Assembly (NCBI RefSeq): GCF_964275005.1 | Contig: NC_092706.1 | Location: 26,756,942 to 26,820,941 of the forward strand | Length of the DNA: 64,000 bases | Reading direction: 5' to 3' | Origin: Diadema setosum | Taxonomy: Eukaryota; Echinodermata; Echinoidea; Diadematoida; Diadematidae | In this document: positions 1 through 64,000 of the stretch, one piece after another | Layout: each line of letters begins with the position of its first letter | Numbering within the stretch: the first letter of the stretch is position 1 | Made by a program: the position numbers and the translations under genes | The notes under the pieces: generated by a model | The model's database searches: none | Seen by the model: the letters and a program-made list of their open reading frames with translations, nothing else | Told to the model about the DNA's origin: nothing

Positions 1-212
1 GTTCGCCTAGTGTTCAATAGGGACGTTCTGTTCCCAGTGTTTACAAATTGTTAACTGTTTTTATAGTTGTCCACGGTTGGACGTGATTTCCCCCTGTTTG
101 TGGGATGTTTTAAGTAGACATAGTTTAAGGCGATTTAAATGGGATTTAATTTGGGTTTGTTAATCACAGTACGGGGGCTCCTCCTATTTAATAAAACGGG
201 GGAGACTGTAGT

Positions 213-573
213 GGGATTTGGTTTGGGGGATGGTTGGTTTTAACTTCCCCTCCTATCTAATGTACCTCACGACCTTAACCAGACCCGGACTGTGACTTTA
301 ACATGACTAGGGGGTCACCTGACTGACACATCCAACTTTATATCAGGTGACAATTGACCCCCACGACCTTGACTTGACGCTGAATGGACTCACGGATTAG
401 GAAGGAAACAACTACAAGGCATACACCTGTATAAATCTACCTGAATCCAGTCCATCGTCAGCCTGGCGTAGTCAGCAAGTATTTTACGCCGTGAAGTGGA
501 CACTACTCCCACTTTATTACCTACCGTACCACACTAACTTAACTTTTAATAGATCTAACGTTAGTCCTAACGT
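213..573 (+). mobile_element. possible Ty3/Gypsy-type LTR fragment
   Basis: A purine-rich tract at about 201-212 directly precedes a segment that starts TGTAGTGGGA, holds a TATAAATC box near 431, and could end in ACA near 573. This looks like the polypurine tract and 3' LTR of an old LTR retroelement whose interior would lie to the left of the window. No second LTR and no protein domain are visible, so the family is a guess and the right end is uncertain. The element is a fragment and looks inactive. Confidence 0.25.
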
Positions 574-1029
574 TACAATAATGTACTCTAGCGTTTAATA
601 GCTATTCGAATAGGTTCTAACGTTAGTAGGACCCTACTCCTAGTCCTAACGTTAGTCCTACGATCTATTATGGGTAGGTTCTCGATCTAGTCTATTAGGC
701 CTACTAGTAACAGAACTCTATGCCAAATCGACCTCATCTGCAGGCTCTACCCTCTAGTCCTGCGTTGAGTTCTTGGTCTAGTCTTCAGGTTATTTTCATC
801 GTAAAGTTTAGACTAACGTATATGTAATACTAGGTAGTAGTAGTATTTCTAACATTTAGATCTCGAGTCTCTTCTAAGTGTACAAGGACCGTGGATCTAG
901 TACGTAGTAGGCGTATCTCGTGTGTAGCGTAGTTTAAAATACACGCGTGTGGCCGGCAAGCTAGCTGCTGTACGTATCCAGGCAGCCACTCGTTTTGTGC
1001 CATTGGCATTGATCTGTGTGCTGGTACCC
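574..1029. other. unrecognised AACGTTAG / TAGGCCTA-rich sequence
   Basis: Repeated short motifs such as CTAACGTTAG and TAGGCCTACTA occur here. No ORF of note, RNA gene or element ends are visible. Confidence 0.4.
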
Positions 1030-1236
1030 TTATCAGTCATCGTTAGACTCGATTTAAACTCGAAATAAACCTCCTCCAGGGTAGGTTTAATTTAAACCCA
1101 ATTTAGACCACAGCTGGACATAGTAGAATACAAATTAAACCTGGGTTTAAACCTGGGTCTAAACTGATGGTTTAAACTCAGGTTTAAACCCCAAAAACCC
1201 ACTTTAGACCCAGGCGTGGGTTTAAACTCGGGTCTA
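1030..1236. repeat. TTTAAACC palindromic short-motif cluster
   Basis: GGGTTTAAACC-like and GGGTCTAAACC-like motifs recur about a dozen times in 200 bp in both orientations, several being near-perfect palindromes around TTTAAA. The spacing is irregular, so this is a degenerate minisatellite and not a clean tandem array. No coding potential is seen. Confidence 0.55.
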
Positions 1237-1880
1237 AGTTTTTAGCAGAATACGGTGTTATAGTTTTGTCATGAAAAGGGGGTTTTCACTAATAACACCG
1301 TATCGGTGTTTAGTTGTCCACCAGAGAAAGTCACGTGTTCACAGTCCGATGATCTCATTGGTTACACATGCCAATGCCTGAAATTTGTTGCTATGGCGCG
1401 GAGTCATCAACGTTTGTCATCGCGATAGTCAGGTTTTCGATGTCGTCTGGGGCTAAAAATGACATTGAATCTTTGATGGTGACTTTGCTAAGTCTGTCAG
1501 CGGGGATAAGTATCTTTTAAGGTAATTATTTCCTGTACCAGTTATTTTCTATCATAAACGATGTGCATGATTTTCACGGATTTCATCGCATATTATAGAC
1601 AACTTTGTCTTTGCACGCACGTAATACTATAGTATACTATGAAGCGCAGCATACTAAGTATGGTAGGGGTCCAACCCACCGACCGGGTCCATAACGACCG
1701 ACCGCGCATTATAATGGCATTGCGCGTACAGAAAGAAAATGTACGCATGGGACTACGCGCAACGGTGTTCGATTCTTCACTGGGCTACGCTACCGAGTAA
1801 AATGTGGCGAAAACAACTAAGTATTCCCTCTAAATTACCGAAATTTAGCAAAATCGAATAAGGTTTATCGTGTAACTACC
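1237..1880. other. no recognisable feature
   Basis: CpG-containing sequence with no convincing ORF or repeat. Confidence 0.4.
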
Positions 1881-2443
1881 TGTATAGTAGCCCTACTACA
1901 TATCGACCACCCTTATTGAAACCGACCGCGTATAATTCGCGCACTGAACACTTAGTACGCACTTCTCTGCGCGCAAAGTACATAAAAATGGATTGGCTTT
2001 GAATGTAGATTAGGATGGTGTGGGAAAACGCGATAATTCACTGTTCATTAATGGTTTTAATCAAGGACAAAATTTCGAATGAATATTTTCACCGAATCGT
2101 AATGACAGCACAATGTAATGTCTATGGAAGTTTCTAAAAGGCTTCTAAAAAGCTTCGTACAACACGGTGTTCAATACAACTCGGTTTACGTGCATTGTCA
2201 ATGCAAAATCAGCGGTCGATCCTAAAAACGCGATTTACCGCGGGGAGCTGAAACGAGGCCACGCAAGTTCGTCGGCGATATTTTTGCGCTGAAACTTCGA
2301 ATCGAAGAGGGAATAACGGCATTTGATAGAGCTGGATTTTCTCAATCACGTAGGTCAAGTTTTTTACGTGAATTTCAGTGTTAAATATTCTTATCAAGCA
2401 AATAAACATTAGGCGGTCGATTAGTAGTAGGTCCAACCCTACA
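1881..2443 (+). repeat. direct repeat copy 1 (563 bp)
   Basis: This block recurs at 3611-4181 in the same orientation. By eye there are about five substitutions and one 8-base indel near the left end, so identity is about 99% outside the indel. Both copies begin TGTATAGTAG and end CCCTACA, which are LTR-like TG...CA ends. However, no primer-binding site follows copy 1, no polypurine tract precedes copy 2, and the outer flanks do not match. A recent segmental duplication or a small non-coding element are the alternatives. The 75-codon minus-strand ORF in both copies shows no recognisable domain. Confidence 0.85.
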
Positions 2444-3610
2444 TATAACTAGGCCTACCTTTGCTGGCTCGTTGTTAGATGTAGAGTATCCTTCCGTAAT
2501 AAATTTGACGATTTTGACCGCAAAATTGTCACCGCCGCTTGTACGATCGTGCACACACGTTACACATACACATGACATAAACATTTTGTCGCCCGCTACG
2601 ACCGTACGAGTTGATGCAGAAACGAGAAATGAATGTGAAAAAACAAACCGACTCATCTAATTTATTTCAATTACCATGTACGATGAAAAGTTTCCTAATG
2701 AAAATCAAGTCAAATTCATCAAACAGTCCTTCAAAAGTAATATCGAAGGATTCAAAATATATTCAAATATTATTGGGGAAAACAATTACGACTAGAAAAA
2801 AAACAGCAGCTTGTCGAAAAAACGCGTTTAAGTACGCTTTATACGTATTGTCAATAGAGGGCGGGGTGGTCGGTCGATATGAGCCCGGCAACTGAGTGCG
2901 GAAAAAATGACACCCCACGCGTTCGAAGCCGCCATCTAGTAGCGCGTACCTCAGATCGCATTTTCAGTGCGCGCTTGTGAATCCGGAGTATTTTCTCCAC
3001 ACGTGAGTAAAATTTCAGGCAAATTGTGAGATTTTTCACGTTTCTGTTGATAGAAAAACGTTAGGTGTCCGATATTATGAACACCCAACCATACATGTAG
3101 CCTATAGTGTTTGCCATACATAATAGGCCATAACACCAACGCGCTGCAGCGGTGCATTGAGTCCGAATTTCGCTGAGGGTTCCTTTGTCCAATAATTGCA
3201 TTTTAAAAATATCATCAAATTTTAAATATAAAAGGTTCCGTGGCATTTTGTATTGTTATTGATGTAGTTTTCTCACCTCTGAGGCTCTGGTGCAGATCTT
3301 TGTTAGCGCGCAAATCATTACCCGCTACTGACGTGCACGAAGACGAAGTTCGAACAATGTTTGTGTGTACATGTTCGTAGGTTTGTACATGTTCGTAGGT
3401 ATACTGGTAGGCCCCTAGGCCTACTATATTTTTTGTAGGGCCTACTGTAACTGTTCTAGGTCTAAACTGTTAGGTTTAAATTAGTACTAGGTACTAGTAG
3501 CAAATATCGCTCTAAAAAGAGCGTAAATACCCGATTAAAGGGGCTGGGTGGGGGGTTCTCCCGACCCGATTTCATCACAACAGGTTACGTGATGTTTTCA
3601 GTAGCTACAG
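2444..3610. other. spacer between the direct repeats, no recognised gene
   Basis: 1.17 kb of apparently single-copy sequence lies between the two near-identical copies. Only short ORFs of fewer than 100 codons are present and none resembles a known domain. Confidence 0.5.
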
Positions 3611-4181
3611 TGTATAGTAGCCCTACTACAATTGTACATATCGACCACCCTTATTGAAACCGACCGCGTATAATTCGCGCACTGAACACTTAGTACGCAC
3701 TTTTCTGCGCGCAAAGCACATAAAAATGGATTGGCTTTGAATGTAGATTAGGATGGTGTGGGAAAACGCGATAATTCACTGTTCATTAATGGTTTTAATC
3801 AAGGACAAAATTTCGAATGAATATTTTCACCGAATCGTAATGACAGCACAATGTAATGTCTATGGAAGTTTCTAAAAGGCTTCTAAAAAGCTTCGTACAA
3901 CACGGTGTTCAATACAACTCGGTTTACGTGCATTGTCAATGCAAAATCAGCGGTCGATCCTAAAAACGCGATTTACCGCGGGGAGCTGAAACGAGGCCAC
4001 GCAAGTTCGTCGGCGATATTTTTGCACTGAAACTTCGAATCGAAAAGGGAACAACGGCATTTGATAGAGCTGGATTTTCTCAATCACGTAGGTCAAGTTT
4101 TTTACGTGAATTTCAGTGTTAAATATTCTTATCAAGCAAATAAACATTAGGCGGTCGATTAGTAGTAGGTCCAACCCTACA
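3611..4181 (+). repeat. direct repeat copy 2 (571 bp)
   Basis: Second copy of the block at 1881-2443, offset by 1730 bases at the left end and 1738 at the right because of an extra 8 bases (about 3631-3638). The near identity implies recent duplication, recent gene conversion, or an assembly artefact. Confidence 0.85.
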
Positions 4182-5199
4182 CGTAGGAACGTAGGGGCCT
4201 ATATAGGACGCTAGTGTTTGCGCGTGGATCTTACGTTAGAATCTACTAACTAGTTTCTAATATGAGTTCTACTATTTATGAGTTTGCTAACCGCTTACAA
4301 ATTTACATTATATAAGAATATGCTCTTATAAAGTTGATGACGTCACATGCATGTAAAACCGGTATTTCCACCGAGTCCATGTTAAGACTCTAGATCTAAA
4401 GGTGCGAGTTCAAGGGTAGCGAGAAACAGAATCACAGCCCATATTAATAACTGATGGCAGTTGTTCTCTGTCTGAGAACTGATCCTAAATTTCACAAATG
4501 AGTCAAAATGGAATACATGTATCATCGCTTTTTTTCATGATTCAGGTGAGGGAATATACGTCTACTTTGATGGTAGTATTTGTTGAAATAATCTCTTGAA
4601 AAAAAAAAAAATCCCTTCTGGAATATGCCTCTTCCCCATAATTATGTTATTGTGCCACACTTAATGATATTGGCAATAGTGCACTTGAGAATCTTGAAAA
4701 TGACAGAATTGCAAAAAGACCTTTTATTATCTATCTAAAAAACCTTGAAAATGAGAGTAGATCAATTGCAAAATGGCATTTGACTTTTTCCATTTCTCCT
4801 CAAATAATATTTGCATAAATGTACACTGCATAAAGATGATGAATACCTGGAAGCAGGATATTATTGCCCCCCCCCCTCCCCCCCCTGGTGGCTAATTAAA
4901 ACGAACTTGAAATTATGAGCATATCTCAAGTAGGTATATATAACAGAATCACCGACTGAATTAATCTGAAGCCACCTGAACAAAACCCTTTGTTTTCTGC
5001 AGTTCTGATCAAATCTTTCATGCACACAAGATAAATCTGTTTCATGCACTTGTATACAGTAAATACACTAGTGCAGTTATGTGGATGTTCAGTACTTTGA
5101 ATCCTAAGCCAGTGCATCACACCTTGCGCACCAGTTTGGCAGTTTGCGGACTTGTAGCCACTTGATAATTATGTATGTTCATGGTCCTTCCACTTGCAG
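4182..5199. other. no recognisable feature
   Basis: AT-rich sequence with a C-run near 4867. No supported gene or repeat. Confidence 0.4.
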
Positions 5200-5375
5200 G
5201 TTGAACAGTACTTCTCACTCCTTCTCCCAGGCAACGATGCCAAGCTTTTTTGAGCAGTGGCCAGTTTTTGGTGGAAGGTCTTGTCAAGCTAGCAAGAGGA
5301 AAGCCTTCAGAAACCACAGTCAAGCTGTTGAGATTGCTGGGAGAACACATGCGGAAAACTGATGTGGATTCATGA
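5200..5375 (+). CDS. possible terminal coding exon of an unidentified gene, with a frame break at a T-run
   Basis: A good acceptor (pyrimidines then CTTGCAG) ends at 5199. Reading from 5200 gives VEQYFSLLLPGNDAKLF and then a stop directly after a run of six T at 5246-5251. In another frame the reading continues, with LVKLARGKPSETT followed by VKLLRLLGEH and a TGA at 5373-5375. The amphipathic leucine-rich character is protein-like, possibly helical repeat, but I do not recognise the family. No upstream exon was found in the 1 kb before it. It may be a chance ORF, an exon of a gene starting outside this region, or a pseudogene fragment. Confidence 0.3.
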
Positions 5376-8009
5376 GACTTGGAGCAATCATCAAATAGTG
5401 TACCACCAGACCTGGTAGCAGTCAGGGTATGCACAATACTATAGGTTTTGAAAGCCCCTTTTTTATGTTCTAGATGTCTATCCATCCAATATCGTTTCTT
5501 GTGTATCATGCCGCAAGTTGAAAACAATCATCTGTGAATGAAACTTGGTAAGGCTATGTAAATCCAGGGGGCGTTCCACAAAACTTGTCATTGGTGACAA
5601 CTGTTATAAGTAGCTGAAATCTTTGCATCTGACAATACATTTTATCAAACGTTTCCCTGGAGTCGATGAGGGTCATGAGGTCAATAATCAAGGGTCAGGA
5701 GCCCTTCATTATGAAAAAAAAATGCAGGAAGTGACTTTGATTTTTCAAAGGCAGATGAATGGATTTCACCAAACTCAATTGTAACATAAAAGTTCACAGT
5801 CACAAATCAATATGTAATGTAATTTTGTTATTTTGGAGATGCTGCTGCTTTTTTCTTGGTTTTTTTTAAGAAGTCACACAACAACCCATGGGTTCATCCT
5901 ACATGAAGGATCATATGTTTTACTTAATGCTCCCTGATTATGCAGTGCAATTCACTGATAATTTCTGTTGATACCTGGATACTTTGTTAAGGAGTCGTAG
6001 AATATATTGTATATAACATGCATTTCTTACAACACAGCATAGAATGTAAGTAACCTGCAAATCCTTCTTGTACTCTATCTGCTTCCACCTGTGAACCAGG
6101 GCGCAAGGATTGTGCAAGATTGCTGTGGCTTTGGCTATAGACTACCTTATCCGATTTCAAAAGGTAAGTCTACATGACTATAAGGTTTGTTCAAATATGA
6201 TGCGACAAACCCCCTGACATTTTTAGTGTTCAGATATCGTGGGGCACCGAACCACGCCACTTTCATTATGTTAATGAATGCACATGACTAAAAAAAAAAA
6301 AAAAAATAAGATAAAGACAAACTCATGACATTGTATCTTCACTTACTTTTGAGCTTGATTGCACCATAACATCTTGCCACTGTGTGGCAAAATATATTCC
6401 TCTTGCCTCAGTGTTTTTGTTTTGTTTTGTTGCATTTTGATCTGTTTATTTGTTTGTTTTTTACCATCTCATATCGCATTGATTTGTGCACTAAAATGTT
6501 GCCGGAGTTTGACTCATCATATCTGAACAAGCCTTTATGAGTCATTTTGGACAGGCAATTAGAACTCACAGTACTTTGGTATTCTGAAAATGAAATTGAT
6601 TTTTAGAAGTTTAATTGATTTTGCATTTTCTACTTTCTATGATCTGTTTTTGTATTAGAAAAGAAATTAGAGGTCAAGGGAAATTTTCTGGGTTTTTTTT
6701 TTGTGTTGTTGGACTATGTAATTTATTAAGATCACTTGCTTTTCAATGTTTCACAGGTTAACTTTTTTTTTTGGATGTAGTGAATATTTTTGCGCACTTG
6801 CCTTTGTCAGGGTTATGTCCTCATGTCGACGAGAACTTTACTCATGAATGCTTCAAAGTCGATCCTTGAACTTTAAAGATTGTCTTCCCCATATGTAGGC
6901 TAAAATTTTGAAGTTGCTTTTTGATCAGTCACGAATAAGAGAAAAGTGATAAATTTCAAAGCTTCTTTAAGAAAAAATAGGTATAAGTGAGTTTTAGTTG
7001 TGAAATTATAGTGATCTTTAAGTAAAATGGAATAAGATCCATTTATTATCCTCTGCCAAGAAGTGGTGCCTGAATTGTTATGGTTTTGAGTAGTCCATCC
7101 CTCCGTGTGTGTGATAGCTTGAAATCTGTTAAAATAATCATAAATGTGAATAAAATGTGTTAAGCCTATGTATGACTGAGTCTATCAAATTGCATTATGG
7201 AATCGAAATAAAGGTCACAGTCAAATTTGTCTAGTTTTTATTTGTAATAGATTCATACGATGTCTGTTTGTTTTTCATTGTTTCCTTACATTTTCAGCCT
7301 GATGCTAGTTTTGATCACCACTTGAAGAGGGAAAGCAGAAGAAGATGCAGCTCTTGATGCAGCTTGCTTGCTTGAAGATCAGAAGATGCAGCTTGCTTGA
7401 CAGAGGACGTCAGAAGGATAACATACATGTGTACCAATATTACTTCATTGTTGACCACTTGGTACTACCCTGCCCTGGTGATATCATTCAGAGTGACTTC
7501 GACACATTGTTCAAAGCACATTAAATATGTGTTTTGTCTACGGTATGCAAAACCTCTCATCAACCTTTGGACATTTGGAATTACCCCGAGTTCGTGAACC
7601 GAGATCTAAACTTTCAAATAGATAATGAAGTGATGCATTCTTTAGGAGTTCCCACTGAAACTGTTTTTTTTTTTCACTGTTTGCCATACGAACATGGACT
7701 GAGTGATGGACAAACAATAAATTGCGCCCAGGGGGCCTGTGTACGGACATAATTTGATTCGTTCAATGGTTTTAGAAGACACTTGACGAATCATCATTGT
7801 GACAATGAAACTGTGAAGATACTCCAAGTCCAGTTCTATGGAGGAACCGAGATAGAGACTGATGATACAAGTTGTATACAGTTGATGAAGCAGTACTCTC
7901 CATTAGTCGATGACAGTTTTTGATGAGGAGGTGATTACCTTTAGTCCAGGGGACATTGAACAACGACCTTGTAATTTTTACATGTCCTAGTTTACATGTG
8001 TCAGTATGG
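5376..8009. other. no recognised gene; possible non-coding transcript features
   Basis: This 2.6 kb stretch has only short ORFs. An acceptor-like CAG at about 6100 and a GTAAGT donor at about 6161 could bound a 61 bp exon, and another acceptor-like site lies near 7298. A repeated GATGCAGCTTGCTTG motif occurs at about 7355-7400. AATAAA hexamers occur at about 7208 and 8042. This could be 3' UTR or lncRNA, but the sequence alone does not establish it. Confidence 0.3.
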
Positions 8010-8900
8010 AATAATGCATTACCATGGTAACATCAAATTTTAATAAAGATTACAAATACAGAATGTGGATCAAGCTACTCAGTTTTAAATCAATTCTGTT
8101 GAAATTCGATTGTCCAGAAATCTGTTGCCATGGCAATTGCAGTTTTTAAACAAATCCTACAAAATTGTGTGGATCACGCTGCTCTCTTAGTTTCTTTTTT
8201 TTTTTAGCATTTAAATTTGAATTTGATACATATGGTCACTATGATAATATGTTATCGTGCAAGACACTTTTTGTGGGGGTTATAAATCCGTTTCCATGGC
8301 AACAGCATCTTACCTTGAGATATGACACCTATATATTGTGACAAGATAAATTCTAGATGTGCAAAACACTTTTCTCGTCAATGTTAAACAATGCGTTGCC
8401 ATGCTAACTTTTTTTTTTAATACAAAGCAATCGAAGATATCGTGATTGACTCATAACTCCCTCATGTTTTAGGCATTTGACTTGAAATTTGGCACGTGAC
8501 CACTGTACTGTAGTGTGCTAATGTGCAAATGTCATCTTTTGTATCGGTCAAAGAAAGTGTTATCATGGCAGTGACATTTTCAAATTAAAAACTTACACAA
8601 CAGTTGATTATGCAATCTCCCTCAGTTTCTGAGCATCTGGCCTGAAATATTGCACAGAGTGCTAATGTAATGGCAACCATCTTTTAAAATGAAAATCAAA
8701 CAAAAAATACTGTGAATTGGGTGAGTTCCCTCAGTTTTCTAGCATTTGACTTGAGGTTTCGATCATGTAACCAGTGTAATCTTAAAATGAGTCGCACACT
8801 GATCTCACTGTTGAGTAATCTTGCTATGGTAACAACTTTTGTTACATTGTACTTTTTTTTCAACAAAAGGCATACAAGAATATCATGAATTTAGCTAACT
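8010..8900. repeat. degenerate repeat family with GCCATGGCAAC core
   Basis: Loosely repeated units of about 130-150 bp share a GTTGCCATGGCAAC-like palindromic core, an A/T-rich run, and phrases such as CTCCCTCAGTTTTAGCATTTG. Examples lie near 8125, 8295, 8400, 8570 and 8825. The units are too diverged to set exact boundaries. No coding potential is seen. Confidence 0.5.
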
Positions 8901-9173
8901 CTCTAAGTTTTAGGTGGGGGGTATCAATTACATCCAGTTCGAGTTGAAAATATTGGCCCAAGAAGGCCTTATGTGTGTCATTTGAATATTTAAATGATCC
9001 GAATTTCACATGCTTGTATCATCACTTTCAATAGCATTGATCAAAAGAAAGAGTATAATTTTTTTTTATGTTAACATTTTACAACCAGACTGGATGATCT
9101 ATGTTGAATATTTGAATTATACAGCTGAGTAGGCTATTCAATTTGAACATTTGAATGATAGAGCCAAGAAGAT

Positions 9174-9423
9174 ATGAAGAGTTTGTTTGCAAAAACCGAT
9201 AAGTCCATATTTGTCAAATGGAGTTATTTGCGATTAAAGGTCAAGAAAAATAAAGAGAATAATAAGAAAATTTTTGCTTCTTTTGACCATAACTTAAAAA
9301 ATGTACCTTTATATGTAGTGACCAATATATCATTTAAAAGGTGTTATTTTGTACTTTATGACAGAGACCGCACTTCAAATCTTCAAAAATGGACTTATCG
9401 GTTTTTGCAAACAAACTCTTCAT
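9174..9423. mobile_element. 250 bp MITE with 35 bp perfect terminal inverted repeats
   Basis: The left end (9174-9208) and right end (9389-9423) are perfect inverted repeats of 35 bases starting ATGAAGAGTTTGTTTGC. The interior is AT-rich, and the 91-codon ORF across it is a by-product with no recognisable domain. No clear target duplication adjoins the ends, so the superfamily is not assigned. The perfect ends suggest a young insertion. Confidence 0.85.
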
Positions 9424-9820
9424 TTAATACTAGTATCAATTTCATTTGAAAATTCAACTTGATAGTGCCAAGAAGGCCAAAGGTATTCAGAGTGAGTATT
9501 TAAATTTGATATTTTAGCCTACAATAGCCATAATGTATCTCATTTGCATAGATAAAGAACCAACTGACAGGGTCAAAGGTATTCCATTTTGATACTTATA
9601 TTGTAGAGATGAGGCTTTCATTAAATGTAATAGAATTATTGTGTTTTGTTGTGACAGACAGAATTTATTAAATATTTTGATCAACCTAGTAGCACGTGAC
9701 TGTCTTTCACCTACTTACATTACTGTGTTATTTTGTGCGATTGAATGTGGAGATTGTGAAATGATGTCGAGGTATCGACACTTCAAATTGTTAATAAGTT
9801 GGCATCACTTGGAATTTATT

Positions 9821-10337
9821 TCTCACTCTGAAGCGTTGAATCAACACTTCTGTGGTGTCAAATGAACACCAAATAATGCAAACTTATAACACTTTGAAGT
9901 GTTAGAATAACACCATGACAGGTGTTGGGGTATAGATTCTAACAACAAATAGTGTTGAAGTTACACCGTCATTGGTGTTAAAAGGTGTCAAAAGAACACC
10001 AAAGTGGTGTCAACTTATCAATAATCTAAGCAACACCAAAGCTGGTGTTGGTATATTTTAACACCACGGGTGTTGAACTTACACCATAACTGGTGTTGGG
10101 ATGTCAAATGAACACCATTATGGTGTCAACTTCTTAACACTCTCTTAAGTGTTGAAAAAACATCGAGGCTGGTGTTGGCATATTTTTACACCCTTTAACA
10201 CCCATGGGTGTTGGATATTCTAACACCAGAGACGGTGTTACTTCAACACCAGATGGTGTGGTCCTTTATTGAAGTTCGGCCGGTGTTAGATTCAACACCA
10301 GTGGTGTTAAATCTAACACCACTGTTTTTGCAGTGTA
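9821..10337. mobile_element. fold-back element made of GGTGTT/AACACC minisatellite
   Basis: Motifs AACACC and GGTGTT alternate densely over about 500 bp, so either strand can fold into many small hairpins. The right end (about 10315-10337) is the inverse of a CACTGCAAAAAC terminus. The left end near 9821 starts CACTCTGAAG and is a decayed version. This fits a fold-back element with a minisatellite body. No target duplication is evident. Confidence 0.6.
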
Positions 10338-10960
10338 TAGATAACGATTTATACCAACAGTGCTCAACCCCAACCCCATCCCGGTAGGGACTATAAAAAA
10401 AAAAAGCCCACATGATATGCTTTTTAAAGCACTTAAAGGGGGTCTTTTGAGGGTGATTTAAATGTAATAAAATCATTTTGATAAAGTTTGGCGAGCGAGC
10501 GCAGCGAGCGAGCCGAAATGTTTTGTATTTCAGCTTATACAAAACATGGAGTTTTGTCATTTTTGGTTATCAAATCATCGAATTACAATCTAATCAAGAT
10601 ATAGTGACGGCCTTGCAAATAACGATTTATACCAACAGTGTTCAAACCCAACCCAATCCCGGTAGAGACATAAAAAAATGCCCACCTGATATGCTTTTTC
10701 AAGCACTTAAAAGGGGTCTTTTGAGCGTGATTTAAATGTGATAAATCTTGATGATTTTGGCGAGCGAGCGCAGCGAGCGAGCGGAAAATTTTTATATTTC
10801 AGCTTACAAAACATGGAGTTTTGTCATTTTTGGTTATTAAATCTTATAATTCTAATCAAGATATAGTGACGGCTTCATAGATAACGATTTATACCAACAA
10901 ACTGAGGACTTGAAAAAAATACTCTATTAGTACGAGCGAGTGAGCCGAAATTTGTATATT
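10338..10960 (+). repeat. three-copy tandem repeat with GCGAGCGAGCGCAGCGAGCG motif
   Basis: Units start at about 10336, 10616 and 10876 with ATAACGATTTATACCAACA; the third is partial. Each full unit carries the GAGCGAGC inverted motif near its middle and ends with GTTTTGTCATTTTTGGTTAT and ATATAGTGACGGC. Short ORFs in the units are not conserved and are not treated as genes. Confidence 0.75.
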
Positions 10961-11591
10961 TCTGTGTAGGAAACATTGCACTTATCTCATAGTTAGTTGT
11001 ACTTGCAAATCAGAATGCTGGCACACTGTTGTATGTGGCTTACCCTTTATATAAAATAACAGATCATGCGACAATTGAATCCAAAAGCTTGCTAAACTTA
11101 CAAATCAGTGTGACCATTTTCTGAACATGTTCGCATATATAGGAAGTAAACGTTTACGGGATTCTTCTCTTTAATATGGTTGATAATTCAAGTAATTATT
11201 AAATTTGTTTTTTCGTTTTTGGTGCCCCCAAGGAGTGACGCCCGGGGCACGTGCCCCCCTTGCCCCCCCCCCCCCCTCCTAGATACGCCACGGGGGGGGG
11301 GGCAATGAGGCCTCCTCCAAGAAATTTCCTATACCCCATATTTTCCTTTGCATTCGGATTTTCAAATGATTTGATTACAAAAATGTGAAATCACTAACCG
11401 ATTACAGAATTTTGTTTATTGGATCTATTTCTAGTGTCTACTCATTACATCTCGTTATCCTAGTGTGAGTATACACATCACATTGTCTGTCATCATTCAA
11501 TATTTACTACCATTTATTGCAATTGAACTTTGAATAATCACTCGGTACCCGCTGCATGCTAAGATTAGAACTAACCCTTGCTGTCGTGCAA
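10961..11591. other. no gene; C-rich patch with a transposon-like end at 11225-11300
   Basis: Mostly plain sequence. Around 11225-11300 there are C-runs and a CTAGATACGCCAC motif, which resembles the right end of a hAT-type element, but no matching left end was identified. Confidence 0.35.
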
Positions 11592-11690
11592 AAGCTCGTT
11601 GGTCTAGTGGAGATGACGCCTGTCCGGTGATCAGGAGGTCGTAGGTTCGAATCCTGCTCGAGTACGGTATACGCCCATGATTTTTTATCA
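11592..11690 (+). repeat. tRNA-like sequence, probably a SINE head
   Basis: A perfect-looking Pol III A box (TGGTCTAGTGG, 11600-11610) and B box (GGTTCGAATCC, 11644-11654) are spaced as in tRNA genes. The T stem GTAGG/CCTGC pairs. The acceptor stem has only about five good pairs and the anticodon loop is irregular, which argues against a functional tRNA. A run of six T near 11680 could terminate Pol III. A tRNA-derived SINE or tRNA pseudogene is most likely. Confidence 0.55.
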
Positions 11691-11960
11691 TGGTGTACTA
11701 AAACACTGATCAATCCAGTGCTTATTTACGTCGATGTAGGGCAATCTGCCAATCAGTTGCAATGAAAACATCTCGACGGAAGAATTCCATGAGTTTTAAT
11801 TACTACCATTTAGTTTGTCATTGCTGATGAGCGCCATTAATTAGTACACAGTGAGGCCACGCACGCAGAACGAGAGATGACAAATACAGAAATACAAATA
11901 GTTTCCAGTTCCACTTCGCCCATTATAAAGCAGAAAAAAGTCATGTATGTTGGTGTTTAA

Positions 11961-12899
11961 CCCTATAAAGCCTAAGGGGGGGGGGCACATTGTGCCCCCT
12001 ACCATATTTTCGTTTGCCACTCCTACACCCTTTATCCGATTTCAATCAAATTTGGTGACTTTTTCTGAAATCTATTGAAATATATTGATGTATAATTTAG
12101 CTATGTCCGGTATTGCTGGTTGCCATGGCAACCGTAAACTGACAACCACGTACGTCAGATTTTGCATGATTTTCTGTTCCAATTTCAGTTAACAATATAA
12201 TAATGGTTGAAATGGGAGTTGTCTTGGTTGTAATTTGCTGAAGGACCAAATGGTGAAGTAATTATGGTTGTGAATTACCCAGAAATGGTCTTCTTATTAT
12301 TTCCTTTTTTTTTTATATGACATAGGCATCAAACAATGTATATAATAGAGATAATTGAAAATACAGCATTTTCCAAAGACTACCCTTTTATTTTGTGTCA
12401 TCTTCACACAAGCTTTGCCTGTAATGTCATTTGTTTATCATATTATCAATCTGCAAACTCAAAATTTCAGTATTTTGGAATATGAAATGTGATAGCAATC
12501 TATATACCCATTCCAAGCAATACATCATAGGTTTCATATATTTCTTTATATTGTAATAAATAGTGCCCCATATGTTGACCTTGAGAAATTTCAACTATAT
12601 CATATAGTGAAGGTTGACTTGCTTTTCCTTTGCGGCAAATATGAAAATGATTGATATAAAATAAAAACATATGGGGATAAAGAAATTTAAAAAAAAACCA
12701 TGATTTTAGCGTATTTCCTTTGTATTTCTTTATATTTTTGGTAAATAGCGCCCTCAGTGGATATGAGTTTCTCTACCCATGTGCCAAATATGACGATCGT
12801 ACATCATATAATAAAGAAGTTATATGGAGGCAAAATGTGCCCCCCCCCCCCCCCCTTTGGGCCTGGGAAGGGTCAAAATAGCTTATAGGCTTTAAAGGA
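11961..12899. mobile_element. piggyBac-like non-autonomous element flanked by TTAA
   Basis: TTAA at 11957-11960 is followed by CCCTATAAAGCC and a G-run. At the right end, the reverse complement reads TTAA (12900-12903) then TCCTTTAAAGCC. Both ends continue into GGGGG...CACATT-type inverted sequence. TTAA target duplications with CCC-like tips are typical of piggyBac-type elements. The 0.94 kb interior has no transposase ORF, so the element is non-autonomous. Poly-C/G runs sit just inside both ends. Confidence 0.65.
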
Positions 12900-12903
12900 T
12901 TAA

Positions 12904-14395
12904 AGTCACAGGGACAAGCATTTGTGATGTAATGATTATTCATGTAGTCCTTACATTAATGTTGCATGCCAACGCATCTACCTGACAGCAAAAGTAGTAT
13001 TTGGCAATATCAATAGAAAGAGATTTTTAATACATTACATGCAAAATAATAAAATAGATGCTTTCCCAAGTGTTAAATTCTGGTCATCAGGCCTACGCAA
13101 GTTCATTCTCTGTTTGAACAGGATTGATGAATCCATAAATCATTACGTAAAGCTTATGCGCTACGAATGTCGCTCTGAAAACAAGTGATGTGCCCCTAAC
13201 CGACTAAGAAAAAAGAGAGGTTCTTCGTACAAAATTTTAAATGTGCCCGTGACCTAACTCTTAACTGGCGTGTATACAGAATTCAGTCACTAATATTTTC
13301 CTTTAATTCATTTTTTCACTTTCGTATTGAAAATGTGTTTCCAAATATTCCACCATCACTTGTGAAGGCAGTGTGATAACATTGATTGTCATTATACTGT
13401 GACATACGCATAAATAATATATATGTGTGTGTGTGTGTAAGTATATTATGTGCATGTGTCTATATATCTGTCTGTTTGTATATTGCTGATATAGATATCC
13501 CTATAATCAAAATGTCTCTCTCTTTATTTCTTATCTGACCAATCTTTGTTTTTTCATCTATCTATCACTATCTGGCACCAGTACTCCTTTGGACTGATTC
13601 TGAATTTCACCATTTCATCTCGCATCATCGTTAGCAAACAATGACCACAATGAGTCAGAACTTGTCAAAAGATAATGACTTTACACGAAAGTTTATTGTT
13701 ACTACAATCAAGTGACATAGATTATAAATATAATTTTACAGATATTAATTGAATTACGTATCATTCTATCATTGGTGCAGTCGTAGTCAAAATTATGTTA
13801 ATGTTTTATCAACGAAAAGTAACAAGTCGACAAATTACTTAACTTATGTATTGCGAAAGTGTCCCAATGGCAATCATTGTACTCTGAAGACTCAACTTTG
13901 TTCATCTTCATGTAAGCGGACCGATGAGACAAATGTGAATACAAGAAAGTTGTAAGAAGTGATGTGAATATTTGTTTCTGTTACTAAACTTAACGTGCAT
14001 CGAGGCGTTACGAAATGAAACTTTATCCGAGTTGTTAATTGTGTTAAGCGAATGTTTATATGTTTTGTCAATTCTCGAAAATACAGAAGCAGAATCAAAT
14101 GCAATCAAACTTTTCAAGACTTCACCGACATCCACATAAACTTGTTGTTGCAATTAACAATTACTAGTGTATTTAGCCGCTTCGTAGAACATTTGCTAAC
14201 TTTTACTCTCACATGAGAAGAAATCTCACTCACGCCATACGTTGGGAGCATAATACAATAAATGTTCTTGAGTAATCATACAGCACTCTTGCGTTTATTT
14301 TTCGATTTTTTCAAGTTCCAATTTTCTCCGCACAATCAATGCATGTGTTATCAAAGATTATCATTTCACAACGTATAGAGACTGTGACAAAATGT
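12904..14395. other. no recognised gene; short TG repeat
   Basis: Apparently single-copy, AT-rich sequence. A short TG microsatellite lies at about 13422-13438. On the minus strand, AATAAA (plus-strand 14294-14299) is suitably placed to be the polyadenylation signal of the Ig-like gene ending at 14396. Confidence 0.4.
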
Positions 14396-15279
14396 TTACA
14401 TATAAAAACTTGCACAGAAAACAATGCAAATGATTTGCACCAATTCTGTTGTGACTAAATGCTGTCCATTGTTACAATGGCTCAACTCTGTGTATTTCGT
14501 TGTTGTCAGGCTGGTCACAGACTGCTGCAAAGTTGTTTCCGTCCTGTTCTGAGATTCGTTCTCACTAAAAGACCTTGATGATGCTTCCCTGGAATACGTG
14601 AAGTCTTGACAAAGCTCAGGACCTTTCTCGCATTCTGGTGAAAAAGAACAGCATTTGATAGAAGACTCGACATCCATCCAGAAGACAGCTTGAATTCGAT
14701 CAAGGGAGTATTCAGGTTGACGAAGGTACGGCGCTTTTTTGTCGTTTTGGAAGCAGCTGATCGATCCTTGTGAATCCGAATCGACTCCTAGCGGAACAGA
14801 GCAGTGTACCTCACCCCAACCAGGAGAATACGAGGATGAAGTAACCTCACACTCGGCAGGTGAAGGTGGGGTGACGACATCTATACATAAACATCTCTGA
14901 TCTCAACGTGACTTTCTCCACCTCTGTCTTCGGAAACAAGCATGATATAGATACCACGGTCTTTCTTCACCACATCACTGATCGTGAGAGTGACTGTCAA
15001 CTCATCCTTTGTCTTGTTGACTTTAACTGTAAACCGATTCACCTGTCCAGTTTTCAAACAATTATTTTCCACAAACTCTCCACTTCGATGGAACAAACAC
15101 TCCAAATACCCAGAGTACATTTCGTACTCATACACTGAATCAACTTGAAGTGGGGAGGCGAAAATGACATCATTGTTCGTCTTAGCGCACACGTTGTAAA
15201 CTTTGATTGCACCTTTTACATGACCGGTTAAAACCATTGACGCAAACATATGCAGAACTACCATTTTCATGGAAACCAT
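14396..15279 (-). CDS. Ig-like domain secreted or membrane-anchored protein, intronless, one frame break
   Basis: Reading leftward from ATG at 15279, the product starts MVSMKMVVLHMFASMVLTG, a good signal peptide. A first Ig-like domain follows, with the F-strand signature DVVKKDRGIYIML (a Met where the usual Cys would be). A second Cys-rich region has VHCSVPLG, GSISCFQ and SIKCCSF, then a Ser/Thr-rich stalk. It ends in a short hydrophobic tail, LVQIICIVFCASFYM, which would suit a GPI-attachment signal or a terminal membrane segment. The frame shifts by two bases near 14881-14886 between the domains, where DVYV is followed by a stop and VTPPSP continues in another frame. An upstream in-frame ATG at 15396 would add 39 residues before the signal peptide and is less likely. 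No introns are seen, so this may be a member of an intronless Ig family or a retrocopy. The frame break makes it either a pseudogene or a consensus error. Its role is unknown; immune or adhesion function is only a guess. Confidence 0.55.
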
Positions 15280-15610
15280 TGCTATCACACTTTTTTTCCC
15301 CGCCGTACTTCCGTAGTGATTATCTGTATGCATCGTAGGGTTGTCTGGTGAGTAATTTGCACGTACTTCGAAACCAAACTTGAGTTTACGTAGCATTAAG
15401 TGCCCGTGTATACCGACTATAGTCTACCTCACCGGGAGAGGTCTGAAAGCCTGTTTTGTATATCCGTATACATGTATACATGAGTATGTACGATATCAGT
15501 GTACTTCCAGGGAATAATGCATCAGCAATACCTCAGCACCTCGTAGAGCTCTCTCTCAGCTTTTCTCACTCCCACGCCCGTTTGTCGATCGACTCACAAG
15601 GCGCATTTTG

Positions 15611-17078
15611 AAGGGACTGCACAGTACTGGTTGAGTCGAGGATTCAGGTTTATAACTTTTTTTTTTTTGGGTGAGATAATGAGAAACCTCTTATATAATA
15701 CGAAAGAGCATGTAATTTCCAGAAGGACTCCATGTTCATTTGATGAAACTTGACCTTGAAATGGCTGAGATATCAAAAAAAAAAAAAGCGATCCTGATAA
15801 AATTGACAGGCCACGACTTTTATGGGATCTCTTTGTTTTTCCCTTTTTTTAAAAGATATCTCAGTCATTTCAAAACCGATTTTCATCAAATAAACTTTTA
15901 ATTCCCCTTTTATAGAATTGTATGCTCTTTAACATTCCATAGAGTGGTTTTTACACATCTCGCAAGATGTTACAAGCTGAATCCTCACCTCAACTATTAG
16001 TCCATGGGCCAGGCCAGATATTAGTACCACCTGAGGTGGCAAAACCTTTTTGGTGTCATTTTGTTTGTCGGGCATAGATATGCTTATCAAGCTATGATAA
16101 CATTTCCAAATGAGTAGCTTAGTCATAATAAATGAATTTTTAGCCAATTTGGTCTCGTTGTTATATTCCTATACTTCTCAATCGAGACTAACCGCTATAC
16201 AAAGAAGAGCACTGTCTTCTATGTGTTCACAGGTGTTCTGTTGTAAACGCGGTGCGCTTAGTCTGTATTCAAGGCAGCGAAGGGAACATCCAATGGTTAT
16301 GATGTCCACAGCGCTTAGTCTTTATTCAAGACGGCGAAGGGAATATCCAAAGCTTATGATAGTACAGTGTATATCAGTTTATCTAAAAACAACAACAACA
16401 ACAAAAAAGCAATTCCTCGTGAATTTTACCGTATTTTTTAATAATTTATCATTTTCCGGTGAAAACGCTACGGTGAAAACGCTAATACCACGCCAACGTC
16501 GCTTTATTTCCATCCAACAATGAAAGATGATGCAAAAACAATGTACCGGTACACTACAATACATTATAATAAATAATATTGTAAATGAACAGATTGATTT
16601 TTGTTTAAAACTGATGTATTTGTTTGGAGGGTAGTATAAAAACAGTATAGATAATCCCTTTTATTAGGAACTTTAGATATGATAACGGTACATCTTTCTA
16701 GATAGAGACTAAGCGCACCGCGTGACAGCTGTGGACATCATAACCTTTTGGATATTCCCTTCGCTGCCTTGAATAAAGACTAAGAGCACAGCGTTTACAA
16801 CAGAACGCCTGTGGACAATAATAGAGAGGACAGTGCTCTTCTTTGTATAGCGGTTAGTTTCGATTCAGAAGTGTAGGGATAAAAAAACGAGACCACATTG
16901 GTTAAAAATTCATTTATTATGACTAAGCTACTCATTTGGAAATACTATCATATCTTGATAAGCATATCTATGCCCGACAAACAAAATGACACCAAAAAGG
17001 TTTTGCCACCTCAGGTGGTACCAATAACCCATTTTTCGGGTCTTGGCCCATGGACTATGTACTGTACAGTCCCTTTAA
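15611..17078. mobile_element. palindromic MITE (GGGACTGTACAGTA ends), split by a nested element
   Basis: The left end (from 15613) reads GGGACTGCACAGTACTGGTT. The matching inverted end is at 17061-17073 with TTAA at 17075-17078; the left flank has TTGA, a likely decayed TTAA. The left body at 15613-15997 is itself palindromic, as in the related copy at 51945-52330. A second fold-back (15998-17057) interrupts it just before the right tip. It is non-coding. Confidence 0.75.
15998..17057. mobile_element. 1.06 kb fold-back element nested in the preceding MITE
   Basis: The left arm (15998 to about 16370) and right arm (about 16690-17057) are long imperfect inverted repeats. Outer tips are TAGTCCATGGGCC and its inverse. 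Matching inner phrases include GCCACCTCAGGTGG, CATTTGGAAAT and CTTCTTTGTATAGCGGTTAG. Within each arm a roughly 60 bp block with AAGGCAGCGAAGGGAA is partly duplicated. ORFs here, including one of 137 codons, are by-products of the repeats. A TA-type target duplication is possible but not clean. Confidence 0.8.
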
Positions 17079-18198
17079 TCCTCAGCAACTGAAGATTCCG
17101 TACATAATGGCTTATTGTTCTCTGGAAGGTACAGCAATATTACGCTTATTTCGACAACTTTCTAAATTATGCAAAATAGATCACAGCATGTTTATTTTTG
17201 TCTATTATAGCATTTTTTTTTGGTAAGGGAAGTTATATTAATTTATTTGAAAGCGTATTAAAGGTAGGGGATACCTTTTACAGACCTCCCAAAATGCAGC
17301 AAAACATTAAATATGAACCTCAGGGGACTTGTTTAGGCCACTCCTGAGAAATTTGGAAGTCAACAGTTATCTACAATTTGAATAATGCACAAAACTCAAC
17401 TACTCAATAGTTCTGTGTGTCAGCCACACTTAAGCCTTTTTGTTGCAGTCTTCTGTATTTTTTTAATCTATAAACACAAATCTAAAAGTATAAGAGCTGA
17501 TGTAATAACATAAGAGAGTGTGTGGCAAGAATGTATATAGAAATGTTTGTAAGTTTTGATGAACTTTCTTCACAAAATATACATGATGGACACACATGCA
17601 GTGCATGGGTCTGCAAAGGTAGCCTAGTAGTGTACTGGAATTTACGGTGAGCTTCGAAAAAAATTCAATTCAAAATCTAACGGTCAATAAAAATGTACTA
17701 AATGTTACCTTCCACTTTCAATACTTTATGGGAGTTTCTAAAATGATACTCTCTTCATATAAGGCATGCAAATGGGATTCCCTACCTTTAAGACTTTACC
17801 AAGAGACTTGTGTAACAGAAATAATTCTGACATTTACTTTTGTTGAACTTTGACCTCATTCAAATTCCGTTATTATATATTCTATATGAAAACAATAAAG
17901 ATAGAAAGCATAAAACTATTTAAACAAAGGACGGGTGGTTTCAGGCGTTTTAGTGAGTAATCTGACGGGTGGTTTCGGGCCGTTCACTTAGTCTATAATG
18001 GGTTAAAACTAGGCACATCTTTTTATCTTTTATCATTATTATTTTTTTTTTATAGAAAGATTGGTCTGGGTCGCACTCCCCCCCCCCCCACCCGCCTTTG
18101 GATAAGGCATTCGCTGCCTTTAATGTAATTGTAAACTAATCGTGCCCACTTGAGATGGCGTTTGAAACTAGTGATCTATACGGCACGGGGTCTGGGCT
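17079..18198. other. no recognised gene
   Basis: AT-rich sequence with short ORFs only. It holds a C-run near 18080 and a short duplicated phrase, GACGGGTGGTTTC, at about 17930 and 17964. Confidence 0.4.
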
Positions 18199-18543
18199 TT
18201 GTAGAGCCCACTAATGTCAAAATCGACCACTAATGTCAAAACAACCACTAATGTCATAACACGTCGACGACAAATGTCATAACAACCACTAATGTCATAA
18301 CACGTCGACGACAAATGTCATAATGACCACTAATGTCATAACACGTCGACGACAAATGTCAAAATCGGATTAACCACTAATGTCATAACACGTCGACGAC
18401 AAATGTCAAAATTTCCATTTTTACTGCAAATGTCATAACACGTCGACAACAAATGTCAAAATCGGATTAACCACTAATGTCATAACACATCGACGACAAA
18501 TGTCAAAATTTCCAAATTTTACTGCAAATGTCATAACGCGTCA
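18199..18543 (+). repeat. left minisatellite arm, fold-back 1
   Basis: Tandem units of about 41-50 bp contain CCACTAATGTCATAACA, then the palindromic CGTCGACG core, then ACAAATGTC. Each unit has one GTCGAC hexamer. The same unit appears inverted in the right arm. Confidence 0.85.
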
Positions 18544-20391
18544 CAGGGGCATATCCAGGAATTCCGTAAAGGGGAGGAGCCTTTACAAAATCAAAGGCTG
18601 GCGAGACCCTCCCTCCCCCCCCCCCCCTTTTCTTATTTTTATTTCTGTTGCGTTAACAAAATATAGAGAGAGGGCACCAGAGGGGGATGCGCCCCCTCTC
18701 GATCCGCGATTGAGTCAACCGCAAATGTCAAAATTGGGTTAATCACAAATGTCATAACACGTCGACCACAAATGTCATAACGGGTCATAGAGGCGGATCC
18801 AGGAATTCCGTAAAGGGGAGGTGCCTTTCCAAAATCAAAGGCCAGCAAATCCCCTCCCCTTTCTTTTTCTTTTTTCTTTCTTTTGTTTTAACAAAAACAG
18901 AGACGAGAAGGGGCCGCAGCGCCCCTCTAGATCCGCCACTGCGTCAACCACAAGTCAATGTCAAAACCCATCATTTGCATTACAGAGACGGATCCAGGAA
19001 TTCCGTAAAGGGAGGCGCTTTTACAAAGTCAATGGCTTCCACACCACCTCCCCATTTTTTTCTTTTTATTTATGTTGTTAAAAAAAATAGAAGGGGGCAC
19101 CATAAGGGGATGCGTGCCCTCTCCATCTATGATTGCGTTAACCACAAATGTCAAAACTCATTGCTTGCATTACTGGGGCGGATCCAGGAATTACGTAAAG
19201 GGGAGGCGCCTTTACAAAATTAAAGCTGCCGTACCCCCTTCCCATTTTCCCCTTTTTAGTTTTATTGTTTTAACTGAAAGAGAGAGAGAGAGGGGGGAGG
19301 ACACCAAAGAGGATGCGCCCCCTTCTCGATTCGCGATTGCGTCAACCACAAATGTCAAAACTCATTGCTTGTAATACAGGGGCGGATCCAGGAATTGCGT
19401 AAAGGGGGGGGGGCACCTTTACATAATTAAAGCCTGGCGCATCCCCCATCTTTTTGTTATTATTTATGTTGTTTTGAAGGGAAAAAAAAAGAGAGGGGGC
19501 ACCAGAGGGGGATGCGCCCGTCTCGATCCGCGATTACGTCAACCACAAAATTAATGATATAATGTCAAAACTCATTGATTGCATTACAGGGGCGGATTCA
19601 CGATTTTCTTAAAGGGGAGGCGCCTTTACAAAATTAAAGCTGCCGCACCCCACCCCCATATTTCCCCTTTTTAGTTTTATTGTTTTAACTAAAGAGAGAG
19701 AGAGAGAGAGAGAGAGAAAGGGGGGGGGATGCGCGCCCCCTTCTCGATCCACGACTGTGTAAACCACAACAACAACAAAAATGTCAAAACGCATTGCTTG
19801 TAACACAGGGGCGGATCCAGGAATTGCGAAAAGGGGGGAGGGGCACCTTAACTAAAGAGTGGCACATCCCCATCTTTTTGGTATTATTTATGTTGTTTTG
19901 AAGATTTTTTTTTTCTTTTTATTCATGTTGTTTTTTAAGGGGGGCACCAGAGGGGGGATGCGCCGTCTCGATCCGCGATTGCGTCAACCACAAAATGTCA
20001 GAACTCATTGCTTGCATTACAGGGGCGGATCCAGGAATTCCGTAAAGGGGAGGCGCCTTTACAAAATCAAAACCTGCCGCACGCCCTATTTTTTTTTTCA
20101 TTTCATTTGGGCTGTTTCTACAATAATAATAATAACAACAACAACAACAAAATAGCTACCGCGCCACTATTTTTTTCTTTTTATTTCTGTTGTTTTAACA
20201 ACAGCAAAAAAAGATAGAAAGGGGGCACCAGAGAGGTATGAGTCCCCTCTCGATCCGCGATTGCGTCAACCACAAATGTCAAAACTCATTTCTTGCATTA
20301 CAGGGGCGGGTCCAGGAATTCCGCAAAGACGTCTTTTCAAAATGACAGGCTGGCGTAACCCCCCTCAACTTATTTATTTCTTTTTATTTTT
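18544..20391 (+). repeat. plus-oriented array of MITE-derived units, fold-back 1
   Basis: Nine units begin near 18544, 18786, 18983, 19173, 19377, 19587, 19806, 20020 and 20301 with CAGGGGCGGATCCAGGAATT-like sequence. Each then has a GGAGGCGCCTTTACAAAAT block, a poly-C/T-rich middle, GGGGGCACCAGAGGGG, and ends CTCGATCCGCGATTG or, in the better-kept unit near 18930, CTAGATCCGCCACTG. A 40-50 bp spacer with ACAAATGTCAAAA links units. The tips are hAT-like terminal inverted repeats and the spacer is minisatellite sequence. Confidence 0.85.
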
Positions 20392-21764
20392 ACGGAATTC
20401 CTGGACCCGCCGCCGCGGCCCCTGTAATGCAAGGAATTAATTTTGACATTTGTCGTTGACGCAATCGCGTATCGAGAGGGGGAGCATCCCCCTCTGGTGT
20501 CCCCTAACTATTTTTTGTTGTTAAAACAACAGAAATGAAATGGAAAAAAATAGGGGGAGCGGCATGTTTTAATTTTGTAAAGGCGACTCCCCTTTACGGA
20601 ATTCCTGGATCCGCCCCTGTAATGCAAGCAATGAGTTTTGACATTGTGGTTGAGGCAATGGGGGATCGAGACGGGCGCATCCCCCTCTGGTGCCCCCTCT
20701 TTTTTTCTTTTCTTCAAAACAACATAAATGATAACAAAAAGATGGGGGTGCGCCAGGCTTTCATTGTGTAAAGGTACCCCCCCCCCTTTACGTAATTCCT
20801 GGATCCGCCCATGTTTTACAAGCATTGAGTTTTGACATCAGTCTGTGGTTGACGCAATCGCGGATCGAGAAGGGGGCGCATCCTCTCTGGTGCCCCCTTC
20901 TCTCTCTCTCTCTTTCAGTTAAAACAATAAAACTAAAAGGGGAAAATGGGGAGGGGGTGCGGCAGCTTTAATTTTGTAAAGGCGCCTCCCCTTTACGGAA
21001 TTCCTGTATCCAGGAATCCAGGCAATCATGGATCGTGAGAGGGCGCATCCCTCTCATGTGCCCCCTTTCTTAAAAAAAAACAACAACCCAACATAAATAA
21101 AAAGAAAAAAAATCTTCAAAACAGCATAAATAATAACAAAATGATGGGGGGGGGGGGGAATGCACCAGGTTTTAATAAAGGTGCCCCCCCCCCCTTTACG
21201 TAATTCCCGGACCCGCCCCTGTATTACAAGCAGTGAGTTTTGACACTTGTGTTTTGCGCAATCGCGGATCGAGAAGGGGGCGCATCTCCCTCTGGTGCCC
21301 CCCTCTCTCTCTCTCTTTAGTTAAAACAATAAAACTAAAAAGGGGAAAAATGGGGGTGGGCGCGGAAGCTTTAATTTTGTAAAGGTGCCTCCCCTTTACG
21401 GAATTCCTGGATCCGCCCCAGTAATGCAAGCAATTAGTTTTGATATTTATGGTTAACGCAATCGCGGATCGAGACGGGCGCATCCCCCTCTGGTGCTCCC
21501 TCTCTTTATTTTCTTCAAAACAACATAAATAATAAGAAAAGGATGGGGGGATGCGCCAGGCTTTAATTATTAAGGTGCCCCCCCCCCCCCTTTACGTAAT
21601 TCCTGGATCCGCCCCTGTATTACAAGCAATGAGTTTTGACATTTGTGGTTGACGCAATCGCGGATCAAAAAGGGGGCGCATCCCCCTCTGGTACCCCTCT
21701 CTCTCCCTCCCTCTCTCTCTCTCTCTCTCTTTAGTTTAAACAATAAAACTAAAACCCTGTGACG
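20392..21764 (-). repeat. minus-oriented array of MITE-derived units, fold-back 1
   Basis: About seven units of the same family in inverse orientation, with GGAATTCCTGGATCCGCCCCTG tips near 20394, 20599, 20791, 20996, 21200, 21398 and 21597. Several units carry CT/GA microsatellites in the same internal place as the opposite arm (for example near 19281 and 21305). Confidence 0.85.
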
Positions 21765-22107
21765 CGTTATGACATTTGCAGTAAAATTTGGAGATTTTGA
21801 CATTTGTCGTCGACGTGTTATGACATTAGTGGTTAATCCGATTTTGACATTTGTCGTCGACGTGTTATGACGTTTGCAGTAAAAATAGAAATTTTGACAT
21901 TTGTCGTCGACGTGTTATGACCGTATTAGTGGTTAATCCGATTTTGACATTTGTCGTCGACGTGTTATGACATTAGTGGTCATTATGACATTTGTCGTCG
22001 ACGTGTTATGACATTAGTGGTTGTTATGACATTTGTCGTCGACGTGTTATGACATTAGTGGTTGTTTTAACATTAGTGGTCGATTTTGACATTAGTGGGC
22101 TCTACAA
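21765..22107 (-). repeat. right minisatellite arm, fold-back 1
   Basis: Inverse of the arm at 18199-18543, ending GGGCTCTACA. The adjoining sequence at 22108 begins the left arm of the second fold-back with only a few bases between. Confidence 0.8.
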
Positions 22108-22398
22108 CACGTCGACGACAAAATATAATGTCAAAACAACCACTAATGTCATAGCACGTCGACGACAAATGTCATAACAACCACTAATGTCATAACACGT
22201 CGACGACAAATGTCGAAATCGGATCAACCACTAATGTCATAACACGTCGACGACAAATGTCAAAATTTCCATTTTTACTCCAAATGTCATAACACGTCGA
22301 CGACAAATGTCAAAATCGGATTAACCACTAATGTCATAACACGTCGACGACAAATGTCAAAATTTCCAAATTTACTGCAAATGTCATGACGCGTCACA
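22108..22398 (+). repeat. left minisatellite arm, fold-back 2
   Basis: Same GTCGACGACAAATGTC unit as the outer arm at 18199, but without the terminal TGTAGAGCCC tip, so this end looks truncated or recombined onto fold-back 1. Confidence 0.8.
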
Positions 22399-25070
22399 AG
22401 GGCGGATCCAGGAATTCTATAAAGGGGAGGCGCCTTTACACAATTAAAGGCTGGCGCGACCCTCGCCCCCCCCCCCCATTTTCTTATTTTCATTTCTGTT
22501 GTGTTGACAAAATACAGAGAGGGGGCACTAAAAGGGGGATGCGCCCCCTCTAAATCCGCGATTGCGTCAACCACAAATGTAAATATTGGATTATCCACAA
22601 ATGTCATGACACGTCGACCACAAATGTCATAACGCGTCACAGAGGCGAATCCAGGAATTCCATAAAAGGAAGGGGGGAGGGCGCCTTCACAAAATCAAAG
22701 GCTGGCGCGACCCATCTTTTGTTATGTTTGTTTCTGTTGGTTTAACCTAATATAGTGAGGGTGCACGAGAGGGGGAAGCGCCCCATCTCGATCCATCATT
22801 GCGTCATTGCTTGCATTACAGGGGCGGATCCAGGAATTTTGTAAAGAGGAGGCGTCTTTACAAAGTCAAAGGCTGGCGCGACCTTCCCTCTCCCCATTTT
22901 CTTATTTTTATTTCTGTTGTGTTGACGAAATAAAGAGAGGGGCACTAAAGGGGGATGCGCCCCCTCTCAATCCGCGATTGCGTCAACCACAAGTCAAAAT
23001 CGGGGATTAACCACAAATGTCATAACGCGTCACAGGGGTGGATCCAGGAATTCCATAAAAGGGGGGGGGGGGGGGCGCCTTTACAAAATCAAAGGCTGGC
23101 GCGACACTCCCCCCACCCAATTTCTTTTTTTTTTTTGTTGTTTCTGCTTTTGCTTTAACCTAATAATTATAGTGAGGGTGCACCAGAGGGGGATGCGCCC
23201 CCTCTCGATCCATCATTGCGTCAACCACAAATATCAAAACCCATTGCTTGCATTACGGGGGCGGATCCAGGAATTCCGTAAAGGGGAGGCGGCTTTAAAA
23301 AATTAAAGGCTACCGCACCCCCCCCCCCCATTTTTTTCTTTTTACCTATCCAATTGTTTTAACCACAAAAAAAAAATAGAAAAGAAAAGAAAGGGGGCAC
23401 CAGATGGGGATGTGCCCCCTCTCGATCTATCATTTCGTCAACCACTAATGACCAAACTCATTGCTTGCATTACAGGGGCGGATCCAGGAATTTCGTAAAG
23501 GGGAGGCGTCTTTACAAAGTCAAAGGTTTGCACGACATTCCCCCTCCCCTATTTTCTTCTTTTTCTTTCTGTTGTGTTGACGAAATAAAGAGAGGGGGCA
23601 CTAATGAGGGATGCGCCCCCTCTCAATCTGCGATTGCGTCAACAGCAAATGTCAAAATCGGGGATTAACCACAAATGTCATAACGCGTCGACCACAGATG
23701 TCAACATTTTCAAACTAACTGCAAATGTGTTAACGCGTCACAGGGGTGGATCCAGGAATCCCGTACAGGGGAGGGGCGCCTTTAAAAAATCAAAGGCTGG
23801 CGTGACCCCCCCCCCCCCCCCATTTTCTTATTTTTACTTCTATTGTTTTAACATAATACAGTGAAGGGGAACTAGAGGGGGAAGCACCCCCTCTCGATCC
23901 ATGATTGCGTCAACCACAAATATCAAAACTCATTGCTTGCATTACGGGGGCGGATCCAGGAATTCCGTAAAGGGGAGACGGCTTTACAAAATAAAAGGCT
24001 CCCGAACCCCCCCCCCCATTTGTTTTTTTTTTTTTATCTATGTTGTTTTAACAAACAAAAAAAAGAAAAGAAAAGAAAGGGGGCACCAGAGGGGGATGCG
24101 CCCCCTCTCGATCCATGATTGGGTCAACCACAAATGACCAAACTCATTGCTTGCATTACAGGGGCGGATCCAGGAATTTCGTAAAGGGGAGGCGTCTTTA
24201 CAAAGTCAAAGGCTGGCGCGACCCTCCGCCATCCCCCATTTTCTTCTTTTTATTTCTGTTGTCTTGATGAAATAAAGAGAGGGGGTACTAAATGGGGATG
24301 CGCCCCTCTCATCTCAATCCGCGATTGCGACAACCGCAAATGTCAAAATCGGAGATTAAGCATAGATGTCATAACACGTCGACCACATGTGTCAAAATTT
24401 TCAAACTAACTGCAAATGTCATAACGCGTCACAGGGGTGGATCCAGGAATTCCGTAAAGGGGATGGGCGCCCTTAAAAAATCAAAGGCTTGCGCGACCCC
24501 CCCCCCCCCCCCATCATCTTATTTTTATTTCTGTTGTTTTAACATAACACAGTGAGGGGTACCAGAGCCCCCTCTCGTTCCATGATTGCGTCAACACCAA
24601 ATATCAAAACTCATTGCTTCAATTACAGGGGCGGATCCAGGAATTCCGTAAAGGGGAGTCGCCTTTACAAAATCAAAGGCTGGCGAGACCCCCCCCCCCC
24701 CCCCCATTTTCTTATTTTTATTTATGTTGCGTTAACAAAACATAGCGAGGGGGCACCAGAGGGGGATGCGCCCCCTCTCGATCAGCGATTGTGCCAACCG
24801 CACCGCAAATGTCAAAATTGGATTAACCACAAATGTCATAAGACGTCGACCACAAAAGGCCCCCCCCCCCTCTTGATCCGCGACTGCGTCAACCACAAGT
24901 TTGTGGCAAATCTCATTGTTTGCACTGCATTGGGCGGAACCAGGAATTCCGTAAAGGGGAGGCCCCTTTACAAAATTAAAGATTGCCGCATCCCATTCTT
25001 TTCTTTTCCTTCATTTTTTACGTTTAAACAAAAGACATAAAAAGAAATAAATAAGGGGGAGGGGGATTGC
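22399..25070 (+). repeat. plus-oriented array of MITE-derived units, fold-back 2
   Basis: About twelve units start near 22400, 22640, 22820, 23031, 23263, 23473, 23739, 23946, 24160, 24430, 24625 and 24930. Alternate units have different spacers: a short one with ACAAATGTCAAAACTCATTGCTTGCATTA, or a long one with several minisatellite phrases and GTCGACCACA. This indicates a higher-order repeat of two or more units. Several units have C-runs of 12-15. Confidence 0.8.
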
Positions 25071-25232
25071 GCAAGCCTTTCATTTTGAAAAGACGTCTCC
25101 TCTTTGCGCTTTAAGGAATTCTTGGACCCGCCCCCGTAATGCAAGCAATGAGTTTTGACATTTGTGGTTGACGCGATCGCGGATCGAGAGGGGGCGCATC
25201 CCCCTCTGGTGCCCCTTTCTATGTTTTTTTTT

Positions 25233-26581
25233 ATGCCTCCGCCACGAAGTGGTGCCGGAGGCATTATGTTTTCGGGTTGTCCGTCCGTCCGTCCGTCCGT
25301 CCGTCCGTCCGTCCTTCCGTCCGTCCGTCCGTCCGTCCTTCCGTCCGTCCGTCCGTCCGTCCTTCCGTCCGTCCGTAATGAATTTTGTGGACAAGGTAAC
25401 TATCAAAACCTGTTGAGGTATCCTAATGAAACTTGGCATGTATGTGTATTAGGGGGTGAAGTTGTGCCTATCAACTTTTGGGTGCACATGCTCAAGGTCA
25501 AAGGTCAAAAGGTCAAGGTCAAATACATAAAATTTCACTATTTCCACCATATCTATTGAATGCCTGAAGATATTTTCTTGAAACTTAGTGTATACATGTA
25601 TTACCCAATTAATATTCTCTGGTGAAAGTTTGGGTCATGAGGTCAAAGGTCAAAGGTCAAAAGGTCAGGGTCAAATACATAAAATTTCACTATTTCCACC
25701 ATATCTATTGAATACGTGAAGATATTTTCTTGAAACTTAGTGTATACATGTATTACCCAATCAAGATTCTCTGGTGAAAGTTTGGGTCATGAGGTCAAAG
25801 GTCAAAAGGTCAAAAGGTCAAGTAAAAATATTAAAACTTCTTTTTTTTTTCCTCCATACCTTGGAAAATTGTTCAAGGTATCTTCATAGAACATAGTATA
25901 TTTCATGGGGTTCATGAGGTTCATGGGGTCAAAGGTCAGGGGTCAAAGGTCAAGTGCAACACTTCAAAATTTTACTATTTCCCTCCTATCATGCAATGCC
26001 AGCAGGGTTATTTTTTTTTTACACTTGGTGTATGCATACATGTGTAACCTAATAGAAATTCTCTGGAAAGTTTTTTTTTCTTCTTTTTTTGCCTCAAAGG
26101 TCAAAAGGTCAAAGATCAAGTGAAAGTGCTGAACTAACTTTTTCCTCCATATCTCGGAAGTGGCTCAAGTTATCTTGAAACTTAGTACATATTATGCATG
26201 TTCTACCTGAAAGTGATTATCTTACAAATTTTAGGGTCAAGGGCCAGATGAAAATGGTAACAATTTACTATTCAATTCAGAAATTGCACTTTTTCTCCAC
26301 ACCTGTACCTTGAAAATTACTGAATGCCTAAATGTATGAATGAGTCAAAGTCGAGTTAAAAGTCCTTAAATCCCTAGATACATGCTCTCCTATTCATCCA
26401 ATTAAACCTAGGTCAAGGAAGGTGAACATTCAACACATTTGTGACAAACTTGTCATTTCAATATTTTGCCAATTTTGTGAAAATGTAATCACACATTGTC
26501 CACATGTACTATCTAGACCTATTGGGAAAATCATGCATTATGGCGGAGGCATACCAGTCGCCAAAGCGACATTTCTAGTTG
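25233..26581 (+). mobile_element. CCTCCGCC-type repeat element with GTCC microsatellite, inserted in a poly-T tract
   Basis: It begins ATGCCTCCGCCACGAAGTGG with a local inverted repeat and GGAGGCATTATGTTTTC, then about 100 bp of (GTCC)n/(CCTT) at 25271-25376. Near the right end is the inverted ATTATGGCGGAGGCAT, then CGCCAAAGCGACATTTCTAGTTG. The interior consists of 145-150 bp units rich in AAGGTCA. The flanking poly-T belongs to the interrupted array unit. The start resembles the element at 49995, so they are one family. ORFs reading PSVRPSVRP are microsatellite translations. Confidence 0.7.
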
Positions 26582-29019
26582 GTTTTTTTTTTTTTTTTTT
26601 TTGTTAAAACAACAGAAGTGAAATAAAAAAAAAATAGGGGTGCGGCATAACGCGTTACAGGGGCGGATCAAGGAGTTTCGTAAAGGGAGGCGTCTTTACA
26701 AAACTAGAACTGCCGCACCCCCACCCCCATTTTTTTCTTTTTTTTTCTATTGTTTTAACTACAGAAAAAGAAAGAGAGGGAGCACCAGAGGGGGATGCGC
26801 CCCCTTCTCGATCCGCGATTGCGTTAACCATAACATCAATACTAATTGCTTGCCTTACAGGGGCGGATCCAGGAATTCCGTAAAGGTGAAGCGCCTTTAC
26901 AAAATTAATATCTGCCGCACCCCCTAATTTTTCTTTTCATTTTTCTATTGTTTAAAAAAGATTAACCCGTTGCATACTAAATTCTGAAATCCCCATAGGT
27001 TTAATACACAGGCCACCAGGTTCCCAAATGGAACGGGTTAAAGGAGTCACCATAGAGGTATGCGCCCCCTCTCGATCTGCGATTGGGTCAAACACAAATG
27101 TCAAAACTCATTGCTTGCATTAGAGGGGCGGGTCCAAACTCCGTAAAGGAGAGGCGCAGTTTATAAAATCAAAGGCTTGCGCAAACCGCCTCGCCTTTTT
27201 TTTTTTCATTTAATTTCTTTTGTGTTTACAAAAATAGAGACGGGGATGGGGTACCGTGTCCCCCTCTAGATCCGCGACTGCGTCAACCACAAGGTAATGG
27301 CAAAACCCATTGTTTGCATTATAGGGGACGGAACCAGGAATTCCGTAAAGGGGAGGCTCCTTTACAAAATTAAAGACTGCCGCTTTAACTGTCCTTTAAA
27401 CAAAAGATATAAAAAGAAATTGATAAGGGGGAGGGGGATTGCGCCAACCTTTCACTTTGAGAAGACGTCTCCCCTTTACGCTTTACGGAATTCCTGGACC
27501 CGCCCCTGTAATGCAAGCAATGAGTTTTGACATTTGTGGTTGACGCAATCGCCGATCGAGAGGGGGCGCATCCCCCTCTGGTGCCCCTTTCTATTATTTG
27601 TTGTTGTTAAAATAACAGAAATGAAAAAAATAGGGGGTGCGGCAGGTTTTAATTTTGTAAAGGGGCCTCCCCTTTACGGAATTCCTGGATACGCCCCTGT
27701 AATGCAAGCAATGAGTTTGGTCATTTGTGGTTGACGCAATCATGGATCGAGAGGGGGCGCACCCCCATGGTGCCCTCTCTCTATATTTTGTTAAAACAAG
27801 AGAAAATGAAAAGAAGAAAATGGGGTGGTGTCGCGCGAGCCTTTGATTTTGTAAAGGCGCCTCCCCTTCACGAAATTCCTGGATACGCCCCTGTTACGCG
27901 TTATGACCTTTGTGGTCGACGTGTTATGACATTTGTGGTTAATCCCTGATTTTCACATTTTTACGGTTGACGCAATCGCGGACTGAGAGGGGGCGCATCC
28001 CCCTTTAGTGCCCCTCTCTTTATTTCGTCAACACAACAGAAATAAGAAGAAAAAAAATGGGGAGGGTCGCGCCAGCCTTTTATTTTGCAAAGGCGCCCCT
28101 CCCCGTTACGGAATTCCTGGACCGCCCCTGTAATGCAAGCAATTAGTTTTTCCATTTGTGGTTGACGCAATGATGGATCGAGAGGGGGCGCATTCTCCTC
28201 TGGTACACCCTCACTATATTAGGTTAAACCAACAGAACAAAAAAAAAAAAAAATGGGAGGGGGGTGGGGGTCGCGCCAGCTTTTGATTTTGTAAAGGCGC
28301 CCCCCCCCCCCGTTTACGGAATTCCTGGATCCACCCCTGTGACGCGTTATGACATTTGTGGTCGACGTGTTATGACATTTGTGGTTAATCCCCGATTTTG
28401 ACTTGTGGTTGACGCAATCGCGGATTGAGAGGGGGCGCACCCCCCTTTAGTGCCCCTCTCTTTATTTCGTCAACACAACAGAAATAAAAAGAAGAAAATG
28501 AGGAGGGGGGAGGGTCGCGCCAGTCTTTGACTATGTAAAGACGCCTCCCCTTTACAAAATTCCTGGATCCGCCCCTGTAATGCAAGCAATGAGTTTTTCC
28601 ATTTGTGGTTGACGCAATGATGGATTGAAAGGGGCGCTTCCCCTCTGGTGCACCCTCACTACATTAGGTTAAACCAACAGAAACAAAAATAAGAAAAGGT
28701 GGGTGGCGCCAGCCTTTGATTTTGTAAAGGCGCCCCCCCCCCCCCCTTTACGCAATTCCTGGATCCGCCCCTGTGACGCGTTATGACATGTTTTTTGTGG
28801 TCGAGATGTTATGACATTTGTGGTTAATCCAATATTGATATTTGTGGTTGACGCAATCGCGGATTTAGAGGGGGCGCATCCCCCTTTAGTGCCCCCTCTC
28901 TGTATTTTGTCAACACAACAGAAATAAAAATAAGAAAATGTGGGGGGGGGGGGGCGAGGGTCGCGCCAGCCTTTGATTTTGCAAAGGCGCCTCCCCTTCA
29001 TGGAATTCCTGGATCGGCC
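26582..29019. repeat. remaining MITE-derived units, fold-back 2 (plus then minus)
   Basis: Plus units lie near 26657, 26858, 27120 and 27325. Minus units follow with tips near 27487, 27677, 27870, 28110, 28316, 28556, 28752 and 29001. A short TTAA element is inserted at 26966-27037. Confidence 0.8.
26966..27037. mobile_element. 72 bp TTAA MITE inserted in the array
   Basis: TTAA at 26962-26965 and 27038-27041 flank inverted tips CCCGTT...AACGGG. It interrupts one array unit within its poly-T/A-rich part. It is a very small piggyBac-type derivative. Confidence 0.7.
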
Positions 29020-29406
29020 CTTGTGACGCGTCATGACATTTGCAGTAAATTTGAAAATTTGGACATTTGTCGTCGACGTGTTATGACATTAGTGGTTAAT
29101 CCGATTTTGACATTTGTCGTCGACGTGTTATGACATTTGGAGTAAAAATGGAAATTTTGACATTTGTCGTCGACGTGTTATGACATTAGTGGTTGATCCG
29201 ATTTTGACATTTGTCGTCGTCGTGTTATGACATTAGTGGTTGTTTTGACATTTGTCGTCGACGTGTTATGACATTAGTGGTTGTTATGACATTTGTCGTC
29301 GTCGTGTTATGACATTAGTGGTTGTTTTGACATTTGTCGTCGACGTGTTATGGCATTAGTGGTTGTTTTGACATTAGTGGGCGATTTTGACATTAGTGGG
29401 CTCTAC
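29020..29406 (-). repeat. right minisatellite arm, fold-back 2
   Basis: Inverse GTCGTCGACGTGTTATGACATT units ending GGGCTCTACA at 29406. Some units have GTCGTCGTCG in place of the palindromic CGTCGACG. Confidence 0.85.
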
Positions 29407-29564
29407 AGGCCTCCTGATGTGATCGTTGTTTTATCGCGATTAGTCTTCAATTCACACAAAGGCAATACAAGTCCAGACCGCGTTGGCTGAAGGATATACC
29501 CCCTCCCCCACCCAACGGGTTTCATGGGACATAGTGTTCACCCTGATAGCAGACTGACGTCAAT

Positions 29565-29873
29565 AAGACGTCTTAACTTGGTCGCAACTGGTAAAACTGG
29601 TCGCACGTCATATTTAAACCATTAAAAGACGTAAAATTTACGTCAGTTTTGTGACGTATATATCACGTCATTTTAGCGACGTATTTATGACGTGAATTTC
29701 ACGTCAGTCTTGAGACAAGTATTCATTATGTCATATTAGCGACGTATTTATGCCGCATAAATCACGTCAGTTTTGTGACGTGTTCATCACGTCATATTAG
29801 CGATGTATTTATGACGTGAATTTCACGTCAGTTTTGTGACGTGTTCATCACGTCATGTTAACGACGTATTTAT
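29565..29873. repeat. ACGT-core minisatellite, left part
   Basis: Units of about 61 bp contain five ACGT cores, for example GACGTATTTATGACGTGAAT. It continues after the LINE at 33676. Confidence 0.85.
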
Positions 29874-30097
29874 TTTATTTTTTTCCCCTTCCACAGGGTT
29901 CCTTTATTGAATAATATCATACACACAAATATATACAAAAAGAGATATGTATGTACATGCAGGTTTAACACATGATATTCTTGGCCATTCTAAATACAAT
30001 AAGAACAGCAAACAGTTACAAAAATCAGTTATAAATTGCAAATTCTTTTCAAAGTGTCAGAAAATTACCTGACAAATCATTTCATAAGAAAACACAA

Positions 30098-32746
30098 TCA
30101 GAGACATTTAGTAAAATTTAACCACTTTTTCATAAATTTCTTTTCTTTCAGATTTGTTTTACATATATACTTTTCAATATCATAATAACTTTTTATCGCT
30201 GACATGATTTGTTCAAAAACTGGCAAACAATTTTTGCATTTGGCTGTAAAAATTTCTTTCCTTACTATAATCATAATGCAATTGAGGGCACTGTTATTAC
30301 GTCCATAAAAACCAAATAATTTATTTTGATTTGTAAGCTTGATATGAATAGCATTACGGGACAGCCAAAGCTCAAGTTTTGACCATATCTCGTTTGAATA
30401 TATACAAGAACAAAATATATGCATAATTGTTTCTTCGCTATTATTACAAAAAGTACATAAGTTATCTGTTACTAATTTAAATCTCAATAAAGCGTCTTTC
30501 ATATAAAGAATTCTATTTAGCATCTTGAACTGAAACCATCTCATGTTTACATCGACAGTTGAATAAAAGGGAATTTGGTAATTAAAACTCCAAATGATAT
30601 TGTCAAAATCAAACTCCTGTTTCCATTTTATAAGACTTTTACATTCCTTTGTCTTATGTTTCAAGAAAGCCTGGTAGATATGTGCAAAACCTTTTTTCAC
30701 TTTCAGTATTAAAAACAATGTTTCAGGGATAATACATGTAGGTTCCATAATCTTAGGTATGACATTTTTATTATAATTAAATCGAATAGCATTACACAAA
30801 CCATAATATTGAAGAAAGTTTACTTGTGCATTGTATTTACGTTGGAAATCAAAATATGAAAGAAATTTTCCATCTGTTCCTAGAACATCGTTAACAAAAC
30901 GTACCCCCTTAGCACACCATGACTTATAATAAATTACATTATTATTAACTTGTATTCTAGGATTGTTCCAAAGGGGTTGACGTGCGATATTATCTACAAT
31001 GGACTGAGTTAAATCTGAAAAGGCTAATAATACCTCTTTCCAAAATGGGTTGCGCATTGAAATGGCTAATTCTTTGTAATGTTCAGCCCCCATGAATAAG
31101 TGGAGAGATGTGTATGATGGAGGCAAGAATGATTGAAACATATGTAAAGTGAGATTTTCGTTACTTTGATAACAAAATAATCTTCTTATCCATGATATTC
31201 TGAGTGATTTAGAATGTATAATAATATCTGTCATTTTAACCCCACCATCACTGTATAATTGGCACATTTGTTTCCTACTTATTTTATCAGGTTTATCGTG
31301 CCATATAAATTTATAAAAAGATCGGTTAACATCATTCATAATTTCTAATTTTGGTTCTGGAAGAGATAAAAGCAAATAATTCAGTTTGGGTATCAATAAA
31401 GATTTTACTATCGTTACTCTCCCTAAGGGAGTCAATGTTCTTTTCAGCCATATCACTATCTGACGTTTTATCTCTTTAACCTTTTCTTGATAATTGTGAT
31501 TAACCATTTCAGATAATTTAACTGAAAAATCAATGCCCAGGTACCTGAAATATCCTTCAGATATCCAGTTTAATTTGTACTCGTGTAAAATCTCTTTTTT
31601 GAAAGTTCTGTTCTTCCCAATCCATATTACTTGAGTTTTAGTTACGTTAATTTTGAGGTTGGACATATTTGCAAATTCATTAAGTATTGTAAGAGCACTT
31701 TGTAAATCCTGGGTTGAACCGTTGAGTGTCAAAAGGGTATCATCTGCATATTGCAAAAGTTTAAGCGATTTCCCATTCATATGCAATCCAAGTAAAGAAT
31801 CCGAGTGTCGCATTAGGATACCAAGTATTTCACTGACTAACAAAAAGAGGTAGGGGGACAAAGGATCTCCCTGGCGACACCCTCGTCCTATTTCAAATCT
31901 ATCTGTACAGTATCCGTTAACTAATACACAAGAGGATGCATTTGCATAAAATAACTTGATCCATTTCTTTACAGATGGACCGAAGTGAAAAAAATCCAGG
32001 ACCTTGAATAGAAAAGTATGCGATACGGAATCGAAAGCTTTTTCGAAATCGACAACAAGAAGCATGCCTGCTATATCATTTAATTCAGTATAAAGTAGCG
32101 TATCATATAATAGACGTATATTTTCGCCAATGAAGCGACCACTCAAAAATCCTGTTTGATTTTCATGTATTAAAAAAGACAAAACGCCCTTGAGTCTATT
32201 TGCAATACAACCGGATGCCAATTTGTAAACTACATTCAGTAAAGTGATCGGGCGCCAATTTTTAAACAAATGTCTAGGTTTATTTCCTTTAGGAATCAAG
32301 GTTATTATTCCCATTTTTTGTGAGTTTGACAATTGTCCTGAGAAATACGCATAATTCAGTGATCTTACCAGAAAATATTTAATATCTTCCCAGAAGTAGC
32401 GATAAAATTCTACAGTAAAACCATCCTGTCCGGGAGATTTATTAATTTTCATAAGTTTTAAATTGGAATAGACCTCATCAACACTAAGTGGACCTTCCAA
32501 TAAAGAGGACAATTGTGAAGACAACTTAGGAATGTCAGGATGATTTAATAACATTTCCAAATTAATTTCATCAGTTTCTTTTTCTGCATAAAGATTAGAG
32601 TAAAAATCAAACACTACCTTAAGTATATCATTTTGTTTATCTAAAATATCACCATTTTCAGTCGATAACTGACGTATTTCTTTATTGATATTATTTTGCT
32701 TTTCCAAATTTAAAAAGAATTTAGAAGGTTTTTCTCCAAACTCCAT
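30098..32746 (-). CDS. LINE ORF2 reverse transcriptase (882 codons open)
   Basis: Reverse transcriptase of an L1/Tx1-group LINE, which copies element RNA at a nicked target site. Motifs in order: GQDGFTVEFY at about 106, NWRPITLLNVVYKLAS at about 163, motif A DFEKAFDSVSH at about 233, motif B GRGCRQGDPLSPYLF at about 287, and the catalytic YADD at 333-336. A C-terminal CTFCNNSEETIMHIFCSC zinc-knuckle-like motif follows the thumb. The frame is fully open and the catalytic residues are present, but it lacks an intact upstream endonuclease. The start at 32746 is just the first Met after the frameshift. Confidence 0.93.
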   Translation of the reverse strand: MEFGEKPSKFFLNLEKQNNINKEIRQLSTENGDILDKQNDILKVVFDFYSNLYAEKETDEINLEMLLNHPDIPKLSSQLSSLLEGPLSVDEVYSNLKLMKINKSPGQDGFTVEFYRYFWEDIKYFLVRSLNYAYFSGQLSNSQKMGIITLIPKGNKPRHLFKNWRPITLLNVVYKLASGCIANRLKGVLSFLIHENQTGFLSGRFIGENIRLLYDTLLYTELNDIAGMLLVVDFEKAFDSVSHTFLFKVLDFFHFGPSVKKWIKLFYANASSCVLVNGYCTDRFEIGRGCRQGDPLSPYLFLLVSEILGILMRHSDSLLGLHMNGKSLKLLQYADDTLLTLNGSTQDLQSALTILNEFANMSNLKINVTKTQVIWIGKNRTFKKEILHEYKLNWISEGYFRYLGIDFSVKLSEMVNHNYQEKVKEIKRQIVIWLKRTLTPLGRVTIVKSLLIPKLNYLLLSLPEPKLEIMNDVNRSFYKFIWHDKPDKISRKQMCQLYSDGGVKMTDIIIHSKSLRISWIRRLFCYQSNENLTLHMFQSFLPPSYTSLHLFMGAEHYKELAISMRNPFWKEVLLAFSDLTQSIVDNIARQPLWNNPRIQVNNNVIYYKSWCAKGVRFVNDVLGTDGKFLSYFDFQRKYNAQVNFLQYYGLCNAIRFNYNKNVIPKIMEPTCIIPETLFLILKVKKGFAHIYQAFLKHKTKECKSLIKWKQEFDFDNIIWSFNYQIPFYSTVDVNMRWFQFKMLNRILYMKDALLRFKLVTDNLCTFCNNSEETIMHIFCSCIYSNEIWSKLELWLSRNAIHIKLTNQNKLFGFYGRNNSALNCIMIIVRKEIFTAKCKNCLPVFEQIMSAIKSYYDIEKYICKTNLKEKKFMKKWLNFTKCL

Positions 32747-32787
32747 CCACTTTATCCGAGATCTAATCGCACTTCCTTCATTTGATT

Positions 32788-32991
32788 TTAACGGAAAGCT
32801 TCCAATTCTAATTTCAATTTATCAATTTCCTCTAATATGGAATTCTTATCATTTAAAATTGTCAATTTTCTTTCTAACTCTTCAATTTTCTTTTCTAAAT
32901 CCTTTTCACTATTCACACTTTGTTTTTTAACGAAAGAAGCATATGATATTGCTTCTCCCCGTATTATCATCATTAAAGTTTCAAAAAATAA
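32788..32991 (-). pseudogene. LINE ORF2 linker between endonuclease and RT
   Basis: Same frame as the endonuclease segment after one stop. It holds the conserved MMIIRGEAISYASFVKKQ linker and a coiled-coil-like stretch (LEKKIEELERKL). A frameshift between about 32746 and 32790 separates it from the reverse transcriptase frame. Confidence 0.85.
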
Positions 32992-33675
32992 CTAATCATT
33001 TACAATAAATTCACAGTCACCCACTATGCAATCATTTTGATCGAACTGCACTCCGTCTTTTGCATAAAACAGAATAGTATCTTTTATTTTTTTCTTAATG
33101 TGTGAAACAAAACCTTCGTTTTTTAGCAAAGAATTATTAAATTTCCAAAAACCAGGGCCTCGTTGTAACTGATTCAAACTGAGACTTAAAAGAATTAAAG
33201 AATGATCTGTTCGATAACCTGGAAGAATATCAACCTTATGCACTAATGAAAGAAGTTCTGAGGATATCAAAAAGAAATCTAATCTACTCTGTTTAAAAGG
33301 GGTAGGTTGTCGCCATGTATAATATTTTTTATCTGAAAATCTAATTCTCCAAGGATCACATAAATCTAATTCATCTTTCATGTTATTTACTTGTTGTTTT
33401 GCTCGCGGGTTATTAACATGCAAGTAGTTATATGTATCAAGGTTTGAATCTTGTACTAAATTCCAGTCTCCACAAACAATAGCGTGTGGATTCTCAAAAT
33501 CTAGTATAATTTGTTGAAGATCTGCAAAAAATGTCGGGTTGTCTGTATTTGGACCATACAACGACGCGATAGTAATATTATATTCGTACAGAGTTACATC
33601 TAAAACCACAAAGTTCCCTGCATTATCTACTTTAAATTTATTTATATTTACCGGGACAGCGTTCTTAAAAAGAAA
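32992..33675 (-). pseudogene. LINE ORF2 endonuclease domain, 5'-truncated
   Basis: The open frame runs from the truncation point (FLFKNAVPVNINKF) leftward. It contains the APE-type endonuclease landmarks GDWNLVQD, SRLDFFLIS and YRTDHSLI, and WKFN after the domain. The N-terminal catalytic residues are absent. A TAG stop at 32992-32994 ends it, but the same frame reopens directly afterwards. Confidence 0.9.
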
Positions 33676-34762
33676 AACGACGTATTTATGACGTAAATTT
33701 TACGTCACTTTGCGACGTATTTATAACGTCATGTTAGCGACGTATTTAAGACGTAAATTTCACGTCAGTTTTGTGACGTCTTCACGTCATATCAGGATGT
33801 ATTTATGACGTTAATTTCACGTCAGTTTTGTGACATGTTCATCACGTCATGTTAGCGACGTATTCATGACGTGAATTTTACGTCACTTTTTAGACGTGTT
33901 CATTACGTCATATCAGCGACGTATTTATGACGTAATTTTCTCGTCAGTTTTGTGACGGTTTCATCACGTCATATTAGGGGTGTATTTATGACGTGAATTT
34001 CAGTCAGTTTGTGACGTGTTCATCATGTCATATTAGCGACGTATTTATGACGTAAATTCCTACGTCATTTTTGCGACGTATTTATCACGTCATGGTAGCG
34101 ACGTATTTATTACGTTAATTTCACGCCATTTTTTGACGTGTTCATCACGTCATATTAACGATGTATTTATGACGTCAATTTCACGTCAGTTTTCTGACGT
34201 GTTCATAACGTCGTGTTAGCGACGTATTTATGACGTAAATTTCACGTCACTTTTGTGACGTATTTATTACGTCATAATAGCGACGTATTTAAGACGTAAG
34301 TTTCTCGTCAGTTTTGTGACGTGTTCATGACGTCATATTAGGATGTACTTATGACGTGAATTTCACGTCAGTTTGTGACGTGGTCATCACGTCATAGAGC
34401 GACGTATTTATGACGTAAATTCTACGTCAGTTTTGCGACGTATTTATCACGTCATGTCAACGACTTATATATGACGTAAAATTCACATCAGTTTCATGAC
34501 TATTTAGGATCACGTCATATTAGCGAAATAATATGACGTATAATTCACGTCAGTTTTGTGACGTGCTTATGACGTCATATTCAACATGTAGTTATGACGT
34601 AAATTTCACATCAGTTTTGCGATATATTCATCACGTCATATTAGCCACGTATTTATGACGTAAAATTTACGAGAATTTTGTCATATATTTAGCGCGTAAT
34701 ATTACCCTTACTACATATGGAGTAATAATTTCGTCAGTTTTTGCGACGTATATTACTTATTT
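33676..34762. repeat. ACGT-core 61 bp minisatellite, main block
   Basis: About 17 diverged units. In the consensus unit the ACGT cores are spaced 11, 11, 14, 11 and 14 bp. Cores sit in TGACGT, CACGTCA and GACGTA contexts. Confidence 0.85.
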
Positions 34763-36868
34763 CCCAGATAGCAGACTGATGACGTCCCAAAGACGTCAAT
34801 ATAACGTCTTCATACAACCACTCATGATCATAATATGACGGAAATTTTACGTCAATTATTCGATCAATTATTTACGGCTAATCAAGTCAAAAGTTAGATG
34901 TGTTTTCTTTGTTGTTTGTTTGTTTTTTTACTTTTTGAACAACGTTTAGACTATTCTATCAATGGCATGTTTTCAAGTCATTTCTATATAGAAATAGTAT
35001 TTGATATCAATTGGAATCGGCTGGACAGAGATGACATAAATTTACTGAATATTTGATTCGACTTTTAAAACAAGGTAACGGACTGCCACACTAAATAGCA
35101 TACCGGTTGACTCCTTGGAGCAATTAAACCATGGACCTAATATACATGGACTGTTCACTGCAGTCTTTCTTTGATGTAATGTCTTTATATTTTCTTTGTA
35201 TTGTTGTCCACTCATACGTCATATCCTCTAGTAGTCTCCTAATCCAGCGGTTTCAACACCAAAACTTTAAAAATTCATAACTTTTGCATCGATTGTCCGA
35301 TTTTCCTCAAACTTTCACTGATGTGTTCTACTAATGTTTCTGCTTTCACTCAATCCACATTGCTTTTTGGGTTTACCTTCCCTTTAATAAGTACATTCAC
35401 GTGTCTGGACAATAACGATATGTGATCATGAATCGTCACTAACAAAAAAAAATTAATCTTTTCCCTCATTTCAGTCTTGTTTCGTTGATGTGCCTTTTTT
35501 TCAGGCGGAAATGTCTTTGAATAAATACAGATGACAAGGAGCAGAAAACCTGAGATCATGACAAATATTGTGCCAAAAGATGAGTAATTGCTGATTCGCA
35601 CATTTTCGCACACGCAGAAGACCTTGCCTAATGGCAAGATATACCTGTTCTCTACCATTACCATACCTTTTTGCCCTGGTGAAGCTGCGGCATAAAAGTG
35701 AAATACTGAGATCAAGAATTACAATCATTCTGTCAAAATGTTAGCTTTCTTCTAAAGCTGCCTGCTTCTCCCAAGCGAAATTGTTTGAGGTATGATTTCC
35801 TTACATACACCATAACTGCACATTCTGCGCATATATAGTTTTAGATTTCTTAGATTGATCACAGTTGTGTCATCAGACGGACATGAAATATGACGGCTTT
35901 GTTAGGCATGGATCAGAGATTTATGATCACCCCTGGACAGAGTGAAATACGGACATCGCTGGCACAGGTGAACCAATGTTTTCCAGAGAGGTGGTCCCAC
36001 CTCCCTGTGTTTTCATAGGCCGTGGCAGTTCCTTGTGGGATACCTTTCACCTAAAAATTGCAATAACTGTTCTTTGAAAAATTGAAAAGCCCAAAATGTA
36101 ATATTGCAGAGTCTAGATTACATTGAAAGTAAACTTACAGTGTCTTTGAATGAGAAATTCAAGAAGAAGAAGAAAAAAAACACTTGAAGAATTCCTTTGG
36201 CAAAGAGATATTGAGACTGATGGGCTAGGCTCCTTTACAGCCAACAAACAACAATGTGAGTCTACAAAACAAAACAAAAACAACAACAAAAAAAAGAATG
36301 CAAAAACCCAGCCTTTGGTTTGAAACAATTTCTGTTGATTCTTATATCGATCATGCATCTTCATTACGAGACAATGTGCAAGTAACAAAATGTGATTCCA
36401 GTGGAGCTTGATTGTTGTCGTTTTTTTTTATTATATCAATCATGCATTTTCATTTTATAGAGTATATGTACAAAATAACTTAAACATCGAATATCAAAGC
36501 CTATATTTTTCCATATATGTTTCCATATTGTCTAAATATGCGTGTTTTTGTCATAAAGACGTCTTTAAGACGTCATAAAGTCGTCAAAAGTCGACATACG
36601 TTTTGCTTCTATATCGATCATGAATATTCATGAGAGATGATCTGATATGCAAAAGCTAGTGGCAAAAAGTAAATACTTTAATCTATTAGGTATTCATATT
36701 GACTTCAATCTTAAAATGTGTAGAGAAATTGTATACTTTATTCATTGTGATATTCATTATTCAAATTTCAACTTGTGTTTCAGGAAATATTTTCAAATTT
36801 CAGCTGGCCTAATAACAATGGGATCTAGTTCAGTAACCATGCCTTTAATCATTACAATTTTTCGTGGG
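34763..36868. other. inner domain of the ACGT fold-back, mostly unrecognised
   Basis: Starts with ACGTC-rich sequence to about 34860, then AT-rich apparently single-copy sequence. A short GACGTC cluster recurs at 36555-36600. The only ORF of interest is the low-confidence membrane segment at 35350-35715. Confidence 0.4.
35350..35715 (-). CDS. possible exon with a transmembrane segment, unidentified
   Basis: A 121-codon minus-strand frame includes NYSSFGTIFVMISGFLLLVICIYSKTF, with a convincing single hydrophobic span followed by a basic stretch (EKKAHQRNK). An acceptor-like TTTTATGCCGCAG lies near its start. This could be the membrane exon of a type I receptor captured inside the fold-back region, or a chance ORF in AT-rich DNA. 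I recognise no family and found no partner exon. Confidence 0.22.
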   Translation of the reverse strand: MISVFHFYAAASPGQKGMVMVENRYILPLGKVFCVCENVRISNYSSFGTIFVMISGFLLLVICIYSKTFPPEKKAHQRNKTEMREKINFFLLVTIHDHISLLSRHVNVLIKGKVNPKSNVD

Positions 36869-39713
36869 CATGGGCGTAAATCCCGGGGGGGGGGATGGGG
36901 GGATATATCCCCCCCTGAAATGGAGGAGGGGGGATGGCCTGTACAATCATCCCCCCTGAATTTTTAGGAAAAAAATGGAGGAAGCAGAAATGTGATATGT
37001 ATCAATTTTGGCATATTGCATGACGTTTCTACGCCGGCCTTCAGACAGGTAACAGAGCTGAACAATATATGCTATCTTGTAGGAAAATGTATACACAATT
37101 TTTTTCAGGCGCTCGCTCGCTTCGCTCGCTCGCGAAGAAAGTAACATCGACATACACTGCGAGGTATGGCTCAGACGTTGACAACGTCAAATAGTATAGG
37201 CCTACATGTAAACATCCTATGACGCGAGTAACTGGGGACCATCTGCAAAATATGTACGAAAACAAACAAACAAACAATAACAAAAAATATGTCGCCATAA
37301 TTGAACCCCCTCCATTTCCTGAATCATTACTGAGAAACGACAGTGACTGATGACTCGGTCAGGATACATCTATGGGCATACCAAGGGAAGATCAGGGGCG
37401 TCGAATCTATTGGGGGGGGGGGGGCAAAGGGGCATTTGCCCCGCCCCTATACGGATGTGTTTAGGCAGACAAATCATTTATCCCCCAAGCAATTCCCGAG
37501 ATGAGGACAAATCTCGAACTTTCTTAATGGAAAATATTGTCCAAATATCGCCAGAATTATGCACCAGATCGTTGTATTGCAATCATAAACATGCAAATGC
37601 TCTGCTATACAGGATCCCTTTCGATAAACTTTGTACACTTTTGATATTGACGTATATTTCCCTAATTTATCAAAGAGTGTGGAGCAGATCTTTCACTTAA
37701 AAAGCACCCTCATATTATGAAGAGGCGTCGATGGGGGGGGGGGGTGGTTCCCCCATAAAAGTGGGACAAACAAAAGCGAAAAATATAGCTACAAACGGCA
37801 GTTTTTGGAGTGTAAAATGTCAAAATTTTTAAGCTCGCTCGCTCCGCTCGCTCGCATTTAACCGCTATGCCATTCTCCTGATGTTGCTGCCAGTGACTGA
37901 CAGCAGTTGCGCCCGGTGCGCCCCCCTTAATTGCCAAAGCGAAAAATATAGCTACAAACGGCAGTTTTGGGACTGTAAAATGTCAAAATTTTGAAGCTCT
38001 CTCGCTTCGGCCCTCGCTCGCATTCGCAGTAATTAACTAATCATTATTCCATTCTCCTTGTGTTGCTGCCAGTAATTGCCAGCAGTTTTCGCCCGGTGCG
38101 CCCCCCCCCCCTTAATTTCCAAAGCGAAAAATATAACTACAAGCGGCTGTTTTTGGGACTGCAAAATGTCAAAATTTTGAAGCTCGATCGCTTCGCTCGC
38201 TCGCATTTAACCATTATGCCATCCTCCTGATGCTGCTGCCAGTAATTGCCAGTAGTTTTCGCCCGGTGCGCCCCCTTAATTTCCAAAGCGAAAAAATACA
38301 GCCACAAACGACAGTTTTTAGACTGTAAAATGTCAAACTTTTCAAGCTTACTCGCTTCGCTCCCTCGCATTTAATCATTATGCTATTCTCATGATGTTGC
38401 TGCCAGTAATTGCCAGCAGTTTACGCCCCTTGCGCCCCCCTTAATTTCCAAAGCAAAAAAAATACAGCCACAAAGGACAGTTTTTTAGACTGTAAAATAT
38501 CAACATTTTCAAGCTCACTCGCTTCGCTCGCTCGCATCGTTATGCCATTTTCCTGATGTTGCTACCAGTAATTGCCAGGAGTTGCGCCCGGTGTGCCCCC
38601 CCCTTAATTTCCAAAGCGAAAAAATACAGCCATAAACGGCAGTCTTTGGACTGTAAAATGTCAAAAATTTTCAAGCTCGCTCGCTCCGCTCGCTTGCATT
38701 TAACCACTATGTCATTTTCCTGATGTCGCTGCCAGTGATTGACAGCAGTTGCGCCCGGTGCGGCCCCCCTTAATTTCCAAAGCGAAAAATATAGCTACAA
38801 ACGGCAGTTTTTAGACTGTAAAATGTCAAAAATTTCAAGCTCGCTCGCATTTAATTGCTATGCCATTCTCCTGATGTTGCTGCCAGTGATTGACAGCAGT
38901 TGCGCCCGGTGCGGCCCTCCTTAGTTTCCAAAGCGAAAAATATATATAGCTACAAACGGCAGTTTTGGGACTGTAAAATGTCTAAATTATTAATGCAAAA
39001 AGATTTCATCGTGGGAGGGGGAAACCTCCCTACCATACCCTCCCCCCCCCCCCCCCCTCGCTTGCTTCGCTCCCTCCGTGGCACATAACCGCTCCTCCTA
39101 AGATCAAATCCTGTCTACGCCGGTGATAGGCCCCATTATTCAGTAGGCCTTCATAGTGATGTCGCACAGGCGGAGCAAGAGCTGAAATACCACGATTTAG
39201 TCATTCAATAATATATTGTGAATATTTCATTTTCTTATTGTTTTTTAAAGAAAAGAAAACAAAATTTCACCAAAAGTGTGCACCAGATCGCTGAATTTCA
39301 GGTCTGATAATTCAAAATCTTCCTAGTGTGGGAGAGGGATACACACCCTCCCCGCGTTCGGTCGTTCCGCTCCCTCTCACAGATATTTCAAAAACAAAAA
39401 GAAAAATGTTTTCATGCTTTTAAGGTCTCATTTTCCGCCGAAAGTCATCTGACAAGCAAAAAAAAAAAAGCAACAAGAACAAAACGTCTTCATATTTTTG
39501 CTGCCACTTTCCTCCCTACTTATTCCATGCAAAAGAGTGGGACATCCGATCCCTGTAAAGTGTGTGTGTGTGTGTGGGGGGGGGGGGGGTCACCAAGCTT
39601 CCCTTCCCCCCCCCCCCCCCCCCCCCCCAAGGCTGCGCCGGTCCGGTTATGGGCTTGTAATCGTGGTGATGGTGACCATCCCCCCCACTCCTCAGTACGG
39701 ATTTACGCCGTTG
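36869..39713. mobile_element. hAT-like non-autonomous element with 8 bp target duplication
   Basis: The left tip CATGGGCGTAAATCC (36869) and the inverse right tip reading CAACGGCGTAAATCC from 39713 are flanked by identical 8-mers, TTCGTGGG (36861-36868 and 39714-39721). An 8 bp duplication with CA...TG tips is the hAT signature. The 2.8 kb interior has no transposase ORF; it carries a tandem array (37770-39060) and several long G- or C-runs. A second hAT-like tip, CAGGGGCGTCGAATC, at 37393 suggests another element inside. Confidence 0.8.
37770..39060 (+). repeat. tandem array of about 165 bp units with GCTCGCTCGC motif
   Basis: Eight units start near 37768, 37938, 38120, 38284, 38452, 38615, 38779 and 38930 with CAAAGCGAAAAATATAGC. 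Each has a GCTCGCTCGCTTCGCTCGCT-type motif, then TGATGTTGCTGCCAGTGATTG, CAGCAGTTGCGCCCGGTGCG and a C-run. The last unit is truncated. A similar GAGCGAGC motif is in the tandem repeat at 10338-10960. Confidence 0.85.
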
Positions 39714-39939
39714 TTCGTGGGTATATATGTCATGGGTTGCATTGTGATTGTAGTTAGGAATAGGACATAGACATAGAATCAAGAGTACTAGGGTGTGTAG
39801 CATAGGTCATCAATAGGCTAACATTGCGTCATCATTGGTTGTGCACTAGATCTAGCTAAGGAGCACGATATGAAAGTAGTCGAAAATATGACGTGTGACA
39901 CTATATCAATCGTACTTTTTTATTCATGAAATGTGACAA

Positions 39940-40450
39940 AAGACGTAAAAAAGACGTAAAAATATGACGTAAAAAAGACGTCAAAATATGACGTAAAAAA
40001 GACATCAAAATATAACGTCTTTTTTTACGACTTGCGCTGGTGCAAACTGTCGTCAAAAAGACGTATATATAATAATAAGTGAATATGACGGCAACACGAC
40101 CAAAAAAAAAAAGACGTCAATATGACGTGATTTTTACCGGTGTGAACGCAAAATTCTGGTTGTAAATGCAAAACTCTGGTCGTAAAGACGTCATAATGAC
40201 GTCATTTCTAAATCAATAAGACGTCATAAAGACGTCAGAATATGACGTCTTATTTCACGTCTTGTGCTGGTGCAAACTGTCGACAATAAGACGTAAATTA
40301 TGACGTGAATAAGACGTCAGAATATGACGTCTTATTTCACGTCTTGTGCTGGTGCAAACTATCGACTATATAATATAAGACGTAAATATATGACGTGAAT
40401 ATGACGTGTGTCATGACCAAAAAAGACGTAATTTTGACATGATTTTTACC
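39940..40450. repeat. AAGACGT/ATGACGT minisatellite, right arm
   Basis: Repeats such as ATGACGTAAAAAAGACGTC and a longer unit with GTGCTGGTGCAAACTGTCG (near 40025, 40265 and 40340). It includes a perfect palindromic TGACGTCA at 40197-40204. It shares the ACGT core with the left arm but has a different unit. Confidence 0.75.
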
Positions 40451-40466
40451 AGTCTCTGTATCAGGG

Positions 40467-40889
40467 CAGTACCACACTTACCCCCATCAGCCCAAATGAA
40501 AAGTTGGTAAGCGAGCTCGCGGTATATGTCTAGCGTAACTTTCCGAACCAGTCACGTATAGGCTAACTAGATTCGATCGCTTTTCAGTCATCCCCTTCTA
40601 AGGCTTAAAAACGTTTCTAGACTTTCCCCTCGAGTTTCTGGTCTTCTTTCCTTCTCTGAGCGGCGTTATCTCAAGTTTCTGTTCTGAAGGTGTTAGAAAA
40701 GTATAGGGTGTGTCAAAATCTCGTGTACTTTCTCCGCAAGGAAAGTACAGGGACCAGAGCGTGATCTATAGGATTTTTGCACAGTGTCCTATAAAGTTTG
40801 TGAGCAAAACCTAGTAAGTTTGTTGAAAAGGGAACAAGAACAATATAGGAAAATGTAATTTTTTTTTTCATTCTGATCCATTTAGTTAC
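40467..40889. other. no recognised feature
   Basis: Single-copy-looking sequence. A short inverted GTACTTTC...GAAAGTAC occurs near 40725-40745. Confidence 0.4.
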
Positions 40890-41256
40890 GGTGATGAGTT
40901 AGCTCAGTCGGACCTTAGCGCGTCTGCCTCCAAAGGACCCCAGTTCGACTCCTGAGTCCCACTGCGTTGAGTGTAATCATACCGTCTCCTCTTGACTAGA
41001 AAGTTGCAAAACACTCTGTGTTTCGGACAGGACTGGTAGGTCCCGTGTATGAGAGACTCTAATTACTCATACACTTAAAAGATCCCGCTTCATTCATTCA
41101 TTGCAAAGAGCAGGGTGTTCAACCCGGTGAAGTGGACCCGCCTTACATGCAACTGGACACCACGGAACACTAGTTATTGCAGCTAAATAAGGGCTATCCA
41201 ACAATCTTCTCAAATGGAAATGAAACAAAAAACCAAACAAACAAACAAACAAACAA
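40890..41256 (+). mobile_element. tRNA-derived SINE with (CAAA)n tail
   Basis: The 5' head is tRNA-like, with A box TAGCTCAGTCGG (40900-40911) and B box AGTTCGACTCC (40942-40952). A roughly 230 bp body follows, then a 3' (CAAA)n tail at about 41230-41256. This is the layout of a Pol III-transcribed SINE that uses LINE machinery. No clear target duplication is seen. Confidence 0.8.
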
Positions 41257-41989
41257 TGGGCAGAACAGGGCATACCTTTTTTGTACGTGACTTGACACCT
41301 ATAGCCACAGGGCATAAGTAAGATGGAGATTGTTGAGTTACAATAATTGTGACAAGGCAAATAAGGAGCTCCTTCATTATGGAGGGGACTATACCCTCCC
41401 ATACCCTTCCTTGTTGGTTCACCTCCGTGTAGACTTTATAGATACTAGTTACATAGTGGAAACCCACACGCTCAACGAGAGGAGACAGGTATCACGATTT
41501 AGCCATATTTTTCATATATCAATTCCATTTTAGAGCAAATGAAGGTAAGCGCTTGACTTGCCTCCTTCAAAAGGTATCGAGGAGGGGATATCACTTTGAA
41601 CATTTATGTGAGTAATAAGCCGAGGGCATATACACTTTTCAGTAAAATTATCAATAATTTTATGGAATTCTCTTTATGTTTTCCTTATGCCACTTATGGC
41701 TACGTAAATGTGACTTAAGTTGATGCATAATATAGTATTTGTTACGTAGTCAGGAACGACTGCATATGAATTTAATCAAACTTTGAACATTCATTAAATG
41801 TTGAACTAATCGTTTGGATTTCCTGAAGTTCAAATAATTGTGTGTTCTGCTGATATTTCTTTCAATCAACATTATTTTGGGGTATGCATAACTTTCCCTT
41901 TTAACGAAAGTACAGAGATATTTTCGGCAAGATACAGGTGAAAACCCTGAGAATCTCTGTCTGAAGATGAATAAGATACGGAAATAATC
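41257..41989. other. no recognised gene
   Basis: Plain sequence with short ORFs only. Confidence 0.4.
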
Positions 41990-44907
41990 CATGGGCGTCA
42001 CCAGGGGGTGCATTGGGTGCGAACGCACCCCCCTTCAGGCCCTTAAAAAAAAAGAAGAAAAAAAATCAGCCTGCGAGCGACCTCAACGCCGTACGCTAAA
42101 TAATCATTCGGGTTTTTTTTATCTTTTTATTATTTTATTTTTTTATTTAGCACCAGGGACAAGAAATTCGAGGGGGAAAAAATCGCACCCCGGGCTCTAG
42201 CAGCATATCTATTTTACAGTGTTTACTATTTATCAACCGTATACAGTACATATCGTACGGTAAGGAGCACGCATACGTTTGCGTGTCTATGTGTACGTGT
42301 GTTACAAGGATGTAGGGTCTATTCATACTGCACTTTATTTCTGACCAATCCAAACTGAAAATGCGAGCCCAAGTGCGAGCCTTATAAAGTTTCATAAACA
42401 TTTTGGAGGGACAAGCATATTATAATAATAATTCCCGAGATGGGAAGATTTTCTTGCTTTATTGATAGAAGTCTGTCCAAATATTTCACCCAAAGGGTGC
42501 ACCAGGTTGCTGAATTTCAATTCTAAAAATGAAAAGTCTCTCTCGCGTGGGAAGGGGATACCCCTTTCCACACCCTCTCCCGTTTGGTCTATTTTCCATG
42601 GACTTAATGCACCTTTAGATTGATAGATTTATAAAAGTTTTACCGCAAGTGTGCATCAGACCTTTCACTTCACTTTAAAAAAAAAGGGCAAAAGTTCCGT
42701 CGTGTGGGAGGGGATAATAAATCACCCTTCAATTAACCCTTAGCACGCTTGGTTTCCCTTCATATTAATAGCACACTAAAAGTCTAGGGGGATTGATAGC
42801 TTCCCAAATTCCAAATGTCTTTATGATCTATTTTCACATGAATTCTAAAAATTCTACAGCTTCCTTGTATGCAGGAGCATCAATCCCGGAGGACAAGGGG
42901 GGGGGGGGAGGGGCAAACGTCACCCTACAATTCTCGAAATGAGGGAAATTTTCTTCTTTTTGTAACAGAAAACTGTCCAAATATTTCATTCATTGTGCAA
43001 CGGATTGTTGAATTTCAATTCTGAAAGTGAAAAATCTCCGCGCGTGGGAGGTTGATACCCCTCCCACACTTTCCCCGTAAGGTCTCCAACCATACACTTA
43101 GCAAACTTGGGGGTTGACAAATTTCAGAAGAATTCATCAAAAAGCAATGTTTGATGTCTGTCACTTGAATTCAAATATATTCAAAAGTTCCTTCATCCTC
43201 TTTGATTTATGTTTCCCCCTCTCGGTTCCTACCCACAAATTAAGACTCGACACATTTGGGTACTGACAATTTTCGGAGTATTTCATATCCAGAAGTGTGT
43301 ATCAGGGGGCAAGACGAATTTTTGCCCCCCCCCCCCCCCCTGTAACAAATAATTGATCAATAGTATTGAAAAACAGACATGAACAATAAACTATAAAAGC
43401 ACTTTTCTCGTCTAAAAGTTGTCAATTTCATAACTGAAAATGTTAAATTTCACCCATAACCGGGCGAATAATACACTAACTATGTACATTATCATATCTA
43501 GACACTAATATTTACTTATGAGTAAACTTAGTGTATAGATGGTAGCTTCGCGTTCTCGAGTGGCACCCGGAAACATGCATTTAGTAAACCTTACATTTTT
43601 CCTTTTCTTCTATGCTTTTGTGCTAATATAAGAACAAATTGTGTTGCTCGAACAATGCGATCACGTTTAAGGTTTTAATGAATACATTTCAGACGAATGG
43701 TACCGCCGTTGAAAATGGCTTGCTCCCTCTGCCCCTACTTATAGTATAAAATGAATAGTTTTCATAAGTTATGATCACAGTCCTTCAAAGTGGTTTTTTA
43801 CTATGTTTAATAACCTATAAATTTGCTTTTAAAATGCTCTTAAAACACGACTTTTATACCCTGCTTTTACAACAAGTCCCTACAGTCGTAGGGGGTATCC
43901 CCTCCCACACCCTCCCCGCTCACACCGTCACAAAATTTACCCCCGTATGTTATAATCATAGTCCTTTGCAGTGAATTTTCCACTATGTCTGAGTCCCACA
44001 AATTTGATTTTAAATGCTCTACAAACGCGACTTTGTACTCTGCTTTTACGAAAAGTCCCTACAGTGGGAGGGGATATCCCCGGGTATCCCCTCCCACGCC
44101 CTCGCCGAGGATCTCAAACCGTCACATTAATGTATCCCCGTATGTTCTGATCATATTCCTTTACAGTAAATTTCCACTATACTTTATTCCCAGAAATTTG
44201 CTTTCAGATGCTCTACAAACGCGACTTTTGTACCCTGCTTTTACAAAAAGTCCTTACAGCGGAAGGGGATACCCCCCCCCCGGCTCTCGCCGAGGATCTC
44301 ACACCGTCACATAATGCACCCCGTATGTTATAATCATAGTCCTTTACAGTTAATTTTCCACTATGTTTAGATCCCTAGAAATTTGATTTAAAATGCCCTA
44401 TAAACGCGACTTTACAAAAAGTCCCTACCGTACACCCTCGCCGAGGATCTCACACCGTCATATAATGTACCCCGTATGTTACTATAGTCCTTTACAGTTA
44501 ATTTTCCACATGTTTAGATCCCTAGAAATTTGATTTAAAATGCCCTATAAACGCGACTTTTGTACCCTGCTTTTACAAAAAGTCCCTACAGTGGGAGGGG
44601 GTATCCCCCTCCCATACCCTCCCTCGCTCGGTCGCCTAGCTCCCTCGCCGAGGATCTCACACCATCGCTACCCCCGTATGTTATAATCATAGTCCTTCAC
44701 ATTGATCTTTCAACGATGTTAAACTTAATGCTTATTGAAACGTACCGCTAACAATGTATGTTTACATGTATAATAGTATGTACAGTGTATTATGTAAATG
44801 TACATGATGATACAGGAAACAATAAATCAAATAAAAAAAAAAAAATCTCGCAGGTTACATTTAGTGTCCAAACGCACCCCCTTGAAAAAAAGCTGGTGAC
44901 GCCCCTG
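41990..44907. mobile_element. 2.9 kb non-autonomous DNA transposon (GGGCGTCACCAG ends) with TAATC duplication
   Basis: The left tip CATGGGCGTCACCAG (41990) and the inverse right tip reading CAGGGGCGTCACCAG from 44907 are flanked by TAATC at 41985-41989 and 44908-44912. Tips resemble those of the element at 36869 and of the array units, but the duplication here is 5 bp. No transposase ORF. The right half is a tandem array. Confidence 0.75.
43750..44760 (+). repeat. tandem array of about 180 bp units inside the 2.9 kb element
   Basis: Five to six units each have CATAGTCCTTTACAG, AAACGCGACTTTTGTACCC, TGCTTTTACAAAAAGTCC, a palindromic GGGAGGGG...CCCCTCCC and GAGGATCTCACACCGTCA. One unit (about 44360-44480) is shortened. 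Related GGGAGG...CCTCCC palindromes recur to the left (42545-43070) in diverged form. Confidence 0.8.
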
Positions 44908-44912
44908 TAATC

Positions 44913-45640
44913 ATAATAACAGGCCTAAGTACAGAAAGTACCTTTCTGACTCCTAAAGCAAGGTACAGAAATCGGAAGCTTTAAATGAGTTGCCTATACA
45001 TCAGGTTTCACCTCTTTGTCTACACTCATATATCAGAAGAAAATAATGATAATATATTTTTATTTTCATCTATGAAAAAAAAAAAATGAGTTCTAAATTT
45101 TGCCCAGAACAAAAGAGTACTCATTTGGAACAGAATATCTTGGCTCAAAAACCCCTGTCATGCTTGATTGTGCCAGCCTCAGGACTTCCTCTTGTCACAT
45201 TTTAATCAGAGAGGCTCCCGAATAAAATATAGATATTCGTAAGGAACCCGATTCGCGGCAATCATAGCCTGAAATGGATCAAGGAAATTATTAGTCTACA
45301 TTCTTGAGTTGTGATTTTACTGGATTCAACAATCAGTACACAAGAAAATGCAAACTGACTAAGTACAGTGTATTATTCATACACGGAATTAATACTGACA
45401 CAAACTGCTTATAGAACTTATTTTGCACTATTGTAATTAGGGCATAATAATATTATCTATTCAATTTGAATGTATTCCATGCAGGCCATCTGTAACTATA
45501 TAATATTATGGAAACAATGAATAGTGAACACAACTGCACAGTCTACTATTTATATGCAAAATAAGATGGGCAGCCATGTACACAGTAGCATTATGATTAT
45601 AGATTAAAAATGAATAATTATGATTATCAGGCTACCGCCC

Positions 45641-45691
<51 letters not shown>

Positions 45692-47009
45692 GGTGGGGGG
45701 GGGGGGGAGGCGATTCACACAGGCCTCAGGAGTATATTCAGATGTTTTATTACAGGAAATCACTTTTTTTTTCTCCAAAAATAGTGAAGGAAAATCTGAT
45801 TCATCTATGATACTAAGAATGGGAAATCTTGGTGTAAACTCTAATTCGTTGAAATCGAAATTACATGAAACAAGACTTTGTTCTATTATGTTCAGCTGTG
45901 AAAATTGTACACCACTTCTTATGCGAGAGTCGAAAATTCATAACACTACACTGTACTAACAATGCAGGCCCTACCGTGCTAAGAGATAAACCACAAACGA
46001 CATAGTCAATAATATTATCTGGCAGTCATTTCAGCCAATGCGAAACTCCATAAAGCGTTATGAAAGTGTCATTTAGGAGAATTATTAGGGTTTCTTTTCT
46101 CACGCCAAGTGATATTAAAGGGAGCTACTCATACCAATGCCCTAATTGAATGTACTAGCTTAATTGCGTTTTCTTATTCTTTACAACAACAAAAAAAGAC
46201 TGTATCACTACTACGCAGTTTGTTATCTAAAGACGGAGTTTTTCTGTCAGGTTGTACAGTCACATACAATTTCATAAGTGAACCCAACCCTTTGCAATAA
46301 GTAATACCAATGGCAACGGGCAATGACTGGCCGATATCTGCCTGCTGAATACCATAATAGGCCTTATCTTGCGGCCCTGTAATATAGAATCGGTCTGGCA
46401 AGAAGATAGTTTAAATTCGTTGCTATCTTATTAGATAAAAAAAGAAAGTATTTTATGATAGTGCTGACAGCTGAGGAAAATAAAAACCAATGGCCTATAA
46501 TAATATAATAAAGAAATATACTTTAGAAATAGTTTTATTATGAAAGAAGCATGTCTCTTTCGCGTTGATAATTTAGCATGAAAGAAATTAGAATGAACCG
46601 CCAACAACATCAACAATAACAACAACACAAACATAGGCCCTACTTGTTTTCTGCATCCCTGCAGACACGTAGGCTAATTTCAAAGGAGAAAGTGTCCAGC
46701 TAGCATTCGACTGATTAGTAAGAGATCTTCATATCCTTTAGTGGGGGCCACGTTCGCTAAATTCGCACCGAACTGGAATAGCTTTCCCCCCCCCCCCCAT
46801 ATTTTCCCACCCCCAACCCCCAATTTACTTTAGAATATTAGTCTAGAATGTTAGTCTAGAATGTTAGAATAGTAAGTCAACCCTGTGATTACTCAGTTTC
46901 ACAGGAAACCTGTAATAAAAGTAAAAGTAAAGTAAAATTAAGTACTTGCAGTAAGCAGAAAACCTGGTCCGCAATTCATGTACAGTCCTTTCCAAGAATC
47001 AAGTGTACA
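44913..47009. other. no recognised gene; GA microsatellite
   Basis: A (GA)n microsatellite lies at about 45644-45692, followed by a G-run. A C-run is near 46787. ORFs are short and featureless. Confidence 0.45.
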
Positions 47010-47189
47010 CAGGGCTCCATTTCATTAAAAAAAAAAAAAAAAAAAAAGTTGATATGATAGCAACTCTTGGTGGAATGGCAATTGTCATGGTAACGACAAG
47101 AATCCGGCTTCCCGATTGGCTGTTGCTATCGGAAGTTGCCATTCCAGCAAGAGTTGCTATCCTAACATATTTTATGAAATGGGGCCCTG
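47010..47189. mobile_element. 180 bp palindromic MITE upstream of UBE2G2
   Basis: Tips CAGGGCTCCATTTCATTAAA and the inverse of CAGGGCCCCATTTCATAAAA. Matching inner arms include GATAGCAACTCTTG and CAAGAGTTGCTATC. It is hAT-like by its CAGGG tips. No adjacent target duplication is clear. Its right end is 133 bp from the UBE2G2 start codon, so it may overlap the promoter or 5' UTR. Confidence 0.8.
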
Positions 47190-47321
47190 ATTAGTACACG
47201 TCAGTGCATGCAGTGCAAGGGAAGCGCCCTCTCACGTCTTGACAAAGGAAAATCGACAGAGAATATCTCACATCTGTCAAGTGGAGTTCTGGTGAAGAAA
47301 TCTTCAGTGTAATAAGCAAAA

Positions 47322-47364
47322 ATGGCTGGTTCTGCCCTCAAAAGGTTAATGGCCGAATATAGAC
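47322..47364 (+). CDS. UBE2G2: UBE2G2 exon 1
   Basis: 43 coding bases encoding [14 protein letters not shown] plus one base; donor GTATGT. The ATG is preceded by AAAA, a reasonable metazoan context. Confidence 0.9.
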
Positions 47365-50300
47365 GTATGTATCATGTGTTCAAACGCTTGAAGGTGCTAT
47401 TGACACCACAGGAATAATAGAGATATTGGCCCACCCGTAATCATGAGTGGCCCTTCCGTGTATCTTCAGTCCCATGTGTACATATTTGCATTAGCTCCTC
47501 AATCATTGAGCATTGTATAGAATGTTGCTGTAGGCCTACTAGCAGTAACGTTAGAGTCTAGATACAACAAACAGACAAAGTTGGGCGCTATCGCGCTAGA
47601 AACTACGAGGACCTAGTGCAGTTTCGCACGAGACCTCAAAACGGTAGAATCCAACAATCGTCTCTGAAGTTCTAGTACGTCTAGCTAGTAGACCGTTTCT
47701 ATACAGCGACTGGGCTGTGTAGGGGCAAGCATGGTGTTACCTAGCCCGACCAGACGCTGTTAATACGCTACGCGAATACAGCGTCTGACCAGCGAGCGGG
47801 CACCTTCAAAGTGGGGAACCACAACACAACCACAAAACTTATGAAAATTTATACGTTCTTTATAAACAATGTACACGTTACCAAACGTTACTCATGAGGA
47901 CCTAATGGTCCTTGTCCTAATGGCATGCTTGTATTACAGAAGGTTCGTAAGTCCATTGAGAGCCCTCGTGATAAGTCCGTGGAACCAAAAAATGATACTT
48001 TCTGGCGGATTCCCTAACACCGTCGGGGTTCATCGTTGCAGAATTCAAAATGGCGCCTTGATCTCTGCGGAAATCTTTTGCGTGCGTGCGATGCGCTGCT
48101 TGAGTGTAGTAGCAGCACGGTTGACAGCGCGACCTTTTGAAAGGGCATTCAGATCATGTGAACTCCCGGATATTGGAAATGGCCTTGCGTGAAAGACGAT
48201 GTACCGTTCGTGAACCGTTCACACATGCTGCATATAACCATCCTTTTAGGTAAGTTATTAAATCTAAATTTCAATATTCATAGCATAGATATGAAGTCTC
48301 ATTATCATTTTGTTCGTCAGATGAGTTTGAAGTGACAAAAAAATGATCTAAAGTATCAAAATTCAATCCGATTGCATGCGATCGTTGGACCCTCTTCGTG
48401 TTTGGAGCTTCGCTGGTACAGCCCTGTCGCGCTACGTATGTACAGCGGCGACTGGGCTGTGTATAGTTAGGTGTTACCGGACACCATGGTATTACCGGAC
48501 ACGCTCATTTTTGCATACTAATGACATTCTTTACGCGCGAGATTTCGTAGATTAGCCTCACAGAACTTTGTGTGGACAGAAATCGCAGAAAACGCGACAT
48601 AGGTGCCTAAAAATGTAAATCCCAGTAGGACCTATATTCATCCCAGTATAGCTTTATGTACAAGCTGCTTCAAGGGATAACTACATCAAGGTTCGAGGTT
48701 CAAGGTAAAAACACAAAGAAATTCACAATCACATTTTACCTCAAATTTATAGTTCATTGACCCGCACCTCGTCATAGTAATAATATTTATGCATGGTTGA
48801 ATCACATTTCACAACTGAAATTCTATGAAATCCCACTCACATACAGGAAAAATGCTGAAGATTCCAATAGAAACAAAAGTTCACTGATGGATATTGGAAA
48901 TATGTAGCTATCGTCCTCAAACGCGAACGATGCGGAATAGTTGTGCGCTAATAAGGGGCCCACAACTTGTCACCCGCGCGTGCGTGCAGCTCCCATAGAC
49001 AAAGCACGTAAACTAGAAGTAGAATCTAACCATTAACCAGTTCTCGATTTCTCACAAGGTTTTATTGCGTGAACTGTTCAAAATGTTCAAAACGGACATT
49101 TTACCGTAAAATACGAAATTTGAGCCTCATTTGCCGATTATTTTCTTTGTCATCCGCTCGATGAGAATGTGTATGGTGATTTGTGGGATAAATTGTGATT
49201 CTGGTGCAAGGACTAGGTGTTAAAGATGTCGATTATTCGATTACGAAAGTCGCGTCCGGTGATACAATGCGATTTTGCACCGCGCAAAAAGACAACTTTT
49301 TTAGAGGGGTATGTTTGAAGCATATTTTCTAAAAACTGGAGCGAACAATTGACATATATAAGTAGGCTAAATTTGTAATTTCCAGGAGTACCTTGGAAGT
49401 GGGCTTAAAGTTATACCAAACTTATTTGCCCCTCTGTGCCAATGAAGATGATATAGCTCTAGGTCTAGATCTAGAATTTTAGCAGAAAATTCTGAGCACC
49501 TCTGTGGACTACAACCTAGTTAGTTCTAAAGAAAGTTCTATTGGAAAGAATTCATTATTTGGGGGGGGGGGGGGGGGAGTCCTCCACTTCTCCACATGCG
49601 ATATTACATTAAGGTAGACTAGATTCTATATAACTAAATACCAACAGAATGTAGCGCTTTTAAAAAAAACCTGCACCAGTGCCCCGACTGCGCACAAAAG
49701 CATGTTTCTAAAATTCTGCATGTAGCCAGTGGTCAAATCTTGGATGGCATTATGGTCAAATTATGGGCAGCTTGCCTTACTTGCAGTAGTTCAGTATTTT
49801 GATTGCTGGCATACAATCATGTTACATGTTGTATTTGCAGATTTTTATTTCTCTTTTAAGACCTTTATTCTGTTATTTTGTTATAAAATCACTGTGTTGA
49901 CTTCATCACTTTCATGATTTAAACATTCAAATTCAGTGAGACTTGCATTGAGAGATATTGCATTGGGAGATCATTATTTTGATATATTGCATTGTTACCT
50001 CCGCCAAGGGAGGAGGTTACTGTAAAACGAGAAATGTTCGCGTGCATTTTAATTTCGCGAATTTCGCGAGCGCCAAGATTCCCGAAATTAAAATGCACGC
50101 GAAATTTCTTATCTACATTATATGCATTGAACGCAAGAGGCAATTCGCGAAAATTTCTTGCCGCGAAAAAGGCCGTCGGCTCCAATTCGCGAAAATTTCG
50201 TGCCGCGAATATTTCATGTTTTACAGTATGTTTTCATTACAGTTGGTTTGTTGGTTTGTTTGTTTGTCCGTGTGAAAAATAATTCAAAAAGTAGTGAATG

Positions 50301-53300
50301 GATTTGGATGAAACTTACAGGAAAGATTGAGAATGACACAAATAACAAATGACTAAATTTTGGTAGTGATCTGAGAATTTTGGGAAAATTAATGAAGGAT
50401 TTTTGATATTTTGACAGGTAGGGTCAATGAACTTGGGAGTTCAATCTGTGCATTTTGAGGTTTTCAAATACGCACTAAAGTGCGCGGTCTAGTTTCTGCT
50501 AGGGCGAGGCGCGCCACGCAGCTGAGGGTTTATGACATAACAAAGGCTTCTATATTGGGAAATCGGGCTACACTGTATTTTTCAGCGTGTATAACAGTAC
50601 CTATGGGTGGAAATCACTGATCTCTGTGGAAGAGCCCAAAGAGCTTTTCCCCAGTGGTGGAGAGGAGAAAAATCTCTTTGGGAAGAGCAAGATCATTGGT
50701 GGAAAGTAGCTGCTTGGTGGAGGTCTGCGCTCTCAGAGTGCTTTTCTAATTTATTTTTGCTATGTTTTTGCCAGAATGTGACTTTCTAATATGAGCTAGA
50801 GTGGAACACTGATAATTTTGTTTTGTTGTTTATCATTTACTGAGGAGAACCTAGTTTGGGTTAATTATATGTCTGACCCTCCCTCTCTCTCTCTCTCTCT
50901 CTCCCTTTCTTCTTCTTCCCCCCCCCCCCCCCTTCTTTGTACAGAGCTTACAATCAATCCACCAGAGGGAATAATTGCTGGGCCTGTTAACGAGGAGAAT
51001 TTCTTTGAATGGGAGGCTTTAATCACGTAAGTAAACATTTCCCACTTCAAGCAAGATTCATACTTGATTCATACAAGATTCATACTTCATGAGGACTACT
51101 CTTCTGTCAATTTTCTGCTATAACCTTGCTCATTGGGATGCATTTTCCCAAACTCTTGGTATACAATAAGAGGAACTGTGCATGATATCACTTAAGGATG
51201 GCTATGTACAGGTAGATATTAATATGTGGATTTATGTCTAAAATAAACTTGTGTATTAGTCATGGAAAGTAGAGGCTGACTGTGTAATTACGTAATGCAA
51301 ACCTCATGAATTTAGTGTTGCTGCAGATGGTTAAGCTAAGATATGTGTTTACGGCATGTCCTGTTTTCATTGCCTTGTACAACTTGTAAATCTACAGCAG
51401 CGAGCCGTGATGCGATGATATGGATCTTGCAAAAGATGATGATGACAAACCAACTTTCGACGGTAGATGAAATAATGCAATGTATCATGTACTATGCACA
51501 CACAAACCCCCCCCCCCCCAAACAAACAAGTAGCTCCCCCCCCCCCCCCCCCCAACTCCAGCAGCACTTAATATGTAAAGGATTGGTCAAAAATCTCATT
51601 TCAAATTCCATGCCAAAATCACACATGTCACTTTTGAATAATAACCATTTGATATTTAACCCATTGAGGACGAGTCCCAAGTATATTCGGGCAGGTGTCT
51701 ATGGAAAATGTGTGTTGTAGCAAAATCAGTCCGTCCTCAACGGTTTAAGGGGATACATGCTTACTTATTAAGTCAAAGATATGGGATCATTCTTATTTTC
51801 GCACATAAGGTAGTCAATAAGTGCCGAAACACCCCTGCCCAATATTTTGCTCAAAATCCTCCCATTAAAAAGTTATGTTATTTTGATGTGGGGGGGGGGG
51901 GGTACTTTTTGTTGTTGTGTTTATAAGTTTATATGTATATTAAAGGGACTGTACAGTACTGGTCGAGGTGGGGATTCATGTTTTGAACATTCCTAAGTGA
52001 GATAATGAGAAACCTCTTATGAAATATGGAAGAGCATGCAATTTTTAGAAGGATTCAACATTTATTTCATGAAAATTGGTTTTCAAATGACTTAGATATC
52101 AAAAAAGTGATAATAATAAAAACCGACCGGCCACGCCTTTTATTATGATCTCTTTGTTTCACCTTGTTTTTGGATATCTCGGCCATTTCAAGACCGATTT
52201 GCATCACATAAACTTTTGATACCCTTAGAATTGTATGCTCTTGACATCTTATAGAGTGGTTTCTGAATATCTCGCAAACGTTAAAAGCTAAATTCCCTCA
52301 TCTTGACCAGAATTGTTCACACCCTGTTCATGCCTAGCCTCATTCTCAAATAACCACTGTTGCAAGGCCAGAGGAGACGTGCTTTGCTGGAGGAGTCTTT
52401 CTCCACAGAGCTGAAGTTTCCACCTGATTACCCTCTCAATCCGCCCAAGATGAGATTCAAAACAGAGATGTTTCATCCTAATAGTAAGTCTTGATTTTTG
52501 TCTAAACTTCTGCTATGTAGTGCTTTGATTTTATGGTAAGCCATTGCCTACACAAGAATGATGATTTCCTATATATTTGGTACATAGCCCATTATACCAG
52601 CAATTGGTTGTGATAGAGTGGAGAATGACCTAATTCAAACGTACAAAGAGCTTGAGATTTGTGGTTTCTTCTGCACTGAGATGTGAGTAAAGTTGTGTTA
52701 GGCAAACCCTGTGATATGAATGCAAGCTACATTGTACATACAATGTTCGCTCATGTAGAAGCTTGCATCACTAAGATGGTATAACAGAACAGTTTGGGCT
52801 TGTACACATACAATGTACTTGGTAGATGCTTATGACTTGTTGGTAGATACATCCTCTGGTTAGATAGATCACTGCAAAGAATAATATACAGTCATTTTAA
52901 TTATTAAATGACAAAACTTATACCTCCTTTCTTATCACTATTCAAAAACTGTGATTCAAAACAGCTCACTTTCTACATGTGTGTGGAAAGTTGATTCATG
53001 TGCCACAGTGTAGACCCCCGGTGTACCATGTAATTCTGAAACTGCAACATATGAGTGCTTTTTGGAAAATATTTTGTTTGTCAAAGCCATTACATTTTTT
53101 TTTTTTTTATAGATAGGCTTGCACTAGACATGCAGTGAGCAAAGTTGTAGAGAAAATTTCAAGCTTTGCTGTGATAAAAAGATGTACAACTCATCACAAA
53201 GGTCTGATTCTTTTTCTTACAAATGGCCAGTAGCTAAGTTATTGTCCAGATCTGGGAGGCATGCTGTTGCAGTCACAGCTGCAAGAAAAAAAAATCAAAA

Positions 53301-55482
53301 TTTACTCAAAAATCCCCTATGGAACACCACTATTCAATCACAATACAACACAAGCTACTTATCGTCGCTGGGGTGACAAGACCTTGTATCTCAAATTTGA
53401 TGAAAATGACTTTTTGGGGATTAATGTTCAAATAATCAGCTAAGTAGTAATAATAATAATCAGTCACCATGGCATGTCTAAGGAAAGGCTATCACATTCA
53501 CTATAGTGCTTTGGCCGGCCGCCATGTTTTTTTTACATTTTGTAGATACGAGGTCTTGTCGCCCCAGCGACATTATATCTGTGTGAGGAATAGAATTGTG
53601 AGTGAAGCCTTCATTGTACTCTGGTATTTGGTGGTTTACTGATTGGTTTGGATGGGGTTTGAGCAAGATATGTGAACTTTGCAAGCTGTTGACTGAGCCG
53701 GGCATGTGAACATGGCACACAAAGATTTAAGAATGAAATTAGAGATAAGAAATTAGAATTTGAATTCTTCCAGTGCAATGTTTCTCTGTTTTCACTATCA
53801 AATGCCCATTGTTGTGAGTTTGCAATGTTCTTGTGCCTCCTGCATTTTCATCCAGTCTACGCAGACGGCCGAGTGTGCATATCCATCCTCCACGCCCTGG
53901 CGATGATCCCATGGGTTACGAGAGCAGTGCAGAGAGGTGGAGTCCCGTCCAGAGTGTGGAGAAGATTCTCCTGTCTGTCGTTAGCATGCTGGCAGGTGAG
54001 TAGATACCAACAGCTTTTGCTACGCTTGCACCGTGTCCCAGACGGCCATTGCAATCATGTTTCAGACTGCTGTGGACAAAGAGGGATTGACGTCAGACAG
54101 TGGGGGGGGGGGGGGGGGGGAGGGGACTGGGATGGACAAACATGACAGGCGCGATTGACGTGGATGCTGTTCCCGAATTGTAGACTGTCAAAAAATTTAC
54201 CACAGCAGTCCTATGTAGTGCTAATAAGAAACCTACGTATAGTAGGCTGTAATAAGATGAGGTGAAGGCAACAAAATATGCGAGCGCGTAATAGGCCGTA
54301 ACCAAATGTGGAGGCAGTCCGTAAAGGGACACAGCAGGAAATATCTGTAGTCTAGTCTGACCAGACACCGTGAGAATGGCATGTGATGGCAACATGTTCA
54401 CTAGAGCCAGGACTGGAATGAACTAGACTAGGGTACAGAGGAAAACAAAATGAAAAAAAAAAAAAAATCCCATATCCACTGCACGCTGCATTTCAAGCTG
54501 CACTGGTGTACTTTCTATGCTTACTCTGGTGTTCAGAACTGCCGATGAACACAAAGCATACTTGTAATTCTTGTTCATGTCTCCATGACCTCCATGTGGG
54601 AATGTGCAATTATTATACCTGAGTAGGAAACCATTGATAGTTTTTTTGATTAGAAAGGAATAGAAACAATGAACAGGAAATAGCTTGATGGGTTATTATC
54701 AGATTTATGACGATGTGAAGAATGATTCTTAGACATATCCAGAGAGTCGCTTGGGTTGTGCTTGTACTCGCAACCTCCATGGCCATTTGTGATTTGAAGT
54801 ATTAAAGAGCCTGGAAGATTTCAATCACCAGTGCAGTATAGATTCCTTCAATCACTGAAAATACATGATGCACTACAGAGTTGGTCCATTTCTCTTTCAT
54901 GTATGGAAATGAGTACTGTACCATTTAGTATTTTTACAAGTGTCACTACGCCAGGAACAAGCCAATAGCATATAAAGTGGGCACACATGGAATGTTACAC
55001 CTCACACTATGTGTGTGTTAGCACAGAATTAGCAAAGTGACTGCCTTACTTTTCTTAATTTTGTGGAGCATGGATTCCTCAGATCTGTCGTAACAAGTAT
55101 TTTCATTCCTCAGCAAGTGAGAAATGTTGTTTTCAAAAAGTCGTAGTCTATGATGGCCACCTGACAGCTTCTCAGAATTTCATTGAGTGTGTACTGATGG
55201 GCAGGGCTTCTTTGACCCTTGGCATGTAAATCTACGAGAATGAGAAGTTGGAAAATTAAACAGTGCATTTTGGAAATGTTTTATGAAGCCAGAAAGTATT
55301 TAAAATGGTTGGAAAATTGTTGGCCGAACCAACTCTGAACGTCGTACCTATTTTGTTAACCCTTTGCAGAGCCCAATGACGAGAGTGGAGCCAATGTGGA
55401 CGCCTCGAAAATGTGGAGGGAGGACAGGCAGAAATTCTACCAAATATCGCGAGAGCTCGTCAAAAAGTCACTCAGCATGTGA
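47322..55482 (+). CDS. UBE2G2: ubiquitin-conjugating enzyme E2 G2 (five coding exons)
   Basis: The E2 that works with ER-associated degradation ligases (gp78/AMFR, HRD1) to build ubiquitin chains on misfolded proteins; it acts at the cytosolic face of the ER. Coding exons: 47322-47364, 50945-51026, 52367-52483, 53856-53995 and 55370-55482, all with GT-AG introns and consistent phases. Landmarks: [14 protein letters not shown] start, [19 protein letters not shown], the FHPN tripeptide split across exons 3/4, the catalytic Cys in [11 protein letters not shown] (53876-53878), the acidic E2 G/R-type loop ([15 protein letters not shown]), and the end [15 protein letters not shown]. The length of about 164 residues matches the family (165). 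Exon 3 lacks one Gly codon at its start and has one extra base near 52403. Exon 4 lacks one base in a C-run near 53895-53897. As written, the frame is broken twice. Intact splice sites and strong conservation suggest consensus errors over a true pseudogene. Confidence 0.93.
49995..50500 (+). repeat. CCTCCGCC-type repeat in UBE2G2 intron 1, interrupted by a MITE
   Basis: The start TTACCTCCGCCAAGGGAGGAGGTTA and the later TGTTTTCATTACAG, GTTTGTTTGTTTGTCCGTGTG and AGTAGTGAATGGATTTGGATG match a repeat type common in many invertebrate genomes. It is related to the element at 25233. The insert at 50020-50226 splits it. Confidence 0.7.
50020..50226. mobile_element. 207 bp MITE with TA target duplication, nested in the intron 1 repeat
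   Basis: Tips CTGTAAAACGAGAAATGTTCGCG and the inverse of CTGTAAAACATGAAATATTCGCG, flanked by TA at 50018-50019 and 50227-50228. Removing it restores GGAGGTTATGTTTTC of the host repeat. The interior carries multiple TTCGCG/CGCGAA palindromes. TA duplication points to a Tc1/mariner-type MITE. Confidence 0.9.
50878..50940 (+). repeat. CT/C-run microsatellite serving as exon 2 polypyrimidine tract
   Basis: About 60 bases of (CT)n, CTT repeats and a C-run end four bases before the CAG acceptor of UBE2G2 exon 2. The splice acceptor therefore depends on, or tolerates, a mutable microsatellite. Confidence 0.8.
50945..51026 (+). CDS. UBE2G2: UBE2G2 exon 2
   Basis: 82 bases encoding QLTINPPEG through EWEALIT; acceptor TACAG and donor GTAAGT. 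The conserved [12 protein letters not shown] block is intact. Confidence 0.92.
51660..51744. mobile_element. 85 bp TTAA MITE in UBE2G2 intron 2
   Basis: TTAA at 51656-51659 and 51745-51748 with tips CCCATTGAGGACG and the inverse of ACCGTTGAGGACG. A second copy in opposite orientation is at 59754-59837. Confidence 0.8.
51945..52330. mobile_element. palindromic MITE (GGGACTGTACAGTA ends) next to exon 3
   Basis: Same family as 15611-17078. The left tip is intact with TTAA just before it. The arms fold back, with AGAGCATGCAATTTT opposite AGAATTGTATGCTCT. The right tip is decayed, reading AGAATTGTTCACACCC where the intact family has AGTACTGTACAGTCCC. It ends about 37 bp before the exon 3 acceptor. 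Confidence 0.75.
52367..52483 (+). CDS. UBE2G2: UBE2G2 exon 3, one extra base
   Basis: Encodes [11 protein letters not shown], then after a one-base shift [18 protein letters not shown] and EMFHPN. The Gly before Pro in the human protein is absent at the exon start. The surplus base lies in GTCTTTCTCCACAG; without one T there, the family's VFP would be read. Donor GTAAGT. Confidence 0.85.
53364..53571. mobile_element. 208 bp MITE in UBE2G2 intron 3
   Basis: Inverted tips GTCGCTGGGGTGACAAGACC (left) and the inverse of GTCGCTGGGGCGACAAGACC (right), continuing for over 30 bases with few mismatches. No transposase. The target duplication is unclear. Confidence 0.8.
53856..53995 (+). CDS. UBE2G2: UBE2G2 exon 4 with catalytic cysteine, one base missing
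   Basis: Encodes [13 protein letters not shown]; then, after a missing C in the run near 53895-53897, the other frame gives [15 protein letters not shown] and [13 protein letters not shown]. The active-site Cys is at 53876-53878. Donor GTGAGT. Confidence 0.88.
55370..55482 (+). CDS. UBE2G2: UBE2G2 exon 5
   Basis: Encodes [29 protein letters not shown] and VKKSLSM, then TGA. Acceptor CTTTGCAG. No lesion is seen. Confidence 0.92.
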
Positions 55483-55830
55483 TGCATGCAGCAGAATTGA
55501 AAAAAAAAACAAAAAAAAAACAAAATCCAAAACAGTGCACTTCTGAACACTGGCCCTTGAAGGATTGGCAAAAGTCGTGAATGGTATCAATTCTGCGCAG
55601 TAGCCATGTTCTGATGGAAGGTCAAAGTGCGACTGGCGTATGACGAAAAAATGATGCCAGTCTGACAAGATCATGGCGGACATCTGCAGCCTATATTTCC
55701 TTCCTGGGAGGACACAAATGTATAGATTATATTTATGATTTCAAAACGATTCAATAAGATGTTTTGATTTTTGGTAAGTCATAAATATCTATGAGTAGCA
55801 TTGAAATAAAGTGCCATTCCACTCCGTGAT
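55483..55830 (+). other. UBE2G2: probable UBE2G2 3' UTR and polyadenylation signal
   Basis: AATAAA at 55805-55810 lies 322 bases after the stop. Cleavage would be near 55825. Longer alternative 3' ends are possible. Confidence 0.6.
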
Positions 55831-58800
55831 AAAGTGTGCTGGTGTAAGTAGGAGAAAATCAGCAAACAGAAAGGCAAAAATCTCTGTAAAATTGGGTGTG
55901 ATTGAAGAGAAAGTCATGAGACAGTGGAGTTTCAAATGTTGTCCCAAACCTGACATGATAAATTGCAACCGTATTATGCATATAAGGTCAGGTAATGATG
56001 TCCTCCCCTCATGAGTCTTTCATTGACCTGCAGACAAATCTACAGGTATATTAATTGTCCAATGTCTACACAGTATGTCCCAAAAGAAATTACAATCAAA
56101 TTTTCGCATTGATAACACCCAATATGATTAAAATGTCTAAACGCTACTTCAGGGTCTCAAGATATAACATCTTAGCTCTATTTTGCAGAAAACCCCATTC
56201 AATTTGGTTAAGCGGTCACATAGAAATGTGGATTGTTGTAAAGCATGTCATGAGTCTGATTCATCAAAGTTTAGCACTTCGATGCTCTTGTGTGTGAATA
56301 CAATAGACAGAACTTGGAGGGAAGAGACTCCTGACATCTTCTACAAAATTCCTCATTTCTCTTTGACCAATGAAGCAAATTGAGTGGGGTTTTCTGTAAG
56401 ATGTGGGCAATGACTTAGAGTTTCATACCCTGAATTTTTATTTAGATTGATTCACTTTTTTTTTAAAGATATCATTGCGGAGGGTACCGTTGTAATTTTT
56501 TTTTTTGGACATACAGTACAGGAAATCATGAAGGTAACCCTGTATCCTTCACGTTAGGTTATTGCTTGGCTGTTATAACATAACAGTGATGGCTGTTGAA
56601 GAGAGAGAGGTTCTGTAGTTGTTGATTCATTGTTGATTCAAATTTCTATCATGTTTTGTGTGGAACTAATTGGAAAATTGGAAATCTTTTTTTTTTTTGT
56701 GATCATATACTTCATGTAAAAAGCATAACTATATGTGCTTGTGACAAAGTCAGTGTTGCGTGGATACATGTACAAATAGTCCCCTCCACTATGTCATTTT
56801 GTGTGTGACATTGATGAAGCAGGCTGCTTTCATTCTTTTTGATTGACTATTTGTAAATGTTTTTCTCACACTCTGCATTGCATTTGAAAAACTGGCTGCA
56901 GTTGCGATGATTGATGATAATGACTAAAGACCGTTGACAATGTTTTTGGGGGTTTTTTTATAATTAAGACGCTTCTAGAGATAATCATGCTGTGTTCTTA
57001 GTTGATTACTAGTACACTGTACCTTTATGCAATGCAAAAACCAAGAAATACATATACCAGAAAGTGTAGGGCAATGCATGGAGAATACTGCTAGTCCCGA
57101 GATGTCAATGTTGGCAAGTTACCATCTCTAGCGTGAATCTCATTCCATTTTTTTTTCTCCCTGCAAGATGTATCATCAGATAATGCTAGAATAGCATTTG
57201 TATATGGCATAGAAATATGGTAATTGCAATGCCGTGATTTTCCCCTCAAATTAAGGAAGAAGGGGGAAAAAAAAAAAAACTGAAAGAGAACACTCGTAAA
57301 TACAGTATGCCCAAATTGTAAGTGAAGTAGTGGTAGTATTAGTGCTGGCAGGCCATGGTTCTAACCTACATGTACTTTAAGACATCCAAGTGTAATCATC
57401 CATTTATAAAATGTTAAATTCTTTAAAAGTATTTGCTAAAATCCCTCCAATAAACAATTAGTGACACATTAGAGCATTGAAGATCTAGAGGCTCAGCACC
57501 CAAAAGATAAGTGTACTAATATATTAATTTTCTTGTGTGATGAAAATTTGATAGGTGCATACAGTGTGTATAAACTTGAAGAAGTTACAAGGACCTTGTT
57601 AGGTCCCCTGTTCATATTTTGTTTTGTATGTTTTACAGGGTTGTGTTTGTGGCATTTGATAAAGATAGAAACTGGGAAGGAGCATGGAAAAAAAAAGGGG
57701 GGGCAGGGGGAGTCATTCCTCTATGCACTATCAAATTGAGGAAGTTATTGTGGGGTATGTCGTACAATGATTCTCAATGAATTTGTATGCAGTTTTTATA
57801 CCTCAAAGGTTGTCGTGAGAAGCAAAGGGCATCCAACTCAACTGTGCCCTAGTTTGCTGGTAATAATAAGTCTGGTGCCAATTGGTCTGAATCTGTTAAA
57901 TCCGTATTTCCCAGTTTGCCACGCACATTATTCTGGGAGCAGAATCCATTCAGTCTTTCCTCTCTCATCACAGCCCTTACGTACTTAACACCCCCCCCCC
58001 CCCCCAAACCAAAATTTCTAATCCTAATTTCCACTCCATCCTGACATCCTGGTTTTGATAATTAATGAAATGGGCATACCCCACATGGGACTGACTGGTG
58101 GCAAAATGTTAATTTTGTATTTGTGTTCATCTTTTCTTTTTCTTTTTTATCATGAACTTGACCATAACTGTACTATGTATGTCAGTAATAGGTGGTCATG
58201 TAGTTTCTCTTCATGTTGTATGTGTATGATCATGTAAAAAAAAAAAAAAAAATAGTGGAAACTGCAATGTCACCTGCTCTGTATGTTATGCTACTATATT
58301 ATTAAGCTCCTTTCCCTCCCCCCCCCCCCAAAAAAAAAAAAATGAACAAGAAAACTCCAGAATGATTTAAATGTTAAATATCAAATGGAATATATGTTGC
58401 TTTACTGCCTTTTTCTTACAAGGCTTTGCTATGACTTGAATGATTTTGTGTGTGTGTGTGTGGGGGGGGGGGGAGCTTACTCAGTCCCACATGGACTTAA
58501 GTTCATTGGCTTTGATAAGTAGATAAAACGTAATTGATGAAAAGTATCAATATTATTGATAGTCGTGATGATGATAATGTCACTACTGTTATGATTATTC
58601 TTATTGTTATGTTTTATCATTACTATGATCATTATTGATACTGTATTATGTACAATCATGGTAGCAACATCATTCTAGTGGAACTGAGAAGAAAAAAATC
58701 AAGTAAGAAGCAAGCTATGTATGGTGCATTTTTTTTGTTTGTTTTTTTGTTTTTGTTTTTGGGATATTCATGTTCCAACCTGCCATCTTCACCGCTAACT

Positions 58801-59749
58801 GTCTGTCACATTCTGCACATTCTGCAAAAGCATACATGCTTGTAGGAAATGATTAATTGGAATACCTCTCCCATAGTCCAAGTCGCCCAGTTTCAGGCGT
58901 TGCGACCTTCGCACCTCTCACCAGCATGCTTTGCTAGCAGAGTTAGCCGCAGGTGTCCAGAAATTAAATGCGTTTGCGTAGGGGAAAAGTGTAAACTTGT
59001 TTAATCCTTGTGTAGTGTGCAATAACCCCCAGAGGTGGGATTTTTTATACTGATTGAGATGGTTTTTGTTTATACCTGCAACAATATGGATATTGAGAAT
59101 CAGCTGGATTTTGTTGACATCATTGTGCAAGTAATAACATGCAAGGTGTGCGGAGACAAGCAAATATTCAAAGGGCACTTTGGGACCAAACAGTTGGTGT
59201 AAATATGCAAATAATGAGTGAGCTGATGTCATCACTTCACAATTTTCCTTTGATCGATTACAAAATTCTGACAAAAAAAAAGAAAGAAAAATGTTTCCTG
59301 CTATAAAATGTGTTAAACATATCAAATGTTATTCCCATGTGAATAACCTTAAAATTAAGATCAAACAATCAGGATTTGATACTGCTGCATGATTACACTT
59401 GAAAAAAAAAAACTTAGAAATTTCTACTAATTCTAGTACAATACAACCTGTATGGCGATGACATCTTGGGCTCACATTAGCATATTCATACTCAATGTTC
59501 AAAAGAACTGTTTTGTGAAAAATTCCAAAACTACACAATTTATGACTTCCATTATATTTATCCTATTTTATTCGAATTTTCACTTTTGTGCTTATGAAGT
59601 GTTTGCAAGCCTTAAATAGTGTGTAGTGATTGTACATGATTGTACAATGTCAGTAGGCTGGTATAGGCTGGTGTGAAAGCTACCATGAACCAAGACATTG
59701 AACAGCAGTTCAATTGTGCATTCAACTCTTTCTATTATTTGTAGCCTCT
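55831..59749. other. 3.9 kb with no recognised gene
   Basis: AT-rich, apparently single-copy sequence with homopolymer runs (C near 57990 and 58318, G near 58462, several A/T runs) and a TG repeat near 58450. A 135-codon minus-strand ORF at 58918-59325 has no recognisable domain. Confidence 0.45.
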
Positions 59750-59753
59750 TTAA

Positions 59754-59837
59754 CCCACTGAGGACGGACCGATATTGCTACAACCCCCATTTCCCTCAGA
59801 CACTTGTCCGAGTATACTCAGGACTCGTCCTCGACGG
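59754..59837. mobile_element. 84 bp TTAA MITE, same family as 51660
   Basis: TTAA at 59750-59753 and 59838-59841. Its sequence is the reverse complement of the intron 2 copy with scattered substitutions. Confidence 0.8.
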
Positions 59838-60028
59838 TTAATACAAAGTAGGTTTGTGCAGCGCAGTCACTGTCGAATATTGTGGTAAGAATTCTGAACG
59901 TGTTGTATGTGTGTGTCTACTGTTCATAAACTGGATTATTAAAATATTGATAATGTATACGGAAATGCTGTGACTTGTCTGCCTAATGTCTACATTCTTA
60001 AGTGTATTGGGGTGTTAGTGGAGACATT

Positions 60029-61006
60029 GGCCCGAATTCACGAAGGTGGTACAATCTTGTCCATGGTTTAACCCTAATCAGGCTGGGGGGGGGGGGGGCA
60101 GAATCCGCCCCCCCCTCGGCGTTTCGCGCAATATCTTTGCAACGCGATAAGCTCCCGCCGCGATGTTTCATGACTTTTTTCTTTCAAGTATCGCGCAACT
60201 TTTGAGACCCGAATTGTTGCGCCCGCGCGTACCGTTTTGACGCGACGCCCGTTCGAAAAAAATTTGTCAACCCCAAAATTGCTCCAAAACATGATTTTGT
60301 GTACAAATCCAATGCAAATTGTGTTTTTTCAATTAATTCACATAAAAATTCATATCTTCACTTAGAATGGCCGAAATCAATTTATTTTAGCATAATAATG
60401 CTTCGAAAAATGTCTGTGACAAATTTTGGCCAAAAAACAAACAAAAACAAAAGGTCAAAAAACAGGGAAATACATAAGAAATTCAAAAAACAATAAAATA
60501 CATAAGAAATTAATTTCGATACAGATTTTTTTTTATCCTATGTCTCAGAAGAATGATACAAGAAACATTTTAAAAAAGAAATTAGCTTAATTGGAGCATT
60601 AATAAGTGATTTAGAGCCCAAAACTGATCTTATGCATAAATTACAATAATTAATTAATATAAAATATAAGAAAAATTTTTCGGAGAAAGCAACCATACAT
60701 TTTGATAATATACGTCGCGGGCGTTGCGTGTGCCGATTTTCGGCGCAATCGCGCGTTCCATAGGCGAGATCTGAAGGGGGGCGGAATCCGCCCCCCCCCC
60801 CCCCCCCCCCCCCCGATATAGCATAGCCAAAAAAGCCCAGCCTGATTAGGGTTAAAACCATGGACAAAGACCGTAGTTATGTATAGGGTGCCAAGTGTCG
60901 CAGTCATTTCGTCGATGAAATTACTGATTTCATAACGAAATAGGCCGTGCGACACTTGGCGGTTTAAACCATGGACAAGATTGTACCACCTTTGTGAATT
61001 CGGGCC
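60029..61006. mobile_element. palindromic MITE (GGCCCGAATTCACGAAGG ends) split by a TTAA element
   Basis: Outer inverted repeats at 60029-60070 and 60964-61006 match over about 42 bases with few differences. The remaining interior (60852-60963) has its own inverted GCCAAGTGTCGCA / TGCGACACTTGGC. The inner insert at 60072-60851 sits in a TTTAA of the left arm. Confidence 0.85.
60072..60851. mobile_element. 780 bp piggyBac-like non-autonomous element, nested
   Basis: TTAA at 60068-60071 and 60852-60855 flank the tips CCCTAATCAGGCTGGG and their inverse. G/C-runs and GAATCCGCCCC occur just inside both ends. The CCCTAATCAGGCTG-type tip with TTAA is piggyBac-like. No transposase ORF. Confidence 0.85.
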
Positions 61007-61201
61007 ATTCTGTTTTTATTCTGTGACTGCGATTAATGTTAAATACATGTATGAATGCCACATATAACACACATTTCCAAAGCATCACAATGTTCTTCCC
61101 TCATCAACCCCAGCACTGAACATCCTCGCTGACTGTTTGACAATAGAATGTACAGCTGTATTACAATTCATGGATGTTTCTTTTCCTTTAATCTAGTAAC
61201 T

Positions 61202-61473
61202 CATGGCTGGTGGAACCGTGGGGGCTTGGGCCCCCACACTTTTTGTGCACCATACAAAGGAATACATAAGGTGTCATCACTTTAGGCTCCCACACTTTTT
61301 TTTAACCCGGAATGTAAGTGGCACTAAATAGAAATAGATCCAGAGATCTTGAAGTGTGAGTGCAGTAAGGTTAGGTTTTTCCACTGAGGACCTTTTTTTT
61401 TTTTTTATTGGCTTGTTAGCTCATGAAACCCGGAAGTGGGCCCCCACACTTTTGAAAACGCTCCGCCAGCCCC
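61202..61473. mobile_element. 270 bp MITE with GTAACT flanks
   Basis: Tips GGCTGGTGGAAC and the inverse of GGGGCTGGCGGAGCG, flanked by GTAACT at 61196-61201 and 61474-61479. GGGCCCCCACACTTTT occurs near each end in direct orientation. The superfamily is unsure, possibly hAT-like with a short duplication. Confidence 0.55.
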
Positions 61474-61509
61474 GTAACTAACCATTTCACTCACCTGTTC
61501 CCTCTCATT

Positions 61510-61527
61510 TTAATAATAATAATTATG

Positions 61528-61601
<74 letters not shown>

Positions 61602-61658
61602 GATAATAATAATAATAATAATAATAATAATCAATAATAATAATAAGTATTATTATTA

Positions 61659-61727
<69 letters not shown>

Positions 61728-61738
61728 TATTGTTATTA
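61510..61738. repeat. inverted ATA/TTA trinucleotide microsatellite
   Basis: About 120 bp of (ATA)n is followed by about 90 bp of (TTA)n, so the block is a long near-perfect inverted repeat. The poly-Ile/Tyr ORF across it is an artefact. Confidence 0.95.
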
Positions 61739-61759
61739 TCATCATCATCATCTTCAGTG

Positions 61760-64000
61760 TCATCATCATCATTTTTGTTTTAAATGATACTGAATTGTGC
61801 ATCTTCAATTTTACTGTTGACTGAGACCCATGATGAGACTAATTAATTTCTGTGCAAGTCAGGTACTTTATTTGGGATCAAGTAATGCTACACAAAAATA
61901 GAGTCAGTTGAAACTGCATACAATGAACAGGACAATGAATCTATGTACAAAAAGTAATATAAAGTTGACAATTGTTAAAGGCCATATGGACGGAAAAAGG
62001 ATAACTTCTTTGGGTTGAATCTGTGTTGATATCGATTAAAGTAGTACATAGTGCCTTCATTTTAAAGTGTGAACCCTGCAAGAGGACATATTGAAGAATG
62101 AATAGTGCTTTTCAGATTCTTGCTAATCAGAATTTCATTTTGTTAATCATAGAAAGCATAGATGCATACTTTTTTCACACCACATCAAGAATATACACAT
62201 TTTCCATATTTGCAAATTAAGACTGCATAATAATATTTACATGAATATCATACTGCAACATTTTTACAACTGCAAAGAACTCCTGAAGTATTATTAGTTA
62301 TGAAGATAAACCCACAATGTTGCAGGAAATGCAAAGCTGCATATCATATACTTTATTTCAAGGTATCACCCATTTTGGACGGCAAATGTGCATGTAATTG
62401 AAAAATGAAGTGTCAATATCGTACTGGCACTTGATAACCGACAATCTTTTCACAAAGTTGCATATACACACAGTCTATGATAGAAGACTATTAAACATAA
62501 AAATCTTTTCTGTGCTGCCTGCAACTTGGTCACAACTTCCTGGAATGTAACAAAAACATACTAATAATCAGTGCTTTCTTGCAGTGTGTAATGCTTTTTT
62601 AAATTCCTAATATTATTGGTAAACGAGCAATGATGATAATCAGGCGACAGTATGTTTATATACACTACAGTACAATGAATCACATCTACATTCAACTACA
62701 GCATCTTATCAAGGTATTCTACATGCATTTCCCTCCATTTCAATTTCCACCATAACATACTTTTTAAAACTTAATATACTCTTTATCGTAAGCCACTGTG
62801 TATCGTATCTTACATTCCAATTTCTTCAACTGTATGAATACTTCTTCGATGAATACTCTACATCACATGCCACTGCCCATTAAATCTACTTTAGATCATT
62901 TCTAATTTCTTCAGCTCTAAACAAAATATATATTGTGATACACTCATCTTTATTTTTATTAGAACAAGAAAGACAATAATTTGTGATATACTCTTCTCAA
63001 TTTCTGTTAGAACAAGAAACAATACTTTGATATATACTCATCTTCTCTTTTGCACCAAGCAGCTGCAACGTACTTCTACATTGTCGTGACACGTGCCGCA
63101 CTTTAGAGCAAGAAGGCCATAGTATTGACAACTGACATTCTGACAGGCACTGGAGTGCATTGCAAGGGGTGAGACAAATATCTTATTGAAACTACTCCAT
63201 CGAAGGTTCCTCATCTAATGATGTTGGGAAAATCCACTGTACTACAAACATTATTGTCACAGCAAATAATCAAGGCTGTTCCAAATATATTCTAATGTAT
63301 GAAACAAATATGGTCAAGGGGGTTACTAAATAGCATTTCATAGAACCATTTTCATGGAAGCGAAGGGATTTTCAGGTAGCGACAGCTGACAAGGTGTCCA
63401 TAAGCACAACAAAATTCATCATCAATACAATACAATAAGTTGCCAATGACTTCAATGCCACTCAGATCAACATTTACAAATGCAAAAAAAATATATACAT
63501 AAATATATTTATTTGGATGACAAAGCAGTTTATCAGAATGACTGAAAATCACACATCTGTACACAAAACATCAAGGTTCATGTTCACATCAAGAATTTTA
63601 ATAGCATTTCTGTTTCAGTTATAATTCATATTTAACATAATTTGTTATGATTTCCAAATTGACCACATCTCCACCACAACATTATAAACAAGATCATCCC
63701 AGGGCAATAAATATTGAATAATTGCGGATGTGGAGCTGATAAATAATATCATCGTAAGTTCACCTCTTTCGATCACAATCTGTAAAACTAGCACAGAAGG
63801 TTTTCTTCAAAGTCATTTTCAAAACCCTGTTTGAGATATTAGAAAATATGGACAAATTTGTTGGGCTCAACTTGAAAATATTATCTGTGCAGATGCAAAT
63901 GTTAAATATCTGCCTCTTTAGATATGATCTGAGTTATGCATCCTACACATTTGAGCAATTCTTGCACAATCCATTTTCATCTTTATCAAATAACAAATTA
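61760..64000 (-). other. AT-rich sequence, possible minus-strand 3' UTR
   Basis: No coding sequence is recognised. On the minus strand an AATAAA (plus 61867-61872) would be a polyadenylation signal for a gene lying beyond the right edge. The sequence is single-copy-looking and free of transposon ends, unlike the rest of the window. This is a weak inference. Confidence 0.3.

Follow-up and report, generated by a model that had tools for sequence, protein, structure and literature searches.

A foldback transposon family of Diadema setosum whose satellite interior was very probably made from a captured MITE

Introduction

The conversion of a transposon into a satellite is usually inferred from its end products. 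The window analysed here, a stretch of 64,000 nucleotides from the sea urchin Diadema setosum, contains a complex at 18200-29407 in which inverted arms built of a minisatellite enclose about 40 units resembling a MITE, some on the plus and some on the minus strand. How did a MITE become the repeat unit of an array lodged inside another mobile element? The first-pass annotation proposed that a MITE had inserted into one minisatellite unit of a TU-like element, and that the block formed by the MITE and this unit had then been amplified and inverted. We find that the complex very probably belongs to a family of non-autonomous foldback DNA transposons that captured a MITE and turned it into the satellite of their interior, and we propose a history of five steps.

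Results

Two foldback elements in tandem

The complex is made of two foldback (FB) elements of different subtypes, side by side in the window, with the following features (a dot stands for no assigned strand):

18200..29407, strand dot: whole complex, two FB elements in tandem
18200..22106, strand dot: FB1, subtype I, single axis; order arm, plus core, axis, minus core, arm
18200..18543, plus: FB1 left arm, 41/97-bp minisatellite, terminus TGTAGAGCCCACTAATG
18544..20263, plus: FB1 MITE units A+1 to A+8
18788..18941, plus: unit A+2, the sole aligned unit with a CACTG end, as in most isolated MITEs
20302..20461, strand dot: subtype I (FB1) inversion axis, inside a MITE
20462..21754, minus: FB1 MITE units A-1 to A-6 and one partial unit
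21761..22106, minus: FB1 right arm, 337 of 343 aligned bases the same as in the FB1 left arm
22107..29407, strand dot: FB2, subtype II, two axes; left arm without its first 58 bp
22107..22396, plus: FB2 left arm, truncated
22397..24791, plus: FB2 MITE units B+1 to B+11
23637..23741, plus: long spacer that matches one innermost arm unit, with CGTCA at either end; its final base already belongs to the following MITE, as base one
24328..24432, plus: second such long spacer; begins CGACA, ends CGTCA
24930..25135, strand dot: FB2 axis 1, a MITE with two left ends
26658..27280, plus: FB2 MITE units C+1 to C+3
27324..27507, strand dot: FB2 axis 2, a hybrid MITE as in axis 1, in identical orientation
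27546..29023, minus: FB2 MITE units C-1 to C-7, of which C-7 to C-4 mirror B+1 to B+4
29030..29407, minus: FB2 right arm, terminus intact

The fold-back structure with inverted minisatellite arms described at first stands: the four arms are 94-98% identical in pairwise comparison (ungapped columns), and TGTAGAGCCCACTAATG is exact at all three complete arm ends. These long inverted arms built of tandem repeats are those of a foldback DNA transposon. MITE-like units are confined to 18.5-29.0 kb within the window (nhmmer), and a foreign element interrupts FB2 at about 25229-26580. The outer flanks of the complex, GGCTT and GGCCT, match at 4/5 positions, which is weak alone given that 36/272 controls have one mismatch or none. 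The junction between FB1 and FB2 had no match in 22 other loci. Among the best alignments listed, FB1 shares 86-93% identity with other copies across 1.7-3.3 kb; an independent expansion of FB1 and FB2 at this locus was considered and dropped because FB1 is collinear with other copies.

A mobile family carries the satellite core

The exact FB terminus has 363 matches in the 912.7-Mb genome and none for the reversed control. Both termini are present at 16 of the 20 FB loci fetched, 12 of which show an exact 5-bp target duplication (control for that set 3/272). Exact 5-bp duplications also occur at loci L059 and L060 and at 9 of 10 further FB loci, so that in total 23 of 28 other copies have the target duplication of a foldback DNA transposon in exact form and five do not. 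The FB family is thus mobile, and the satellite core was carried along. All 17 FB copies scored have TGTAG...CTACA at both ends, and none has an exact duplication of 4 bp or of 8, 9 or 10 bp. The 8-10 bp duplications of a Mutator-type foldback element are thus absent from these copies, and the proposed TU-like identity finds no support in the count at 8 bp (0/17), the duplication length of TU elements.

All 18 complete FB elements analysed carry MITE-like units, 16 of them having been picked by a MITE match. Among ten left ends chosen by their terminus, two (L089 and L099) are MITE-free over their first 533 bp, and three core junctions appear deeper inside L089. The amplified junction exists in 401 copies; for 93 of the 100 listed, an exact FB terminus is no more than 10 kb away (random mean 1.0), and two of the remaining seven are at most 3 kb from an arm unit. 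This proximity suggests confinement to FB elements for most of the listed copies, and no satellite array free of such elements was seen.

The inversion axes recur as well: of 22 other loci, 14 contain a match to that of FB1 (query 20320-20465), L059 has both FB2 axes and L060 one of them, and six match neither. Amplification and inversion are common to the dispersed FB family and were therefore not made at the window locus. The amplified and inverted block of MITE and unit expected at the outset is indeed seen, but as a property of the family and not as a local event. In FB2, the pairing of B+1 to B+4 with C-7 to C-4 in mirror order scores highest among 24 matchings (mean 0.932, neighbours 0.80-0.85); its p value of 1/24 is the smallest attainable, and gene conversion could also yield such an order. 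A mirror order suspected by eye in FB1, from an alternation of x and y types, was no better than chance, ranking 16th of 120 matchings on flanking columns.

The core unit is a MITE that also exists alone

The MITE tip preceded by a non-A base, a filter against core units, has 1823 matches in the genome (control 0). The first 40 listed matches gave 38 distinct isolated MITEs; their left tip is given by selection, and 35 of the 38 have a right tip within three mismatches of GATCCGCCACTG and were scored. The 5-bp target duplication is exact in 20/35 and has at most one mismatch in 26/35 (exact control 3/1190), with exact duplications at other lengths in three cases at 6 bp, one at 7 bp and none at 8 bp. 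These copies span 146-306 bp (200 bp or less in 32/35), and 25/35 end in CACTG or CCCTG. Their 5-bp duplication, hAT-like inverted tips and short non-autonomous size are those of a hAT5-type MITE. Isolated MITEs sharing the tips of the core units, predicted by the capture scenario, thus exist. The flanks of the 40 sampled copies contain no arm minisatellite, and none of the 40 has an exact FB terminus less than 10 kb away, a count that is uninformative because the exact termini on C1 are all at 32-40 Mb, outside the sampled stretch. The exact duplications of the two families differ in G/C share (77% in 23 FB copies, 41% in 20 MITEs; Fisher p 1.7e-7). The 5-bp, G/C-rich duplications of FB and its ends, which are unlike those of the MITE, imply a different transposase.

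We aligned 35 MITE-like units of the core, omitting partial ones. The hAT-like tips reported for them are there: the left tip CAGGGGCGGATC is present in 13/35 units, and the best-kept copy, said to lie near 18920, has the right tip GATCCGCCACTG at 18930-18941, in the only unit with a CACTG end. In 32/35 units, the right tip does not end in CTG. A tree with the isolated MITEs places 34/35 core units on one side of a branch with 100/99 support and groups 10 isolated MITEs on their own 100/99 branch, and a single clade for all 35 core units is not rejected (p-AU 0.59). These topologies point to descent of the core units from one founder; a second MITE insertion is possible, A+2 being outside the 34-unit group. 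Exact-pattern scans found no match in the viral_contigs collection for the MITE tip or the arm unit, nor in the genome_contigs collection for the MITE tip.

The insertion site and the spacers

To the left of 11 core units lies an arm or a long spacer, and we fitted their flanks to the arm with duplication lengths of 0-10. The best fit is a 5-bp duplication in 9/11 units, the exceptions being A+2 (best at 10) and B+2 (flat), and the CGTCA noted on both sides of better-kept MITEs is exact in 8/11. The predicted empty minisatellite site is found exactly at three genome places (C7:29028098, C11:30190525 and 30190575), as sequence matches. Both observations support insertion of the MITE in one minisatellite unit. 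A hAT-type duplication of 8 bp was rejected, the flanks favouring 5 bp and 0/35 isolated MITEs being exact at 8 bp.

The 35 spacers between units fall into two classes, long ones made of the arm minisatellite and short ones. We compared 33 of them with the arm, omitting two of less than 30 bp, against 200 shuffles each. The 9 long spacers (52-137 bp) are arm minisatellite, with scores of 64-127 versus at most 29 in shuffles, and two of 104 bp match the innermost arm unit in register, at arm bases 18441-18543 and 18444-18543. Among the 24 short spacers (36-50 bp), 9 score above every shuffle and 15 do not; a 37-38-bp junction that includes a 16-bp half accounts for 18 of all 35 spacers. In short spacers the first 21 bp or so are minisatellite and the typical end is CTCATTGCTTGCATTA, which is not arm sequence, since 95.6% of 500 shuffles reach its score. 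We found no source for this 16-bp half, and the 25 near-copies of it that the window contains are all within the complex. The idea that the spacers are the minisatellite of the arms consequently holds for the nine long ones and fails for the short ones, where the 16-bp half of the 37-38-bp junction is not arm sequence.

Discussion

A proposed five-step origin

The process would have involved 1) insertion of a hAT5-type MITE, about 160 bp long, at a single CGTCA site within one 97-bp minisatellite unit of the arm, with duplication of 5 bp; 2) tandem repetition of the MITE with the arm unit, giving a variant with 38-bp spacers and higher-order repeats, most likely via unequal exchange; 3) inversion of the array at an axis inside a MITE with a weakly self-complementary middle, giving a core of opposed halves; 4) transposition of the finished FB element as one unit, with 5-bp G/C-rich duplications; and 5) the coming into tandem of one element of subtype I and one of subtype II at this locus, the second being later entered by another element. 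Flanks, empty-site sequence and donor copies speak for the first step, and the duplications show the fourth. For the second and third steps the product is seen and the mechanism deduced, as are the arrangement and the route, respectively, for the fifth.

Many independent insertions, each hitting the equivalent site in one minisatellite unit after another, could produce a similar array without amplification: a CGTCG-like site occurs in nearly every 48-bp unit, and long-spacer lengths of 53 and 105 are near multiples of 48 bp plus 5. Yet units with short spacers lack the duplication (left flank typically GCATTA, right CGTCA), the absence of a final CTG from the right tip in 32/35 core units is at odds with the CACTG or CCCTG of 25/35 isolated copies, 34/35 core units share one side of a 100/99 branch, and an nhmmer search found no MITE in the four arms of the window. 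We consider this explanation very unlikely. The relation could also be reversed, with the core unit as the original inner part of FB and the genome-wide MITEs as its derivatives. Units do occur in all 18 complete elements analysed, of which 16 were picked by a MITE match, but the tips of isolated copies are better and come with 5-bp duplications, such copies are more numerous than FB termini (1823 versus 363) and ten of them have a 100/99 branch of their own, and a sequence matching the unoccupied site exists, which makes a reversed descent more improbable still. The least credible explanation is a repeat falsely mirrored or joined by assembly: palindromic repeats are easily misassembled, and the FB1-FB2 junction is most at risk, but the mirrored stretches diverge (82.8% identity over 705 columns and 88.4% over 1255) and an equal architecture with duplications recurs at other loci.

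Capture and amplification of a MITE by an FB element, the origin we favour, gathers in one genome a donor MITE, an empty-site sequence, a duplicated insertion site, an amplified block, an inversion and dispersed copies. This suggests that a satellite can originate inside one mobile element by the insertion of another and then spread via transposition. A bolder and rather doubtful extension is that the self-complementary middle of the MITE seeded the inversion axis and that the palindrome so formed goes on overwriting one of its halves with the other, turning a minisatellite-armed element into a self-symmetrising, satellite-carrying transposon that diversified into one-axis and two-axis subtypes. 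If so, the insertion of one transposon created a new architecture in another. The upkeep of symmetry between foldback arms can now be tested on about 180 FB copies, as estimated from the 363 exact termini.

Comparison with known systems

TU elements of sea urchins are foldback elements with tandem repeats in their arms and target duplications of 8 bp. The FB family shares the foldback structure and the tandem-repeat arms, and differs by a measured 5 bp against the 8 bp of TU. The TGTAG...CTACA ends of FB fit the TGTNR pattern of Ginger / TDD elements, a kinship that we take as a lead only, Ginger1 and animal Ginger2 being described with 4-bp duplications instead of 5 bp (PMC2836005). The MITE shares hAT-like tips and 5-bp duplications with hAT5 transposons, which are reported to make duplications of this length (PMC12730594), and it is assigned to them by these two traits. 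Its tip also resembles the 11-bp repeat CAGGGGCGGAG given for Tip100, a hAT element with 8-bp duplications, unlike the 5 bp of the MITE (PMC12511174).

The closest parallels concern the satellite itself. Tetris of Drosophila virilis is, like FB, a foldback element of the non-autonomous kind in which internal tandem repeats took on a satellite-like form, but the account of it describes repeats belonging to its own terminal inverted repeat, whereas the FB block joins a foreign MITE to an arm unit; it also gives duplications of 8-10 bp for Tetris, against 5 bp for FB, and longer satellite arrays (PMC4079207), while no array free of the FB element was seen here. In Xenopus, Xstir and miDNA4 are likewise presented as cases where tandem repeats derive from a MITE or are carried by one, the repeats coming from the MITE or lying within it (PMC9659126, PMC12628747), whereas the unit described here joins an entire MITE to a host repeat and is housed in a second transposon whose ends differ.

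Anatomy of the foldback complex

We scanned a genome of 912,680,840 bases in 102 contigs, in which the window is C24:26756942-26820941. The complex spans window positions 18200-29407 and consists of two foldback (FB) elements, three of whose ends are exact copies of the terminus TGTAGAGCCCACTAATG, amid other repeats:

18200..22106, FB1, subtype I (one axis); termini at 18200 (+) and 22106 (-)
22107..29407, FB2, subtype II (two axes); terminus at 29407 (-)
16019..16312 / 16728..17026, inverted repeat, 299 bp, 91.6%; perhaps another small foldback
1897..2443 / 3635..4181, direct repeat, 547 bp, 99.1%
30098..33699, non-LTR element (LINE) with reverse transcriptase (RVT_1), zf-RVT and endonuclease domains; it splits a 61-bp minisatellite (29628..29873 and 33678..34704)
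37773..38988 and 43768..44560, tandem repeats of 164/329 bp and 147-195 bp

The arms, each 290-378 bp long, are minisatellite, and the FB1 pair is identical at 337 of 343 aligned bases. Between the arms, nhmmer finds about 40 whole or partial MITE-like units, ordered + then - in FB1 and + - + - in FB2; the 35 that were aligned, excluding the remaining partial ones, have a mean pairwise identity of 0.78. The FB2 core is broken by a foreign insertion (~25229-26580) carrying a (GTCC)n tract and AGGTCA repeats and ending in CTAGT preceded by a short hairpin, features that we take to be Helitron- or Helentron-like.

A MITE probably inserted in the arm and amplified with it

The first-pass annotation proposed that a MITE entered an arm unit and was amplified with it, so that single MITEs with the same tips should exist elsewhere, and they do. 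The pattern BCAGGGGCGGATCCAGGAATT, whose non-A base before the tip filters against core units, has 1823 matches genome-wide (reversed control, 0). The first 40 of the matches listed, a non-random sample all on contig C1 (0.7-24.2 Mb), gave 35 scored copies once two duplicates and three copies lacking a right tip were removed. Exact target duplications measure 5 bp in 20 of them, 6 bp in three, 7 bp in one and 8 bp in none, the 5-bp control being 3/1190. This is consistent with hAT5, defined by 5-bp duplications (PMC12730594). The right tip ends in CACTG or CCCTG in 25/35 isolated MITEs, and in CACTG in 1/35 core units. An unrooted tree was built from the 35 core units and 32 isolated copies (three were dropped for length), and in it 34 core units form one side of a branch supported at 100/99; the FB1 unit A+2 falls outside, but a topology uniting all 35 core units in a single clade is not rejected (p-AU 0.59).

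The insertion site was examined in the 11 units flanked on their left by arm or by a long spacer; the site was closed and duplications of varied length were removed. Removal of 5 bp fits the arm best in nine, and the summed score peaks there (516 vs 481 at 6 bp); the proposed CGTCA on either side of the MITE is exact in eight. Genome-wide, three places match the predicted empty site exactly and 543 match it with up to three mismatches, many of the latter resembling ordinary arm units.

The spacers had been equated with the arm minisatellite, which is only partly borne out. The complex has 35 of them, 18 measuring 37-38 bp (lengths include, as final base, one base of the following MITE), and 33 were compared with the arm, with 200 shuffles each. 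The nine long ones (52-137 bp) match the arm far above every shuffle. The remaining 24 start out as minisatellite, but their typical ending is CTCATTGCTTGCATTA, which is not arm sequence; nine of these 24 match the arm better than every shuffle. The window contains 25 near-copies of CTCATTGCTTGCATTA (e.g. 19157-19172), where 1.0 would be expected, and all are inside the complex. Both spacers of 104 bp can be aligned to the innermost unit of the arm, which ends at 18543 in FB1 and at 22396 in FB2, as a tandem block of arm unit plus MITE predicts.

The short junction between amplified units has 401 exact copies genome-wide. Of the 100 copies listed, 93 have an exact FB terminus no more than 10 kb away (at random, a mean of 1.0 and a maximum of 6/100). 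Two of the other seven, at C3:24.43 Mb, are less than 3 kb from an arm unit, which leaves five as possible escapes of the satellite. None of the 40 isolated MITEs lies within 10 kb of a terminus, which says little because exact termini are absent from the stretch of C1 that was sampled.

The FB family across the genome

Twenty 10-kb loci were selected through a MITE match: both termini (up to two mismatches) are present in 16, and one is absent from the 10-kb stretch in four. The 16 elements contain 17 to 43 units, except one with seven (L016), and many share a recurring spacer order; in L013, four of 31 units lie beyond the element. Ten further loci were selected through terminus pairs, and in eight a MITE is present in the first 533 bp from the left end. 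In the two with none there, L089 and L099, the left arm gives way to other DNA (from ~235 and ~205) at almost the same arm base, possibly reflecting another FB type or an insertion.

Exact 5-bp duplications flank 23 of 28 FB elements: 12 of the 16 MITE-selected loci, nine of the ten terminus-selected ones, and L059 and L060. The window copy is flanked by GGCTT/GGCCT, weak evidence of duplication taken alone. FB duplications are 77% G/C, with G or C at the centre in every case, and MITE duplications 41%; since only the former are G/C-rich, this base composition makes it likely that different transposases moved FB and MITE. Four FB starts (L083, L091, L093, L095), chosen post hoc after equal junction spacings were noticed, share 96.5-99.6% identity across 423-515 aligned bases, in elements of ~7.7-8.7 kb with exact duplications. 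Together, these features suggest a recent burst of movement.

Inversion axes and subtypes

Every axis, in FB1 and twice in FB2, sits within a MITE. Both FB2 axes are copies of one hybrid unit with two left MITE ends, in equal orientation (score 299 vs 68 reversed), and the FB1 axis has one half in common with it (score 142). Among 22 other loci, the FB1 axis occurs in 14, both FB2 axes in L059, one FB2 axis in L060, and neither type in six. FB1 is also collinear with other copies (e.g., L010 and L022, 3.1 kb at 89-90%). The window therefore places a subtype I element directly beside a subtype II element, and their junction at 22106 has no match among the 22 loci.

Within FB2, the mirror order pairing units B+1 to B+4 with C-7 to C-4 is the best of 24 matchings, and these pairs are sisters in three of four cases in one tree and in all four in the tree with isolated copies. 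On flanking columns, the FB1 mirror order ranks 16th of 120 matchings and gives no such signal. MITE interiors are weakly self-complementary, as reverse-strand matches show; template switching at a MITE hairpin could have produced the inversions.

Comparison with known systems

Membership of the FB family in TU, as first suggested, is not supported; a Ginger/TDD affinity is a lead suggested solely by its ends. In a literature covered mostly as titles, opening parts of abstracts and excerpts, with few subscription papers, we found no published example of a foldback arm co-amplified with a MITE that had inserted into it. Satellites born from foldback elements (Tetris) and satellites born from MITEs are both already known.
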